Source: an uncultured Fretibacterium sp. (lineage in GTDB: Bacteria > Synergistota > Synergistia > Synergistales > Aminobacteriaceae). Taken from it: a stretch of DNA of 64,000 nucleotides. Below, piece by piece: positions 1 to 64,000 of the stretch. How positions within the stretch are numbered: position 1 is the stretch's first letter; each line of letters begins with the position of its first letter. Position numbers and translations under genes: made by a program. The notes under the pieces were generated by a model that saw nothing but the letters and a program-made list of their open reading frames with translations, searched no databases and was not told the DNA's origin. Location of the stretch: positions 1 through 64,000 of the forward strand of contig CAMHMH010000006.1 of assembly GCA_946186205.1 (NCBI GenBank), in the 5' to 3' direction.

Positions 1-54
1 TCGTTGAGGGTTATTGTGCAGTCTTCGTTGAAGCAGGAAGCCCCCGCTTCTTAA
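1..54 (+). CDS. C-terminal tail of a probable TnpB (IS200/IS605 family), cut by the window edge
   Basis: An open frame runs from base 1 to a TAA at 52-54 and encodes 17 residues ending SLKQEAPAS. TnpB proteins of IS200/IS605-type elements often end in a short variable tail with a KQEA-like stretch, and a GC-rich hairpin typically follows at the right end of the element, as it does here (41-62). This is a call from tail resemblance and context only; the RuvC-like and zinc-ribbon parts would lie outside the window. The frame overlaps the end of the convergent DnaC-like gene by four bases. Confidence 0.4.
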   Translation, partial: SLRVIVQSSLKQEAPAS

Positions 55-62
55 AACGGGGG
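41..62. repeat. GC-rich hairpin, possible IS200/IS605 right-end structure or terminator
   Basis: Perfect 6-bp inverted repeat CCCCCG/CGGGGG around a 10-base loop. It overlaps the ends of two convergent frames. Subterminal hairpins of this type mark the ends of IS200/IS605 elements. No T-run follows on the + strand, and on the minus strand only a mixed sequence follows, so an intrinsic terminator is less likely. Confidence 0.4.
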
Positions 63-2105
63 TATGTTCACTTTTTTAGTGAGCCTGAAATTTTTTGCAT
101 TCCGTATCGTTACCCATTCGCCATTTTCCACAATCCTCGACACTAACGGCTCTATAACGCTGGCATTCAATGAGTTTGCGAGCTCGTTCATGTTTGTTGC
201 GTTGGTAGTTATGATAGTCTGCATTCCGTGACGGTATCTGTAATCGATTATCTGATAGAGGTATTCTATGCCTTTTTCTGTTGCTTTCTCCTTGCCTAAG
301 TCATCAAGAACCAGGCACGGCGCATTGTAGAATTTCTTCCTGACGCTGAAAAACTCATGATTCTGATATGATTTGCGCATTTCGTTCAACAATTCCGGCA
401 CTGATATGAATAAAGCCTGACTGCCTGTATGCATTACTTCAATAGCTATTGCCGCCGCCAGATGTGATTTTCCTGTACCAGCTTTGCCCGCGATTATCAG
501 TGAGGTGTGATTTTTTGCGGCGAGGATTGCTTTTGCTTTTGCCGAGATAATTTCTTCCGGCATATCTTTGTGTGTGTAACTTGAGAATGTCTGCATTGAC
601 TGAGAGACTGACAACCCGCTTCGCTTCATTCTGCCTTCAAATTCTGGGTCATACTTTGGCTTGTTGTTCTTGCAGCGTATGCGTGTTGTGTATCCTACTT
701 GAAGCCTGTGATTTTTGAGGGTTATTACTGGGCGGCCTCCTCTTGGAAGTTCTTTTTTCTTGGTAAGCGGACACCAACCATCGCACGAACAGCATAAAGC
801 GCATGTACGGTCTATCTTGAGTGCTTCTTCAAGCCCACGTTTGTCCTGCACTCTGTCAGTACGCAGCTCTTCTTCTTCAGCTTCTGGGAATTTCAGCCTT
901 AAGTACTGCTCCATTGTGATTGGCGGTATTTTGATGGCTCCGTTCTCGTTTTTCTCTGCTTTGTTCAAGTCTGGTAATCCTTCTTCATTTATCGGCAGGC
1001 TTTCTATTAACGCTTCTTCATTTTCAATCTCAATTTCTGATATTTTGGCGTAGAGTTCTTCAAGCTGTGCGGGTATTCCTTCCTGTACATTAATGGCGGG
1101 AACATATTCAGCAATTACTTTTTCAGCTTCTTTGATGGGCATAATCGGCGCGGAAATATCTGGCATGGTTTCGCTTATGTTGTTATCTTTTGGCGCGGAA
1201 ATATCACCGTTTGTATTAGTTGTGGATGATTTTTCTGCGTGAGTTCTGCTGTTCTGATTGGCGAGAATTTTGCCGATGTAGTTGAAAGTGAGCTGCTGAA
1301 TGTCTCTTCCTTCGCGCATGAAAATCTCGCAGCACCTGTCAATTTCTTTCAGCAAACGTGCAGTTGTGTGATGCTTGTCCAGTTCTTTGAGTATTTCGCG
1401 TTCACTGTCTCTGAGTGTGGGTCTGTTTGTTTTCATGAGCAGGTATTCAGCGATGGGTCGCATAGCTTCAGGAAGTTCCGAGAGGTCATATATTTCTGCC
1501 TTAATTGGAGTTTTTTGTTTTTGAGGTTCTTCCGTGCTTATGGTGATTGTGTGTGAGTGAAGTGCTTCGGGTTCATGAGTCCCGCGTGTGTTTTCGGGGA
1601 GGTCGTTTTCTCCCGTAAGGTTAGATTCTAGATTCTCTCTTAAAGACTCTCTCTTATCTTCTTGCCCGACATTTTTGTCGCAAAGTCGCGACATTTTTTG
1701 CATTGTGTCATTGTCATCCTCAGCCTCATAATAACGTTCAGCATCATCCCCGCGAATGTAGAAAAGGCTGGGCATGTTTAACTTTGGAGCTTTTGGATCT
1801 TTGCGCTGAATGCGTACAACAAGGCCGAGGTTTATGAGAATGGCAATATGCCTCTGGATTGTGCGCGATGATTTTTGCGCGACGGATGCGATTGAAGAAA
1901 TTCTTGCCTCTAATATGTGCGTGGTGTAGTTTGCCATGTCCACAAGAACGCTGTAAATATATTCTGTGGCCGCTTTGATTTCCTTGTCACGTATAACTTT
2001 TCTGGGTATCTTTGCGAAATGGGCTGTCTTCTTGGAGGCTTTATTCTGTTTTGTCTGATTTGCTTCTGTATGATGATTTTTTTCTCTTGCGTTTTGGTTA
2101 TTCAT
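51..2105 (-). CDS. Winged-helix replication-initiator-like protein fused to a DnaC/IstB-type AAA+ ATPase
   Basis: A 684-aa protein with three visible parts. Residues about 45-100 form a helix-turn-helix region like plasmid or phage replication initiators. A long charged, low-complexity region follows (about 125-430). Residues about 515-684 are a DnaC/IstB-like ATPase with Walker A GKAGTGKS (540-547), Walker B LVLDDLGKE (598-606) and a sensor-1-like TTNAT. Just before the ATPase lies a Cys cluster (C435, C438, C439, C441, C445), a likely metal site. By family knowledge such ATPases load the replicative helicase DnaB; the HTH would bind DNA. ATG at 2105 has a good AGGAGAG ribosome site. It could be the chromosomal helicase loader or a remnant of an integrated element; the neighbouring TnpB tail fits the latter weakly. 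Confidence 0.75.
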   Translation of the reverse strand: MNNQNAREKNHHTEANQTKQNKASKKTAHFAKIPRKVIRDKEIKAATEYIYSVLVDMANYTTHILEARISSIASVAQKSSRTIQRHIAILINLGLVVRIQRKDPKAPKLNMPSLFYIRGDDAERYYEAEDDNDTMQKMSRLCDKNVGQEDKRESLRENLESNLTGENDLPENTRGTHEPEALHSHTITISTEEPQKQKTPIKAEIYDLSELPEAMRPIAEYLLMKTNRPTLRDSEREILKELDKHHTTARLLKEIDRCCEIFMREGRDIQQLTFNYIGKILANQNSRTHAEKSSTTNTNGDISAPKDNNISETMPDISAPIMPIKEAEKVIAEYVPAINVQEGIPAQLEELYAKISEIEIENEEALIESLPINEEGLPDLNKAEKNENGAIKIPPITMEQYLRLKFPEAEEEELRTDRVQDKRGLEEALKIDRTCALCCSCDGWCPLTKKKELPRGGRPVITLKNHRLQVGYTTRIRCKNNKPKYDPEFEGRMKRSGLSVSQSMQTFSSYTHKDMPEEIISAKAKAILAAKNHTSLIIAGKAGTGKSHLAAAIAIEVMHTGSQALFISVPELLNEMRKSYQNHEFFSVRKKFYNAPCLVLDDLGKEKATEKGIEYLYQIIDYRYRHGMQTIITTNATNMNELANSLNASVIEPLVSRIVENGEWVTIRNAKNFRLTKKVNIPPF

Positions 2106-2139
2106 GTTATAATCTCTCCTGTCTTTTTGGATGATTTGT

Positions 2140-2148
2140 ATTATAGCA
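2140..2148 (-). promoter_or_regulatory. Extended -10 promoter of the DnaC-like gene
   Basis: On the minus strand the sequence reads TGC followed by a perfect TATAAT (2145-2140), 35 bases upstream of the ATG. No good -35 is seen at the expected distance, which is normal for TGn-extended promoters. Confidence 0.55.
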
Positions 2149-2252
2149 TACCTAATAAATGCTGTAGTTCATGTTATAAGGCTGGCGGGTCTCGTATCTG
2201 TCAGCCACATTCTTTTTTTTGATGCCCTGTCTTTAAGACTTAGCTGAAATTC

Positions 2253-2281
2253 TTGCCTCTTATTTTTCGATATTGTAAAAT
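2253..2281 (+). promoter_or_regulatory. Sigma70-type promoter of the glycosyltransferase operon
   Basis: TTGCCT (2253-2258), a 17-base spacer and TAAAAT (2276-2281) lie about 65 bases before the first GT2 start. The rest of the 240-base gap between the divergent genes (2106-2345) shows a T-rich stretch at 2213-2220 but nothing else I can name. Confidence 0.5.
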
Positions 2282-2345
2282 GCGCTGAAAAATCCCTCTT
2301 TCATTCATGACATTATTATTTGCGGTCAGGAGGTTTCTGTTTCAG

Positions 2346-3419
2346 ATGAATTATGATGTCTCTGTTGTTATCCCTCTGTATAACACAGAAAAGTATATCC
2401 GCCAGTGCGTTGACAGTGTTCTCGCACAAACGCTTACCAACTTTGAAATCATTATCGTTGATGACTGTTCTACAGATAACGGCCCTGCTTTATGCTCGGA
2501 GCTTTACGGAAAAAATGAGCGCGTAAAGATTGTGCATCATGACAAAAATTCAGGCTTAGGGGCATCGAGAGATACAGGCACGAAATATGCGAGCGGAAAA
2601 TATATCTGCTACGTTGACAGTGATGACGAAATTCTGCCGGATCATTTAAGCAATATGTTCGCGACGGCTGAAGAGTATGACGCTGATGTCGTGCATAACA
2701 CCCGGACTTATTCGCCGATTCCTGATGATGATGGAGCATACCCGCTCGAAATGATCGGAAGTCAAATTGTCTCGTACACTTCAGACATGAAGGAACTCAC
2801 AGAGCTTGCAGTGCTGAATGATGATCTTTCTTCCCGCCTCGATGACTGGGAAAATCACAGCTATCACTTTTGCGCATGGAACAGCCTCTACAAGAAAGCG
2901 TTCCTCAGTGAGAAGAACATTACGTTCAACGGGATGAGATACTCTGAAGATACTGTATTTTACTTTCAGTGCATGTTCAAAGCCCGGCGTTTTGTCGTGC
3001 GTCCCGGCGCAAGCTACGTATACAGACTCACAGCAGACTCATTGTCCCGTCCCCAAAATCCCGCCGAAAGACTCGTCAAGGCCATGAACGCCCAGCTTGA
3101 CATCATCAGAATCATGAAGCGAGTCACAAGCGATATGCCTTTCTTCAGGGACAGCGAGAACAATACGAGGCGCGCTGTTGATACGATACTTCTCAGCATG
3201 GAGAACGGCTTCATCAAACTTTCGTTTCAGAAATTAGGCGAGGAAGGCGCGAGAAAAGAAGAAATTGTGCATTCTTTCTTCACTGAAAATTTTGGTGAGA
3301 ATGCTCCCTATGTTGAGTTTTTATTTTACGAGCTGCACAAGATATACCCGCCCATAATTGACTACGTAGAATTGAGCAAGAATCCGCCGGAAGAATGGAG
3401 GAAAAATATCGAGAAATGA
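2346..3419 (+). CDS. GT2 family glycosyltransferase, tandem copy 1
   Basis: About 357 aa. The N-terminus DVSVVIPLYN, the metal-binding DXD-type motif VDSDDE and the downstream acidic motif YSEDTVF define a GT-A fold family 2 glycosyltransferase, which transfers a sugar from a nucleotide-sugar donor. No membrane segment is evident, so a cytosolic or peripheral enzyme. I start at ATG 2346 rather than 2307 because it has a CAGGAGG site 12 bases upstream and aligns with the start of the four following copies. First gene of an operon of five GT2 paralogues and two ABC exporter genes. It is more diverged than copies 2-4. Donor and acceptor are unknown. Confidence 0.85.
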   Translation: MNYDVSVVIPLYNTEKYIRQCVDSVLAQTLTNFEIIIVDDCSTDNGPALCSELYGKNERVKIVHHDKNSGLGASRDTGTKYASGKYICYVDSDDEILPDHLSNMFATAEEYDADVVHNTRTYSPIPDDDGAYPLEMIGSQIVSYTSDMKELTELAVLNDDLSSRLDDWENHSYHFCAWNSLYKKAFLSEKNITFNGMRYSEDTVFYFQCMFKARRFVVRPGASYVYRLTADSLSRPQNPAERLVKAMNAQLDIIRIMKRVTSDMPFFRDSENNTRRAVDTILLSMENGFIKLSFQKLGEEGARKEEIVHSFFTENFGENAPYVEFLFYELHKIYPPIIDYVELSKNPPEEWRKNIEK

Positions 3420-4525
3420 ACGCAAAAGTTTCTGTCATCGTCCCCCTGTACAACAAAAAAGATTATGTGAAGTTTGCAGTTGACAGCATATTGAATCAGA
3501 CACTCGCAGACATAGAAGTATTGATTGTTGATGACTGTTCTACAGACGGAAGCCTCGAATTATGCCGGGAGCTTTACGGCCATAACGAAAGAGTCAGGAT
3601 ACTCAAGCAGCCTCATAACATGGGGCCGGGGTCAGCCCGCAACAGAGGCATCAGCGAGGCGCACGGCAAATACATAGTCTTTGTTGACGGTGATGATGAG
3701 ATTCTGCCGGACAGGTCAAGAAAGATGTTTGAGACCGCAGAAAAGTATAATGCGGACATCGTGCACAACACAGAATTTCTTTTCCCCATTCCTGACGAGA
3801 ACGGAAATATACCCCTTCAGCTTATTGACGGCAAAGTGAAATTATTCCCCATTTCCGGCAATATTAACGGCGATGACTACACCGAGATTACGCCGCTTGG
3901 CGATGACATGTCTTCAAGGCTTGAGGACTGGAAAAACCGCCGAATTAACTGGAGCGTCTGCAGCAAAATGTTCCGCCGTGATTTTCTCGTGGACAACAGC
4001 ATATACCTTTCTGACATGAAATTTGGCGAGGATATGGTCTTCTGCTTTGAGTGCCTGTTCAAAGCAAAAAGTTATGTCATGATGCCGGGAGGAGATTACG
4101 TTTACAGGGTAATAGCTTCCTCATTGTCGAGGGCAAAGAAATCTTCAGCAAAAATTGTTACCGCGCTTCAATCCCAAATCACCGCAGTGTCAACCATGAG
4201 CAAAATCCTTAAGGATATACCTTTCTTTGTTCAGAACCCGCAGAAGGCAGTATATGCTGTTGAAAGAGTCCTTGATGACATTGAAGGAGGTTATATCAGG
4301 CCCGCTTATCAGGAACTTGGCGAGGAGACCCTCCGTTCTGACAAATTCATTCATGATTTCATGCTGTCAGAATTTGGAGACAAAGCGCCGTACGTTGAGT
4401 TTCTTTTCTACGAGCTTCACAATAATTACGAGCCTGTTATTGATTATCTCGGCCAGCTCAGTGATGTGGAAAACTTGAAGGCTTTGGCAAAAAGTTTCAG
4501 TGAAAAGGAGCATGGCAATAAATGA
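3416..4525 (+). CDS. GT2 family glycosyltransferase, tandem copy 2
   Basis: About 369 aa with the same plan as its neighbours: KVSVIVPLYN at the N-terminus, VDGDDE as DXD motif and FGEDMVFCFE as the acidic catalytic motif. The ATG at 3416 overlaps the stop of copy 1 (ATGA), with GGAGG 14 bases upstream, so translation is probably coupled; an in-frame ATG at 3395 is less likely. Copies 2, 3 and 4 share long identical stretches (for example ILNQTLA, VDDCSTD, the GPGSARNRGI region and GGYIRPAYQELGE), so they are recent duplicates. Substrates unknown. Confidence 0.85.
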   Translation: MNAKVSVIVPLYNKKDYVKFAVDSILNQTLADIEVLIVDDCSTDGSLELCRELYGHNERVRILKQPHNMGPGSARNRGISEAHGKYIVFVDGDDEILPDRSRKMFETAEKYNADIVHNTEFLFPIPDENGNIPLQLIDGKVKLFPISGNINGDDYTEITPLGDDMSSRLEDWKNRRINWSVCSKMFRRDFLVDNSIYLSDMKFGEDMVFCFECLFKAKSYVMMPGGDYVYRVIASSLSRAKKSSAKIVTALQSQITAVSTMSKILKDIPFFVQNPQKAVYAVERVLDDIEGGYIRPAYQELGEETLRSDKFIHDFMLSEFGDKAPYVEFLFYELHNNYEPVIDYLGQLSDVENLKALAKSFSEKEHGNK

Positions 4526-5631
4526 GCTGTGATGTTTCTGTCGTTGTGCCCCTGTATAACGCAAGGGAGTTAGTGAAGTTCACAGTGGACAGCATATTGA
4601 ATCAGACGCTCGCAAACATTGAAGTGCTTCTTGTTGATGACTGCTCGACAGACGGAAGCGTTGAATATTGCCGTGAGCTTTACGGCCATGATGAGAGAGT
4701 CAAAATAATTCAGCAGCCAAAGAACATGGGGCCGGGCTCGGCACGCAACAGAGGAATAAACGAGGCGCACGGGGAATATATATCCTTTGTTGACAGCGAC
4801 GATGAAATTCTCCCGGACATGTTCAGCAAGATGACAGATGTTGCGAGAAAGTACAACGCTGATGTTGTTCATGACACGAAATATTTCATGCCTCTGATTA
4901 ATGAGGACGGCAGCATTCCCCTTCAGATGATCGATGACAGCGTGAAATTATTTCCCATCTCCGGGAATGCAAGCGGTGAAGGTTACAATGAGATAACGCG
5001 GCTTAGTGATGACCTTTCAGCGAGGCTTGAAGACTGGAAGAAACGACGTATAAGCTGGAACGTGTTCGCAAAGATGTTCCGCCGTAAATTTCTTTCGGAC
5101 AACAATATACATTTCGCTGACATGAAATTTGCTGAAGATATGGTGTTCTGCTTTGAATGCTTGTTCAAGGCTAAAAATTATGTCATGATACCTCAAGAGA
5201 ATTACGTCTACAGGATGATAGGCGCATCACTTTCGAGGGCGAAAAAGACATCAGCAAAAATTGTTACGGCACTGAAAGCACAGCTCGGAGCAGTCAGCAG
5301 TATGGGCAGGATACTCAGCAGTATTCCTTTCTTCACGCAGAACAAACGCGAGGCAGTTTACGCGCTTGAAAGAGTCCTTGATGACATCGAGGGCGGTTAT
5401 ATCAGGCCTGCTTATCAGGAACTCGGTGAAAAGGCTCTGCGCTCAGACAATCTCATTCATGAATTTATGCTTGAAGAGTTCGGAGACAAAGCACCCTGCG
5501 TAGAATTTCTTTTCTATGAGCTTCACAATAATTATGCGCCTGTTATTGATTATATAGGCATGGCAGGAGACATAGAGAGCTTGAAGGCATTCGCTGAAAG
5601 TGTGCGTGAAAAGGAGAAAGGCAAGCAATGA
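4522..5631 (+). CDS. GT2 family glycosyltransferase, tandem copy 3
   Basis: 369 aa. GT-A motifs: DVSVVVPLYN, VDSDDE, FAEDMVFCFE. The start overlaps the stop of copy 2 by four bases (ATGA). It is the closest relative of copies 2 and 4 in both protein and DNA; the block around LVKFTVDSILNQ is nearly identical at the nucleotide level to copy 4. The C-terminal third (from about residue 270) is conserved between all five copies and outside the classical GT2 core, suggesting a shared acceptor-binding or oligomerisation part. Confidence 0.85.
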   Translation: MSCDVSVVVPLYNARELVKFTVDSILNQTLANIEVLLVDDCSTDGSVEYCRELYGHDERVKIIQQPKNMGPGSARNRGINEAHGEYISFVDSDDEILPDMFSKMTDVARKYNADVVHDTKYFMPLINEDGSIPLQMIDDSVKLFPISGNASGEGYNEITRLSDDLSARLEDWKKRRISWNVFAKMFRRKFLSDNNIHFADMKFAEDMVFCFECLFKAKNYVMIPQENYVYRMIGASLSRAKKTSAKIVTALKAQLGAVSSMGRILSSIPFFTQNKREAVYALERVLDDIEGGYIRPAYQELGEKALRSDNLIHEFMLEEFGDKAPCVEFLFYELHNNYAPVIDYIGMAGDIESLKAFAESVREKEKGKQ

Positions 5632-6725
5632 GCTATGATGTTTCGGCTGTTGTGCCAATGTACAACGCAAAAGAGTTAGTGAAGTTCACTGTCGACAGCA
5701 TATTGAATCAATCACTCGCTAACATTGAGGTGTTAATTGTTGATGACTGCTCGACGGATAACAGCCTCGAATTTTGCCGTGAGACTTATGGCCATGACAG
5801 CAGAGTCAAAATAATTCAGCAGCCCAAAAACATGGGGCCAGGCGCGGCTCGCAACGCTGGCATAAAAAACGCAATGGGAAAATATATTGTCTTTGTTGAC
5901 AGTGATGACGAGATTCTCCCGGACATGTTCAGCAAAATGTTTGACACTGCGGAGAAGTACAGCGCGGATATTATTCATTCAACACAATTCGTTTATGCTC
6001 TTCCTGATGAGGATGGAAATATACCCCTTCAGCTTGTTGATGACAGCGTGCAATATTTCCGAAGCACTATCGGAGGCGATTCATACAGTGAGATTACTCC
6101 GCTTAGTTATGACATGGCCGAAAGGTTTGACGGCTGGAAGAACCGCAGAATTAACTGGAGCGTTTGCGGGAAAATGTTCAGGCGTGATTTTCTTCTCGGC
6201 AATAATATATTCTTCCCTGAAATGAAATATGCTGAGGATATGATTTTCTGCTTCGCGTGCCTCTTCAAGTCAAAAAATTATGTCGTTCTCCCGGGAGGAA
6301 GCTACGTTCTCAGAATAACAGGGTCATCACTTTCAAGAGGAAAGAAATCTTCAGCAAGAATCGTTACGGCTCTCAATTCACAACTAAGAGCAGTCAGCAG
6401 CATGAGAAAAATACTTGATGAGATACCTTTCTTCGCTCAGAACCCGGAAAAGTGTATATATGCGCTTGATAAAGTAATCGATGACATCGAACGGGGGTAT
6501 ATAAGGCCGGCTTATCAGGAGCTTGGCGAGGAGGCTATACGCTCTGACAATCTCGTTCACAAATTCATGCGTGAGGAATTTGCAGAAAAAGCACCCTATG
6601 TTGAGTTCCTGTTCTATGAGCTTCACAGAATTTATGAGCCTGTTATTGATTACATAGGGCAGTCAGGAGATACAGAAGGCTTCAAAGAATTTGCGAAAAG
6701 TTTGCGTGAAAAGGAGAAAAAATAA
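5628..6725 (+). CDS. GT2 family glycosyltransferase, tandem copy 4
   Basis: 365 aa. Motifs DVSAVVPMYN, VDSDDE and YAEDMIFCFA. It begins inside the stop of copy 3 (ATGA overlap) and ends at a TAATG junction with copy 5. It shares the GGYIRPAYQELGE-type C-terminal block with small changes (RGYIRPAYQELGE). Probably adds a sugar to the same class of acceptor as its paralogues, but with changed specificity; this is inference from duplication only. Confidence 0.85.
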   Translation: MSYDVSAVVPMYNAKELVKFTVDSILNQSLANIEVLIVDDCSTDNSLEFCRETYGHDSRVKIIQQPKNMGPGAARNAGIKNAMGKYIVFVDSDDEILPDMFSKMFDTAEKYSADIIHSTQFVYALPDEDGNIPLQLVDDSVQYFRSTIGGDSYSEITPLSYDMAERFDGWKNRRINWSVCGKMFRRDFLLGNNIFFPEMKYAEDMIFCFACLFKSKNYVVLPGGSYVLRITGSSLSRGKKSSARIVTALNSQLRAVSSMRKILDEIPFFAQNPEKCIYALDKVIDDIERGYIRPAYQELGEEAIRSDNLVHKFMREEFAEKAPYVEFLFYELHRIYEPVIDYIGQSGDTEGFKEFAKSLREKEKK

Positions 6726-7861
6726 TGAGCTGTGATGTTTCTGTCGTAGTGCCAATGTACAACGCCGGGAAATTCATACGTCCATGCGTTGGCAGTGCGC
6801 TGAACCAGACAATGAAAAATATTGAGGTGATTATCGTTGATGACAGGTCGACAGATAACAGCCTTAATTTATGCCGCGAGATTTACGGGGGCAATGAGAG
6901 AGTGAAGATATTCCAGCAGCCTGTGAATCACGGACCGGGCGCGGCCCGCAACAGGGGGATAAGAGAAGCAAGCGGGGAATATATTGCCTTCCTCGACAGC
7001 GACGACGAAATTATGCCCGAACAACTTCAGAAAATGTTCTCTGCCGCAAAAGAACATGATGCCGATGTCCTTCACAATGACTCGCTGAGAATTATGCTGC
7101 CTCTTGAGGATGATACTATACCCGCTGAAATGCTCAGCCATCCAGACAACATAATCATAAACAAAATGGACATAGGAGAAGGAATAAAAGACATTCAGAC
7201 ACTCCCGGCGGATCTGTCGCAGAGATTCAGCCGATGGAAGAATGGCGGACTTCACTGCCACGTGGGCAATAAACTTTTCCGGCGGTCATTGATTGCTGAT
7301 AATGCTCTGAGCTTCCCTGAAGCTAAACTGCAAGGAGGTACTATGCTGTCTGAAGATGACCTCTTCTGCCTTCAGTGCCTTCTTGCCGCAAAAAATTATG
7401 TCCTCATGCCGGGAGGATGGTACGTTATACGCTTCAATGACACTTCAGCTACAAGAATAGCAAAAACAGTAACAAAAATCATCAATGCTGTAGGCTCTCA
7501 GTTAGAGGTCATAAAAAGCCTCAGAGAAATATCTGAAAGAATACCATTCCTTAAGGACAAAGCTAACTTCACCGCCGCTGTGAATACCATCCTCAAAACA
7601 ACTGAAGATTTTGCCGTCAGGCCTAACTATCAGGAAGCAGGTCAGCAACTACTGAGAGATGACGAAGCTTTATCAGCATTCTTCAATGAGGAGTTCGGCG
7701 AAAACGCTCCGTACGTTGAGTTCTTGTTCTTCCAGCTCCATGAAACTTATCCAAAGCTCCCGAAGTTATTCGTGCTTGACCATGACGCTATGGACAAGGT
7801 AAGGCGCGCTTTCAAAGAAGCTAAAGAAGCCGGCAGAGAATTTATCATGGAACGCAAGTAA
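6725..7861 (+). CDS. GT2 family glycosyltransferase, tandem copy 5
   Basis: 378 aa, the most diverged of copies 2-5. GT-A motifs DVSVVVPMYN, LDSDDE and LSEDDLFCLQ are intact. It contains a short insertion before the acidic motif (near AKLQGGTM) and an altered sugar-side segment (WYVIRFNDTSATR in place of DYVYRV..SLSR). The start codon overlaps the previous stop by one base (TAATG). It is followed after eight bases by the first ABC gene, so glycosylation and export are probably co-transcribed. Confidence 0.85.
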   Translation: MSCDVSVVVPMYNAGKFIRPCVGSALNQTMKNIEVIIVDDRSTDNSLNLCREIYGGNERVKIFQQPVNHGPGAARNRGIREASGEYIAFLDSDDEIMPEQLQKMFSAAKEHDADVLHNDSLRIMLPLEDDTIPAEMLSHPDNIIINKMDIGEGIKDIQTLPADLSQRFSRWKNGGLHCHVGNKLFRRSLIADNALSFPEAKLQGGTMLSEDDLFCLQCLLAAKNYVLMPGGWYVIRFNDTSATRIAKTVTKIINAVGSQLEVIKSLREISERIPFLKDKANFTAAVNTILKTTEDFAVRPNYQEAGQQLLRDDEALSAFFNEEFGENAPYVEFLFFQLHETYPKLPKLFVLDHDAMDKVRRAFKEAKEAGREFIMERK

Positions 7862-7869
7862 TTCAGGAA

Positions 7870-9618
7870 ATGAATACTATACTCAAATACATACGCCGCC
7901 GTGAATGGCTCTTCATTGCCGCCGCTTTGCTCTTCACTGCCGCCCAGGTTAAACTTGAACTCCTTTTCCCTGAATACTTGAAGAATATTACTCTCCTCAT
8001 TCAGTCAGAAACTATTGATTTCCATGTCCTCAAAATATCATGCCTCAAAATGTTCGCGTTCGTCGCTGGAGCACTGATTTGCTCCGTCCTCACTGTGCTG
8101 TCCGTCGCGCTTCCGTCTTCTGTCATCACCTCAAGAATAAGGCAGGGAGTTTTCGACAAAATCATGGACTTCTCGCTTGAGGAAGTTGCGAAATTTTCAA
8201 CTCCTAGCTTAATCACAAGATGCACTTTTGACGTTATGCAGATTCAGTTCTTCTTTTCCGCCGCTCCTCCTATGCTTGCCCGCGCACTTTTCACAGGATG
8301 TATGGCAACTGCAGGGATATTAGGCAAAAATATAATCTGGACTTCAATAACAGGAGGCTCCGTAGCATTAATGCTCATGGTCATAATATGCCTGATTATT
8401 TTTCTGACACCGGCTACAATGAAAGTCAACAAGCTCACAGACAAGCTAAACAGAATCAGCCTCGAACATTTGACAGGGCTTCGTGTGCTTCATGCTTACA
8501 ACGCTTACGAGTTTCAGCAGAAAAAATTTGACGGCGTTAATGACGCAATCGCTGACACAAATATATACATCAATAACAGAATGGCTCTCATGTATCCGTC
8601 TGTAACTCTTTTCACTAATGTTACTTTCCTGCTGATATATTTCTCAGGCGTATTCATTCTCCAGCCTGAAGGCAAAACGCAAAACCTTCAGGCGTTCTCC
8701 GACATGATAGCCGCTGTGTCATATGCTGGGCAGGCAATATTCGCGTTCTTCTCTCTGACATATCTTCTTATGCTGACACCAAGGGTCATAGCCTCATCGA
8801 GACGCATCAATGAAGTACTAAGCGAGGACATAAAGATTAAGGACGGCGGGGGAGTATCAGTCAGCAAAAATGACACGGGCAGGGTAGAATTTCGCAATGT
8901 ATCATTCAGATACCCCGGAGCAGTCAAAGACGCTTTGAGCGGAATAACTTTCACAGTATCACCCGGGCAGACCGCCGCGATTATCGGCCCTACAGGCTCA
9001 GGCAAAACTTCTATTCTCAATCTCATTCCAAGACTCTATGACGCTACAGAAGGCGAGGTGTTAATTGACGGGTTCAGCGTGAAAGACTTCAAACTTAATG
9101 ACCTGCGTGAAAGGCTCGGCTATGTTCCTCAGAAGACTATGCTGTTCTCAATGACTATCGCTGAAAATATCGGGTACGGCGAAAGCTCAAGGTTCATATC
9201 AACCCTCGAACACATAAAGGAAGCCGCAGAGACCGGGCAGGCAAGAGAATTTATCGAGGCTCAGGAAGCAGGATACAATACGCAGGTTCAGCAGGGCGGG
9301 AAAAATTTTTCAGGAGGACAAAGACAGAGACTCACAATATCACGCGCAGTAAACCGTAACCCGGAAATATATATCTTTGATGACTCATTCTCAGCGCTTG
9401 ACTTCAAGACCGACAAAATCTTGCGCGCAAAACTACGTGAAACAGCAGGAAACGCCACAATAATTATAGTAGCCCAGAGAATCAGCACAATCAGGAACGC
9501 CGATAAAATTATCGTTCTCGACAAAGGACGCATCGCAGGGACAGGAACGCATGAAGAGCTTATGTCATCCTGCGGAATTTACAGAGAGATGGCAGAGTCC
9601 CAGTCAATCACACAGTAA
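7870..9618 (+). CDS. ABC exporter half-transporter, degenerate-site subunit
   Basis: 582 aa: an N-terminal transmembrane domain (about 1-310, six predicted helices) and a C-terminal nucleotide-binding domain. Walker A is GPTGSGKT and the signature is FSGGQRQR. Walker B ends in FDDSFSALD, so the catalytic glutamate is replaced by aspartate. In heterodimeric exporters of the TM287/288 or BmrCD type this marks the non-hydrolytic site. It pairs with the next gene, which has the complementary changes. Export of a lipid-linked or hydrophobic glycoside made by the upstream GT2 genes is a reasonable guess; drug export is the alternative. Confidence 0.85.
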   Translation: MNTILKYIRRREWLFIAAALLFTAAQVKLELLFPEYLKNITLLIQSETIDFHVLKISCLKMFAFVAGALICSVLTVLSVALPSSVITSRIRQGVFDKIMDFSLEEVAKFSTPSLITRCTFDVMQIQFFFSAAPPMLARALFTGCMATAGILGKNIIWTSITGGSVALMLMVIICLIIFLTPATMKVNKLTDKLNRISLEHLTGLRVLHAYNAYEFQQKKFDGVNDAIADTNIYINNRMALMYPSVTLFTNVTFLLIYFSGVFILQPEGKTQNLQAFSDMIAAVSYAGQAIFAFFSLTYLLMLTPRVIASSRRINEVLSEDIKIKDGGGVSVSKNDTGRVEFRNVSFRYPGAVKDALSGITFTVSPGQTAAIIGPTGSGKTSILNLIPRLYDATEGEVLIDGFSVKDFKLNDLRERLGYVPQKTMLFSMTIAENIGYGESSRFISTLEHIKEAAETGQAREFIEAQEAGYNTQVQQGGKNFSGGQRQRLTISRAVNRNPEIYIFDDSFSALDFKTDKILRAKLRETAGNATIIIVAQRISTIRNADKIIVLDKGRIAGTGTHEELMSSCGIYREMAESQSITQ

Positions 9619-9634
9619 GGAGCGGCGAAAAATT

Positions 9635-11380
9635 ATGTCAGTCCTAAAATTAATCATGCGCATATCAGCCTACGTAAAGAAATACCGCTTCAAATTGCTG
9701 GCGGCGTTCGTTTGCACTGCAGCAGGGTCATTGATGAATGTCGCATTCCCTGAAGTCGTAAGGCAAATCACTGACACTATTGCGGCTGGACTAAGCTCAT
9801 CCATAGACGTACCGGCTGTGATACGTTATTCGCTCGCTGGTTTGCTTCTTACGGCAGGGGGGTTCGTATTCTTGTTTTTGCAGAGCGCAATACTCCCGCA
9901 AGTCTCGCAGTTAATGAGCCGTGATATTCGCAGGGACATGAACAGGAAGACAGACAGAATACCGCTGTCATATTTCGACACGAGGCAGAACGGAGACACT
10001 TTGAGCCGAATAACTACTGACGTTGATATTTTCACGAACGCCGTTACGAATAACATCAGCGGGATAATATCATCTGTTGTTACGCTCGCGGGGTCATTGG
10101 CCATGATGCTCTACATCAACGTGATACTTACGCTTATAGTAGCGGCATTAAGCATAACATTCTTCACGCTGAACGCATTCCTGATGAGAAAGAGCCAGCC
10201 TTACTTCAATTCACAGCAGGAGCTTCTCGGAACGGTCAACGCAAAAGCAGAGGAAGCTATATCCGGCCATCTGGCAATAAAATCTTTCGGCGGCGAGAAC
10301 GGAGCAAAAAAAGATTTCTCAGAAAGCAACAGCAAACTTGCAAAAGACGCATGGATTTCACAGTTTGTTTCAGGAATGATGATGCCAATAATGAACGCGG
10401 GCGGGCTTTTCTGCCATGTTGCTGTAGTATGCTCCGGCGTTTTCCTGATGCTTCACAATGCAAGCGGCGTAACAATAGGCGTTATTGTTGCGTTCGTAAA
10501 CTATTCGGGAATATTCTCATCTGTTCTCACGAGCATTTCGCAGTTCATCTCGTCGCTTCAGCCGGCATTTTCGGCAACAGGGAGAATAATAGAGTTTCTT
10601 GACGCAGAAGAGTTCATAGAGAATGAATCAGGCAAAGTATTAGACAGTGTGAAAGGTGATATAACATTCTCTGATGTAAAGTTCGGATATGTGAAGGACA
10701 AAATAATAATTCACGGCTTCTCGGCAGACGTAAAAGCCGGGAGCAAAGTCGCAATCGTCGGCCCTACAGGAGCAGGGAAAAGCACGGTGATAAATCTTCT
10801 GTTGAGGTTCTACGAGCTTGACGGAGGTGAAATTCTTATCGACGGGATTTCTATTGCCGACTTGAAGCGTAGAAACCTTCATGAATTTATCGGTCTAGTT
10901 CCACAAGATATATGGACGTTTGAAGGCTCAATCCGGGATAACATAACGTACTCAAATGACAATGTATCAGATGAAAAACTTGATGAGATACTCAAAGCGT
11001 CAGGGCTGATGTATTTCGTAAGTGCGATGCCTGAAGGAGTAAATACGGTAATCAATGAGCAGTCAAACCTTTCAGCGGGACAAAGACAGCTCATAACAAT
11101 AGCCAGAGCGATGGCAAAAAATTCACCGATACTGATACTTGACGAGGCGACATCATCAGTAGACACGAGGACGGAGAAAATCATACAGTCAGCACTTGAT
11201 ACGCTCATGGCCGGAAGAACATCATTCATAATCGCTCACAGGCTCTCAACAATTCAGAACGCCGATTTGATTCTTGTCATGAAGGACGGGAATATAGTAG
11301 AGACTGGGAAGCATGACGAACTCCTAGCCATGAACGGAGTATATGCTGACATTTACCGCAGTCAGTTCGACACAAAATAA
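9635..11380 (+). CDS. ABC exporter half-transporter, catalytic partner subunit
   Basis: About 581 aa. Six-helix membrane domain followed by a nucleotide-binding domain with Walker A GPTGAGKS, signature LSAGQRQL and Walker B LILDEATSSVD with the catalytic glutamate present. The altered signature (LSAGQ) would face the degenerate Walker site of the partner, exactly the asymmetric arrangement of heterodimeric ABC exporters. I start at ATG 9635, which has AAGGAG upstream (about 9616-9621), not at the longer frame from 9551 that overlaps the previous gene by 68 bases. The stop abuts the stop of the convergent tolC-like gene; no terminator is visible between them. Confidence 0.85.
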   Translation: MSVLKLIMRISAYVKKYRFKLLAAFVCTAAGSLMNVAFPEVVRQITDTIAAGLSSSIDVPAVIRYSLAGLLLTAGGFVFLFLQSAILPQVSQLMSRDIRRDMNRKTDRIPLSYFDTRQNGDTLSRITTDVDIFTNAVTNNISGIISSVVTLAGSLAMMLYINVILTLIVAALSITFFTLNAFLMRKSQPYFNSQQELLGTVNAKAEEAISGHLAIKSFGGENGAKKDFSESNSKLAKDAWISQFVSGMMMPIMNAGGLFCHVAVVCSGVFLMLHNASGVTIGVIVAFVNYSGIFSSVLTSISQFISSLQPAFSATGRIIEFLDAEEFIENESGKVLDSVKGDITFSDVKFGYVKDKIIIHGFSADVKAGSKVAIVGPTGAGKSTVINLLLRFYELDGGEILIDGISIADLKRRNLHEFIGLVPQDIWTFEGSIRDNITYSNDNVSDEKLDEILKASGLMYFVSAMPEGVNTVINEQSNLSAGQRQLITIARAMAKNSPILILDEATSSVDTRTEKIIQSALDTLMAGRTSFIIAHRLSTIQNADLILVMKDGNIVETGKHDELLAMNGVYADIYRSQFDTK

Positions 11381-12880
11381 CTAATTGAGGGGGGCTGAGT
11401 CCTTTTGCTGTGTGAAAGGTTCCCAGCCTCCTCCCAATGCTTTGAACAACGCGACAAGATTCATCATCTTCCGTCCGTCGCTCGTCGCGCAGTCATCTTC
11501 AAGGGAGTAAACCGCCTGCATCGCCGTAAGCACTTCATTGAACGTAACGAGACCCTGAAAATATTTGTCCCTCGCTATGTCCAATGCAGATTGAGCCGAT
11601 GAGAGTCCGCGCTTTAGGATGGTATTGCGTTCGGCCTCCTGAGCGTTTGCTGTGAGAGCGTTGCGGACTTCCGAGACAGCTTGAAGTATAGTCTTCTCAT
11701 AAGCCGCAAAATATTGTTCCTCTCGTGCCGTCTGAATGCGTATGTTCTTCCTTATTGCGCCGCTGTTGAATACCGGCCATGTTATTCGAGGGCCTATGCT
11801 GAACGCCTGACTTCCCGCGTCAAAAAAATTACCCGTCGAAAAACTTTCAAGACCTATTGACCCCGCAAGTGATATTACAGGATAATAGCTCTTCTCTGCT
11901 GACTTGCGCCGCGAAATCTGCGCTGTAAATGCCTTCTCAGCCGCCGTTATGTCGGGACGCTGCCTCAATGACTCCGCAGGTATTCCGACAAGCCTTGACG
12001 TATCAGCTTCAGGGATCTTCACATCATGATTCTTTGCTGACAATAATTCTGTGAGCGTCCCGGGGATTTCACCTGTGAGAATAGCAAGCGCGTTCATAGT
12101 CTCGCTGATTGACTGAATAATAGATGGAATTGCTGATTTAGTGCGTTCAAGGGTATATTCTGACTGCTGAACTGAAAGCTCATCACGTAACCCGGCCAAA
12201 TGCTGAGACTTCACAAGCTCGTAAATATCTCTCTGCACTTCTATATTCTTCTCAGCAATTTTCAAACGCTCCTGCAACATTCTCAGGGTTATATAGTTTG
12301 TCGCCACTTCAGCCGATAAACTTACCCACGCGCTTTGAAGTGTAGCCTCTTGTCCCTCTAACGCCATCTTGTTAGCTTTAAGCTCATCTGATTTCTTCCC
12401 GAAAAAATCAAGCTCCCAGCTCGCATCCATTCCGACACGGTATAAGTTGTTGCTTCCTGCTTTTGTCGAATGATCAGAAGCCCGCGAATTTGTCCACAAT
12501 GCTCCGCCGTCTGCCTTCGGGGACATTCCCGCCATCGTTGCGCCGACCTGCGCTCTTGCCTCTAAAACTCTTGCGCGGGCTGTAGCCATGTCCTTGTTGT
12601 TTGCGAATGACATCTCGATTAACTGAGTCAGAGTCTCATCACCGAAACTGCTCCACCATTCAGCAAGCGTGTTTACGTGTTTCTTTCCAGTGTGAGAGCT
12701 TATCAGTTTATCCCACTTTGAACCCTCGTAATTCACTTCATCCGCTGACGTGTAAAGCCTCACAAGATTTAGCCAGTCTTTGTCCGCGCTGTCTGTCAAA
12801 ACACTTCCGCCGAACGCATAAACAGGAAGCGCAATAATTATCATCACCGGCAGAAGAAAACTCTTAATCCTCATCATCAT
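11381..12880 (-). CDS. TolC/NodT-family outer-membrane efflux protein
   Basis: About 499 aa. The protein has a hydrophobic signal segment (about residues 5-25, KSFLLPVMIIIALPVYAFGG) and two repeated outer membrane efflux domains rich in coiled-coil helices, typical of the trimeric channel of RND pumps. The start is uncertain: an ATG/GAT-rich repeat gives many in-frame ATGs between 12874 and 12922. I chose the first of the three consecutive ATGs that directly precede the signal peptide. It overlaps the 3' end of the RND gene and is probably translationally coupled to it. Third gene of the acrA-acrB-tolC operon. Confidence 0.85.
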   Translation of the reverse strand: MMMRIKSFLLPVMIIIALPVYAFGGSVLTDSADKDWLNLVRLYTSADEVNYEGSKWDKLISSHTGKKHVNTLAEWWSSFGDETLTQLIEMSFANNKDMATARARVLEARAQVGATMAGMSPKADGGALWTNSRASDHSTKAGSNNLYRVGMDASWELDFFGKKSDELKANKMALEGQEATLQSAWVSLSAEVATNYITLRMLQERLKIAEKNIEVQRDIYELVKSQHLAGLRDELSVQQSEYTLERTKSAIPSIIQSISETMNALAILTGEIPGTLTELLSAKNHDVKIPEADTSRLVGIPAESLRQRPDITAAEKAFTAQISRRKSAEKSYYPVISLAGSIGLESFSTGNFFDAGSQAFSIGPRITWPVFNSGAIRKNIRIQTAREEQYFAAYEKTILQAVSEVRNALTANAQEAERNTILKRGLSSAQSALDIARDKYFQGLVTFNEVLTAMQAVYSLEDDCATSDGRKMMNLVALFKALGGGWEPFTQQKDSAPLN

Positions 12881-15800
12881 ATTCATCATCTTCATCATCT
12901 TCATATTCATCATCGTCATCATTTCTTTCTCTCATTCCCAGCATGGACTTTACGCCCTCTCTTAATGTCTGCATCATCACGAACAACCCGGGTATCAGGA
13001 ATATTCCCAGCACAGTAGCCAGCGACATCCCGAAAAACATTACAGTGCCGACATGTATACGGCTCGCAGCTCCTGCACCTGTCGCAAAAAGCATAGGTGC
13101 AACTCCAAGCACGCACGTGAATGCCGTCATCAATACAGACCTGAATCGTTCACGAGCCGCCTCAGCCGCTGAAGCAATTATTGATGAACCGCGCTGTTCA
13201 CGCTCTTCTTTCGCAAACTCGATGATTAATATAGCGTTCTTTGTAGCAAGCCCCACAAGCAGAAGTATTCCTAACTGAGTGTAAACGCTTGTTGTTATGC
13301 CCATTATTAGTATACCGGCAAGCGCGCCTAATATCGCAATAGGAAGCGAGAGCATAACGCCTAAAGGAGTAAGCCAGCTTTCATACTGCGCGACTAGGAA
13401 CAAATAACCGAATATGACAGCCGCCGCGATTATCCAGATGAATTGATTGCCTTCACGCTGTTCCTGATACGTTTGACCGTACCATTCATATGTGTAGCCT
13501 TCAGGAAGCCCGCCTGATAATTCTATTATTTTCTGAATCACTTGGCCGCTTGAATAACCTTCAGCAGGCATCACAGTAAAGTCAGCGCAAGGATACATGT
13601 TGTAGCGTCCTATACTGCGTGGAGCTGTGATTTCCCTGACATTAACAACGCTTGATAACGGCACTTGCTCACCCCATATATTAGACAGCCTGATTCTGCT
13701 TATGTCGTCAGCGGAGTTTCTGAAACGCCAGTCGCTTTGAAGCATTACTTTGTTAAGCTGTGAGCCGATATTTATATCATTGATGTAGCTCTGTCCGAAA
13801 TACATACCGAGCACCGAGAACACATCCGACAGAGCAACGCCCATTCTTTCAGATTTAACCCTGTCAACGTCAACAAAAAGGTGAGGAGTCTGGGCGGTAT
13901 ATGTAGTGAAAGCATATGCGATTTCTTCAGCGGCATTAAGTTTAGCGGCGAAATCTTTTGCGGTATTCTCAAGCCCGGCTGTGTCAAACTGGCCTGTAAC
14001 TTGTAGCTTCATTTCGAGAGCGTTCGACATTCCCAAGCCGGGTATGCCTGCCATAGCAAAAGAGTATATAGAAGCCTGGTTATATTTTGAGTACAGAGCA
14101 TTCATTTTAGCCATGACAGCACTTTGCGACAAATCCGGCGACTTTCTTTCGTCCCAGTTATCAAGAGTTATGATGAACATTCCCATATTTTCGCCAGTTC
14201 CCCCCGTCATGCTGTAACCAACTATACCCGTGTCATTGTTCACTCCGGGGATTTCAGCGAGTTCCGGCATGAGTGAAGTTACTACGTCGGAAGTTCTCTG
14301 CTTTGACGCTCCTTCAGGAAGCTGAACCATACCCATAATTGCGCCCTGGTCCTCATCGGGTATAAACGTTGAAGGAGTTGACTTCATGATGAACCAAGAC
14401 GCTGCGCACGATGCGGCAAGGCACAGCATAAGGACGATAAAACTTCGCGCAATAAGCATAGAGCCTCTGACGAAAACATTTGTGCTTAGTTCAAGCGACT
14501 TGTTGAACCAAGCGAGCGGGCCTCTAGTCTTTGGGGTTATGTCGGTGAGGAGGTAAGCGCACATAGCCGGGCTGAGAGTGAAAGCGACGAAAGTTGAGCA
14601 GACTACAGCGAATGACATAGTAACGCCGAACTGCTTGTAGATTTCTCCCGTAATGCCTCCCATCATAGCGACAGGAACGAATATAGCGAGGAACACAAGA
14701 GTAGTAGCAATCATAGGGCCGCTGACATCCTTCATAGCGCGTTCGGTGGCTTCGGCAGGCGGAAGGCCTTCATGTTCCATGACGTAAAGCACTCTTTCAA
14801 CGACAACAATAGCATCATCAACAACAGTTCCGATAACCAGCACAAGCCCGAAAAGAGTGAATGTGTTAATTGAATACCCCAGTACGGACAGGCTGATGAA
14901 AGACGCGAGGAGTGAGACAGGAATAGCCGCGCTTGGGACGAGAGTAACTTTCCAGTTTTGCAGGAACAAATAGCATACGAGAATAACAAGCCCGAAAGTA
15001 ATGAAAAGCGTCTCTATAATCTCGCGGATAGATATTTTCACAAAGTTAGTAGAGTCATACGGTATGACGAACTCGACATCATCAGGAAGGCTCCTGCTCA
15101 TCTCATCAACGACCGCTTTAACCCCTGACATGACATCAAGGGCGTTTGCGTCCGAAGTCTGAGACATCATAAGCATTGCGCACGGCTGTCCCTTGTAAGT
15201 GGCATTCATGCTGTAAGACTCCGCGCCGAACTCAATCCGTGCGACATCCTTCAGCCTGACTATATCACCCTCCCTGTTTCGCTTGATGATAATTTCTTCA
15301 AACTCGCTGGCAGTAGAGAGCCTTCCTCTTGAGACCATAGAATAGACTAAAGGCCCTTGGTTTCCAGTTGACGGAGCCGCGCCTACAGTGCCTAAAGCCG
15401 CCTGTAAATTCTGGCTTCTTATAGCCGCCGCAACATCAGAGGCATTGAGATTCATGGAAGATAACTTTTCCGGGTCAATCCATATCCTGACGCTGTAGCT
15501 TGCGCCCATGACAGAGACACCGCCCATGCCGCGAATACGTTTGAGCCTGTTTATGACATTTGCCGAAGCGTAGTTAGTGAGGAACAAATCATCCCTTGTC
15601 CCTTTGGGAGAAATCAGAGTGAGGACTCCTATCATGCCGGTATTAGAAGAGTTTATGCTGATGCCCATAGTATTAACGACCTGCGGAAGGCGTGATGTAG
15701 TACCGTGAATTCTGTTCTGAACCTTAATGAGAGCCATATCGGGATTAGTGCCGCTTTCAAAAGTGATAGTCAGCGCGTATGCTCCGTTGTTTGTGGAAGA

Positions 15801-16043
15801 TGAGTTCATATAGAGCATTCTTTCAACGCCGTTGATGGCTTCTTCGATGGGAGTGCCGACGGTAGTTGCGATAGTCTGAGCGTCAGCGCCTGGGTATAAA
15901 GCGACGACAATAATTTGAGGAGGTGCGATATTGGGATATTGCGTGATTGGTAGTTTGAGAGCGCACAACGCGCCAGAAATCATGAGAATAGCTGAAAGGA
16001 CGATAGCGAAACGGGGACGGCGTATAAAGAATTTCGAGAACAT
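12864..16043 (-). CDS. RND (HAE1) multidrug efflux pump, AcrB-like
   Basis: 1059 aa, full length for the family. The N-terminus FFIRRPRFAIVLSAILM is typical. The proton-relay pair is seen in TM4 as GTVVDDAIVVVE, with the partner lysine in GLATKNAILIIE. Proton-driven inner-membrane pump working with the periplasmic adaptor (next gene upstream) and the TolC-like channel. The C-terminus is an unusual acidic tail of Asp, Glu and Tyr (about 20 residues) encoded by GAT/GAA repeats that also encode the start region of the downstream gene. Substrate unknown; the location suggests a role with the flanking biosynthetic genes, but a general efflux role is equally possible. Confidence 0.93.
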   Translation of the reverse strand: MFSKFFIRRPRFAIVLSAILMISGALCALKLPITQYPNIAPPQIIVVALYPGADAQTIATTVGTPIEEAINGVERMLYMNSSSTNNGAYALTITFESGTNPDMALIKVQNRIHGTTSRLPQVVNTMGISINSSNTGMIGVLTLISPKGTRDDLFLTNYASANVINRLKRIRGMGGVSVMGASYSVRIWIDPEKLSSMNLNASDVAAAIRSQNLQAALGTVGAAPSTGNQGPLVYSMVSRGRLSTASEFEEIIIKRNREGDIVRLKDVARIEFGAESYSMNATYKGQPCAMLMMSQTSDANALDVMSGVKAVVDEMSRSLPDDVEFVIPYDSTNFVKISIREIIETLFITFGLVILVCYLFLQNWKVTLVPSAAIPVSLLASFISLSVLGYSINTFTLFGLVLVIGTVVDDAIVVVERVLYVMEHEGLPPAEATERAMKDVSGPMIATTLVFLAIFVPVAMMGGITGEIYKQFGVTMSFAVVCSTFVAFTLSPAMCAYLLTDITPKTRGPLAWFNKSLELSTNVFVRGSMLIARSFIVLMLCLAASCAASWFIMKSTPSTFIPDEDQGAIMGMVQLPEGASKQRTSDVVTSLMPELAEIPGVNNDTGIVGYSMTGGTGENMGMFIITLDNWDERKSPDLSQSAVMAKMNALYSKYNQASIYSFAMAGIPGLGMSNALEMKLQVTGQFDTAGLENTAKDFAAKLNAAEEIAYAFTTYTAQTPHLFVDVDRVKSERMGVALSDVFSVLGMYFGQSYINDINIGSQLNKVMLQSDWRFRNSADDISRIRLSNIWGEQVPLSSVVNVREITAPRSIGRYNMYPCADFTVMPAEGYSSGQVIQKIIELSGGLPEGYTYEWYGQTYQEQREGNQFIWIIAAAVIFGYLFLVAQYESWLTPLGVMLSLPIAILGALAGILIMGITTSVYTQLGILLLVGLATKNAILIIEFAKEEREQRGSSIIASAAEAARERFRSVLMTAFTCVLGVAPMLFATGAGAASRIHVGTVMFFGMSLATVLGIFLIPGLFVMMQTLREGVKSMLGMRERNDDDDEYEDDEDDEYDDED

Positions 16044-16053
16044 TTTATGTTAA

Positions 16054-17109
16054 TCACTTATCCTGTATATTAACTTTTGCTCCGTCAGAAAGAGACTGTA
16101 TGCCATAGAGCGCGACAATATCTCCTGACTTAACGCCTGACACTACCATGTTTTCACCAGAAGTGCCAAGACTCTTAACGCGCTTTATTTTAGCCGTATC
16201 ACCCTCTATGACGAACACATAATTTCCGTCTAAGTCAGACAAGACAGAAGCCTGAGGAACTAAGACACCTTTTGTTTCATTAATAGGCTTGAAGACAATT
16301 CTGACCATAGCGCCCGGGAGCAGAATATTATTGTTGTTGGTGAAGCTCCATCGCATAGAGACAGTGCCCGTAGAAGTGTTTACGGAATTGTCAGCGAAAT
16401 CCATTTTTCCCGACCCTGATTCAGAGTATGAAGACCCGTCCGAAAGAATAAGCTCAGTGGTGTAAGAATTGTTATGCCACGAAGCATAGTCCTGCTCAGA
16501 AATGGAGAAAGCGACTCTGATGGGGTTCATTTGAATGATGGATGTTAATTCAGAATTTGTAGTGATGTAATTACCTTTTGTGAAAGAAGCCCTGCCAGTT
16601 ACGCCGGAAATAGGAGCTGTAATTCTAGTTCTGTTCAAATCAATTTGTGCGAGTAGTAAGTTAGCTTTTGCTTCAGCGATTGAAGCCTGAGCCTGTTTGA
16701 TGTCATTGTCAGCGTTGTCGATGTCAGAAGCGGAAATACTCTTTTTGTCAGCGGCCTTTAACCGTTTCATGTACTTTTGTGCTCTGTCTAAAGCTGCCTC
16801 AGAGCGTGCGAGCTGAGCTTTCCTGAGATCTACATTTGCTTTGTACTGAGAACTTTCGAGAGAGAAAAGAGTTGAGCCTGCTTTGACGTAAGAGCCTTCA
16901 TTGAAGTGAACCCTTGAGATTTTAGCAGAGAGTTCTGGCCTGACAGTAACGCGCTGAATTGCTTCCACAGTTCCGATATATTCCTTTGTTATATCTGCAG
17001 AGCCTTCCTGAGCTTTGCGTGCAGTTACGTTAATAAGTTGCGCGGCTTGTGAAGGACATGCGAGAAAAAGCGCAAAGAGGAAAATCGGAATAACCAAAAA
17101 ATTTTTCAT
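16054..17109 (-). CDS. RND efflux periplasmic adaptor (membrane fusion protein), AcrA-like
   Basis: About 351 aa. Signal peptide MKNFLVIPIFLFALFLACPS, then a barrel-sandwich (lipoyl) domain split by an alpha-hairpin, and a beta-barrel, as in HlyD/AcrA adaptors. A Cys lies in the signal region (FLAC) but the lipobox is weak, so signal peptidase I cleavage is as likely as lipidation. I start at ATG 17109 because AAAGGAGGAG lies immediately upstream; the frame is open to 17217 but without a better site. First gene of the efflux operon, transcribed divergently from the carboxylesterase operon. Confidence 0.9.
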   Translation of the reverse strand: MKNFLVIPIFLFALFLACPSQAAQLINVTARKAQEGSADITKEYIGTVEAIQRVTVRPELSAKISRVHFNEGSYVKAGSTLFSLESSQYKANVDLRKAQLARSEAALDRAQKYMKRLKAADKKSISASDIDNADNDIKQAQASIAEAKANLLLAQIDLNRTRITAPISGVTGRASFTKGNYITTNSELTSIIQMNPIRVAFSISEQDYASWHNNSYTTELILSDGSSYSESGSGKMDFADNSVNTSTGTVSMRWSFTNNNNILLPGAMVRIVFKPINETKGVLVPQASVLSDLDGNYVFVIEGDTAKIKRVKSLGTSGENMVVSGVKSGDIVALYGIQSLSDGAKVNIQDK

Positions 17110-17139
17110 AAGCTCTCCTCCTTTGAATGAACGCGGTAA

Positions 17140-17190
17140 ATTGTAACCGTGAAAAAAAATTTGGCAATATGAAATGGTTTGTATTATTAT
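17140..17190. promoter_or_regulatory. Overlapping divergent promoters sharing a palindromic -35
   Basis: Minus strand, towards acrA: TTGCCA (17167-17162), 16-base spacer, TACAAT (17145-17140). Plus strand, towards the esterase: TTGGCA (17161-17166), 18-base spacer, TATTAT (17185-17190). The two -35 boxes are the same palindromic TTGGCAA. RNA polymerase could therefore serve only one side at a time. No regulator gene is adjacent. Confidence 0.5.
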
Positions 17191-17211
17191 TGCACATAAA
17201 CTCAAAGAGAA

Positions 17212-18735
17212 ATGCAAGTGGTAGAAATGATAAAGACAGAAAGCGGAAAAGTCTCAGGAGCAATGACGAGTGATAAAGCTGTAATAATCTTCAAAGGCAT
17301 TCCCTACGCGGCATCACCAGAAGGCCGTCTCAGGTGGAAAGCCCCCGAAAAATTCCCCTCATGGCCGAATATCCGTGAATGCACAAATTTTTCTCCCAGT
17401 GCAATACAGCCGCCGCAATCACCGTTCTTAATGTGGACAGAAGAGTTCATCATTGACACTTCAAGAGGATACTCAGAGGACTCACTCTCGCTGAATATAT
17501 TCTGCCCTTCAGACGTGAATGTGAAAGGGAAGCCCGTAATAGTATATTTTCACGGAGGGAACTTTGTGTCAGGCGGGAACTCCTACGACATATACGACGG
17601 AGAACAGTTAGCGAGGCATGGAGTAATATTTGTAGTAGTAAATTTTCGTGTGGGCATACTCGGACTTCTTTCCTGTTCTGAACTCTCAAGTGAGAACCCT
17701 GAAAAAATTTCTGGAAACTATCAGCTGCTTGACCAAATAGCCGCGCTGAAATGGGTAAGGGATAACATAGCTTCATTCGGGGGAGACCCTGAGAATGTTA
17801 CGATAATGGGTCAGTCATCTGGAGCAGCATCGGTATGTACGCTTTCAGTTTCACCGATGGCGTGTAATTTGTTCCGGCGTGTATTTGCGATGAGCCATGA
17901 CACATTGAACATGCCTATATCATTTGTGCCAGACGATTGCGGTAGGATACATCCTGTAGATTTGTACAAGCCGCAGAAAGAATGCGAAAGCGAAGGAGAT
18001 AAAGTTCTTTGCGGGCGTAGTATTGATGAAATGCGCTCGCTGCCTCCTAGTGAGCTTCTGAAAATGCCAGAGTTTTACTCGTACAGTATTGACGGCCATG
18101 TACTGACGGGTACATTCAAAGACGGAGTAATGTCTGGGCTGACGGATAAATATGATTTTATGTTGACGTACACATACAGCAATAATATGTGGAGCGACTG
18201 CGGAATGTTTGCGATAATGACGGACGTAACGAACAAAGAAAGCTATGAGTCATCAATGTGTAATTTCTTTGGTGAAAATGCTGACCGTGCCATGAGACTT
18301 TATCCCTTTACCGGAAATGCTGAAGAGTTTGTGCTGAGAATATCGCACGACAGGTACGCGGCAAGTATGATGATGCTTGCGATGTTGAGGAGGAAATCTA
18401 ATACATGGTTAGGTGAGTTCCGGCACGTAATGCCCGGTCCAGAGTCAGATAAATGGGGAGCGTTTCACACGTCGGATGTACCGTACTGGCTCAATCATTT
18501 TTCGGATGTGAGAAAAGAATACTGGCGTGATGAAGATTACGAGCTTGGGAATGAACTTGTAACGAGGTTAGCGGGATTTGCGAAAACGGGAAGGCCTGAA
18601 GCTGATAATCTGCCTTCGTGGAAGCCGTCTGACGGAAACAGCCTGTACATAATCGGCGCAGGAGTGATGAAGGAGATACAGCCGCTGGACGATGAAAGAA
18701 ATAATTTGTGGAGGGAAGTATATTGCGTGAATTAG
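17212..18735 (+). CDS. Carboxylesterase type B family protein
   Basis: 507 aa, alpha/beta hydrolase. Visible motifs: oxyanion-hole HGGNF (114-118), nucleophile elbow GQSSG with Ser202, and a catalytic His in GAFHTSDVPYW (about residue 419). Usual length for the family. It hydrolyses carboxylic esters of unknown structure. No signal peptide, so cytosolic. Start at ATG 17212 is tentative; ATG 17227 is the alternative and neither has a strong ribosome site. First gene of a four-gene operon with acyltransferase, ligase and GT2-GH3 genes; it may trim or proofread an acylated intermediate. Confidence 0.85.
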   Translation: MQVVEMIKTESGKVSGAMTSDKAVIIFKGIPYAASPEGRLRWKAPEKFPSWPNIRECTNFSPSAIQPPQSPFLMWTEEFIIDTSRGYSEDSLSLNIFCPSDVNVKGKPVIVYFHGGNFVSGGNSYDIYDGEQLARHGVIFVVVNFRVGILGLLSCSELSSENPEKISGNYQLLDQIAALKWVRDNIASFGGDPENVTIMGQSSGAASVCTLSVSPMACNLFRRVFAMSHDTLNMPISFVPDDCGRIHPVDLYKPQKECESEGDKVLCGRSIDEMRSLPPSELLKMPEFYSYSIDGHVLTGTFKDGVMSGLTDKYDFMLTYTYSNNMWSDCGMFAIMTDVTNKESYESSMCNFFGENADRAMRLYPFTGNAEEFVLRISHDRYAASMMMLAMLRRKSNTWLGEFRHVMPGPESDKWGAFHTSDVPYWLNHFSDVRKEYWRDEDYELGNELVTRLAGFAKTGRPEADNLPSWKPSDGNSLYIIGAGVMKEIQPLDDERNNLWREVYCVN

Positions 18736-20027
18736 GGGTATCGGACAAATATTTTTACTACACGGCATCCGGTTCAGGGATGACAATGGACATAAGGTTA
18801 AAACTAGTCTTCAAGACAGCTGTGAATCATGAGGCGTTAATAGCGGCGGCAGATGATGCATTGAGGTTGTACCCTGAGTATTCAGTTCGTACGGTGCTGA
18901 AGGACGGAAGATTATTCTACGAGGAGAATCGCAATCACGTAGCAATTCTTCCAGCAGAGAATAGGTATGATTTTGGCACAGATGATATGAACGGATACTT
19001 GTTCTGCTTTCAGTGCGACTCGTCGAAAGAAAATGAGGTAACATTCTCCATATATCACGGTCTGTCAGACTGGAACGGGCTAAGCCGATTTGTGAAGGCA
19101 GTAATATGCCGTTATGCAGTGCACGTGAAGGGACTTACGGAAGATTACTTCAAAGGAGTGATACGTTCTGAAGCACCTGACAAAAGCGAATGGGAAAACG
19201 AAGCGAACCTGAACCCCTACGAGTATTATGCGAGCAAGGATGCAATACCATCATACAAGCTCGAAATGCCAGATGATATATTCACGCTTCCAGAAGAGAA
19301 TTACAGCTTTGCTTCACCGTCAGCCAGAATAATACGCATAACGCTCAGCACATCACAATTCTTGAAGTCAGCAAAGGGTAATAACACGAGCTTTGTACCA
19401 TACCTTTTGTACGTTGCCTCAAGCGCAATACGTGAAGCATACGACACCGACAAGAATATATTTATGGGATTTCCTGCAGATCTCCGCAGGGTGTTCAACG
19501 CTGAAACGATAGTGAATTTTTCTGAGTCTGTATTTCTGCCTTCAAGCGTTAAGGAATATGCCTTGCGGATAGAGGAACAATGCAGAGATTTCCGTGAGCT
19601 AATAAACCTTCAGAGGAGGCCAGAGAATTTTGCTGTACTTCTGTACGACAAATCGCAGCGACTCAGAGGATTTGAGTCATCGCCTGAAGGAATAATTGCC
19701 AAGAGCCGCGAGCTTACCACACAGACATCAGAGCTTGTAAAATCCATCACAATGGGAATAACATATCCGGGAATACTTAACATGCCAGAAGGTGCAGACG
19801 ACCTTTTAGAGAGTATAATAATGTATTCCCCGTTCGGAGTATCGTTTCTGCAAATTACGACATACCGCGATGAGATGAGCATAACATCAGTGCAGCGTTA
19901 CGATGGCGACAAGTTAGTGAACTCGATATGCGAAAAGCTGAGTGAAGCAGGTATAGAGTCAAAAATAGCGGACAACGTGCTAATAGCTCACAACATTTTG
20001 AATCTTGAAAGGTTGAAGAGAGTGTAA
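18723..20027 (+). CDS. CAT/condensation-fold acyltransferase-like protein
   Basis: About 434 aa. The sequence resembles BAHD/alcohol acetyltransferase and condensation-domain proteins of the chloramphenicol-acetyltransferase fold: an N-terminal half ending in YHGLSDWNG (HxxxD catalytic motif with the first His of HHxxxDG changed to Tyr) and a C-terminal half with the expected long linker. Likely transfers an acyl group from CoA or a carrier to an alcohol or amine. I prefer TTG 18723, eight bases after GGAGG and overlapping the esterase stop; GTG 18708 is the other possible start but has no such site. The family call is from motif and layout, so moderate. Confidence 0.6.
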   Translation: MRELGVSDKYFYYTASGSGMTMDIRLKLVFKTAVNHEALIAAADDALRLYPEYSVRTVLKDGRLFYEENRNHVAILPAENRYDFGTDDMNGYLFCFQCDSSKENEVTFSIYHGLSDWNGLSRFVKAVICRYAVHVKGLTEDYFKGVIRSEAPDKSEWENEANLNPYEYYASKDAIPSYKLEMPDDIFTLPEENYSFASPSARIIRITLSTSQFLKSAKGNNTSFVPYLLYVASSAIREAYDTDKNIFMGFPADLRRVFNAETIVNFSESVFLPSSVKEYALRIEEQCRDFRELINLQRRPENFAVLLYDKSQRLRGFESSPEGIIAKSRELTTQTSELVKSITMGITYPGILNMPEGADDLLESIIMYSPFGVSFLQITTYRDEMSITSVQRYDGDKLVNSICEKLSEAGIESKIADNVLIAHNILNLERLKRV

Positions 20028-22016
20028 ATGAAATTCACGGAGCAGAAATACTACGACATACTTCAAGAGAACGCGAAGAGACATCCTGACAAGCCTGCGA
20101 TAGTTATGGGAGAAAAACGCCTTAGCTATTCGGACTTGATGATGAAGATAGATAAAGTGTCATCATTTCTTGTTGAGCATGGAATGAAGAGCGGAGATCA
20201 TGTAGTGCTTTGGTCAAGCGGTTGTTCTGAATGGCTGTGTGTGTATTATGGGATAATACATGCCGGGGGAGTAGCGGTGTGCCTGAACTCGAATTACACT
20301 GTAGAAGATGTAACGCCGTTAGTAACGTTTGCGGACAGCAAGTATGCTTTTTACGGGACGACGCATGACACAAAGGGCGAAAGTTCTGAGGCGGAATCAT
20401 TAGCCAAGTCATTCGGTCTTAGTGAGGAAAAATTGTTCTCGATATTTGAGACTGATTTTGACTCTGCGACTCTGAGAGAGATAGACGACACAAGAGATGT
20501 GCATGATGACGCATACATAATATACACGTCAGGTACGACAGCATTTCCGAAAGCAGTACTTACTTCACAATATTCGATGATAAATACGGTATTGAGGACA
20601 GCAGAAGAGTGCAAGACCCTTCACGGTGATAAAGCATGTGTTGCGCTTCCATTGTTCCATGCGTTTGGTCTTGGAGTGCCATGTATGTATTTGAGTCTTG
20701 GAGGAACGGTATACATTCCCGAAAAAGTGAAGGCACAGGACATAGCCGACATAGTGAACCGCGAACGGATTACAGATTTGTGGTCAGTAGGAGCGGTCTT
20801 TCAGAGCATAATAGACAGCAAAGAGTTCATGGACAAATGCGCGCCGTTCATAAGGATGTGCGCGATCGCCGGAAGCTACACAAGCCCGATGCAGTTCACG
20901 AGGTTTGAAGCGGCACTGAATCATTCGACGTTCCTGAACATGTTCGGAATGACAGAGACATCTTGCGTTTTCATAATGGCTCGACCTGAAGACTCTGTGC
21001 AGGTACGTTACAACACGATAGGCCGGAGCGTTCCAGATGTAGAGATAGGAATCTATGACGAGAATCGCGGCATTCTCCCATCTGGTGAAGTAGGCGAGCT
21101 AGTAACGAGGGGTTTTCACCTAAAGAACAGCTACTACAAACTGCCGGCAGAGAAGCAATCCATCGACAAAGACGGCTGGTTTCACACTGGTGACCTTGGA
21201 GTCATGGATGATGAAGGCAACGTGCGCATTATGGGACGTATCAAGGACATAATCATAAAGGGCGGGGAAAACATCACACCCAGCGAAATAGAAGCGGAAG
21301 CAATCAACGTACCCGGCGTGAAAGAGTGCAAAGTATTCGGCTTCAAAGACAGGCTTTACGGTGAAAACTTAGGGGCTTGCATAAGGCTTGAGGAAGGCGC
21401 GAAATTTGACGAGAACGCGGCAAGGAAATATCTTCGCGACAAAATAGGCTCGTTCAAAGTCCCGGCGTATTTCTTCATATATGACGCATTCCCCCTTAAC
21501 GCGACGGGAAAAATTGACCAGAGGACTCTTCACACCGACATGCTGAAACGTCTGCGTAAAATGGAACTTGATGATGAGCTTGAAAAGGGAGTGCGAGTTC
21601 TTGAAGTCGGCATAAAGAATACTTCATATGCAATTATTCCGCTAGTGTCGATGGTTGAGAAGTATGCGCTTGCATTCGGCTTCAATTCCAAGAGAGCCGC
21701 CCGTATAAGACTGGCCTGCGAGGAAATGCTCACAGAAAGGATACTGAATGCGTTTGAGGATGTCGGAGATATATATCTTTACTGCACATGCTTAAGGGAT
21801 TTCATGAGGATTACGTTTGAGGACAGCGGTCAGTTGTACGACTTTGAGAAACAGCGCAAGAAGAGCGACAGCGCAAAGATAATCTCATTTGTTGCTGATG
21901 ACATGTCCATAACCAGAAAGCGCGACTCGAACATGACATCATACAATCTTGACTTCATATACAGCAGTGATTTTGACGTAACGGAATTTCTAGCCTCACA
22001 TGAGCGTCTTGCGTAG
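20028..22016 (+). CDS. AMP-dependent acyl-CoA synthetase-type enzyme fused to an RsbW-like HATPase domain
   Basis: 662 aa. Residues 1-505 are an adenylate-forming ligase: YTSGTTAFPK (166-175), FGMTETS (306-312), GWFHTGDLG (383-391), GRIKDIIIKGGE (403-414) and the catalytic lysine in NATGKID (Lys495). It activates a carboxylic acid as acyl-AMP and probably passes it to CoA. Residues about 530-650 are extra: RLACEEMLTERILNAF and ITFEDSGQLYDF line up with the N-box and G1 box of GHKL/RsbW-type ATPases, although the key Asn appears replaced by Glu. The start abuts the previous stop. Tail role unknown: regulatory, ATP-sensing or protein-binding. Confidence 0.85.
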   Translation: MKFTEQKYYDILQENAKRHPDKPAIVMGEKRLSYSDLMMKIDKVSSFLVEHGMKSGDHVVLWSSGCSEWLCVYYGIIHAGGVAVCLNSNYTVEDVTPLVTFADSKYAFYGTTHDTKGESSEAESLAKSFGLSEEKLFSIFETDFDSATLREIDDTRDVHDDAYIIYTSGTTAFPKAVLTSQYSMINTVLRTAEECKTLHGDKACVALPLFHAFGLGVPCMYLSLGGTVYIPEKVKAQDIADIVNRERITDLWSVGAVFQSIIDSKEFMDKCAPFIRMCAIAGSYTSPMQFTRFEAALNHSTFLNMFGMTETSCVFIMARPEDSVQVRYNTIGRSVPDVEIGIYDENRGILPSGEVGELVTRGFHLKNSYYKLPAEKQSIDKDGWFHTGDLGVMDDEGNVRIMGRIKDIIIKGGENITPSEIEAEAINVPGVKECKVFGFKDRLYGENLGACIRLEEGAKFDENAARKYLRDKIGSFKVPAYFFIYDAFPLNATGKIDQRTLHTDMLKRLRKMELDDELEKGVRVLEVGIKNTSYAIIPLVSMVEKYALAFGFNSKRAARIRLACEEMLTERILNAFEDVGDIYLYCTCLRDFMRITFEDSGQLYDFEKQRKKSDSAKIISFVADDMSITRKRDSNMTSYNLDFIYSSDFDVTEFLASHERLA

Positions 22017-22051
22017 CTCACAACAAAACTAAGATTTACAGGTGATTTTGC

Positions 22052-24664
22052 ATGAAAAGGTATGAGGTTTCAATTATAACCCCGCTTCACAACGTTGGTC
22101 TTCACATGTTCAAGAGGACAATTGAGTCAGTGAAGAATCAGACACTCGGCTTTGAGAATATCGAGTGGGTAGTAGTCATTCATAACTCAGCGGAAGAATA
22201 CGAGCGTCAGGTTCTTGAGCTTCTCAAGGGTTATGAGAATGTGAGGGCAGAGATACTCCACGACTCGCACAATTCGCCTTCGAGTCCTCGTAACATGGGT
22301 CTTGATTTGGCTACCGGAGAATACATCGGCATACTTGACGGCGATGACATGTACACGCCCGACTGTCTCAAGACAGCATTGCGGCACATCAAGAGGACAG
22401 GCGCGGACATTTGCGTTTTCCGCCGTGAAGTAGAGCTTGAGAGTGAAACATCATTACTGCTGAACGAGGTAGTATTATGGGATCAGACGCGTGAAGAAAT
22501 AGTTGTGAACCGGGACAACTGGGACGGCAAAAAGATATTCTGCGGCATGTGGGGAATGGTTACGCACAAGCTATACAGGGCAGACTTCATCAAGAAAAAT
22601 AATCTTCGCTTCGACCCGTCAATAGAGTTTGCGGAGGATTGCGCTTTCAGTGTCAACGCATACGGCAAGGCAGGGAATATATGTCTTCTTCCTCAGCTGA
22701 TAGGGTATGTGTATTTCGTGAACAGCGCGTCGGGTGTTCAGTCCGGTGGAAATGAGAATGACGCAAGGCTTCTGAGATTCGCGGAGGGTTTCAAGAAGAT
22801 TTGCGACACGCTTCTTCATTACGGTTTTTATGCGGATGATACGATAGCGCATTTATTGATGTTCGAGGGAGCATTCATGCTGAAGAAGGGAAACGTAGCC
22901 GAAGAAGTGCGGCGTAAGATCTTTGAGCTTCTGACCCCCTACGCAAAAGTCATCAAGCCTCTTGAGCCGTCAAAATTATATCCTCCCCGTCAGATAGATG
23001 ACCTGAACAACATGGTGAAATATTTTCTGTCGGATGAGAATGCGTCGGAAATATCAGCGGAGGGTCTTCTCTACTATGACAAGCGTACATTGCCTGAAAC
23101 AGTGCAGGATTACCAGATACGTGCGCTGTATAACATACTGGAGAACGGCGGAAAATCAGATTACGGACTGCGCTACGATTTCTCCGACATAAGCACGACA
23201 GGGGGATACCGTTCACTTCTTCCGCTGACGAATTACGACATGTACCAGCCAATGATAGACTTGGCGAGGCGCATTGACGAGTCATCTATCTTCACGGACG
23301 AAAATATTACCGGCTACATGCTGTCTTATGGCCGCGTCGGAGTCCCCAAGAGGCTGCCAGTAACACAAAAGCATCTTGCGCCGTACCTGAAAGAAATGGA
23401 GAGAATGTTATCGGGCAAAAAAGTTTTCTTCATGGCCGAAAGCCTGAGACATCGTAGTCCCGTTCTCAATCTCGACACGAAATATACAAGCACATTGACG
23501 GGGCTTATTCTCTCAGAGTTCTACAATGACAATCTGCGAGTGAGCCTTTCACGGAAGAGAGCAGACATCACTACGCCTGCTGAACTCTTATTCCCCGATG
23601 AGCTTATGGAGCTTGAGTACCCGCGGTTGTTCTTTGCGCTCCGAGAGAAGGACATAACGACAATTTACGCTCCGAACGCAGGTATATTCCTAGACAGTAT
23701 GCACCGACTCGCTAAAGACTGGGAGAAACTCTGCGATGACATTGAAGCCGGACGAATAAGCGAGCTTAAACGATTCCCGGATGACAAACGCAAGAAGCTC
23801 AACAGCCGCATAGCTCCTGACCCTGAAAGAGCAAAGGAACTCCGCAAGATTTTCACCTCATGCAAGGACGGAAACATATTGCCTCTTGTCAAAGATATTT
23901 GGCCTTCGCTCGTTGAAATAATTGCTGACGGAACCGGGAGCAATGCGATTTACGCGGACATAATCCGGGACAACATGAGGCACATAAAATTCAACAATAA
24001 TTTTCTTGCAACGGAGGAAGCCTTCATTGCCCGGTCAGTTCCCAACACCGACATGTACGAGCTTGATTTGTCGGCGAATTTCTATGAGTTCATGCCGCTG
24101 ACAGGAGGTGAGACCGTCGCAGCACATGAGCTTGAACCGGGTGGAGAATACCGCGTAATAGTGTCAGGTTATTCAGGGCTTTACAGGTACTGCACAAATG
24201 TACTTGTGCGGTGTGAGGAAGTCAGCAAAGATACAGTAACGGTGAGCAAGCTCTGCCCGAGGGACTATGACATTCAGTCGATGGAGGGCATAACGGAAGA
24301 GAAAGTGTACAGCGCGGTGAAAATGTTCGTGAGGAAATCGGACATTCAGACAGCGGATTACATCTTCATATATGACGGAGAAAATGAAAGCTACAGCTTG
24401 GTGCTTGAGCCTGCGTATTCAGGGGACAACTTCAAGAGGGCTTCGGAAATGTCCCAGTCAGACAAAGACGACATAGCAAAAGAATGCGCCAATATCTTGG
24501 GAACATCAAAGCCGGTGAGAATACTCTTCAACGAACCCGGAACGCACGCGCTTCACACAGAAATGATACAGTACCGCCGGAAAATTCTTCAGGATGCAAT
24601 AAGGCCGTATCATGTAGCGGATGATGTTTTAGACGGGAGCTTCTTCCTGAAACTGACGGTGTAA
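22052..24664 (+). CDS. GT2 glycosyltransferase fused to a GH3-like acyl-amido synthetase domain
   Basis: 870 aa. Residues 1-230 are a GT2 domain (VSIITPLHN, LDGDDM at 95-100, FAEDCAF at 193-199). After a helical linker (about 240-350), residues about 352-865 match the GH3 adenylate-forming family: an entry block with YNILENGGKSDYG, the FYEFMP motif (677-682), YSGLYRY (707-713) and a typical C-terminal HxEMIQYRRKI-like end. GH3 enzymes join an amino acid or amine to an acyl acid through acyl-AMP. The usual SSGTT-type phosphate loop is replaced by SYGRVGVPK (425-433), so activity is uncertain. Last gene of its operon, before a strong terminator. The GT2 half is related to the upstream tandem GT2 genes in fold only. 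Confidence 0.8.
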   Translation: MKRYEVSIITPLHNVGLHMFKRTIESVKNQTLGFENIEWVVVIHNSAEEYERQVLELLKGYENVRAEILHDSHNSPSSPRNMGLDLATGEYIGILDGDDMYTPDCLKTALRHIKRTGADICVFRREVELESETSLLLNEVVLWDQTREEIVVNRDNWDGKKIFCGMWGMVTHKLYRADFIKKNNLRFDPSIEFAEDCAFSVNAYGKAGNICLLPQLIGYVYFVNSASGVQSGGNENDARLLRFAEGFKKICDTLLHYGFYADDTIAHLLMFEGAFMLKKGNVAEEVRRKIFELLTPYAKVIKPLEPSKLYPPRQIDDLNNMVKYFLSDENASEISAEGLLYYDKRTLPETVQDYQIRALYNILENGGKSDYGLRYDFSDISTTGGYRSLLPLTNYDMYQPMIDLARRIDESSIFTDENITGYMLSYGRVGVPKRLPVTQKHLAPYLKEMERMLSGKKVFFMAESLRHRSPVLNLDTKYTSTLTGLILSEFYNDNLRVSLSRKRADITTPAELLFPDELMELEYPRLFFALREKDITTIYAPNAGIFLDSMHRLAKDWEKLCDDIEAGRISELKRFPDDKRKKLNSRIAPDPERAKELRKIFTSCKDGNILPLVKDIWPSLVEIIADGTGSNAIYADIIRDNMRHIKFNNNFLATEEAFIARSVPNTDMYELDLSANFYEFMPLTGGETVAAHELEPGGEYRVIVSGYSGLYRYCTNVLVRCEEVSKDTVTVSKLCPRDYDIQSMEGITEEKVYSAVKMFVRKSDIQTADYIFIYDGENESYSLVLEPAYSGDNFKRASEMSQSDKDDIAKECANILGTSKPVRILFNEPGTHALHTEMIQYRRKILQDAIRPYHVADDVLDGSFFLKLTV

Positions 24665-24695
24665 CAATCTCACGCAAAAGAAAGAACATACACAG

Positions 24696-24730
24696 CCCGG
24701 TTATGAACGACATAGCCGGGTTTATTTTTT
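24696..24730 (+). terminator. Intrinsic terminator of the esterase/GT2-GH3 operon
   Basis: CCCGGTTATG (24696-24705), five-base loop, CATAGCCGGG (24711-24720): a 10-bp stem with one G-U pair, followed by TTTATTTTTT. Confidence 0.9.
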
Positions 24731-24850
24731 GCCAGCAGGAAGCATTTTCACACACAAAAATCAAATTGCCGATTCGGTCTTGTATGTCTCAAAACTTGAC
24801 AGCCCTGCCATAATATAATCATCACAAACAAAAGGAGACAATTTATCATC

Positions 24851-25423
24851 ATGCTTAAAGATTTGGGCTCACTGCCTGCTGTGTTTCCTATGCCCGTTTT
24901 GATGGTGGCGACATACGGCGAGGACGGAAAAATTGACATCATGAATGTAGCGTGGGGCGGCATATGCGGAATGGACAAAATAGCCCTCAACCTTGCAACG
25001 GAACGCAAGACACTCAAGAACATTCGCGCTAAGAAAGCATTCACCGTAGCACTTGCTGACGAATCGCACATCAAAGAAGCAGACTTTCTCGGCACAGCTT
25101 CCGGGAATGTCATGGCCGACAAATTTGAGCGGACCGGGCTTCATGCTCACAAAAGCGCACACGTTGACGCGCCCGTGATTGAAGAGTTCCCCGTAACAAT
25201 GGAGTGCAAACTTGAGGAGATCCGCGACTGTTTCGGCGAGCAGAGAGTCGTAGGGACAATCGTAAATGTTCTCGCTGAAGAAAGAGTGCTTGATGAGAAG
25301 GGCAAAGTTGACGCGGGGAAGCTCAACGCGATAATGTTCGACCAGTTCAGGAACACTTACTACACAGCCGGAAAAGAAATCGCGAAGGCTTGGCGGGTCG
25401 GCGCGGAATTAATGAAGAAGTAA
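24851..25423 (+). CDS. Flavin reductase family protein (FMN-binding split barrel)
   Basis: 190 aa, usual size. The N-terminal segment FPMPVLMVATYGEDGK and NVAWGGICGM match the flavin reductase-like/flavoredoxin domain, which binds FMN and passes electrons from NAD(P)H or acts as an electron carrier. Clear AAAGGAG site before ATG 24851. Monocistronic: it lies between the terminators at 24696 and 25438. A perfect TATAAT lies at 24814-24819 and a TTGACA at 24796-24801, but their spacing (12 bases) is too short to be one promoter. Confidence 0.85.
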   Translation: MLKDLGSLPAVFPMPVLMVATYGEDGKIDIMNVAWGGICGMDKIALNLATERKTLKNIRAKKAFTVALADESHIKEADFLGTASGNVMADKFERTGLHAHKSAHVDAPVIEEFPVTMECKLEEIRDCFGEQRVVGTIVNVLAEERVLDEKGKVDAGKLNAIMFDQFRNTYYTAGKEIAKAWRVGAELMKK

Positions 25424-25437
25424 TGAGTCAAAATTAT

Positions 25438-25472
25438 TCTCCCTTCAGAAAACGGAGGGGGAAATTTTTTTT
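25438..25472 (+). terminator. Intrinsic terminator after the flavin reductase gene
   Basis: Nine-bp stem with G-U pairs, TCTCCCTTC (25438-25446) and GGAGGGGGA (25454-25462), with a run of eight T just after (25465-25472). Confidence 0.85.
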
Positions 25473-25490
25473 ATGCCGTTGTTTTTCTGA

Positions 25491-25518
25491 TTGAATGCAA
25501 AACTTTTTTATGTATAAT
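25491..25518 (+). promoter_or_regulatory. Sigma70 promoter of the V-type ATPase operon
   Basis: TTGAAT (25491-25496), 16-base spacer, TATAAT (25513-25518), about 67 bases before the first gene. Nothing resembling a riboswitch in the leader. Confidence 0.65.
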
Positions 25519-25585
25519 TCCTCTTTGTTCAGATTTCCATACGACAACTTAATATCATTTCATTCGGATCGGAGGTGAGTATTTC

Positions 25586-25921
25586 ATGGCGGAGAACTCC
25601 ACAATCGCTGAGATAAAAGCTACTGAGACTCAAGCCGCTAATGCTGTTCAGAAAGCAAAGGAGGACGCTGCGAAGAAACTCAACCGCGCAACTTCAGACG
25701 CAGAAAATTCACTCAAGGAAGCAAGGCAGAACGCAGCCCGGCAATTCCGCGACAAGATCCGCAGGGCAGAAGAGGCAGCCGAGACAAGAGCAAAGGCTAT
25801 ACTCGCGAAACGTGAATCAGACGCGCAGGCTTTCTACGAGAAGCACAAGGACAAGATCCCGGCAGCTGCTTCATTCATAATGGAAGAGGTGATGAAAAAA
25901 TATGGGAGTAGCCAGGCTTAA
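25586..25921 (+). CDS. V/A-type ATPase subunit G/H (peripheral stalk)
   Basis: 111 aa, Ala/Lys/Glu-rich, almost wholly helical coiled coil, as in the small stalk subunit that pairs with subunit E to hold the catalytic head. Identified by position (first gene before subunit I, as in the Thermus operon) and composition. Ribosome site GGAGGTGAG before ATG 25586. Overlaps the next gene by 20 bases. Confidence 0.75.
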   Translation: MAENSTIAEIKATETQAANAVQKAKEDAAKKLNRATSDAENSLKEARQNAARQFRDKIRRAEEAAETRAKAILAKRESDAQAFYEKHKDKIPAAASFIMEEVMKKYGSSQA

Positions 25922-27899
25922 GAAGGCGGAGCTTTATTATCACAAATCCATTCATGAACAGATTGCGGCGGCACTTCAGGAGACGGGAGCATGTCAGATA
26001 ATCTCATCGTCAGAAGAAAATCATTCACGCCCGGCAGGAGTCGAGGCTCTTATTTCCGCAACTGATGAAAGACTTTCGGACATCCGCTACCTTACAAGGA
26101 CTCTAACGCCTCATTATGTCGACCCAGTTCCGGCACTCGACAGAATGTTAGGTGAACGCCCTGAAGTTACGATGACGGAGCTTGAAGAGCTTGCCACGAA
26201 AACGGACTTGAAAGCGGTTTGCGATAAGACACGCGCAGTTGAACGCGAGACAGGGGACAACAGGCAGAAACTCTCAGACGCGAGAAACACGGCGTTAATT
26301 TTGTCATCGCTTGAATTTTTCCCTTATCCCCTCTCGGCAATAACGGAAGGCACAAAGACATTGACCGGGACAGTCGGCACTATCAAGCCCGAAAATGTCA
26401 GCGGCTTCAAGGCAGCGTTAGGCGATTTCTCAAAGTACAAGGACGACTCAGAGTTAATCATCGCTCCTTATGACGAGAAAACGACCGATATTTACGCGGC
26501 TTTGATTTACTCGCGCAGTATTGAGGCTGAAATAAGAGAAGTCTGCGCGAAACATGGATTTTCACCCGTTGAAGTCCCAGCCACATTGACGGGAACGGCT
26601 GAAGAGGAGAAAGAGAGAATTGCCGGGGCAATTTCAGCATTTGAGGCAAAAGAGTCAGAGCTTGACGAGAGACTCAAAGCCCTTGCTGAAGAGAACGTGC
26701 CGACAGTGCAGAAACTCTCAGACTACTACAACAGCCTTTCAGCGCGCTACAACGGTACGGCCATGAGCGACGAGACAGACACGGTAATGCTGACCCGCTT
26801 CTGGCTTCCTGCTGACAAGGCAGACGACATACGCGCAAAGATTGAGGCTATTAGCACGGACGTAGAATTAGTACTCTCTGACCCTGCGCCCGATGAAGAG
26901 CCGCCCTCACTGTTAGCGAACGGAAATACAGTACGTCCCTTCAACATTCTGACGGAGCTATATTCCTCGCCGAAATACAGAGGAATTGACCCGACTCCGC
27001 TGCTTGCGCCGTTCTTCTGGATATTTTTCGGAATGTGCTTAGGCGACGCGGGTTACGGGATTGTTGTATTCGGCCTGATTCTGTATGTCTTTAAGAAGTA
27101 TAAGAAGATAGCACCGGGCGTTAAGGATTTCATAACGCTGTTTTTGTTCTGCTCAGTCTCAACGTTCATTTACGGCGTAATTTCCGGCTCATTTTTCGGG
27201 AATTTCATTGACGCATTTTTGCCCCCGTTAATCCCTATGAAGAATGCGTTAATGCTTGTTGACCCGATGACGAATCCCATGCAGGTATTAGGAATCTCGC
27301 TGTTACTCGGTGTGATTCACCTGATGTTCGGGCTTCTGATTGCGGCGTATGACATGTTGAGGAACGGAGAAATCATTGCTGCAATCGGCGACAAAATATC
27401 GTGGTTCTTCTTCATTGTCGGACTCTGCTTATACGGTGTGGGACTCGGTGGTATGCTTCCTCCTCATTTCGTGCAGATAGGCGGAGCGATGGCGATAATC
27501 GGAGCTGTGATAATTTTCATTTACGCCGGCAAGGGTGAACCTAATTACTTTAAGAAGGTCATAAACGGATTCTTAGCGTTATACGGCTCAACGTCATACC
27601 TTGGGGATATTCTCAGCTACAGCAGGTTGTTGGCATTAGGATTCGGCTCTGCGGTCATCGGAATGGTGATAAACCTTCTGGGCGGACTCGCGGCTGATAT
27701 TCCGTATGTCGGCTGGCTCGTGGCAATCACCGTAGTAATCGGCGGGCATATCTTCAGCATAGCGATAAACATACTCGGCTCATTCGTTCACCCGTTAAGG
27801 CTTCAGTATGTTGAATTTTTCGGAAAGTTTTACACCGGGGGCGGCGAACCGTTTACCCCTCTGACGCTCTCACAGGAATACGTAAACGTAAGGGCGTAA
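25902..27899 (+). CDS. atpI: V/A-type ATPase subunit I (membrane stator)
   Basis: 665 aa. The N-terminal half (1-330) is soluble and coiled-coil rich. The C-terminal half has about seven to eight membrane helices, including FFWIFFGMCLGDAGYG and the conserved GDILSYSRLLALGF block, which hold the ion half-channels and the essential arginine. It couples ion flow through the K ring to rotation. Starts inside the end of the G/H gene with GAAGAGGTGATG upstream. Confidence 0.92.
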   Translation: MGVARLKKAELYYHKSIHEQIAAALQETGACQIISSSEENHSRPAGVEALISATDERLSDIRYLTRTLTPHYVDPVPALDRMLGERPEVTMTELEELATKTDLKAVCDKTRAVERETGDNRQKLSDARNTALILSSLEFFPYPLSAITEGTKTLTGTVGTIKPENVSGFKAALGDFSKYKDDSELIIAPYDEKTTDIYAALIYSRSIEAEIREVCAKHGFSPVEVPATLTGTAEEEKERIAGAISAFEAKESELDERLKALAEENVPTVQKLSDYYNSLSARYNGTAMSDETDTVMLTRFWLPADKADDIRAKIEAISTDVELVLSDPAPDEEPPSLLANGNTVRPFNILTELYSSPKYRGIDPTPLLAPFFWIFFGMCLGDAGYGIVVFGLILYVFKKYKKIAPGVKDFITLFLFCSVSTFIYGVISGSFFGNFIDAFLPPLIPMKNALMLVDPMTNPMQVLGISLLLGVIHLMFGLLIAAYDMLRNGEIIAAIGDKISWFFFIVGLCLYGVGLGGMLPPHFVQIGGAMAIIGAVIIFIYAGKGEPNYFKKVINGFLALYGSTSYLGDILSYSRLLALGFGSAVIGMVINLLGGLAADIPYVGWLVAITVVIGGHIFSIAINILGSFVHPLRLQYVEFFGKFYTGGGEPFTPLTLSQEYVNVRA

Positions 27900-27938
27900 A
27901 TCAGTAACAAAATATTTATTCACGAAAGGAACGTGTAA

Positions 27939-28427
<489 letters not shown>

Positions 28428-28445
28428 TCGGGCAGGTGTTGAAGA

Positions 28446-29024
28446 ATGGCACTTGCAGACATCAAAGCAAAAATCAAAGCAGAATCACAGGCGCAAATAA
28501 AAGCATTAGAGGCGGAGAATGACGCGAAAGTCCGCGAGATAAGCCGCAAAGTAAACGCCGAAATCAAAGAGGTTCAAGACTCATACGCAGCAAGACTCGG
28601 ACGTGAAGAGCCTGAAGTTTTGAGACGGCGCGAGATAGTAGCAGAGCTTGACGCGAAACGTGTTGACTTGGGAGTCCGTCAGCAGCTGATGAGTGAAGCA
28701 TTTGACGCGGCACTTGCTCAGATGACAGCGATGGCACCGGACAAGTACGTTAAGTTTGCGGACAAGTTGCTTGCTCAGGCAGTCGTAACAGGAAGTGAAG
28801 TTGTCTTTGTCGGCAAGAACGAGAAGAATTTAGACCAGCGATGGCTTGACGGCTACAACGCTTCCCATAACACAAAGCTGACTCTTTCGGGCGACAGGCT
28901 GCCGATTTCGGGCGGATTCGTTCTCAGGAATGACAGAGTAGATACAAATTGTTCGTGGGAAATGCTCATTGCTGACTCCCGCGCTGACATTGAGACCGAA
29001 GTTGTGAAACGGTTGTTTGCGTAA
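28446..29024 (+). CDS. atpE: V/A-type ATPase subunit E (peripheral stalk)
   Basis: 192 aa. A long helical N-terminus rich in Lys, Glu and Ala (residues 1-75), then a globular domain with the subunit E signature near the C-terminus (GGFVLRNDRVDTNCSWE). Together with the G/H subunit it forms the peripheral stalk. Start ATG 28446, 18 bases after the K gene. Confidence 0.88.
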   Translation: MALADIKAKIKAESQAQIKALEAENDAKVREISRKVNAEIKEVQDSYAARLGREEPEVLRRREIVAELDAKRVDLGVRQQLMSEAFDAALAQMTAMAPDKYVKFADKLLAQAVVTGSEVVFVGKNEKNLDQRWLDGYNASHNTKLTLSGDRLPISGGFVLRNDRVDTNCSWEMLIADSRADIETEVVKRLFA

Positions 29025-29037
29025 GGGGGTGCCGGCT

Positions 29038-30036
29038 GTGAGTTACGTATACACCGTAGCACGTTTGCGGGGTATGGAAAATCACATACTGGACACGGCA
29101 TTTTTTTCGCGGCTCATGGAAAGCTCCGGCATTGATGACGCACTGAAGGCACTGGGCGAAACGTCATACTCTCAGTGGATTTCGGGAAATGAGAATTTCG
29201 ACAAGGCTATAGATTCGGAAATGCTCGCTACATGCAAAGAGCTTGAATCGTTTGTGCCTGACAAGGGATTAATTGACATTTTCAGAATCCCTTACGATTT
29301 CCACAATGTGAAAGTTTTGCTCAAAGGGTTATTCAAAGTCAGGGGCGGAGAATCAGAGGGACGGCGTTACGATTTGCTGTCGAAACTCGGAACGATTGAC
29401 ACAGAGGAATTGAAGACGGCTATTGAGACTGAGGAATACGGGTTCTTGCCTTACGGACTCACGGATTTGATTCCGCAGTGCTGGCAGCTTTGGGACTCGT
29501 CAAAGAATCCGCAGGCCGTCGAGCTGTTAATAGATCACGCGATGTTCCGGGCAATGCTGAATGTTGCTGAAGGACTCAAAATGCCCGCCGTGATTCACTG
29601 GGTCAAATCACGAATCGACGCTGAAAACTTGCGGAGCGCAGTACGTCTCGCACGAATCAAATACGACAGCGCGAAAGCATTACCGTTCTTCCACGAGGGC
29701 GGAACGATTCGGCCTGATGACATGGCCAGACTCCTCAATGAGCCTCAAGAGACATGGAGTCGTTTGCTGTCTCACACGGACATCGGCGCGGTACTCGGAG
29801 CTTTGCAGGATACGGGCGACATTAAGGCTTCACTGTCTGACGTGTCGAAATCGCTCGATGACTATTTGATTCGGGTGCTTGAGAACGCGAAATACTCAAT
29901 GGATGCCCCGGAGAATGTCCTTCTCTACCTTCTCACAAAGGAAGCTGAAACACGTAACATGCGGGTAGCTCTTGTGTGCATTTCTGGAGGGCTTGACCGC
30001 GAATTTGGGAGGAGGCTTCTGAGCAATGGCAGATAA
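29038..30036 (+). CDS. atpC: V/A-type ATPase subunit C (central-stalk socket, d-like)
   Basis: About 332 aa, all-helical, matching the C/AC39 family (SYVYTVARLRGMENHIL at the N-terminus). It links the rotor shaft (D, F) to the K ring. I take GTG 29038 as start: AAGGGGG lies about 10 bases upstream and the conserved N-terminus begins right there; the frame is open to 29017. Confidence 0.88.
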   Translation: MSYVYTVARLRGMENHILDTAFFSRLMESSGIDDALKALGETSYSQWISGNENFDKAIDSEMLATCKELESFVPDKGLIDIFRIPYDFHNVKVLLKGLFKVRGGESEGRRYDLLSKLGTIDTEELKTAIETEEYGFLPYGLTDLIPQCWQLWDSSKNPQAVELLIDHAMFRAMLNVAEGLKMPAVIHWVKSRIDAENLRSAVRLARIKYDSAKALPFFHEGGTIRPDDMARLLNEPQETWSRLLSHTDIGAVLGALQDTGDIKASLSDVSKSLDDYLIRVLENAKYSMDAPENVLLYLLTKEAETRNMRVALVCISGGLDREFGRRLLSNGR

Positions 30037-30358
30037 CAAACCTATGGCGGCAATCGGAAGCTACGAGATGACGTTACCGTTTCAGGCTGTCGGAGTGAAA
30101 AGCGTTGTATTGACTCCTGAGACTCGCGGGACGTTTGAGTCAACGCTTGAGAAATTAGCGGCGGAAGATTACGCGGTCGTGTTCATACAGGAAGATTTGT
30201 TTGTTGAGTTCACCGAAAAAGTCGAGGAAGTCAACGATAAGTATCATACCAGCGTTTTGCCTGTACCCGGGCCGTCTGGCGCGACAGGTGCCGGGCTTGC
30301 GTCAATTCGCGGAAGTGTCGAAAAGGCCGTTGGTATGGATATATTTGCGGAAAGATAA
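30026..30358 (+). CDS. atpF: V/A-type ATPase subunit F
   Basis: 110 aa, Rossmann-like small subunit of the central shaft. It holds the segments EDYAVVFIQEDLF and LPVPGPSGATG typical of the family. Overlaps the end of subunit C by 11 bases. Confidence 0.88.
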   Translation: MADNKPMAAIGSYEMTLPFQAVGVKSVVLTPETRGTFESTLEKLAAEDYAVVFIQEDLFVEFTEKVEEVNDKYHTSVLPVPGPSGATGAGLASIRGSVEKAVGMDIFAER

Positions 30359-30385
30359 TAAAAACGGAGGCAGGAGATAAAGAAA

Positions 30386-32179
30386 ATGCCTGAGAAAAAA
30401 GAAGTCAAAGGAGTAATAGAGAGGATCTCCGGCTCTCTTGTAATCGCGGGCGGTATGGAGGGCGCAAGTATGCAGGACGTTGTGCATATAGGCGAACTCG
30501 GACTCGTCGGCGAAATACTTGAGGTAAACGGCGACAAGGCATCAATCCAGGTGTACGAGGAAACATCCGGCTTGAAACCCGGCGAGCCTGTCGTATCAAT
30601 GGGAGAACCTTTGAGCGTTGAATTAGGGCCGGGGATTATTGAGCAGTTCTATGACGGTATACAGAGACCGCTTGAACTCATCGAGAAGGCCGCAAAGAGT
30701 CCCTACATTTCGAGGGGAATAAGCGTCCCTGCGATTGACCGCGCAAAGAAATGGGACTTTACCCCGAAAGTGAAACCCGGCGATGAGGTTATCCCGGGCG
30801 ACATTCTCGGAACAGTTCAGGAGACCGTTGTTGTTGAACATAGAATAATGGTTCCTTACGGCGTTAAGGGAAAAGTCGCAAAGATTGAGAAGGGTGAACA
30901 TACCGTTGAAGACGTTATAGCGGTGATTGATGACAACGGCACAAAGCACGAAGTGAAAATGTTACAGCGATGGCCAGTCAGAAAGCCCCGCCCCGTAAAA
31001 ACTCGTCTCGCTCCAAACGTCCCAATGACAACAGGACAGAGAGTCGTTGACGCATTCTTCCCCGTTGCGTTAGGCGGCACTGCATGTGTTCCCGGGCCTT
31101 TCGGTTCAGGTAAGACGGTCATTCAGCACCAGTTCGCGAAATGGGCGCAGGCTCAGATAGTCGTTTACGTCGGCTGCGGTGAACGCGGTAACGAGATGAC
31201 AGACGTTCTTCTTGAGTTCCCGGAGCTTGACGACCCGCAGACAGGCCAGCCCTTGATGAAGCGTACTACACTCATCGCAAACACATCAAACATGCCCGTT
31301 GCAGCCCGTGAAGCCAGCGTTTACACAGCAATCACCCTCGCTGAATATTACCGTGATATGGGCTATTCTGTGGCACTCATGGCCGACTCGACAAGCCGAT
31401 GGGCAGAAGCTCTCCGCGAAATGTCAGGACGACTTGAGGAAATGCCCGGCGAAGAAGGTTACCCCGCATATCTCGGTACACGTCTTGCGTCATTCTACGA
31501 GAGGGCCGGACGCTGTATCGTGAATGGCAAAGAAGGCCGCGAGGGTTCAATCACCGTCATCGGGGCTGTATCACCTCCCGGCGGAGACCTTTCAGAACCC
31601 GTAACACAGAACACACTGCGAGTCACAAAAGTTTTCTGGGGACTCGACGCGAATTTGGCATATCAGAGACACTTCCCCGCTATAAACTGGTTGAGCAGCT
31701 ACTCACTTTACACAGAGAGACTCGATCCTTACTGGGACGAAAAATTTGACGACCAGTGGAGCGGACTCCGTGTTGAAGCAATGAGCCTTCTTGAGCAGGA
31801 GTCACAGCTTAACGAAATTGTGAGGCTCGTTGGAATCGATGCACTTTCACGCGATGAACGCATGGTAATGGAGACAGCAAAGTCATTACGTGAAGATTTC
31901 CTCCATCAGAATGCGTTTCACGAGATTGATACGTATGCTTCGATGGAGAAACAGTTCAAGATGCTGAAGACTATTGTTGCGTTCCATCATGCCGGACTTG
32001 ACGCACTCCACAAAGGCGCGCCCATGAACAAGCTGTTTAACCTTCCTGTACGTGAGCAGATTGCGAGAATGCGTTACCTTGAGGAGAAAGACATTGCACA
32101 GATTGACAAGCTCGACGACACAATCAAGGAGCAGATCAGCGGAATAATCCCTGTCGGAGGTGATAACAATGCTGCCTAG
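30386..32179 (+). CDS. atpA: V/A-type ATPase catalytic subunit A
   Basis: 597 aa, usual length. Walker [10 protein letters not shown], the A-specific non-homologous insertion region before it, and the block [24 protein letters not shown] are present. Catalytic ATP-hydrolysing or -synthesising subunit of the A3B3 head. Ribosome site GGAGGCAGGAG precedes ATG 30386. The next gene's ribosome site lies inside its 3' end. Confidence 0.96.
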
Positions 32180-33575
32180 AGAGTATCGCACAATATCGAG
32201 CATTTCCGGCCCGTTAATGATGGTCGAGAAAACTGCGGACGTTATGTATGATGAGCTTGTTGAAATCACGCTGGCAAACGGCGACAAGAGACGCGGCAGA
32301 GTTCTTGAGATCGAAAGCGACAGGGCATTAGTACAGGTTTTCGAGGGCACAACAGGAATCGAGAATGAAGACACTAAAGTAAGATTTCTCGGAAGAGTCT
32401 TAACGCTTCCCGTATCACGCGATATGTTAGGGCGAGTCTTCAACGGACGCGGTGAACCCATTGACGGCGGAGCGGCGTTAATCCCCGAACAGAATCTCGA
32501 CATTAACGGAATGCCTATGAACCCGTTCTCACGCGACTATCCTTCAGAGTTCATACAGACGGGAATATCGACAATCGACGGACTTAACCCGATGGTAAGA
32601 GGACAGAAGCTGCCGATTTTCTCAGCGTCGGGACTTCCACACAACAGAATGGCGGCACAGATTGCGCGTCAGGCAACAGTCATAAGCGGCCATGAAGATT
32701 TTGCGGTTGTCTTTGCGGCGATGGGCATAACGTTTGAGGAAGCGTCATTCTTCATGGAGGACTTCAGGAGAACGGGAGCGTTACAGCGCACAGTGTTGTA
32801 TATCAACCTTGCTGATGACCCCGCAATAGAGCGTATATCGACTCCGCGTATTGCTTTGACGGCGGCGGAATATCTTGCGTTTGAATGCAACATGCACGTT
32901 GTTGTAATTCTCACGGACTTAACGAACTACTGCGAGGCTTTGCGCGAAATTTCAGCGGCAAGAAAAGAAGTACCAGGCAGAAGAGGTTACCCGGGCTATC
33001 TGTACACAGACCTTGCGACAATGTACGAGAGAGCCGGAAGACTCAAAGGCAAATCAGGAAGTATCACGCAGATTCCCATTCTCACAATGCCTGAAGACGA
33101 CAAGACACACCCAATCCCCGACCTTACCGGCTACATCACGGAGGGGCAAATCATCCTCAGCAGGAGCTTACATCGTCAGGGAATTTACCCGCCTGTTGAC
33201 GTAATGCCTTCCCTTTCGCGACTCAAAGACAAAGGAATCGGGCGCGACAAAACGAGGGAAGATCACGCGGACTTGATGAACCAGCTTTTTGCGGCCTATG
33301 CACGCGGAAAAGAAGCAAAAGAGTTAGCAGTCATTCTCGGCGAAGGTGCGCTGTCTGAAGAGGATAAAGCGTTTGCGAAATTCTCAACGGTCTTTGAGGA
33401 TAAATATGTTCGTCAGGGCGAGTACGAGAACAGGACAATCAAGGAGACTCTCGAACTCGGCTGGGAACTGCTGACAATGATTCCTGTGAAGGAACTCAAG
33501 AGAATCCGCGACGCTTACATCGAGAAGTATTTGAACCCGCTGCTGAAGGCAAAATCAGAGAAGGGCGAAGCGTAA
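32169..33575 (+). CDS. atpB: V/A-type ATPase subunit B
   Basis: About 468 aa. Non-catalytic nucleotide-binding partner of A; the P-loop is replaced by [17 protein letters not shown], as expected for B subunits. ATG 32169 is chosen over an in-frame GTG at 32160 because CGGAGG (32155-32160) sits eight bases before it. Overlaps the end of A by 11 bases. Confidence 0.95.
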
Positions 33576-33591
33576 AGGAGGGTAATTGACG

Positions 33592-34212
33592 ATGGCACGA
33601 ATCAACGTCAACCCTAACAGAATGGAATTGTCCCGCCTCAAGAAACGTCTTGCCGTCGCAAAAAGAGGACATAAGCTCCTCAAAGACAAGCAGGACGCAT
33701 TAATCAAAGCATTTCTTGAGAAGGCCAAAGCAGGCAAGGAACTCCGCGAGTCAGTCGAGAAGGAATTAGCTGAATGCTACGGGACGTTCGTACTTTCACG
33801 AGCGCAGACAACCCCGGAGATTTTGGAGCAGGCGTTAATCTTCCCCGGCGCAAAGTCAACGCTTTCTGTGAGCTGGCACAACGTAATGAGCGTAATGGTT
33901 CCTGAGTATGACGTTAAGCAGGAAGGAAACCCCGTGAATTACGGCTTCGTGAATGTCCCGTTGCTTCTTGACGCGGCACTTGAACAGTTCAGCGGAATTA
34001 TTGTTAAGCTGCTTCATCTTGCGGCGGAGGAGAAAGCAATTCGACTCATGGCCGGAGAAATTGAGCGCACAAGACGGAGAGTCAACGCGCTGGAGTACGT
34101 CATGATTCCGAATCTCGCTGAGACAATACGATACATCAGCATGAAACTTGACGAGCAGGAACGCTCAACATTAAGCCGACTCATGAAGATAAAAGAAATC
34201 GTTTCAGCATAA
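33592..34212 (+). CDS. atpD: V/A-type ATPase subunit D (rotor shaft)
   Basis: About 206 aa. N-terminal ARINVNPNRMELSRLKKRL and the C-terminal RTRRRVNALEYV block are the two conserved regions of the subunit, which form the antiparallel coiled coil of the shaft. ATG 33592 follows AAAGGAGGG; the upstream TTG at 33586 is not needed. Last gene of the nine-gene operon, followed by a terminator. Confidence 0.94.
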   Translation: MARINVNPNRMELSRLKKRLAVAKRGHKLLKDKQDALIKAFLEKAKAGKELRESVEKELAECYGTFVLSRAQTTPEILEQALIFPGAKSTLSVSWHNVMSVMVPEYDVKQEGNPVNYGFVNVPLLLDAALEQFSGIIVKLLHLAAEEKAIRLMAGEIERTRRRVNALEYVMIPNLAETIRYISMKLDEQERSTLSRLMKIKEIVSA

Positions 34213-34226
34213 CAGAGAAAAATTAA

Positions 34227-34263
34227 TCCCCCAGTCGTAAAAGGCCGGGGGAATTTCTTTTTG
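34227..34263 (+). terminator. Intrinsic terminator of the V-type ATPase operon
   Basis: CCCCC (34228-34232) pairs with GGGGG (34247-34251) around a partly paired interior, followed by AATTTCTTTTT. The stem-loop may also serve the convergent FkbM gene, but the minus-strand T-run is short. Confidence 0.75.
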
Positions 34264-34281
34264 TGTGTACGCTGTTATTTG

Positions 34282-35085
34282 TTATTGCGTTATTCTGTCT
34301 TTTATCCAGATTTCATCAAGCCACAGTTTAGCCTTTATCCTGTAGCCGGCTTCAATCATAAAATCTCTTATTCCCCGCTCCCTTGACGCGCCCTTGTCAT
34401 TCTCAATCGTGAAGCAGTCAATCCCAACGCGGGAAAAATCTATACCCTTCAGCACTTCAACTTCAGCACCCTCAACATCAAGCGATACAAAATCAATGTG
34501 CTTTATTCCGCGTTCCTCAAGTATTCCTGCAAGCCTCCTCACTGGAACTTTCCAGCGTGCTTTTACCTTGCCGCCATAGTTGACTTCATCAGAGAATCCC
34601 GACATGTAATGATCCTCATACTCACAGAACTCGGCTTCCCCATCTTTTTCCCCAAGCGCGTAAGGAAGGCACTCTGTAATGCGTGATGTCTTCCACTTTT
34701 CGCGCTGTTCCAACATAGGTTCAAACGCAAGCCCGGACCAACCTCTGTTTTTCTCAAAGAAGTAAGTATTGTTAATGTTTACAGGGTCATTGCCTCCTAT
34801 ATCGAGGAAGAATCCGCCTTCTTTCCCGCTGAATATAAACCTGTCGAGAAAACAATCCTGACATGCTTGGCTGTAATATTTCTCACCGCTGAAAGCCTCT
34901 GTGAATCTTAAGCGTTCTTCCCAGCTGTCCAATACAATAAAGCCGCCTGCTTTTTCAGGAGACTTCCTGTATGTCTTAATACAATATTTCGCAAGGGATA
35001 ACATTTTTCTTTCTGCTTTCTTTCTTCTCAGGTATTCCCATATTGGCGATGGAGTTAATGCCTTGATACATGCTTTTATACCCAT
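34282..35085 (-). CDS. FkbM family methyltransferase
   Basis: About 267 aa. SAM-binding motif FFLDIGGNDPVNINNTYFFE and the second motif FVSLDVEGAEVEVLKG identify the FkbM family, which usually O-methylates sugars or polyketides; in bacteria it often sits near polysaccharide genes. I start at ATG 35085, preceded by GAAAGGAG; the frame is open to 35136. Alone between the V-ATPase operon and the copper genes. Its substrate could be a glycan, but nothing local shows which. Confidence 0.82.
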   Translation of the reverse strand: MGIKACIKALTPSPIWEYLRRKKAERKMLSLAKYCIKTYRKSPEKAGGFIVLDSWEERLRFTEAFSGEKYYSQACQDCFLDRFIFSGKEGGFFLDIGGNDPVNINNTYFFEKNRGWSGLAFEPMLEQREKWKTSRITECLPYALGEKDGEAEFCEYEDHYMSGFSDEVNYGGKVKARWKVPVRRLAGILEERGIKHIDFVSLDVEGAEVEVLKGIDFSRVGIDCFTIENDKGASRERGIRDFMIEAGYRIKAKLWLDEIWIKDRITQ

Positions 35086-35213
35086 GATAAGACTCCTTTC
35101 TGCACACGACAAATTACCCCGCCTCGTTACACACAAAGCAGGGCTGTTACTTCCGTGTTTATGATTTATTGTTTGGGATTGTGATTTACTGTGAAGGGAT
35201 TTCAGACAAAGTG

Positions 35214-35243
35214 ATACCGATAACCGATAACCGATAACCGATT
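35214..35243. repeat. Short tandem repeat, 7-bp unit ATAACCG
   Basis: Three perfect ATAACCG units follow one shortened unit (ATACCG), in the 233-base gap between two minus-strand genes (35086-35318). The rest of the gap is AT-rich with no further structure that I can name. Confidence 0.7.
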
Positions 35244-35318
35244 TTAGCGGCCTGAATCAATTTTGTCTACCCCTTTTTGCATGAATTTATTGTGATTTGA
35301 TGTGCGTATTTTATCATG

Positions 35319-35732
35319 TTATCTCATTTCGAGGGAAGATAAAATTTCTCCGAGCGTCTCAGCATTTCTCACGAAACCCGAAGCCGTTATCACCATGTAG
35401 AAATCTTCATCACCCGTAACAGTTACGTGACTCACTCCGTTGTTGTACTCGAACGTGTAATCACCCTCATCATCGCTCACAGGTTCAGTGCCTCTCATTT
35501 CATGCGACAACTTCAGCGCAAGAGCCGTTATCGATTCACCGCCGGGATTCCCTGAAGCTATTACGAGCGAGCCGGATCTGTCATCAGCCGTAACACTCAC
35601 AACATCGCCCGACTCATTCGCGCTCCATCCTTCAGGGACATCAAGTGAAAAATATCGGAACTCCTCAACGTCAGCACTTGCGTACGTCCCAATCAGCAGA
35701 AATATTACGCATACTGCAGCACGTCTCATCAT
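35319..35732 (-). CDS. Small exported protein of unknown function, downstream of copA
   Basis: 137 aa. Signal peptide (residues 1-20, MMRRAAVCVIFLLIGTYASA) followed by a compact beta-rich domain (FRYFSLDVPEGWSANESGDV) that resembles PsbP/DUF1795-like small periplasmic domains in pattern only. The ATG overlaps the copA stop (ATGA), so it is co-translated with the copper ATPase. No Cys or Met/His-rich metal motif is seen, so a role in copper binding is not supported by sequence. Confidence 0.7.
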   Translation of the reverse strand: MMRRAAVCVIFLLIGTYASADVEEFRYFSLDVPEGWSANESGDVVSVTADDRSGSLVIASGNPGGESITALALKLSHEMRGTEPVSDDEGDYTFEYNNGVSHVTVTGDEDFYMVITASGFVRNAETLGEILSSLEMR

Positions 35733-37963
35733 CTCCGGCCTCCGTGAACGTCAAAAAGATTCAGCCTCAACGCATTTGTTACGACGCAGAAACTTGAGAG
35801 GCTCATTGCGGCAGCTCCGAACATGGGATCAAGTTTCAATCCCCACAAGCCCGCAGCTAACGGAATGCCTATCACGTTGTAGATGAATGCCCAGAACAAA
35901 TTCTCGCGGATGTTCCGCAGAGTCGCACGGCTGAGTCTCACCGCTGAAGATACATCACTCAATGAGCTTTTCATGAGCACAACGTCAGCGGCATCTATCG
36001 CTATGTCCGTCCCAGCTCCGATTGCAATCCCAATGTCAGCACGTGTGAGCGCAGGAGCGTCATTAATCCCGTCGCCAACCATCGCAGTTTTTCCGCCCTT
36101 CTGCAGTTCCCGTATCACCGACTCTTTTCCGTCAGGCAATACGCCCGCTATTACATCGTCAACGCCAGCTTCTTTCGCGATAGTCTTTGCTGTCCTCTCG
36201 TTGTCTCCCGTGAGCATTACGACCCGGATTCCCATCGACTGCAATTCCTTCACGGCCTCTTTGCTGTCCGGCTTTATCGTGTCTGCTACTGCTATGATTC
36301 CGACAAGCTCATCATCTCTCACGAACATTAACGGAGTCTTCCCCGCCTCAGAAAATCTTTCAGCCTCCCTCGTGAATCTCTCACTGAATGAATACTTTTC
36401 GCCGATGAACTTCACGCTGCCTCCCGTGAGCGTTGAGCCGTCATTAAGAGTCGCTGTCAATCCGTTGCCGGGCAATGCCTGAAAATTTCTGACTTCCTGA
36501 AAGTTTATGCCCTTCTCCTTTGCGTAACTCACTACAGCTTTTGCTAACGGGTGCTCGCTCTTTGACTCCAATGAATAAGCCAGCTTCACAAGGTCTTCTT
36601 CAAGGTAATCTCCCGCCGTGAATATGTCCGTTACTTTAGGCTCACCGCTCGTTATTGTCCCGGTCTTGTCGAGAGCTGCAATTTTTATTTTCCCGGTCTC
36701 CTCAAGTGATACGGCTGTCTTGAAGAGTATTCCGTTCTTCGCTCCGACTCCATTCCCAACCATAACAGCAACAGGAGTCGCGAGTCCCAATGCGCATGGG
36801 CAGCTGATCACAAGAACCGCTATTCCGTAAGACAGAGCGTCGCCGAAACTTTTGCCCGCTATGAGCCATCCTGTTACGACACAGACCGCAATAATTATCA
36901 CTGAGGGCACGAATATTCCGCAGACTTTATCGGCAATTTTCGCGACGGGAGCTTTCGTAGCGGCGGCATCACTCACCATCTTTATGATTTGAGACAGCGT
37001 TGTGTCATGGCCGACCCGGGTAGCTCTGCACCTTATGTAGCCCGATTGATTCAGAGTTCCTGCTGAGACTGAGTCGCCCTGTGCTTTGTCGACTGGTATG
37101 CTTTCACCCGTTAATGCTGACTCGTTTACTGCTGTCGTACCTTCTGTGATTACTCCGTCAACGGGGATATTCTCGCCGGGCTTGACGATGAAAATCATAC
37201 CTTTTGTTACCTGCTCGACTGGCACGGAAATTTCGCGGCCGTTGAAGATTGTTGCTGTCTTGGGCGCGAGCTTCATGAGACTCTTCAGCGCGTCGGTTGT
37301 CCGTCCCTTTGATTTTGCCTCAAGCATTTTTCCTACGGTGATGAGAGTCAGAATCATTCCGGCTGACTCAAAGTAGAAATCATGAGTCGAAAACAGCCCG
37401 GCATGTTCGCGTGTCATCATGAAAAGAACGTAAACGCTCCACGAGAATGAAGCAAACGATCCCATAGCAACAAGAGTGTCCATGTTAGGCCCGGCGTGAA
37501 GGAGCGAAGAGAATCCCGAAACAAAAAATTTCTGGTTGATGATCATGATTATTCCAGCAAGAATCATCTGCGCGAGTCCCTGTGCTATATGATTGTTCAC
37601 GAAAAACTCAGGAAGCGGCAAGCCAATCATATGACCCATCGAGAAATACATTAACGCGGCGAGGAATAACAATGAGGAAATGAGTCGGCGTTTGAGAATT
37701 GGAGTCTCATGGTCGGCTAATGCTTCTTCCTCCTGAGAGTGAGAAACTTGCGGCGCGTCAGGAACTTTCAGCGATGCTCCGTAACCAGCTTTTTCTACGG
37801 CGGCTATTATTGAGTCTGAACTTGCTGAACCTTCAACGGTCATTGAGTTTGTGAGGAGACTAACCGCGCATGAAGTTACGCCGGGGATTTTCTTTACGAC
37901 TCTTTCAACCCTCGCCGAACATGCAGCGCAGCTCATACCTGTAACATTATATTGTTCTGACAT
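35729..37963 (-). CDS. copA: Copper-exporting P1B-type ATPase, CopA
   Basis: About 744 aa. One N-terminal heavy-metal domain (GMSCAACSARV), TGES actuator motif, ion-binding CPC (SCPCALG), phosphorylation site DKTGT, SEHPLA and GDGINDAPAL motifs. YN in FIYNVIG and MSLSS in the last helices are the P1B-1 pattern, meaning Cu+ transport out of the cytoplasm. ATG 37963 is the likelier start; GTG 37975 is in frame. No copper regulator is next to it. Confidence 0.93.
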   Translation of the reverse strand: MSEQYNVTGMSCAACSARVERVVKKIPGVTSCAVSLLTNSMTVEGSASSDSIIAAVEKAGYGASLKVPDAPQVSHSQEEEALADHETPILKRRLISSLLFLAALMYFSMGHMIGLPLPEFFVNNHIAQGLAQMILAGIIMIINQKFFVSGFSSLLHAGPNMDTLVAMGSFASFSWSVYVLFMMTREHAGLFSTHDFYFESAGMILTLITVGKMLEAKSKGRTTDALKSLMKLAPKTATIFNGREISVPVEQVTKGMIFIVKPGENIPVDGVITEGTTAVNESALTGESIPVDKAQGDSVSAGTLNQSGYIRCRATRVGHDTTLSQIIKMVSDAAATKAPVAKIADKVCGIFVPSVIIIAVCVVTGWLIAGKSFGDALSYGIAVLVISCPCALGLATPVAVMVGNGVGAKNGILFKTAVSLEETGKIKIAALDKTGTITSGEPKVTDIFTAGDYLEEDLVKLAYSLESKSEHPLAKAVVSYAKEKGINFQEVRNFQALPGNGLTATLNDGSTLTGGSVKFIGEKYSFSERFTREAERFSEAGKTPLMFVRDDELVGIIAVADTIKPDSKEAVKELQSMGIRVVMLTGDNERTAKTIAKEAGVDDVIAGVLPDGKESVIRELQKGGKTAMVGDGINDAPALTRADIGIAIGAGTDIAIDAADVVLMKSSLSDVSSAVRLSRATLRNIRENLFWAFIYNVIGIPLAAGLWGLKLDPMFGAAAMSLSSFCVVTNALRLNLFDVHGGRR

Positions 37964-38002
37964 GGATTTATTCACGGCCTTTTCTTTTGTGAGATAAGAT
38001 TC

Positions 38003-38031
38003 ATTATATACGATATACGGCCATGCAATAA
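38003..38031 (-). promoter_or_regulatory. Probable copA promoter
   Basis: On the minus strand a perfect TATAAT (38008-38003) has TTATTG (38031-38026) 17 bases upstream. The -35 is weak. On the plus strand another TATAAT at 38062-38067 may serve the SpoU gene. Confidence 0.45.
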
Positions 38032-38107
38032 ATTTTCCCCGTGAAGTTTTACATCGCTTAGTATAATTTCAGCGTCAGCAAAAATTTCACAAGAAAGCAG
38101 GTTAATC

Positions 38108-38848
38108 ATGACCGATGATATTTGCAGAGGAAGAAAACCAGTAGCAGACCTCCTCACTAAAACTCCATCGCGCTGCGCGAAGCTCATAATCGCAAACAAT
38201 GTACGTCCGCCGTTCCTCGACGAATTGTTAGACATGGCAAGGGCAGCAAATGTTACGTGGCAGATAGCAGCACCCGAAGCACTCGACAAACTTTCAGGCG
38301 GTGAAAAGCATCAGGGAGTAATCTGCCGACTCACTCAGTCGAAAACGTTAGACCTTGAAGACTTCCTGAAGAATGTTGATGGTGAATCGAAATCGCTCGC
38401 AGTGATTCTTGACCACATAGAAGACCCGCATAATCTCGGAGCGGTGATACGTTCAGCGGAAGCGGGCGGAGCATCATGTGTTGTTTACGCGAAAAGGAGA
38501 TCGGCGATCCCGAATGACACAGTGATAAAGACAAGCGCGGGTGCGTCGCTAAGACTCCCGTTGATAGCCGTCAGCAACATCACGAGGACAATAGAACGCT
38601 TCAAGGAGTCTAATTTCTGGACAGTAGGACTTGACTCAAACGCTGAGGAATCAATCTGGGCTGAAGATTTGCCGGGACGCTGTGCGCTGGTGATAGGCGC
38701 AGAAGGCGAGGGGCTCTCACGACTCGTGCGTAACAATTGCGACATGCTGAAGAAGATTCCAATCAATAAGAACGGAGTCAGCTCATTAAATGCGAGCGTC
38801 GCGGCGGCTCTTGGTATATTCGAGTGGTCAAGGGCAAACGGAAATTAG
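38108..38848 (+). CDS. rlmB: SpoU/TrmH-family RNA 2'-O-methyltransferase (RlmB-like)
   Basis: 246 aa. An N-terminal substrate-binding domain, then the SpoU fold with the three knot motifs: ILDHIEDPHNLGAVIRSAE, VIGAEGEGLSRLV and VSSLNASVAAALGIFEW. Best match by layout is 23S rRNA (guanosine 2251) 2'-O-methyltransferase. AGCAGG ribosome site before ATG 38108. Substrate assignment is from overall family layout. Confidence 0.85.
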   Translation: MTDDICRGRKPVADLLTKTPSRCAKLIIANNVRPPFLDELLDMARAANVTWQIAAPEALDKLSGGEKHQGVICRLTQSKTLDLEDFLKNVDGESKSLAVILDHIEDPHNLGAVIRSAEAGGASCVVYAKRRSAIPNDTVIKTSAGASLRLPLIAVSNITRTIERFKESNFWTVGLDSNAEESIWAEDLPGRCALVIGAEGEGLSRLVRNNCDMLKKIPINKNGVSSLNASVAAALGIFEWSRANGN

Positions 38849-38856
38849 CGCGTAAC

Positions 38857-38888
38857 AAAAAGCACTCCCGGAAAAATTCTGAGAGTGC
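38857..38888 (-). terminator. Intrinsic terminator of the terD gene
   Basis: GCACTC (38862-38867) and GAGTGC (38883-38888) form the stem; on the minus strand it is followed by TTTTT (38861-38857). The same stem could slow + strand transcription from the rRNA methyltransferase gene. Confidence 0.75.
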
Positions 38889-38920
38889 CTGCTTATTTCT
38901 GCGTGCAAAATTTGAGAAGT

Positions 38921-39490
38921 CTAGCTGAAATTATTTCTCAGTGCCTGAAGTCCGCCCTTGAAGCCCGAACCTATTGCGCTGAACTTCCATTCACCCGAAT
39001 GACGGTACAATTCACCCACAACAACAGCCGTCTCAACCGAGAAATCTTCGCCCAAGTCGTAGCGTATTAACTCTTTTCCGTTCGACTCGTCTACTATGCG
39101 TATGAATGCGTTTGAGACCTGCCCGAAATTCTGCTTGCGTGAGTCTGCCTCATATATCGTTACGGTAAAATCTATCTTTTCGACGCTGGCCGGTATCTTG
39201 CTGAGGTCAACTTTGATTTGCTCGTCGTCGCCTTCTCCTTCACCTGTGAGGTTGTCGCCAGTGTGGATGACTGAGCCGGAAGAGTGCTTAAGGTTGTTGA
39301 AGAACACCATATCTTTGGGGTCCTGAAGTTTTCCGTTTGCATTGAGAAGAAATGCTGAAGCGTCAAGGTCGAACGCTGATCCCCCGTCATATTTGTTTAC
39401 ATCCCATCCGAGTCCGACAAGAATTTTTGAGAGTCCCGGATTGCCTTTTGTCAGGTCAATTTTCTGGCCTTTCGTGAGACTTATTGACAT
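38921..39490 (-). CDS. terD: TerD family protein (calcium-binding stress protein)
   Basis: 189 aa, standard for TerD. Motifs: [15 protein letters not shown] start, VGLGWD, and the acidic Ca2+-binding stretch [15 protein letters not shown]. TerD proteins act in tellurite resistance and related stress systems; here it stands alone without other ter genes. AGGAGGAG ribosome site before ATG 39490. Confidence 0.92.
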
Positions 39491-39644
39491 TTGATCTCCT
39501 CCTATTATGTTGGAATTTATCTGATAATATACATCGATATTCCTGCTACATCCAGTGCATTAGATTTCCGGCGGCGTTAATTTTTCCGTGCGTGTATAAT
39601 TTTTCGAGTCATTCAAGATTTCACATCAGGAGGAAAGATTCATC

Positions 39645-40985
39645 ATGTCAGAAGTAAGAGTGAGATTCGCTCCGAGTCCTACAGGCGCGCTTCATATCGG
39701 CGGAGGACATACGGCTTTGTTTAACTGGTTATGGGCGCGTCATAATCACGGCAAATTCATTCTGCGTATTGAGGATACAGACCTTGCGCGCTCAACGAAA
39801 GAATACGAGCAAACAATCATGTCGGGAATGGTCTGGCTTGGACTCGACTGGGACGAAGGGCCTGACATCGGCGGGGATTTCGGGCCTTACAGGCAGTCCG
39901 AACGACTCGGAATTTACCGGGACTACGCGAATAAGCTCGTCGATATGGGTAAAGCGTATAAAGATGGCGAAGCAATAATTTTCCGCGTTGAGCCGGGGCA
40001 GGATATATCGTTCAAAGATTTAGTGTACGGACAAATTGACGTAATGAGCGACGGACTGAGGGAGAAAGACTCGGACAAGCTGAAGGACATCGTAATCATT
40101 AAGAGCGACGGAATGCCGACGTATAACTATGCTGTTGTTGTTGACGATCATTTGATGAGAATCACTCACGTAATACGCGGTGAGGATCATATCTCAAACA
40201 CTCCCAAGCAGATATTAATTTACCGTGCGTTAGGCTGGGACGTTCCCGAATTTGCGCACCTTCCTATGATACTTGGCCGGGACAAAAAGAAACTCAGCAA
40301 GCGTCACGGAGCGACGAGCATTTACGAGTACAGGGACATGGGATATATGCCCGACTCGATGTTCAACTTCCTTGCGCTGTTGGGATGGTCAGCAGGGGAC
40401 GACAAAGAAATTTTCACGAGGGATGAAGCTGCGAGTCTCTTTGAGCTTTCAAGGGTAACAAGAAAAGCGGCAGTGTTTGATTTCGACAAGCTGAACCACA
40501 TCAATCAGGAGCATCTTAAAGCGTTATCACCTTCCGTGAGGCTCTCAATGATTCGTCCTTTCTGGGTTGAAGCGGGCCTGCCTGTTGAAGAGGTTGAAGC
40601 GTCACGCGGCGTGAAATATCTTGAGGACGCATTGACGCTCATGGCCGGAAGAGGACGCACGGCAAAAGAAATGTCAGAGTTCGCGGATTACTTTGTGTCG
40701 TTTGAGCCAGTCAAAGCACGATGGAACGCGGAAGGTGTTGACCGTGAGAAGCTGAAGCCATTTTTCGCGGCAATATTCTCACATGAAAACTGGAAGGCAG
40801 AAGAGCTTGAAGAGGCTGCGCGCTCGTGGATAAGTGAGCATGAGGGAGCAAAGATGAAGGATTACGCGATGCCTTTGCGTTTTGCGCTAACAGGAATGAA
40901 AGTAAGCCCGGGAATTTTCGAGGTCGCTGAACTGATGGGGCGTGAGGAATGCAGGAAGAGACTCGAATATTACGGACTGTTGTAG
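39645..40985 (+). CDS. gltX: Glutamate-tRNA ligase
   Basis: 446 aa, class I synthetase. HIGH-type motif PTGALHIGGGHTALFNW, KLSKRHG (KMSKS-equivalent) and the YGQI/GEDHISNTPKQI blocks. Attaches glutamate to tRNA-Glu (possibly also tRNA-Gln; cannot be decided here). CAGGAGG before ATG 39645. A TATAAT lies at 39595-39600 without a clear -35. Confidence 0.95.
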   Translation: MSEVRVRFAPSPTGALHIGGGHTALFNWLWARHNHGKFILRIEDTDLARSTKEYEQTIMSGMVWLGLDWDEGPDIGGDFGPYRQSERLGIYRDYANKLVDMGKAYKDGEAIIFRVEPGQDISFKDLVYGQIDVMSDGLREKDSDKLKDIVIIKSDGMPTYNYAVVVDDHLMRITHVIRGEDHISNTPKQILIYRALGWDVPEFAHLPMILGRDKKKLSKRHGATSIYEYRDMGYMPDSMFNFLALLGWSAGDDKEIFTRDEAASLFELSRVTRKAAVFDFDKLNHINQEHLKALSPSVRLSMIRPFWVEAGLPVEEVEASRGVKYLEDALTLMAGRGRTAKEMSEFADYFVSFEPVKARWNAEGVDREKLKPFFAAIFSHENWKAEELEEAARSWISEHEGAKMKDYAMPLRFALTGMKVSPGIFEVAELMGREECRKRLEYYGLL

Positions 40986-40987
40986 CT

Positions 40988-41752
40988 TCAGAGTCTGAAA
41001 CCTGCGATTAACGGCGTGTGATCCGAAGGCTTATCCCATTTTCGCGGCTCAATGTCGGGTCGGCACCATTCTGCCAGGCCAGCGAGTCCCGGTGAAGCCA
41101 TCATGTGATCGATCCGCCAGCCTATATTGCGGTCAACAGAATCTTTCACGCGGTAATCGTAGAAAGTGTAGACATTAGGATCTTTGCTGAAGAGTCTCAA
41201 TACATCAACGAGGCTCTTTTTTGTTTCACGGAAGATGTCTCTTATCTCGTCGCAGAAGCATACATGATTCCTTTTTGCCTCCGGGTGATTAACGTCTTCA
41301 GGTTCGGGCGCAACGTTCAGATCACCGAGCCACAAGAACAAGCCTTCCTTTTCGCGCTCAATGATATTTTTGACTCGCGCAAGAAATTTTTTCTTCACAA
41401 CAAAGTCCGGGCTGTCGATAGATTTTCCTTGAGGGACATACGTATTGAGCACGGTAAAATTTTTGTGCCTGAGAGTCATAACCCTTGTGTCAAATTCACC
41501 GTCATCAAATCCGAATGACACATCAACATCATCAATGCAATTTTTGACGAGAGCCGCGACACCGTTGTAGCTTTTTCCGCCGTGATAGTACGAACGGTAG
41601 CCCATCTCATGAAACGCAAGCTCAGGGAAAAATTCATCCTGAGTCTTTGTCTCCTGCATGAAAAGGAAATCGGGCGCATTAATCTTCAGCCAACGTCCAA
41701 GAATAGGAAGGCGAGTTCTTACGGAATTAACGTTGAAAGTTGCGACGATCAT
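40988..41752 (-). CDS. xth: Exodeoxyribonuclease III / AP endonuclease
   Basis: About 254 aa. ExoIII motifs: IVATFNVNSVRTRL start, metal ligand in FMQETKTQ, WLGDLNVAPEPEDV and C-terminal SDHTPLI. DNA repair enzyme that cuts at abasic sites and removes 3' blocks. I start at ATG 41752, where the conserved N-terminus begins, preceded by GGGGTG; the frame is open to 41887 but the extra residues look non-coding. Confidence 0.92.
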   Translation of the reverse strand: MIVATFNVNSVRTRLPILGRWLKINAPDFLFMQETKTQDEFFPELAFHEMGYRSYYHGGKSYNGVAALVKNCIDDVDVSFGFDDGEFDTRVMTLRHKNFTVLNTYVPQGKSIDSPDFVVKKKFLARVKNIIEREKEGLFLWLGDLNVAPEPEDVNHPEAKRNHVCFCDEIRDIFRETKKSLVDVLRLFSKDPNVYTFYDYRVKDSVDRNIGWRIDHMMASPGLAGLAEWCRPDIEPRKWDKPSDHTPLIAGFRL

Positions 41753-41856
41753 AAAATTCACCCCGCGAAAATTTTTTGTGAGAATGATTAATGATTGTAC
41801 ATTTGGTGAATTGAGTTGACAAGAAATAATGAGGGGAATAAAATACTTTGCGTTTT

Positions 41857-42099
41857 GAAACTGTGTATAGTAGTGAGCATTTGACATTAAGATTTTGGGG
41901 TTGCCTTTACGTAGTCTTTCAGCAATGAATGTATGGGGTTATATCTCAGCGGTGAGCGTCTTCACGTTTGTATTTTGGGGGTTGCCTGTACGTAATTTAG
42001 TCAGCAAAAACTACACGGGGCTATATCCCAGCAGTGAGCGTCTTCACATTGGCATTTTGAGGTCGCCCGCACGTAATCTTCTCAGCAACACAAACACAT
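41857..42099 (+). repeat. Three tandem decayed tRNA-like copies upstream of tRNA-Ala
   Basis: Copies start near 41857, 41935 and 42017, spaced 78, 82 and 83 bases, the last interval leading to the intact tRNA at 42100. Copies 2 and 3 begin GGGGTTATATCTCAG and GGGGCTATATCCCAG, then GTGAGCGTCTTCAC. A loop of the form TT-NNN-AT follows (central triplets AAG, TGT and GGC in the three copies), then a T-arm-like block TACGTAAT in place of TTCGAAT, and CAGCAA where an acceptor strand should be. D, T and acceptor stems are broken, so they are not normal tRNAs. The shared TACGTA block shows that they multiplied after losing tRNA form. The remaining gap 41753-41856 shows nothing else. Confidence 0.6.
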
Positions 42100-42172
42100 G
42101 GGGCTGTAGCGCAGTTGGGAGCGCGCGACATTCGCATTGTCGAGGCCGGGAGTTCGAATCTCCTCAGCTCCA
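42100..42172 (+). tRNA. tRNA-Ala (anticodon CGC)
   Basis: 73 bases folding into a full cloverleaf. Acceptor stem GGGGCTG/CAGCTCC contains the G3-U70 pair that marks alanine tRNAs. D-stem GCGC/GCGC, anticodon stem CGACA/TGTCG with loop TTCGCAT (anticodon CGC, reads GCG), T-loop TTCGAAT. CCA is not encoded. Confidence 0.93.
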
Positions 42173-42190
42173 TTCCATAACACACACGAG

Positions 42191-42215
42191 CTTGCTGTAA
42201 CGGCAAGTTTTTTTT
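42191..42215 (+). terminator. Intrinsic terminator after tRNA-Ala
   Basis: CTTGCT/GGCAAG stem (one G-U pair) with a five-base loop and eight T (42208-42215). Confidence 0.8.
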
Positions 42216-42261
42216 ATCCCCTTCCATTGTGATACAATCCCCAAAAAGGAGAGTGTTTCAC

Positions 42262-42999
42262 GTGAGTCAAAATATTTTCCCAGTCTGCAAGCCTATAATC
42301 GGAATGCTTCACCTTAACGGTTATTCCCCCCGTGAAGTGCATGACCTTGCCAAGAGAGAAATAGAGCAGATGTATTCAAACGGGGTCGACGCTGTTTTAG
42401 CTGAAAATTATTTTGGGACTGCTGATGATGCTGCGTGGGCGTTGGATTATCTTCACAGACAATACAGCGGTTGCTTGTACGGCGTGAATATTTTAGGCTC
42501 TGACGAAATGTCATTCTCTCTCGCTTCTGAATATGACGCTAAATTTATTCAGATTGATTCAGTTTGCGGACATCTCGAACCTGGCAGGGATGAAATTTTT
42601 GCAGCAAGGCTTCAGGAACTCCGCAGAAAATATCCTGTCTTTGTCTTAGGAGGAGTGCGCTTCAAGTATCAGCCTGTGAAATCAGGACGCACTGTAGAAG
42701 AAGACATTTCACTAGGCAAGGAACGCTGCAATGCTGTAGTAGTAACAGGATCAGGAACAGGAAAGAAGACGGACATCAAGAAGATAAAATTGTTCCGTGA
42801 TGCTTTGGGAGATTACCCGCTTTTTGTCGGCGCAGGAATGACAGAAGAAACTTGCCGCGAACAGCTCGCAGTTGCTGACGGCACTATAGTAGGGACATGG
42901 TTCAAAGAGAACGGGCGCACATCTTCTCCCGTTGACCCTGAGCGCGTAAGACAGTTCATGAATATAGTGAAGCAAGTCAGAGAGTCTCAGCAACAATGA
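42262..42999 (+). CDS. BtpA/SgcQ family protein (TIM-barrel)
   Basis: About 245 aa. The N-terminal KPIIGMLHLNGYS, the AVLAENYFG segment and the C-terminal VGAGMTEETCREQLAVADGTIVGTWFKENG are family signatures. BtpA was linked to photosystem I biogenesis in cyanobacteria and SgcQ to a sugar cluster in E. coli; function in other bacteria is unknown. GTG 42262 is the start: AAGGAGAG lies about eight bases before it, and the frame open to 42229 lacks a site. Confidence 0.82.
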   Translation: MSQNIFPVCKPIIGMLHLNGYSPREVHDLAKREIEQMYSNGVDAVLAENYFGTADDAAWALDYLHRQYSGCLYGVNILGSDEMSFSLASEYDAKFIQIDSVCGHLEPGRDEIFAARLQELRRKYPVFVLGGVRFKYQPVKSGRTVEEDISLGKERCNAVVVTGSGTGKKTDIKKIKLFRDALGDYPLFVGAGMTEETCREQLAVADGTIVGTWFKENGRTSSPVDPERVRQFMNIVKQVRESQQQ

Positions 43000-43006
43000 G
43001 TCAGTA

Positions 43007-43534
43007 CTATTCACAGCACAATCCGTTTTCACATTCACAGCATAGTCCGTGAGCTTTCAGCCATTCGCTTGCAGGATGAAAGCCAAGTCCTAAGTATGAA
43101 GCCGTCTGTAAATGCAGGCACTTCACATTCACGCCCTCGCCGACCCGAATCCCTCCGACTCCCCCGCGCATAATGTCCCTAAAAATTTTTGTCCTGTAAC
43201 GCCGTGCAAAGTCATTCTCATACCTTCCGCCAAGAATCACCCGCAGCGACTGGTGAATGATGTTGTATTTCCGCCATTCATGAATGAGTCCGTGAGAGGC
43301 TATATACTCTTCAAGCTCATGGACTCCGCCGAGACTCTCAATTTTTCCCGCGAGCTTTACGAGATAGGGACATTTCAGCCAGAAACTTGTCGGGAAAATC
43401 TTTCTTCCCCATGGCCGGCAGATCTGAATCATCACATGGCCGAACCTGCATAACTTTTCCCCGGCAACAAAAACGGGAGATGCTTTTGCACATCCCCCGC
43501 AATGTTTCCCCGTTGTACTAGTAATCCCTGCCAT
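43007..43534 (-). CDS. DUF501 family protein
   Basis: About 175 aa. The central block (CRFGHVMIQICRPWGRKIFP followed by TSFWLKCPYLVKLAGKIESLGG) matches DUF501, a small bacterial family of unknown function. Four Cys near the C-terminus (CCECENGLCCE) and a CxxC-like pair near the N-terminus (CGGCAK) suggest metal binding. Start ATG 43534 lies inside the end of the S1 gene with GCAGGAAC upstream; the longer open frame to 43642 overlaps that gene too far. Confidence 0.7.
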   Translation of the reverse strand: MAGITSTTGKHCGGCAKASPVFVAGEKLCRFGHVMIQICRPWGRKIFPTSFWLKCPYLVKLAGKIESLGGVHELEEYIASHGLIHEWRKYNIIHQSLRVILGGRYENDFARRYRTKIFRDIMRGGVGGIRVGEGVNVKCLHLQTASYLGLGFHPASEWLKAHGLCCECENGLCCE

Positions 43535-44102
43535 TGTTCCTGCGCCGCGGTGATGATCGTCCTGACCTTGCAGAGTTCCTCGTGTTGAGGTCAGTGATTT
43601 TTGCCTCGCTCGCTTTGAGGAATGAGGCCATCTTCTTTTCAAAGCTGTCTGCCTCTTCGGGATTCTGTTCTCTGTATTCCGCCTGCATGTCGTGAAAGTC
43701 TCTTGCGGGTCTCATCTCACGCGGAGCAGATCTCGTTTCTCGCGTTACGGTTCTGTATTCTTTGGGCGGTCTTCCGTTTGTGTCCTGCGCGGGCTGTGAA
43801 AATCTTCTCGGCGGCCTTGAAGGTTTTTCGGGAGGCTCCTGCGTCTGCTTCAATGACAAGTCTATTCTGCCCTTCTCATCTATCTTGATGACTTTCGCCT
43901 TCACCACGTCAGAAATTTTCAGGACAGTATTTATGTCTTTCACGAACGAATACGAAAGCTCCGAAATGTGTATCATTCCTTTGCGGCCCGTCTTCGCTAT
44001 TCTCACGAACGCCCCGTAAGGCATAAGCTGCTCTACAGTGCATTCAACAATTTCTCCGACTTCAACTCCGGCTGATGTTACAACGCTATTAGCCTCGGCC
44101 AT
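43518..44102 (-). CDS. S1-domain RNA-binding protein
   Basis: 194 aa. Residues about 11-85 are an S1/OB-fold domain (VGEIVECTVEQLMPYGAFVR, GMIHISELS, VKAKVIKIDEKGRIDLSLK), the same type as in polynucleotide phosphorylase and ribosomal S1. The rest is low complexity, rich in Arg, Pro and Ser, ending RRRNNGRDY, probably RNA-binding and unfolded. Related to the YabR/general stress protein 13 group by domain content. Part of a minus-strand gene run with unknown and DUF501 genes. Confidence 0.85.
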   Translation of the reverse strand: MAEANSVVTSAGVEVGEIVECTVEQLMPYGAFVRIAKTGRKGMIHISELSYSFVKDINTVLKISDVVKAKVIKIDEKGRIDLSLKQTQEPPEKPSRPPRRFSQPAQDTNGRPPKEYRTVTRETRSAPREMRPARDFHDMQAEYREQNPEEADSFEKKMASFLKASEAKITDLNTRNSARSGRSSPRRRNNGRDY

Positions 44103-44132
44103 GTGAAACTCTTACTCCCCTAAAATAAATTT

Positions 44133-44720
44133 TTACTCCCAGCGCCATTCGGGTTTTCCGCCAAGACCAAGACGGCGAATCAAGTATACATATTTTGCCT
44201 TGAGCTGACGGCTTCCCGGTTTGTACCAGACTAGCAAAGTCCCGCGCTGTTTGTTCAACGCTAATTTTAACACGGAGCCTTCAACTATTGGCCCGTAACA
44301 TGCAAGCACAGCTTCTCCCTTTAATGACTCAGGGCGTTTCTTCATGCTCCTTATTATGTTGGGCAGCTCGACAGGTAAAGACTGCGACTGTTTGAGCACC
44401 GTTTTTATCTGCGGCCTTCCTGCTAACTTGTGGCGGTGAGTCTTCACGTCTTCTTTCACGTAGCGTTTTATGCGGTAACTTTTTGCCTCTGCGTTCTTCC
44501 CTGTGAATTTTACATTGACGGCCTTAGCTTTGAGTCGCTCTGTCATTTCGTGAAGGTCAAAAGGCTTTGAGACTGTGCAGGAAATTTCCGGCTTCATTCT
44601 CTCAACGTCGACACGCTTAATCATTCTCACAATTTCGGGAGGCTCAACGCTGAAATCGTCAACGCGATAAACATTCACATGACGCGAAATATGACGCGCA
44701 AGAAAATCACGCAGCCCCAT
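44133..44720 (-). CDS. Protein of unknown function, basic
   Basis: 195 aa, lysine- and arginine-rich, no signal peptide or membrane helix. I do not recognise a family. The C-terminal half (about residue 135 on, GEAVLACYGPIVEGSVLKLA and LLVWYKPGSRQLKAKYV) looks like a small folded domain. It begins one base after the stop of the next upstream gene, and the run continues to the S1 gene, so it is likely co-transcribed with RNA-related functions. Confidence 0.65.
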   Translation of the reverse strand: MGLRDFLARHISRHVNVYRVDDFSVEPPEIVRMIKRVDVERMKPEISCTVSKPFDLHEMTERLKAKAVNVKFTGKNAEAKSYRIKRYVKEDVKTHRHKLAGRPQIKTVLKQSQSLPVELPNIIRSMKKRPESLKGEAVLACYGPIVEGSVLKLALNKQRGTLLVWYKPGSRQLKAKYVYLIRRLGLGGKPEWRWE

Positions 44721-45272
44721 TTATCTGACTCCTGACGCGAGGAAGCTCAGTGCCTTTTCGACTCTCGTGAATGGCTCAAGTATATTCATTGTCTCTGCTG
44801 CCTCAGTGAGTATTGCTGCGGTCTGCTGAATCTCTTCAGGCTTGACTCCTCCGGGAAATTCTGCCCTGAACGGCGCGCCGTTTGCGTTCGCCTGAATGAG
44901 GAAGACTCCCGGGTCTGCTGTCGTCTCAATATGCCCGGCTGCGTCAAGCGGTACATGCGGAGACTCCTCAAGAAGCACGGATTTGATTCGGCTGTTCACT
45001 CTCAATGGTTCGAGAATGTCCGGGTCATTGCAGATCCATAACTGCGGGTCAGTCTCTACTGCGTCAAGAAGACTCTCAAGCACAAGTTTTTCTTTCGCAT
45101 ATTTCCCGAACGAGTCGCCGTATAAGATCCTCGAAAGCTGGTCGGGCCTCAAGGGTTCAGATCTCACAAAGTCAACAGGGAATCCCTTCGCGTCAGTTAC
45201 AAGTGCCGCGCCCCTTATGAGCGAGTCATTTCCGTCAACGATAATATATCCGAGTGTGTTATTTGCTGCCAT
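44721..45272 (-). CDS. Protein of unknown function, acidic
   Basis: 183 aa, acidic, no membrane segments. The N-terminus TLGYIIVDGNDSLIRGAALV reads like a beta-strand domain. No family recognised. AAGGGG ribosome site before ATG 45272. It sits between the aspartokinase-like gene and the basic unknown protein in a tight run; the pair of an acidic and a basic protein joined stop to start could form a complex, but this is a guess. Confidence 0.65.
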   Translation of the reverse strand: MAANNTLGYIIVDGNDSLIRGAALVTDAKGFPVDFVRSEPLRPDQLSRILYGDSFGKYAKEKLVLESLLDAVETDPQLWICNDPDILEPLRVNSRIKSVLLEESPHVPLDAAGHIETTADPGVFLIQANANGAPFRAEFPGGVKPEEIQQTAAILTEAAETMNILEPFTRVEKALSFLASGVR

Positions 45273-45276
45273 AAAA

Positions 45277-46614
45277 TTATTCCCCTTCCGGCAAAATCAT
45301 TGCGCTGTATAAAGCTCTCACTGCCTGTTCGTAATCCTCATCGTAAACTCCTATTATTATGTTCAAGTCATCGCTTCCCTGCTCAATCATTCGTACTTTT
45401 ATTCCGGCCTCTGCTATAGAGTTGAAGATGCGCGCAAAGATTCCTTTTGTTGTTCCCATTCCTTTGCCTACAACTGTGATAAGCGATAAATTTTTCTCTA
45501 CGGTAATTTTTTCGGGCTTTATTGCTTCGTTGAGAGCTGCTAAAATCTCTGCCCTCTTAAGGTCGAACAATGGATTTTTTACGACAATTGAGAAACGATA
45601 GATACCTGACATGTAATGCTCGCAGGATATATTGCGCTCGGTGAAGATTCCGAAAACTTTCACGCCGATTCCCGTTAAGCGGTTGAGTCCGAATTTCTCG
45701 ATGTGAATTATGCGGTAATTTCTTTTTCCCGCGATACATGCCGCGACGCTTCTGTGGCTTTCTTCGGGAAGGTCAGCAGTTACTGATGTTCCCGGGTCGT
45801 TTATGTCGTTAATGTTTCGTATTCTCCACGGGATTCCGATGTTCTGCATAAGGAATATGACATCTTCATGAATGACATTGATTCCCATGTAGGTTAATTG
45901 CTTCAGTTCCTCGTAAGTTATGTTGCGGATTACTGCGGGATTTCTGACGATTCCGGGGTCCGCGCTGAAGATTTTTGTTGTCTCGCTCCATTTCTCACAG
46001 AGAGCCGCATTCACTGCGCGTGCTGTTATTGCCGCTGTTATGTCTCCTCCTCCCCGCGGGAAAAGTTTTATCGCATTGCCCGGTGTTGTGCCGTAAAATC
46101 CGGGTATTACTGCGTGCTCTGTGTCTGCGAAAATTTTTGCGGCGGCCGCGAACGTCTTCTCACGGTCAAGAGTGCCGTCCCTCCCGAAAAATACAAAGTC
46201 AGCGGCATCAATGAACTTCCATCCGAGAAACTCAGCGAGAATCTTTGACATGATATATTCACCGCGGCTGACTACGTAGTCATTGCCCTTCCCGAAGAAC
46301 AGATTCTTCTTCATCTGCACAATTTCAGCTTCAACGTCAAATCCGACTCCAAGCCCCCGAACTATGTCAACGAATCGATCACGTACCTGCGTCATCATTT
46401 CGTCAAAATTTTCACGGTTCATGTATCGCGCATTCATGATGAATAACATGTCGGTCATCTTCATGTCTTCAGGGATTCCGAATCTCACCCCCGGTGCTGA
46501 AGCTATCACGTAACGCCGACGAGGCTCAGACAGAATAATCTGCGCGGTCTTCATTATCATGTCGGGAGTCGAGAATGCTGCGCTTCCGAATTTCGACACA
46601 ATTACATCGTTCAC
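45277..46614 (-). CDS. Aspartokinase-like protein with altered catalytic motifs
   Basis: 445 aa, same architecture as the LysC gene next door: kinase domain (1-300) and two ACT domains. Several active-site motifs are changed. KFGGTS reads KFGSAA (8-13), RGGSD reads RGGGD, the ATP-site WTDV reads WSET, and ADPR reads ADPG. VSRGEY is kept. The second ACT domain is well conserved (MIEQGSDDLNIIIGV). It may be a regulatory, amino-acid-sensing partner of the active enzyme or a kinase with a different substrate. Start is GTG 46614. It lies after a terminator, so it has its own transcript; a TATAAT at 46666-46661 (minus strand) is a candidate -10. Confidence 0.8.
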   Translation of the reverse strand: MNDVIVSKFGSAAFSTPDMIMKTAQIILSEPRRRYVIASAPGVRFGIPEDMKMTDMLFIMNARYMNRENFDEMMTQVRDRFVDIVRGLGVGFDVEAEIVQMKKNLFFGKGNDYVVSRGEYIMSKILAEFLGWKFIDAADFVFFGRDGTLDREKTFAAAAKIFADTEHAVIPGFYGTTPGNAIKLFPRGGGDITAAITARAVNAALCEKWSETTKIFSADPGIVRNPAVIRNITYEELKQLTYMGINVIHEDVIFLMQNIGIPWRIRNINDINDPGTSVTADLPEESHRSVAACIAGKRNYRIIHIEKFGLNRLTGIGVKVFGIFTERNISCEHYMSGIYRFSIVVKNPLFDLKRAEILAALNEAIKPEKITVEKNLSLITVVGKGMGTTKGIFARIFNSIAEAGIKVRMIEQGSDDLNIIIGVYDEDYEQAVRALYSAMILPEGE

Positions 46615-46678
46615 AAAGCATCACTCTTTCATATTTTGTTGCGTGGGATTTACATTGATAATTATAACTGTCAGCGCG

Positions 46679-46706
46679 AAAAAAAACCCCCTCGCTTTGA
46701 AGGGGG
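46679..46706 (-). terminator. Intrinsic terminator of the dapA-lysC operon
   Basis: On the minus strand CCCCCTT... pairs with AGGGGG (6-bp stem, 46706-46701 with 46692-46687), followed by eight T (46686-46679). It separates lysC from the aspartokinase-like gene. Confidence 0.85.
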
Positions 46707-46716
46707 CTTGTGATTC

Positions 46717-48033
46717 TTACTGTATCATTGCGGCGTAAAGTGCCTTGATTGATTTCTCGTAGTCTGACTCGTCAACGCCTATTATGATGTTAAGCTCGTC
46801 AGATCCCTGGTCAATCATTCGTATATTGACTCCGGCTTCAGCAAGAGCTGTGAAAACTTTCGCGGCCATTCCTTTCACGCTGATCATTCCTTCACCGACT
46901 ACAGCAATCGCGGCTAAATTCTTTTCGATTGTGATAAAGTCCGGGGACAATTCGTTTTTGATCTCGCGGAGAATGTCATCACGCTTTGAGTCGAACGCTG
47001 AAGAATTTACGACAACGCTTATTGTGTCGATACCTGTCGGGCAATGCTCAAAGGGTACACCGTTGCGCGCGAAAATGTGAAGGAGTCTCGCTCCGAATCC
47101 TGTCTGCCCGTTCATCTGTGATTTCTCGACTCGTATGCTGCTGAATCCTTTGCGGCCTGCGATACCTGTTACAGGGTTGCGCTTTACGTCATGAGGAATC
47201 GACGCGGCAATGAGAGTCCCATTGTCATCGGGGGAATTTGTGTTGCGAATGTTTACGGGGATTCCTGCTGTCCTCACAGGGAAAACGGCATCCTCATGAA
47301 GAACGCTTGCGCCCATGTAGGAGAGTTCGCGCAGCTCCGTGTAGGTGATGTACTCTATCGGCTTCGGCTTGTCGACGATACGGGGATCCGCACTGAGCAT
47401 GCCTGATACATCGGTCCAGTTCTCGTACAAGTCAGCACCAACCGAACGCGCAACGATTGAGCCGGTTATGTCGCTTCCTCCGCGTGAGAAAGTTTTGATT
47501 CGTCCGTCAGGCATTGAGCCGTAGAAGCCGGGAATCACTGCGCAGGGTAAAGCCTTCAACTTTTCGCCGAGTGCCTGATAAGTTTTCGCGGGTTCAAATA
47601 TTCCGTTCTCGTCAAAAAATATTGCTTCTGCCGCGTCAACGAATGCCCAGCCCAATAACTGAGCAATAATTTTTGAGTTGAGATATTCGCCGCGGCTCGC
47701 TAAGTAATCCGCCGGGGGATATTTCCTCAGCTCGTATTCTATCGTCTCAATTTCCGCTGAGATGTCGAAATTTATCCCAAGCTCCGAGATTATATCCGCG
47801 TAACGTGCCTTTATCTTTGCGAGAATGTCCGAGTATTCGCTTCCTTTCGCGAACTCTGAGTAGCAGCTGTAAAGAAGATCCGTAACCTTTATGTCATCGC
47901 TGAATCTTTTGCCGGGCGCAGAGGCTACTACATACTTTCTTTCGGGATTTGCTTTGATGATGTCAGCGACCTTGCGAATCTGTGAAGCGTCCGCGAGTGA
48001 TGTACCTCCGAATTTTGCCGTGATTGTCCTCAA
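46717..48033 (-). CDS. lysC: Aspartate kinase
   Basis: 438 aa. Catalytic motifs intact: KFGGTS (7-12), ASRGEY, SRGGSDIT, NWTDVSGMLSADPRIV. Two C-terminal ACT domains (MIDQGSDELNIIIGV in the second) bind the feedback inhibitor. Phosphorylates aspartate, first step to lysine, diaminopimelate and threonine/methionine. TTG 48033 is the start, with AGGAG about ten bases upstream inside the end of the deacetylase gene. Last gene of the dapA operon. Confidence 0.93.
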   Translation of the reverse strand: MRTITAKFGGTSLADASQIRKVADIIKANPERKYVVASAPGKRFSDDIKVTDLLYSCYSEFAKGSEYSDILAKIKARYADIISELGINFDISAEIETIEYELRKYPPADYLASRGEYLNSKIIAQLLGWAFVDAAEAIFFDENGIFEPAKTYQALGEKLKALPCAVIPGFYGSMPDGRIKTFSRGGSDITGSIVARSVGADLYENWTDVSGMLSADPRIVDKPKPIEYITYTELRELSYMGASVLHEDAVFPVRTAGIPVNIRNTNSPDDNGTLIAASIPHDVKRNPVTGIAGRKGFSSIRVEKSQMNGQTGFGARLLHIFARNGVPFEHCPTGIDTISVVVNSSAFDSKRDDILREIKNELSPDFITIEKNLAAIAVVGEGMISVKGMAAKVFTALAEAGVNIRMIDQGSDELNIIIGVDESDYEKSIKALYAAMIQ

Positions 48034-49182
48034 TTAAACGTTATCTCCTGTCTTGTTATAGTTGTATGCTGTTGATGAGTGCATTGCTGAGGCCGCAATT
48101 ATTGTGTCAGGCGGCGGGAGAAATTTATCGCTGTGCAACGGATATTCAGACTCCGCGCCTACATGATAGAAGCAGCCTGTCTTAGCCATGATGTAATTGC
48201 CGAAATCCTCGCTAATGAATAGGGGCTTTGTGATGATGTCGACTCGTTCGTCCCCGAAAGTTTCACGCGCTGAAGACTCGCACATTGCTGTAAGTTTGTC
48301 GTTACTGTTGACGATTCCCGCGCATGAGTCTGTGATGACGCACTGAGATTTTGCGCCGAATCTTTTCGCAACGTCAGCAGAAACTCTCTCAAGCTCCCTG
48401 CACATGGCCGAACGTTTTTCGAGTCCGTAAGTGCGGATTATCCCGGCCAATTCAGCACGACCCGCGAGAATGTTATTCGCCGTTCCTGCGTGAAATTTCC
48501 CGACGCTTACGACTCCGCCCGGTATGCTCAGAATTTCCGGGACAATGTGAGCTGCTGCCTCTATGCTGTCGATGCCCTTGTCGCGCTGCGCACCGTGTGA
48601 GGATTTGCCGATTACCGTTAATTCCCACGTAGCTGAAGCCGCGTAAAAATCACCGTACTTTATACCGACATGTCCGGCCTTCAATGCAGGGTCAACATGA
48701 CACCCAAACACCGCGCTGACTCCCTCAAGGCATCCCGCTTCAATCATTCGCTTTGCTCCGCCGTCGCCTTCCTCGTTAGGCTGAAAGATGAATGTTACAG
48801 TGCCGGGCAGTTCGTCCCTGTGAGACTGTAGAATCATCGCCGCGCCTAATGCACCCGTGATGTGAACGTCATGGCCGCATGCGTGCATTACTCCGGGATT
48901 CTGACTCGCGAAATCACAGCCGGTATTCTCGGTTATGGGCAATGCGTCAATGTCAGCACGTACAGCGCAGTGATTGCCGGGCAATTTCCCTTCAACCTTT
49001 GCGATTATCCCCGTGCTGATTACCCGCCTGTGAGATATTCCGGCCATGTCTAAATAGTGTTCGATTAATTCCGCTGTGTGAAATTCGTTGTCGCCGATTT
49101 CGGGTATGCGGTGAAATTCTTTGCGTATCGCCGTAAGTTTGTCCCTGAGATTCTCAGCTTCAGAAAGAAAATTTATTCCCAT
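48034..49182 (-). CDS. N-acetyldiaminopimelate deacetylase-like M20 amidohydrolase
   Basis: About 382 aa, M20D peptidase family. Metal-binding HACGHDVH, catalytic NEEGDGGAKRMIEAG and a dimerisation domain with SSHGAQRDKG are present. M20D includes hippurate and N-acyl amino acid hydrolases; its place right after dapH and before lysC makes removal of the acetyl group from N-acetyl-LL-diaminopimelate the likely role. ATG 49182 is preferred (GAGGAAG eight bases upstream) over TTG 49188. Confidence 0.88.
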   Translation of the reverse strand: MGINFLSEAENLRDKLTAIRKEFHRIPEIGDNEFHTAELIEHYLDMAGISHRRVISTGIIAKVEGKLPGNHCAVRADIDALPITENTGCDFASQNPGVMHACGHDVHITGALGAAMILQSHRDELPGTVTFIFQPNEEGDGGAKRMIEAGCLEGVSAVFGCHVDPALKAGHVGIKYGDFYAASATWELTVIGKSSHGAQRDKGIDSIEAAAHIVPEILSIPGGVVSVGKFHAGTANNILAGRAELAGIIRTYGLEKRSAMCRELERVSADVAKRFGAKSQCVITDSCAGIVNSNDKLTAMCESSARETFGDERVDIITKPLFISEDFGNYIMAKTGCFYHVGAESEYPLHSDKFLPPPDTIIAASAMHSSTAYNYNKTGDNV

Positions 49183-49184
49183 CG

Positions 49185-49883
49185 TCAAATCTTCCTCAAT
49201 GATTCCTGCAACGCTGTCTTGAGGGTTGTAGACTCGTCCTTGTCCTTAATGACTCTCGCGGGGCATCCTGCTACAACTTTTTCGGCCGGGACATCCTCAA
49301 TCACTACCGCGCCCGCCGCAACTACAGAGTCATGGCCGATTCTTACTCCCTCAATCACTACAGCATTCGCGCCGACAAGAACATTATCTTCAACGATTAC
49401 GGGTTTTGCTGACGCTGGTTCGATTACACCTGCGAGGACTGCTCCGGCTCCTATGTGGCAGTTTTTCCCGACAGTCGCGCGGCCTCCGAGTACTGCGTTC
49501 ATGTCTATCATTGTTCCTTCACCGACAACCGCGCCGATATTTATCACAGCTCCCATCATTATGACGGAGTTTTTGCCGATCGTGGCATTGTCCCGGATTA
49601 TTGCGCCCGGTTCGATTCTTGCGGGAATGTCTTTGAGATCGAGCAGGGGAATCGCGCTGTTACGTGCAGAATTTTCTATCACAATGTCAGCGATTGAGTC
49701 ACGGTTTGACTCTATTACGGGCTGAAGCTCTGACCAGTCGCCGAATATAATCTTGTCGCCAGCACCGAAAATTTTCGCGTGAGTCCCGCTGAAGTCAATT
49801 GATGATTTTTCCTTGAGGTAAATTTTTACGGGCGTTGATTTCTTTGCGTCTGCTATGAATCTGATTATCTCTTGAGCTTCCAT
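49185..49883 (-). CDS. dapH: Tetrahydrodipicolinate N-acetyltransferase
   Basis: 232 aa. N-terminal DapH domain ([20 protein letters not shown]) then a left-handed beta-helix of hexapeptide repeats (about 85-205: [20 protein letters not shown] and following). Uses acetyl-CoA to acetylate tetrahydrodipicolinate, marking the acetylase branch of the lysine/DAP pathway. CAGGGGC before ATG 49883, two bases after the dapB stop. Confidence 0.93.
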
Positions 49884-49884
49884 G

Positions 49885-50616
49885 TTATGCCCCTGCTATA
49901 TAGTCCTTCATTCCGTAGAGTCCCGGCTTCTGACTGATGAGCCATTTTGCCGCCGATAATGCTCCGTTCGCGAACAATGCCCGGTTCTTTGCGTCATGTC
50001 TGATTGTTATCGTTTCGAGTCCGTTCGAGAAAATAATCTCGTGAGTCCCGACTTCTGTGCCATATCTCAATGAGTGTATGCCGATCTCGTTCGCGGGTCT
50101 TTTGCCATTCTCATGACGGCCAATATTGAGCGTTGAGTCTGCGCGTGCTTCCTGTAATCTTTTTGCGAGCATTAACGCCGTGCCGCTGGGAACGTCTAAC
50201 TTCTGGTTGTGGTGAGCCTCTATCATCTCTATGTCGCAGTCGCCGAAAAGTTTTGCGACTCTCTCTGCGATGTCAGCAACTAACGCAACTCCGACCGACA
50301 TATTCGGGGAAATGAACACGGGAATTTTTTCGGAGGCTTCACGGATTATAGTCATCTCGTTTTCTGTCTGTCCTGTTGACGCAATGAGGACGGGCAAATT
50401 TCTTTTCACACAGTAAGATGTTACGGCCTGAGTCGCTGAATGATTGCTGAAGTCGATAACACAATCAGCTTCACCGCCAAAATCATCAAGCGCGTGATAT
50501 TTCCCGTCAGCAGTCGCAAACGCAACGTCAACAAGAGCCGCTATACTCTCAGCCCCTGCCATGTCAGCGAGGATATGACCCATTTTCCCCCCTGCGCCGT
50601 TAATGATAATCTTCAT
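49885..50616 (-). CDS. dapB: 4-hydroxy-tetrahydrodipicolinate reductase
   Basis: 243 aa. Nucleotide-binding [13 protein letters not shown] at the N-terminus, [10 protein letters not shown], and the catalytic His/Lys region [20 protein letters not shown]. Reduces hydroxytetrahydrodipicolinate to tetrahydrodipicolinate with NAD(P)H. Follows dapA directly. Confidence 0.95.
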
Positions 50617-50617
50617 G

Positions 50618-51505
50618 CTAAATCAACCCCTGCTCTTTCATGAGTGCAAACAATTTCTCCCTGTGCGCTTTCTCCATCGGCACAAGAGGAAGCCTCAAGT
50701 AATCCTCACAGAATCCCATCGCGCTCATTGCGGCCTTGACGGGAATCGGATTCGTCTCACAGAAGAGAGCGTTAATCAACGGAAGGTACTTGCACTGTAA
50801 TTCCGCAGCTCCTTTGACATCACCGGCAAAAAATTTCTCGCATATTTCCATCGTCTGACGCGGCATAGGATTCGACAGCACGGAGATTACGCCTTGGCCT
50901 CCCATCGAGAGAATCGGCACAATCTGATCATCATTGCCGGAATATATATCCATTCTGTTGCCGATTAACTGCGCTGTGTGTACTATCTTGCTTATGTTGG
51001 AGTTCGCTTCCTTTATGCCGTTGATTCGAGGGTGATACGATAATTTTTCGTAGGTCTCCGGCTCAATGTTTATCCCTGTGCGTGAGGGGACATTGTAGAG
51101 GATTACGGGTTTGCTTGAAGCGTCCGCTATTGTCTCGTACATCTTGATGAGTCCGCCCTGAGTCGTTTTGTTGTAGTACGGTGTAACGAGAAGCAATGCG
51201 TCAGCCCCGGCATCACAGCAGTATTTCGAGAGCTGAACGGCGTAACGTGTATCGTTTGAACCTGTCGCGGCGATAACAACGCACCTTCCCGCGATTCTCT
51301 TCACGGCGAAATCTACAACCGCTTTGTGTTCAGCGTCATCAAGAGTCGAGCCTTCTCCAGTTGTCCCGGCAATAACAAGAGCGTTGATTCCCTGCTCGCA
51401 CTGCCAGTCAATAACTTTTGCGAACGAGTCATAATCGACTCCGCGTTCATTCATCGGGGTAATGAGTGCTGTTGCTACTCCTCTGAAAATCGGCTTGTCT
51501 GTCAT
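50618..51505 (-). CDS. dapA: 4-hydroxy-tetrahydrodipicolinate synthase
   Basis: 295 aa TIM barrel. GTTGEGSTLDDAEH, YNVPSRTGINI with the catalytic Tyr, and the Schiff-base lysine in NGIKEANSN. Condenses pyruvate with aspartate semialdehyde. First gene of the operon dapA-dapB-dapH-deacetylase-lysC; GAAAGGAAG before ATG 51505. A terminator-like hairpin lies only about 35 bases upstream, suggesting attenuation control. Confidence 0.95.
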   Translation of the reverse strand: MTDKPIFRGVATALITPMNERGVDYDSFAKVIDWQCEQGINALVIAGTTGEGSTLDDAEHKAVVDFAVKRIAGRCVVIAATGSNDTRYAVQLSKYCCDAGADALLLVTPYYNKTTQGGLIKMYETIADASSKPVILYNVPSRTGINIEPETYEKLSYHPRINGIKEANSNISKIVHTAQLIGNRMDIYSGNDDQIVPILSMGGQGVISVLSNPMPRQTMEICEKFFAGDVKGAAELQCKYLPLINALFCETNPIPVKAAMSAMGFCEDYLRLPLVPMEKAHREKLFALMKEQGLI

Positions 51506-51538
51506 AAAATAATCTTCCTTTCACGAATTTATACGCAC

Positions 51539-51569
51539 AAAAAAACCGCCCACCTTAGGAAATGAGCGG
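51539..51569 (-). terminator. Terminator hairpin in the dapA leader (probable attenuator)
   Basis: As minus-strand RNA: CCGCUCA, ten-base loop UUUCCUAAGG, UGGGCGG, seven paired bases with one G-U, then seven U. No other minus-strand gene lies between the leader promoter and dapA, so termination here would act on dapA itself. The loop CUAAGG is complementary to CCUUAG at the end of the upstream leader ORF, giving a competing structure. Confidence 0.65.
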
Positions 51570-51603
51570 CTGATTTTATGCGGGTGTCTGAGTCCGTCAT
51601 TCA

Positions 51604-51693
51604 CTAAGGCAAGATGGCACAATTACGTTTTATCTTGAGGAACGACGCGCAGGAAGCAGCAAACACATCAACACATGAAAATTTTGCTGACAT
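51604..51693 (-). CDS. Candidate leader peptide upstream of dapA (29 aa)
   Basis: Short ORF with a strong ribosome site AAGGGAG eight bases before ATG 51693. It begins MSAKFSCVDVF and ends FLKIKRNCAILP. Two Lys codons (positions 20 and 22) and Arg precede the stop by seven to nine codons. It lies between a consensus promoter and the terminator hairpin before dapA. Probably regulatory rather than a working protein; four Cys residues leave open a small protein role. Confidence 0.5.
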   Translation of the reverse strand: MSAKFSCVDVFAASCASFLKIKRNCAILP

Positions 51694-51736
51694 GATTTAT
51701 GCTCCCTTCTTAAAATTGTTGGAATATTTGCGGGAA

Positions 51737-51765
51737 ATTCTAAACGTGAAAATTTATTCTGTCAA
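51737..51765 (-). promoter_or_regulatory. Promoter of the dapA operon leader
   Basis: TTGACA (51765-51760), exactly 17 bases, TAGAAT (51742-51737) on the minus strand. Predicted leader of about 225 bases before dapA. Confidence 0.75.
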
Positions 51766-51860
51766 CTTTAACGCATTCGGAGCGGGTGAAAAATTGTAAA
51801 CTACTTTTTGCAATCTAAGTTTACATTACGATAAGCCTGAAATTAACGATTAGAAATAAT

Positions 51861-51889
51861 TTGACAGTGCAAACTTTGAGTGTTTTAAT
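51861..51889 (+). promoter_or_regulatory. Promoter of the surface protein gene
   Basis: TTGACA (51861-51866), 17-base spacer, TTTAAT (51884-51889), 41 bases before the ATG. It diverges from the dapA promoter; their -35 boxes are 95 bases apart. Confidence 0.7.
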
Positions 51890-51930
51890 TACCGAACAAT
51901 CCATAAAAATTAACAAGGAGATGTATTTTC

Positions 51931-54900
51931 ATGAAAAGGGCAAGTATCTTACTGTTTCTGATGGCTTTTGTGTTATTTCTCAGCGTGGGAGTCAGTTACG
52001 CTTCAGACTCTTATGTGTACGCAACAACAAACATGACGTGGGCAGAATTTTACGCGGGCGAGGTAGGCTCAACGTCAGCGGATTTGCTTTCGGCAGGTCT
52101 TGACGCAATCAGCACACCGACAACTCACGGCCTTGCGAGATTCCCATTAATCTTGGGCGAGTCAGGCGACAAGGGGACAACTATCACCGGGCTTAAAGGC
52201 GTTCAGGTGCGAATGACTCAGGACGTGTATAACTCACTCGCGGACAATTCACGATACACCGTAAGCACAGCTTCATTTGACGAGTACAAAGAAGTAAACT
52301 CTGACGGCTCATTCGGCGCAATGGTTAGCGAGTCAACAGACGCGACATCATCGGGCGCAAGTGTGAGACTCGCAACGGGTTCAAGCGCAAGATGGGGGCA
52401 TTACGTTTTCAGCGTATCAAGCGCGGACATAACGATAGGCAGCGCGAACAGGCTTTGTGATTATTACTTGGGCGCGTTGCTTGAGACATCGGACGGAAAA
52501 ATTTACGGCATGAGGCACGATAATAATTTGTGGAGCAACACCGATTTAGCCTTCACGGTCAATGCGAATTACACGGAGCCTCACGGAGTCGGCACAAAGA
52601 GATACTATCAGTACACTTCAGACCTTGAGGGAAAAACAGTAACAAAGATAACGTACATGCTCAAGGATCGTCCTGACGTTGTATTAAGCAACCTGAATAT
52701 TTATCTCAAGAAACGAACTGACGCGACAATAAGACCTTCTCAGACATTCACGCCGACTTCCAGCGACATAGCAGCGACTCTCGTCTTCAGCAACATTCCA
52801 GACGGAGCAAATTACACGCTCGCTTCAGTAACAAAAGGTTCAGGAAGAGGAGCTACGACTCTCACAAGCGGGACTGATTACACCTACGACAGCTCAAGCA
52901 AAGTGCTTACGATTCTGGGAGGCTCTGAGGCGATAAATTACGTCGCGACTTTCACGAGTGATGAATACGCTGACATTGCAGCAACGATTGAGGTCGGAAA
53001 TTTTCATTACGCAACAACGGATATGACATGGGCGGAATTTTACGCGGCTGAAGTTGGCGAACCGTTTTCAGCGGATCTATACTCGGCCGGGCTTGACGCA
53101 ATATCATCACCGACATCGAGAGTCGCAACGAGATTCACACAGCTCACGAGCGAATCGAATGACATCGGCGGAAGAAGCATCACAGGAGTCGCGGCTGTTC
53201 AGGTCAGAATGAATGACACAGTCTATAACACCCTCAGCAATGACTCGCGCTACACATTCGCAAGTGATACTTTCAGCGAGTATAAGCCCGTCAACGCAAA
53301 CGGCACATTCGGCGCAATGGTTACGGACTATCACAATCAGAACGGAGCGACAGTGAGTCTTACAGCCCCGGCGACTTGGGGAGATTATCTTCTCGACATT
53401 GAGAGCATAGACATCACATTAGGCAGCGGGGACACAAGATATTATCTCGGAGCGTTGGTTGAGACATCAGACGGCAAAATCTACGCGATGAGGCACAACA
53501 ATAATCTTTGGTTTAACGCAAAAGACCTCGCAATATCGACAGCAGAATTTGTTGAAGTTCACGGAGTCTCACGCAGCTATAAATACACATCAGACATGGA
53601 AGGCAAAAGAGTCAGAAAGATAACGTACATGCTCAAGAATCTTCCTGACGAGATCGTAAGCTGTGATGTATTTCTGAAGCTCAAGACAAGCGCGAGTGTC
53701 TCACCTGTTTATGAGACTGGTTATCATGCTGTCATGGCGGGGCGTAATGTTCGAGTCCCTCTGTCATTCGATAATGTTCCTTCAGGCGCGGGCTATTCAC
53801 TTTCGGGCGTAACTTTCGGGACTGGACGTAGAAGAACAGCTGTAACGGGCTGCACATTCTCAAGCGGAGTCCTCACGATTTCCGGCGATGTTAAAGAGGG
53901 AGTCTACACTGCGACATTCAGCGATGAGACTTACGCGAATATTTCAGCGGTCATAAACGTATTCACGACAGACGCGACGGACAAAATCATTTCGGCCGAC
54001 AAAAACGCGGCGGGATTGATGTTCCTTCTTACGCCTGCGGGAGTCAGCGACTCAACGGACGCAGTTTTGACAGCACAGAATTTCGTGAATGCTACGGACT
54101 ATACATCTGTTGACGTGAATTATACGGAGAATTTCACGGGCGCAAGTATGATTGAAGGCTCAGGATTTACGCTTGATGTAACACTGAACAATGTCCCTTC
54201 AGGCAAGCGGGGCATATTGGGCTTCAGCAAGAATCTTGAGATTACCCCGGCAAAAATCGGAAGCAATGATTTCTCGGCCATGTCAGAAAAAATTCTCGCG
54301 CTCCCTGATGTAGCTTACGGCTGGCGAGTCCCGACAGAGAGTCAGCTCAAAGATATTGGACTCATTGTTGCGGGGATTTACCCTGACGGAGTATCACGCG
54401 ACATTACCGGCTATATCTCAAGCGGACTCAGAGTCGACGGAAGCACGATAACTTTCACATACGGAACTGTTCTGATTGACCGTGTGTTTACGGAGTCTGA
54501 AGAAGGAAAAGTATACGCGCTTTCAGACGAGGGAGAAGGCACAATGAGCGACGGAGCATTTGACTCTAAGCTCACAGCAACATGGTACGTTACGACACCG
54601 GGAGGAAGCTCAAGCGGAGGCACTGACTCAGATGACAGGAGACCGGGGACTCAGTCAGACGACAGGAGGCCGGGGACTGACTCAGGCGACAGGACTCCCG
54701 GCACTTATTCCGACACCGTAACGCCCGGCAAGCCCGCAATATCTCTCACTGACTCAAAGAAGGCCGAAATCCTCACAGCACTTTCACTCCTCAGCAGCAA
54801 GATCACAAGCTCAACAGGAATTTCAGAACTCCCAGCTTCAGCCATTAAGGGCGCGCAGAGTTCAGCGACTTCAGACTCAAACGTGATATATCTTCCTATA

Positions 54901-55284
54901 ATCGAGGTCAGCGAGGATAAAATTTACGTGTTCGGCGTATCACTCGACAAGTTCACATCGGGCGACTCGATTCACTGGCACTCAAACGCAATCGTGAAAG
55001 CAACGGGAGATTTTCTCAGCGCGGCGGACGAGGAAGAAGCAGCGATCTTCATGAATGACAGCGGGAATGAAGTTGATACAGTCCCGGCGAACAAGCACGT
55101 GAACGTTGCGGCATATCTCGAAGCGGCTAATACATATTACCCGACAATCACAAGGACATCTTCAGGCGGTGGGACTGATGGTGACGAGTACGGAGTCGGA
55201 TCATCAAGCGGAGGCTGCAATCCCGGAATAACATTGCCCGTTTTGCTTTTGGGACTCGGATTCATAATTGCGCGCAAAAAGTAA
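51931..55284 (+). CDS. Large secreted surface protein with duplicated module and Synergist-CTERM tail
   Basis: 1117 aa. Signal peptide (1-24). Two related modules of about 300 aa begin YVYATTNMTWAEFYAGEVG and FHYATTDMTWAEFYAAEVG; similar Thr-rich openings occur in Tp47-like domains of other gut bacteria. A third region (about 690-900) is unrelated. A linker has DDRRPGT/DRTPGT repeats (about 897-930). The end is SSSGGCNPG, a hydrophobic helix and ARKK, matching the Synergist-CTERM sorting signal. Probably exported and then processed or anchored at the Cys-Gly region. AAGGAG before ATG 51931; strong promoter upstream. Ligand unknown. Confidence 0.82.
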   Translation: MKRASILLFLMAFVLFLSVGVSYASDSYVYATTNMTWAEFYAGEVGSTSADLLSAGLDAISTPTTHGLARFPLILGESGDKGTTITGLKGVQVRMTQDVYNSLADNSRYTVSTASFDEYKEVNSDGSFGAMVSESTDATSSGASVRLATGSSARWGHYVFSVSSADITIGSANRLCDYYLGALLETSDGKIYGMRHDNNLWSNTDLAFTVNANYTEPHGVGTKRYYQYTSDLEGKTVTKITYMLKDRPDVVLSNLNIYLKKRTDATIRPSQTFTPTSSDIAATLVFSNIPDGANYTLASVTKGSGRGATTLTSGTDYTYDSSSKVLTILGGSEAINYVATFTSDEYADIAATIEVGNFHYATTDMTWAEFYAAEVGEPFSADLYSAGLDAISSPTSRVATRFTQLTSESNDIGGRSITGVAAVQVRMNDTVYNTLSNDSRYTFASDTFSEYKPVNANGTFGAMVTDYHNQNGATVSLTAPATWGDYLLDIESIDITLGSGDTRYYLGALVETSDGKIYAMRHNNNLWFNAKDLAISTAEFVEVHGVSRSYKYTSDMEGKRVRKITYMLKNLPDEIVSCDVFLKLKTSASVSPVYETGYHAVMAGRNVRVPLSFDNVPSGAGYSLSGVTFGTGRRRTAVTGCTFSSGVLTISGDVKEGVYTATFSDETYANISAVINVFTTDATDKIISADKNAAGLMFLLTPAGVSDSTDAVLTAQNFVNATDYTSVDVNYTENFTGASMIEGSGFTLDVTLNNVPSGKRGILGFSKNLEITPAKIGSNDFSAMSEKILALPDVAYGWRVPTESQLKDIGLIVAGIYPDGVSRDITGYISSGLRVDGSTITFTYGTVLIDRVFTESEEGKVYALSDEGEGTMSDGAFDSKLTATWYVTTPGGSSSGGTDSDDRRPGTQSDDRRPGTDSGDRTPGTYSDTVTPGKPAISLTDSKKAEILTALSLLSSKITSSTGISELPASAIKGAQSSATSDSNVIYLPIIEVSEDKIYVFGVSLDKFTSGDSIHWHSNAIVKATGDFLSAADEEEAAIFMNDSGNEVDTVPANKHVNVAAYLEAANTYYPTITRTSSGGGTDGDEYGVGSSSGGCNPGITLPVLLLGLGFIIARKK

Positions 55285-55338
55285 AAGCACTCATACATTA
55301 TCAGGCACTCCAAAAAAATAAAAGCGATTCACTTTTGG

Positions 55339-55369
55339 GACTCTCCGAAACAAACGGGGAGTCTTTTTT
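55339..55369 (+). terminator. Intrinsic terminator of the surface protein gene
   Basis: GACTCTCCG (55339-55347), seven-base loop, CGGGGAGTC (55355-55363), then six T. Confidence 0.9.
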
Positions 55370-55412
55370 CTGCTATACTCACAAAAAAATGAAAGGATTG
55401 ATTCACTAATCT

Positions 55413-56903
55413 ATGTTACAGGCTATAAATCCCTTTCTTGTTACGGGCTTGTTGTTTTTCCTGAGCCTTGTTGCTGGCGCGCTGTCTGAGAAGATAAAAG
55501 TTCCTGCGCTGATATTGTTTTTGGGTATCGGAATGCTTGCGGGAGTTGACGGCCCGGGCGGACTCGATTTTTCCGACGCAAACGCGGCAAACAGTGTGGG
55601 AACGTTCGCGCTTGCCTTCATACTTTTTGCGGGAGGCTTCCAGACGAAATGGAGCGACATAAAGCCGATCGTGACTCAAGGCGTAGTGCTTTCGACTCTC
55701 GGTGTTCTGCTTACGGCTGTAGTGATGGCGATACCGATAGCATTCCTTCCGATGTTCAGCTACAAGGACGCATTCTTGCTCGGAGCAATCGTATCATCAA
55801 CAGACGCGGCGGCTGTCTTCTCGATATTGAGGACTCAGAAGGTCGGCGTAAGGGGCGCGCTGAAACCTTTGCTTGAGTTTGAGTCGGGCAGCAATGATCC
55901 TATGGCAGTGTTCTTGACGATAACGGCCATGACGTGGCTTACTTCTCCCGATGTCCCTGTTGATGAGCTTGCTGTGAATTTCGTCGTTCAGATGGCGGCC
56001 GGCGGTGCAATGGGCTATATCATGGGGCGTTTGTCTTGCTGGGCGATTCAGCGTCTTCATGTCGAGAATGAAGCGTTATACCCTGTGTGGGGAATCTCAA
56101 TCGTAATGGCTACGTTCGGAATCACTGAGACGCTTTACGGCAACGGATATTTAGCGGTGTATGTATGCGGCATCGTGATGGGCGGAGGGGATTTCCTCTA
56201 CAAGTACAGCCTTCAGAGATTTCATGACGGATTCGCTTGGCTCATGCAAATAATAATGTTCTTGATACTCGGTCTCCTTGTAACACCTTCTGAGGTTGTG
56301 AACATTCCCGTTATGAGTATGGGATTGATTATTTCTTTCTGCCTGATGTTTATTGCGAGACCTGTAGCTGTTTTTGTCGGTACTATGTTCAGCCGCTTCA
56401 ACTGGAGGGAAAAATTGTTTGTGTCATGGACAGGCTTGCGCGGAGCAGTGCCGATCATCCTCGCTACGTATCCGTTGACGGCAGGACATCCGCAGGCAAG
56501 GTACATGTTCAACGTGATATTTTTCGTTGTGCTTACGTCGGTAATGCTTCAGGGGAAGACTCTTGCATGGTTCGCGAAATTTCTGGGAATTGATGAGGCT
56601 GTGCGCGAGGCTAAAACATGGACGCTTAATTTTGACATCACGCCGGCTTCCGGGACAGATGAGACTCGCGAGCTTGATTTGCCGGATGACTCCGCTGTAA
56701 TCGGAAAGGCCGTGAAGGATCTGCGCTTCCCTGACGGAGTAACGATACTGTTAATCAACCGGGGCGACAAGTATCTTATCCCTAAGGGTGGGACTGTTCT
56801 TGAACATGATGATACGTTATTGTTATTCGGAGACCGGGCGAAACTTCCTGACGTTATGAAAAAACTTTCAGCCCCCGAAGAAAAAAGCGATAAGGACTCT
56901 TGA
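55413..56903 (+). CDS. CPA1-type K+(Na+)/H+ antiporter with TrkA-C domain
   Basis: 496 aa. About 12 membrane helices in residues 1-395, with SSTDAAAVFSIL and the ESGSNDPMAVF ion-binding signature of the CPA1 family (NhaP2/CvrA type). Residues about 410-485 form a cytosolic RCK_C/TrkA-C regulatory domain. Probably exports K+ or Na+ in exchange for protons; a Na+ cycle would fit the Na+-type V-ATPase. The start at 55413 has only a distant AAAGGA site. Confidence 0.9.
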   Translation: MLQAINPFLVTGLLFFLSLVAGALSEKIKVPALILFLGIGMLAGVDGPGGLDFSDANAANSVGTFALAFILFAGGFQTKWSDIKPIVTQGVVLSTLGVLLTAVVMAIPIAFLPMFSYKDAFLLGAIVSSTDAAAVFSILRTQKVGVRGALKPLLEFESGSNDPMAVFLTITAMTWLTSPDVPVDELAVNFVVQMAAGGAMGYIMGRLSCWAIQRLHVENEALYPVWGISIVMATFGITETLYGNGYLAVYVCGIVMGGGDFLYKYSLQRFHDGFAWLMQIIMFLILGLLVTPSEVVNIPVMSMGLIISFCLMFIARPVAVFVGTMFSRFNWREKLFVSWTGLRGAVPIILATYPLTAGHPQARYMFNVIFFVVLTSVMLQGKTLAWFAKFLGIDEAVREAKTWTLNFDITPASGTDETRELDLPDDSAVIGKAVKDLRFPDGVTILLINRGDKYLIPKGGTVLEHDDTLLLFGDRAKLPDVMKKLSAPEEKSDKDS

Positions 56904-56970
56904 TTTTGCGCGTGAGTGCGTTAATATTTTGTCATCACAGAAAAATTTGCATATCAGGAGACATTTGCCC

Positions 56971-57891
56971 ATGAAAAAAGAAGACGTGATAAATTTCATT
57001 ACAGATTTATTCACAATGCGTACGGTTTGGATCGACAAGGGCAGCGGAAAATGGGCGGTGAAGAAACGTTTTCACCCGTTGTTGCGCTCGGCTTTCTGGG
57101 TACTTGCTGTCATCGTCTGCGCTGGTATATATTCGAGTCTCAACAATCCTCATCATTCAGAGGCAGTAGCAGGACCGACAGCAGAGCCGAAAACAGTCGC
57201 GACTCTCCCTGAGCCTGACGAAGTAAAGCCCGCTCCCCCCGTAAGGCATGAGCTGGTTATACCCCTTGCGGCCTCAGCGACTCCCAAAGCACAAAAGCAG
57301 GAAGCCCCGGAAGAATCACCGAAACGACGTTCAGCAAAACGCAGCGAAATCATTTTGCCCTCAGAGAGAGACCCTTCAGCCGGAAGAATCATATCCCCGT
57401 CAGCAAACTTGAAGCGAGACCCAGTGCCAGAACCTCAGACCCCCGCAAAGAAAACGCCCGCTCCTAGAATCACCGACAAGACAAAGTACAGCGTCGACGT
57501 GAACAAATCAACGTACACATTGACGCTTTACAGGGACGGCGAAAAAGTGAAGGAATATCCCATAGCGGTCGGAAGGAATCCCGGCGACAAACAGAGAGTC
57601 GGCGACAACAGGACTCCCACAGGACGCTTCAGAGTCGTATCGATAGAAGACGCATCGAAATGGACTCATGATTTCCGCGACGGCAAAGGGAAAATAAAAG
57701 GTGCTTACGGTCCTTGGTTCTTGAGGCTTGAGGCTAAAGGCTGGAAGGGAATCGGCATTCACGGGACTCATGACCCCGACTCAATCGGGACAAGAGCTAC
57801 TGAAGGCTGCATACGTCTCAACAACGAGGATATAGCCGAGCTCAGGCAGTATGCGTACAGGAACATGCCCGTAACGATCCGCGAATACTAG
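56971..57891 (+). CDS. L,D-transpeptidase (YkuD family), membrane-anchored
   Basis: About 306 aa. One N-terminal membrane helix (about residues 35-52, FWVLAVIVCAGIYSS), a Pro/Ala/Lys-rich periplasmic linker, and a C-terminal YkuD domain with HGTHDPDSIG and the catalytic Cys in TEGCIRL. Makes 3-3 peptidoglycan cross-links or attaches proteins to peptidoglycan. ATG 56971 follows CAGGAG; the frame open to 56929 lacks one. Next to ychF, 13 bases apart. Confidence 0.9.
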   Translation: MKKEDVINFITDLFTMRTVWIDKGSGKWAVKKRFHPLLRSAFWVLAVIVCAGIYSSLNNPHHSEAVAGPTAEPKTVATLPEPDEVKPAPPVRHELVIPLAASATPKAQKQEAPEESPKRRSAKRSEIILPSERDPSAGRIISPSANLKRDPVPEPQTPAKKTPAPRITDKTKYSVDVNKSTYTLTLYRDGEKVKEYPIAVGRNPGDKQRVGDNRTPTGRFRVVSIEDASKWTHDFRDGKGKIKGAYGPWFLRLEAKGWKGIGIHGTHDPDSIGTRATEGCIRLNNEDIAELRQYAYRNMPVTIREY

Positions 57892-57904
57892 AGGAGGAAT
57901 AATC

Positions 57905-59002
57905 ATGCTTAAGTGCGGGATAATCGGCCTTCCTTTGTCGGGAAAATCTACGGTCTTCAACGTAATCACACGCGCGGGAGCTGAGGTGAAACCCTACGCA
58001 TCAGGAAAGACTGAGCCGAATAAAGCCCTCGTTAATGTGCCGGATGAGAGATTCGACAAGCTCGTTGAGATCTTCAAGCCAAAGAGTGAGAAGCCTGCTG
58101 ACGTAGAATTTGTTGACCTTGCCGGGCTGTCGAAAGACGCGGGGAAAGGAGCGGGGCTCGGAAATTCTTTCTTGTCATTCGTTTCGGAGTCTGACGCGCT
58201 GCTTCATGTTGTGCGAGTCTTCAGGAATGACTCAGTTCCTCATCCTGAGAATAACATTGATCCTCTGAGGGATTATCACATTGTCGAGGCCGAATTGATT
58301 TACCGTGATTTAGGAGTCATAACGAACAGGCTTGCGCGTCTTGAGGAGAAGAAAGCAAAGAAGAAACTCACTCCGCAGGAAATCACCGAGCTTGAACTAA
58401 TCCGCCAGCTTGAAGCGCACATGCTTGACGAGAAGCCATTGCGTGAATATCCGCTTGATGATGAGCAGAAGAGAATGTTATCGGGCTATGCGTTTCTGAC
58501 TCTGAAGCCTGAGCTTGTTGTTCTGAATCTTGACGACACACAGGCGGGTAATGTCCCGGAAATTTCGCCGTTAATGTCTGAGCTTGAGTCGAAAAACATG
58601 AAAGCTGTCCGGGTTTACGGAGCTACGGAGATGGAGCTTGAGCAGCTTGACGAGGACGACCGGATCGAGTTCATGAAGGACTTGTCGATAACAGAGCCCG
58701 GGCGCGAGCGGCTCATTCACGAGGCGTATAAACTTCTGGGATTGATTTCGTTCTTCACGTCAGGAGCTGACGAGGTAAGAGCATGGACACTCAAAGCCGG
58801 AAGCACTGCTGTTGATGCTGCCGGGACGATTCATTCGGATTTGGCGCGGGGATTCATTCGTGCTCAGGTTGTTTCGTATGATGATTTTATCGCCAACAAC
58901 GCGAGCATAGCGCAGTGCCGTGAAAAAGGAGTGCTCAGACTCGAGGGAAAAGAGTACATAGTGAAGGACGGCGACATGATAGAGATTCGGTTCAACGTTT
59001 GA
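57905..59002 (+). CDS. ychF: Ribosome-binding ATPase YchF
   Basis: 365 aa, usual length. P-loop GLPLSGKSTVFN, switch DLAGLSKDAGKGAGLGN, and NLDD in place of the NKxD guanine motif, as in the ATP-preferring YchF/OLA1 family. C-terminal TGS domain ends in VKDGDMIEIRFNV. GAGGAGG before ATG 57905. Confidence 0.96.
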   Translation: MLKCGIIGLPLSGKSTVFNVITRAGAEVKPYASGKTEPNKALVNVPDERFDKLVEIFKPKSEKPADVEFVDLAGLSKDAGKGAGLGNSFLSFVSESDALLHVVRVFRNDSVPHPENNIDPLRDYHIVEAELIYRDLGVITNRLARLEEKKAKKKLTPQEITELELIRQLEAHMLDEKPLREYPLDDEQKRMLSGYAFLTLKPELVVLNLDDTQAGNVPEISPLMSELESKNMKAVRVYGATEMELEQLDEDDRIEFMKDLSITEPGRERLIHEAYKLLGLISFFTSGADEVRAWTLKAGSTAVDAAGTIHSDLARGFIRAQVVSYDDFIANNASIAQCREKGVLRLEGKEYIVKDGDMIEIRFNV

Positions 59003-59021
59003 GAGTGTGAGAAAGATTTTG

Positions 59022-59055
59022 CCCCCTGCTTTTTACGGCGGGGGGTTTTGTTTTG
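59022..59055 (+). terminator. Intrinsic terminator of the ychF transcript
   Basis: CCCCCTGC (59022-59029) and GCGGGGGG (59038-59045), eight paired bases with one G-U, followed by TTTTGTTTTG. It lies right at the end of the convergent acyltransferase gene. Confidence 0.85.
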
Positions 59056-59056
59056 C

Positions 59057-60064
59057 TTAGACGATGTACTTGCTGATGAATGGAATTTGATTCAGTGCTG
59101 CGGAAATTGCGAACGAGATCACAAACACTATCACAGAAATTACAGGAATGGAAAGCAACGGATTGAACGTCAGAGTGTTAAGTCCGAGCTTGTTAATAAT
59201 AAGACCTATCACAGCAACATGGACAAGGTACGCGCCGAATGAATACTGCGACAATGTTCGGATGATTCTCGAAGGCCGGTTGAATTTTGACTTGAAGAAA
59301 ACAAATACACTTATCGATTCAAACATGACATTTACAGTATGGTCATTGTAAAATCCGGAAGGTTTGCCAATGAACAGCGAGGCACGAAGAGACATAAACA
59401 CCGTTGCCGCAAATCCTATAATCCCCGCAAAATATATCAGGCGTTCGGCTCTGCGTGAAATCTGCGCATTGTTCAAGACATATCCCAAGAGAAAATACCC
59501 GGTGAAGCCCGCGACAAAGTGAAGGTGAAAATGATCTGCAAATGTCCCGACAATTTTTCCGTGCTCATCTGAGAACAGCGAGATGATTTTGACGGACTCA
59601 GGCAGGACAAACGCAAATAAAAACGCAAGCGCAAGAAAATATTTTGTGAGAGACTCCGACTCCGCAATCTTCTTCACAAACGATACAATCATATACAGCC
59701 CGGCAATCATGAACAAAAACCACATGTGAAGAAAACGCCCCTGAATAAAATATACACCCAGTATGTCATTCAAGCACACATAGAAAAATGACCAGAATAC
59801 AAACGCTGTGAATATCCTGAAGATGTACTTGCTGTAAATTTTCCTGACGGGTATATCCCTGTTGAGGAACAATGCCCCGCTTATCATAACGAAAACAGGA
59901 ACTGCCCACCGCGCTATGCTGTCGTAAAAATTCATCGCTTCCCATTCAAGCGTGTGAATATCCGTTGTGTACCATTTTGACGTTGCAACATGAACCACTA
60001 TCACCGCAAACGCCCCGGCTACCCGCAGAAAGTCAAAGTAATGGCATCTTGTCTCTGTTGTCAT
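59057..60064 (-). CDS. Membrane acyltransferase, acyltransferase-3 family
   Basis: 335 aa with about ten membrane helices. The N-terminal YFDFLRVAGAFAVIVVHVA carries the conserved Arg and His of the OafA/acyltransferase-3 family, which O-acetylate or O-succinylate surface sugars using acyl-CoA across the membrane. TTTAAGGAGGC before ATG 60064. No sugar genes are adjacent; the glycan target is unknown. Confidence 0.88.
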   Translation of the reverse strand: MTTETRCHYFDFLRVAGAFAVIVVHVATSKWYTTDIHTLEWEAMNFYDSIARWAVPVFVMISGALFLNRDIPVRKIYSKYIFRIFTAFVFWSFFYVCLNDILGVYFIQGRFLHMWFLFMIAGLYMIVSFVKKIAESESLTKYFLALAFLFAFVLPESVKIISLFSDEHGKIVGTFADHFHLHFVAGFTGYFLLGYVLNNAQISRRAERLIYFAGIIGFAATVFMSLRASLFIGKPSGFYNDHTVNVMFESISVFVFFKSKFNRPSRIIRTLSQYSFGAYLVHVAVIGLIINKLGLNTLTFNPLLSIPVISVIVFVISFAISAALNQIPFISKYIV

Positions 60065-60095
60065 TTATGAGCCTCCTTAAAGTTTCAGGACTGAA

Positions 60096-63000
60096 TCACA
60101 TTCCGAGATTGAACAAGTTATCTATCAGCTGACGTTTGAACTGATCGCCGGGCTTCTCTTCCTCCGCACTCGGCGCGCCTTCACCGACAGGCAGCTTGAA
60201 GCTCATCTTGAACTGCGTAGTCTCTTTCTGCTTCTCCTCGTTCTTGTTAAGGACATCTATCGGCAGGAAGTCTTCTATCGGTTTCGTTACTTTCAGATCA
60301 CGGAGCTGAGGTTCTTCCCACGAATTAGCGAGAGTGAATGAGACGTTCTGAAAGTCGCGGCCCTGAAAGCCCAATACCCTGCTTGCGGCATCACGCAGTA
60401 CATTCTTTGCGAGACTCCCGGTCATGTACTGAAAGACTCCCTTCATCGCTCCCAAGAGTCTGTCAAGAAGATTCATGTCAAACCGTCCGTCAAAAAGAAG
60501 CCTCAATCCTTTTCCCGGGACTCCCGCAGAGCCGTTGACTGTAACATATCTGTACAGAGGCTCATCAAATCCCGCGCGCGCTCCTGTTCCGGGGTTGAGG
60601 AATAAATCATTGCCGTTCCAGAAGAATGACCCGGTTATTTCCTCAAACGTTATTTTTTCTGTAGGCGTTATGCGTTTGAGTGCTTCGACTTTCTGAAGGC
60701 AGCCCGGCCCGGTCTTGAATCTTCCTTCAGCAAAACTCAGAGTCATTCCTGCCGGTGAGCTTCCGTTCATGTCAACACGAGCGTCAACAGATCCGACTAA
60801 TTCACCTTCAGGCATAAAGGGCTGTGCGAGCTTCCCGAAGTCTAAATGTGAAATGTCAGCATGTCCGCTCCATTCGTTTGTGGCAGTGTCAAAGTCAAAC
60901 CGCGACTCAATGATTCCTCCGCTGAGTTTCGCGCGAGCCTTCCTCATTTGGACTCGCCCGCTGTCTGTCAGATACTGAACGGGTATATTTATGTCCTCAA
61001 TTTTTATCTTGTCCATTATCGTTATGCCCTGTGATTTTGCGTTGATTGCTATGTTGTCGTGGGGGCGTGTGCTTCCTTTGACGCTGACTGTTGCGAATCC
61101 CTTAGCGATTCCGGCCATGTCAGGCATCTGCGACTCTATTGCGCTCTCAATATCAAGCGGCTTTGTGTCAACAGCATAATATATACCGTCGTCCTTTATC
61201 TGAATGTCAATGTCCGACTCCGGCTTGAAGTTGTCGACTCTCGCTTTGCCGTTTATGAGGTAGTGATTCGGTTCGGGTGAGTTTACTGTTACTGCTATGT
61301 CGTGAATCTCGGACTTCTGATAGAGCACCGGCCTTGTGAGCTTCAAGAATGCTGTCGGCTGCTCAAATGTCCCCGTAACACCTGCCACAGCGTCAATGAC
61401 TCCTTCAACGGGTGCTTTCTCCATAAAGTTTTTGAGCAACGCTTTCAAGTCGAGGTGCTTAACTGTCGTGTTGATGTCTACTCCGCTGGCCATTATGTTA
61501 TTCATGTCAGGCAGAATTTTCCCTGAGCCGTTAATTTCCGCGCCGTTTACTTCAGCATTCAGCTTCACGAAATTGATTCGCTTCATATCACCGTCAGCAA
61601 CAATATTCGCGCTTGGTATCTTCACCATTTCGGCGGCTTTGATGTTAATGTTCGTTGCGTTAATTGCGGCTGAGACTCTCGGATTGTCCGCACGTCCCTT
61701 CACTGACACGGAGCCTTTCACGTTTCCTTCAGCAGGGACATCAGTAATGTTTAATCCTCCGAGAAGCTGAGAAATATTTATGCCTCCTGTTGACGCTGTA
61801 ACATCTAAGAGAGGATTGCTCATGTTCTTGATGTTGACCGTACCTTTTGCGCTGAGATTTCCGCCGGGGAGTAATGCTTTTGCGCCGTTGATCGTCAAGA
61901 CTCCATTCTTGAATGACAAAGGTATATCAGCGTTCCCGAAGGTCATATCCTTGAATCCTGAATTGCGAGCTGAGATTGAAGCGTTTACGTTTAGCGCGTT
62001 GATGTCGGTGAATTTCCCGGAAGCATCAGCCTTAAGTGAGTAAGTACCCTCAAGATCTTTAAGCTCAGGAATGAATCCCAGCTCCAGATCCTGAACATTT
62101 GCATTTGCGCTCAATGTTGAGTTGTTGAGATTCACTTCTGCATTGAGAGCCGCCGAGCCTTTCGGGAGTTCTGCGTGAGCGTTGCTGACCGTCAAAATGT
62201 TGTCGCGGAATGTTACAGGTACTTCAGCATTTCCGAGAGTGTAGCCCGCATAGCCCGCGTTTTGTGCAGTCAATACCGCGCCCGCCGTTATGGTTTTCGT
62301 GTCGTAGAAATTCCCGGAAGCGTCAGCAATGAGTGAGTACTTTCCCTTGAGATCTTTCAGCTGAGGAATGAATCGCAGGTCTAAATTCTCAGCGTCAGCA
62401 ACCGCCGCAAAATTCCCGCTGTTGATGTCCGCTTCTGCCCTGACATTCGCAGAACTGCCGGGGAAACGTATGCTCGCGTCTGAAACTCTCAAGACTCCTC
62501 CCGAAAATGTTATGGGTATGTCCATGTTGCCTTTCGTGATTTTGTCATACCCTGCGTTGCGAGCCGTCAAAACCGCGTCTGCCGTTATCGTTTTGAGGTC
62601 GCTGAAATTTCCTGATGAGTTAGCTTTGAGACTGTACGAGCCTGATACACCTTTGAGAATGGGAATGCCTCCGAGATTTATATTGTTCGCGTCAGCATTG
62701 GCCGTGAAGACTCCCGTAACAAGATTCGCTCCTGCCTTTGCGGAAATTCTCCCTTTTCCTATGTTCGCAGAAAGATCTTCAAGCTCCGCCGTGCTGTTCG
62801 CAGCGTCATAATTTCCCTCAGCGTTAAGCCCTGTGAGTGTTACTCCGTATGCGCTGAGTCTGTCTGAAGTAATCTTGCCTGTAACGTTGAGAGCCTCAGA
62901 GATTCGCACGGTTGCTGTGATTTTGCCGGAAGTTTTGCCGATGGTCTTTGCGAGTTCGGGGAATGTCCCAATCACTGACGGAACATCAAGACCAACGATC

Positions 63001-64000
63001 GACATTACGACGCTGTGAGGGAGAATATTGCCCTGCGAGTCTTTCGTTGCTTCACCCCGCGCGAAAATTTTGCCGCCGAAAGCCTTTCCGCTCATTGAGA
63101 TTTTCGGGGGCTGATTGGGAGTCAGTTTCACGTTTGCTGAGAGATTCTCCGCTGTCTTTATTCCCATTGCTGAGACTGACGGGACATTAGCCGCGAGTGA
63201 TGCCCTTGTGCGCTGAAGAAGCATCTGCATAACGTCTTCTGTGTACTCTGTAGCAACGTCAAATTTCACATGGCCGTTTTCACCTTTGAGTCTCACGTCA
63301 GGAGCAAAGAGACTCCCGATTTCTGTCAGCGAAATATTTTTGCCCTCGCCTTTTGCCGCGAATCTCATCCGCTCAATGTCGCCCGATACGCTGAGAGTGA
63401 GTCCCGCTGCCTTTGTGCTGAATGAAGCGTCATCAAGCGTGAAAATGTTTGTGCCGTTCCACGTGAATGGGAGCCGGAAATTAAGCGGAATGTTCATGAC
63501 CTCAGCGCGGGGCATTGATACGACTCCTGAAGCTGATATTGCGCCGTCAATATCCTTTGCTGAAATTTTCGCGTCAATCCGTCCCGTTGCTTTCATATCG
63601 GGAGATATTAGCCTCGTGAAGTCTTCAAGCTGTATAGCCGAGAGGAATAATTTTGCGTCGACGGGCTGAAGTCTTCCTGCAATTTTCCCTGTGCCCTTTG
63701 TGCCTATGCGTATGTCGGAGTTCGTTACTTCAAGCCGTGAGAGATTGAGAGTCGCATTTGCCTTCAAGGGTAATACGTTGTCGCGTGATGACAGTTTTGC
63801 GTCAAGAACGAATCGCCCGGCCTCGTTGAGAGTCAGCGCGTCAAGTTTGAGGTTTGCGTACGGAGTCCCGAAGAACATATCTTTCACGGAAATATTTGCG
63901 GGGTTGAGTCTAAGCTCGAAAGGTTCGGCGATCGGTTCGGGCTTGTCTTCAGATGATGGGGGGAAAACTGAAGCTATCTTCATGACGCTGTCAAGGTCTG
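60096..64000 (-). CDS. AsmA/TamB-like envelope protein, 5' end outside the window
   Basis: The frame is open to the window edge (residues DLDSV precede the first in-window Met), so the N-terminus with its membrane anchor is missing. More than 1295 aa are seen. Mostly beta-strand repeats, including at least three copies of about 100 residues containing LKGKYSLIADASGNF-like and GNADIPLSF-like segments (coded at about 61.8-62.7 kb). The C-terminal block before the final charged tail matches AsmA-like C-termini. AsmA-family proteins form long grooves that carry phospholipids between membranes or help outer-membrane assembly. Downstream gene is the acyltransferase. Confidence 0.8.
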   Translation of the reverse strand, partial: DLDSVMKIASVFPPSSEDKPEPIAEPFELRLNPANISVKDMFFGTPYANLKLDALTLNEAGRFVLDAKLSSRDNVLPLKANATLNLSRLEVTNSDIRIGTKGTGKIAGRLQPVDAKLFLSAIQLEDFTRLISPDMKATGRIDAKISAKDIDGAISASGVVSMPRAEVMNIPLNFRLPFTWNGTNIFTLDDASFSTKAAGLTLSVSGDIERMRFAAKGEGKNISLTEIGSLFAPDVRLKGENGHVKFDVATEYTEDVMQMLLQRTRASLAANVPSVSAMGIKTAENLSANVKLTPNQPPKISMSGKAFGGKIFARGEATKDSQGNILPHSVVMSIVGLDVPSVIGTFPELAKTIGKTSGKITATVRISEALNVTGKITSDRLSAYGVTLTGLNAEGNYDAANSTAELEDLSANIGKGRISAKAGANLVTGVFTANADANNINLGGIPILKGVSGSYSLKANSSGNFSDLKTITADAVLTARNAGYDKITKGNMDIPITFSGGVLRVSDASIRFPGSSANVRAEADINSGNFAAVADAENLDLRFIPQLKDLKGKYSLIADASGNFYDTKTITAGAVLTAQNAGYAGYTLGNAEVPVTFRDNILTVSNAHAELPKGSAALNAEVNLNNSTLSANANVQDLELGFIPELKDLEGTYSLKADASGKFTDINALNVNASISARNSGFKDMTFGNADIPLSFKNGVLTINGAKALLPGGNLSAKGTVNIKNMSNPLLDVTASTGGINISQLLGGLNITDVPAEGNVKGSVSVKGRADNPRVSAAINATNINIKAAEMVKIPSANIVADGDMKRINFVKLNAEVNGAEINGSGKILPDMNNIMASGVDINTTVKHLDLKALLKNFMEKAPVEGVIDAVAGVTGTFEQPTAFLKLTRPVLYQKSEIHDIAVTVNSPEPNHYLINGKARVDNFKPESDIDIQIKDDGIYYAVDTKPLDIESAIESQMPDMAGIAKGFATVSVKGSTRPHDNIAINAKSQGITIMDKIKIEDINIPVQYLTDSGRVQMRKARAKLSGGIIESRFDFDTATNEWSGHADISHLDFGKLAQPFMPEGELVGSVDARVDMNGSSPAGMTLSFAEGRFKTGPGCLQKVEALKRITPTEKITFEEITGSFFWNGNDLFLNPGTGARAGFDEPLYRYVTVNGSAGVPGKGLRLLFDGRFDMNLLDRLLGAMKGVFQYMTGSLAKNVLRDAASRVLGFQGRDFQNVSFTLANSWEEPQLRDLKVTKPIEDFLPIDVLNKNEEKQKETTQFKMSFKLPVGEGAPSAEEEKPGDQFKRQLIDNLFNLGM

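Follow-up and report, generated by a model that had tools for sequence, protein, structure and literature searches.

The closest described systems are the wall-teichoic-acid GT2 glycosyltransferases and enzymes of the GH3 family. Among the former, TarS is composed of a catalytic domain (residues 1-319), a linker (320-352) and a trimerization domain (353-573), with D178 as its proposed catalytic base (PMC5156392). In the bacterial GH3 enzyme OlsH, S115, the second residue of ATP motif I, is essential (PMC12493201). Both kinds of domain are present in a single 870-aa open reading frame, without internal stop, in the genome of an uncultured Fretibacterium sp. (Synergistaceae). Here, the window refers to the whole stretch of DNA that was analyzed, 64,000 nucleotides of contig CAMHMH010000006.1. 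An initial annotation of this DNA had described the frame as an intact GT2 domain joined to a full-length GH3 domain, and had stated that no enzyme with this pairing was known. We found no paper describing a GT2-GH3 fusion, and as far as the literature searched shows, the architecture is undescribed.

The presence of GT2 and GH3 domains in one polypeptide was confirmed as a genuine fusion by Pfam, AlphaFold2 and PDB fold matches. The open reading frame is preceded by AGGTG, resembling a ribosome-binding site, 7 nt upstream of the ATG, and encodes the only GH3 protein in the source genome (G000, 2.75 Mb). Profile searches matched Glycos_transf_2 (PF00535) at residues 7-140 (E 1.5e-20, 74.3 bits against a cut-off of 23.3), the GH3 N-terminal domain (PF03321) at residues 350-644 (E 2.2e-38, 132.7 bits) and GH3_M (PF23571) at residues 674-725 (E 2e-9, 37.8 bits). 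The GH3_C model was not matched in a Pfam search of the full 870 aa; the C-terminal lid was recognized by fold, the alignments of the predicted model to GH3.12 and GH3.15 extending to its last residue, 870. This refines the initial description of a full-length GH3 domain. AlphaFold2, run with a 35-member alignment, gave two well-formed domains, one of GT2 and one of GH3 fold (pLDDT 87.1, pTM 0.81). The DGDD, ED, FYEF (residues 677-680) and GLYRY (709-713) motifs that had been named were all located. Coordinates of all features are given in Table 1.

Table 1 Features of the GT2-GH3 gene and its surroundings, in window coordinates
Feature	Position	Strand	Basis or remark
Five tandem GT2 glycosyltransferases, probable wider-cluster part	2307..7861	+	Four GT2 then two ABC genes in G003
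ABC exporter half-transporter pair, probable wider-cluster part	7870..11380	+	PF00664+PF00005
Carboxylesterase, 507 aa, conserved neighbor	17212..18735	+	PF00135 1.6e-81; in 9 loci
CAT/condensation/PapA5-like acyltransferase, 439 aa, HGLSD (H117, D121)	18708..20027	+	AlphaFold2 pLDDT 92.9; Foldseek
AMP-forming acyl-CoA ligase, 662 aa, adenylation motifs intact (YTSGTT, TGKID)	20028..22016	+	PF00501 4.7e-69, PF13193 5.5e-12
GT2-GH3 fusion protein, 870 aa	22052..24664	+	Pfam, AlphaFold2; conserved in relatives
GT2 (GT-A) catalytic domain and C-terminal helical bundle, residues 1-324	22052..23023	+	PF00535; TarP/TarS/RmlT fold
DGDD metal/nucleotide-sugar motif, residues 96-99	22337..22348	+	D96, D98, D99 conserved 34/34
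ED motif, residues 195-196, putative catalytic base D196	22634..22639	+	E195 34/34, D196 33/34
Linker, residues 325-349, low confidence/disordered	23024..23098	+	pLDDT <50 at 324-343
GH3-like domain, residues 350-870	23099..24661	+	PF03321, PF23571; GH3.11/GH3.12/GH3.15 fold
Eroded GH3 ATP motif I, LSYGRVGVPK, residues 424-433	23321..23350	+	Y426; Ser in 20/23 stand-alone GH3
Altered GH3 ATP motif II, LATEE, residues 652-656	24005..24019	+	Ser of SE replaced by Glu655; Glu656 kept
GH3 motif III, GLYRYCTNV, residues 709-717	24176..24202	+	GLYRY kept; motif Asp replaced by V717
Terminator-like hairpin, operon end	24694..24722	+	Stem 12 bp and TATTTTTTGC tail (T tract), 30 nt past GT2-GH3 stop

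Structural comparison placed each half with a known family. The best PDB folds for the GT2 half were TarP, TarS and RmlT, with Z scores of 27-28.5 over residues ~3-330 (~290-300 aligned), and TarP was also its best PDB match by sequence (4e-12, phmmer). Its catalytic Asp residues are conserved in 33-34 of 34 family members (Table 1), and the GT2 half apparently works as a sugar transferase. For the GH3 half (residues 347-870), the best folds were GH3.11 (Z 38.7), GH3.12 (Z 38.0) and GH3.15 (Z 37.6), with plant GH3 proteins in the range of 36-39. A chance match was ruled out by the E value of 2e-38 and by GH3 being the best PDB match in both sequence and fold.

Related fusions are found well beyond this genus. 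A scan of genome contigs with the single sequence returned no matches, and an alignment-based profile scan of ~85,000 prokaryote genomes returned 47 related loci, mostly from metagenome assemblies with incomplete flanks. The carriers belong to Synergistota, Bacillota, Bacteroidota and Actinomycetota, and most come from rumen or gut; Lachnospiraceae, Selenomonadaceae, Coriobacteriaceae, Ruminococcus, Blautia, Prevotella and other Bacteroidales are all represented. Prevotella sp. tf2-5 and Lachnospiraceae KH1P17 are among them as named strains. Of the relatives with a name, the closest are metagenome assemblies of Synergistaceae/Fretibacterium from ruminant guts and other guts, and fusions in Synergistota of the same genus are 81% (G010), 67% (G003), 47% (G032) and 38% (G009) identical to the window protein; partial or broken copies occur in G089, G013 and G092. 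GH3 and GH3_M domains were matched in 35 of 35 aligned members and GT2 in 34, the exception (L049) being cut by a contig end. In the G010 copy (L046:8902-11223) a stop lies at codon 775, and in the G092 copy (L052/L099) the frame breaks in the GT2 part; either could reflect decay or sequencing error.

The recurrence of the junction also settles whether an assembly or frame error near residue 350 could have fused two separate genes. Nothing in the window itself favors such an artefact. The defects of G010 and G092 belong to copies of this fusion that have decayed or were miscalled, and the junction recurs in genomes from several phyla that were assembled independently, the two named strains among them. 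An artefact is thereby refuted, and its likelihood is negligible.

All fused GH3 halves group in a single clade (support 100/100), which indicates that the fusion arose once. The only nominally stand-alone protein within this clade, L135, begins with fusion-linker sequence at the end of its contig and is itself a cut fusion. Synergistaceae members are scattered in the clade, with the window group adjoining Lachnospiraceae, Ruminococcus and Blautia, and L006 and L049 grouping with the Selenomonadaceae member L061; this placement in separate parts of the clade implies repeated horizontal transfer. No plasmid-borne copy covering 80% of the protein was found in PLSDB. Stand-alone GH3 genes in other Synergistota (L055, L056 and L057) lie beside genes that by eye resemble radical-SAM/B12-type genes, and in L055 and L057 motif I takes the distinct form TGGSGGG.

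Fused and stand-alone GH3 domains differ at the ATP site. The initial annotation had noted that the SSGTT loop is replaced by SYGRVGVPK, and this replacement is present at residues 425-433 of the window protein, where SYGR (425-428) departs from the [ST]SG[ST] pattern of motif I. Tyr426 corresponds to the essential S115 of OlsH (PMC12493201). In alignment columns, Ser426 was retained in 7 of 37 fused GH3 halves versus 20 of 23 stand-alone proteins, and Asp717 of motif III in 6 of 37 versus 22 of 23; the alignment at motif I has a short-gap ambiguity, while motif III is anchored by GLYRY and is independent of the gap. Across eight ATP-site columns, conservation dropped by 0.58, against an average of 0.18 for columns of similar conservation, and none of 20,000 random sets of such columns reached this value (maximum 0.476). 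The FYEF and GLYRY motifs are still highly conserved across the fused clade, and P391, W617, E679, G709 and R712 are invariant. All three ATP motifs are intact in only three of the 37 fused members (L083, L084 and L064). Fourteen of the 37 stop before the C-terminal lid, at a stop codon inside the contig rather than at its end, and the lid has been lost, along with the P-loop or its motif, from the proteins of Prevotella and of several Firmicutes.

Purifying selection acts on the GT2 and the GH3 half of the window gene alike. Compared to G010, dN/dS was 0.10 for the GT2 half and 0.13-0.20 for parts of the GH3 half; compared to G003, for which dS is near saturation, the values were 0.18 and 0.07-0.13. 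The possibility that the GH3 half is a decaying pseudogene was ruled out by these low values (0.07-0.20) and by reading frames that are kept, with the exceptions of G010 and G092. Retention of the fold under purifying selection, together with erosion of the ATP motifs, suggests that the GH3 domain has been retained for a role other than normal adenylation.

The genes adjacent to the fusion encode predicted functions in acyl activation and transfer. In the window, the operon order is carboxylesterase, acyltransferase, acyl-CoA ligase and GT2-GH3. The acyltransferase matched no Pfam family, and the NCBIfam PapA5 model was reached, with an E value of 0.009, in only 1 of 19 members. A Foldseek search with its model returned PapA5 as the best match (6.8e-17) along with NRPS condensation domains, and H117 and D121 of the HxxxD motif were invariant in all 19 members. 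Residues ~515-662 of the acyl-CoA ligase resemble a degenerate HATPase_c_2 domain of RsbW-type anti-sigma kinases, although below the cut-off (E 0.041). Cluster relatives carry fusions of HATPase_c_2 with a MATE transporter (L099) and of a STAS domain with an APH-type kinase (L006); these suggest that partner-switching parts were recruited to the pathway.

Further upstream, a block of GT2 genes (five in the window, four in G003) is followed by two ABC exporter genes in the same order in both genomes, and this block is a probable part of the same pathway, judging by synteny only. An RND efflux system (outer-membrane factor, pump and adaptor; 11381-17217, minus strand) separates the GT2/ABC block from the GT2-GH3 operon, and has the same place in G003. 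A V-type ATPase operon is located downstream of the cluster (25586-34212).

Across loci, the recurrent neighbors were the acyltransferase (15 loci), AMP-forming ligases or NRPS (14), ABC exporters (14), APH or STAS-APH kinases (10) and carboxylesterases (9). Multimodular NRPS are encoded in Prevotella and Blautia-type loci, one of them ending in a thioester-reductase domain. NRPS composed of A-T-C units adjoin GT2-GH3 in Prevotella, Blautia-like and Colinaster loci (L073, L085, L087, L089, L095 and L101), with the terminal thioester reductase in L073:7418-13492. In several of these loci, ATP-grasp ligase paralogues and a gene of the tyrosine-phosphatase family come next (L089:13493-14308, L101:12124-13476). 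All 14 loci with a neighboring CoA ligase or NRPS have eroded GH3 motifs, and no such neighbor was seen at the three intact loci, flanks being incomplete. Overall, the predicted gene content of the cluster is most consistent with a pathway in which an acyl or peptidyl group is activated, the acyl group is transferred, and the product is glycosylated and exported.

We therefore favor, as the more probable account, that the protein is a GT2 glycosyltransferase in which the GH3 part no longer adenylates and has come to serve as a binding or scaffold domain, in an undescribed pathway for an exported acylated glycoconjugate. The ancestral fusion may have paired a sugar transferase with an acyl-amido synthetase that still worked. 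The GH3 half of most descendants would no longer adenylate but would hold the acyl, aryl or aminoacyl part of an acceptor, or scaffold a complex, and the GT2 half would add sugar to the acceptor so held. The acyl group would be activated by the neighboring CoA ligase in the window and by NRPS modules in relatives, and then transferred by the PapA5/condensation-like enzyme. The acyl product would be glycosylated by the GT2-GH3 protein and the other GT2s, and the ABC pair would export the resulting glycoconjugate. The acceptor could be a polymer, a lipid or a peptide, and the fusion probably helps to build an exported sugar-lipid or sugar-peptide molecule. A binding role for the GH3 half is suggested by the loss of ATP motifs. 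The initial annotation had considered a different nucleotide or carrier, or a binding domain, and the further erosion at V717 and LATEE favors the latter.

It is unlikely, in our judgment, that the GH3 half has kept acyl-acid amido synthetase activity through a divergent nucleotide loop, with amide ligation and glycosylation combined by the protein on one molecule. Pseudoenzymes with divergent motifs sometimes keep activity, and the fold with its lid, purifying selection, the retained GLYRY and FYEF motifs and the three members with all ATP motifs would each fit an active enzyme. Glu656 of motif II and the complete fold with lid also persist in the window lineage, which counts against repurposing, as it is not obvious why a pure scaffold would need them. 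An active ligase is, however, difficult to reconcile with replacement of the essential P-loop Ser by Tyr and of the motif III Asp by Val, with weak conservation of most motif columns in the fused clade, and with the missing lid of many members. In addition, the adjoining gene encodes an intact ligase; activation and transfer could be supplied by this CoA ligase and the condensation-type acyltransferase. The coupling of sugar transfer to amide ligation by its own GH3 half, as first proposed for this protein, is not supported and is unlikely here, but would be possible for L083, L084 and L064.

An improbable variant is that the GH3 half binds no ligand and serves as an oligomerization scaffold in place of a TarS-like trimerization domain. 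It occupies the same position in the chain and varies in length, as such a scaffold might, but the invariant P391, W617, E679, G709 and R712 and the conserved GLYRY and FYEF motifs suggest more than a spacer. More tentatively than the binding-domain account, and still doubtful as a whole, the family could represent a new bifunctional class in gut bacteria. L083, L084 and L064 would adenylate and ligate an acyl group or amino acid and then glycosylate, and the ligase half would have turned to substrate holding in the window protein and most relatives. The products would be exported, possibly NRPS-derived glycolipids or glycopeptides, with the genes shared horizontally across gut phyla.

With a single origin and a spread over gut and rumen bacteria of four phyla, GT2-GH3 genes mark uncharacterized biosynthetic clusters, the product of which could be an unrecognized gut metabolite or surface glycolipid. 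The members grade from GH3 domains that by motif are intact for adenylation to those lacking both motifs and lid, with the glycosyltransferase constant, and offer a natural set for testing how an enzyme domain changes into a binding domain.

Compared to known systems, the GH3 half has the full fold and the GLYRY and FYEF motifs of plant GH3 acyl-acid amido synthetases (JAR1/GH3.11, GH3.12 and GH3.15), but is only ~18-21% identical to them, lacks ATP motifs I and III and is fused to GT2. OlsH, a lyso-ornithine lipid synthetase, is likewise a bacterial member of the GH3 family and is partnered with an alpha/beta hydrolase (PMC12493201); the window operon holds a carboxylesterase of alpha/beta-hydrolase fold. 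The window protein differs from OlsH in lacking the essential Ser of motif I and in its fusion to GT2, and membership in the OlsH family was ruled out by a score of 17.1 bits against the NCBIfam NF052613 cut-off of 620. The neighboring acyltransferase shares its fold and HxxxD motif with PapA5 and NRPS condensation domains, but has no matching Pfam family. The GT2 half shares with TarP, TarS and RmlT the GT-A fold, a DxDD-type motif, the catalytic Asp, the C-terminal helical bundle and the linker; at ~16-21% identity this likeness is one of fold and sequence and does not imply the same acceptor. In place of the C-terminal trimerization and carbohydrate-binding domain of TarS, the window protein has a GH3 fold.
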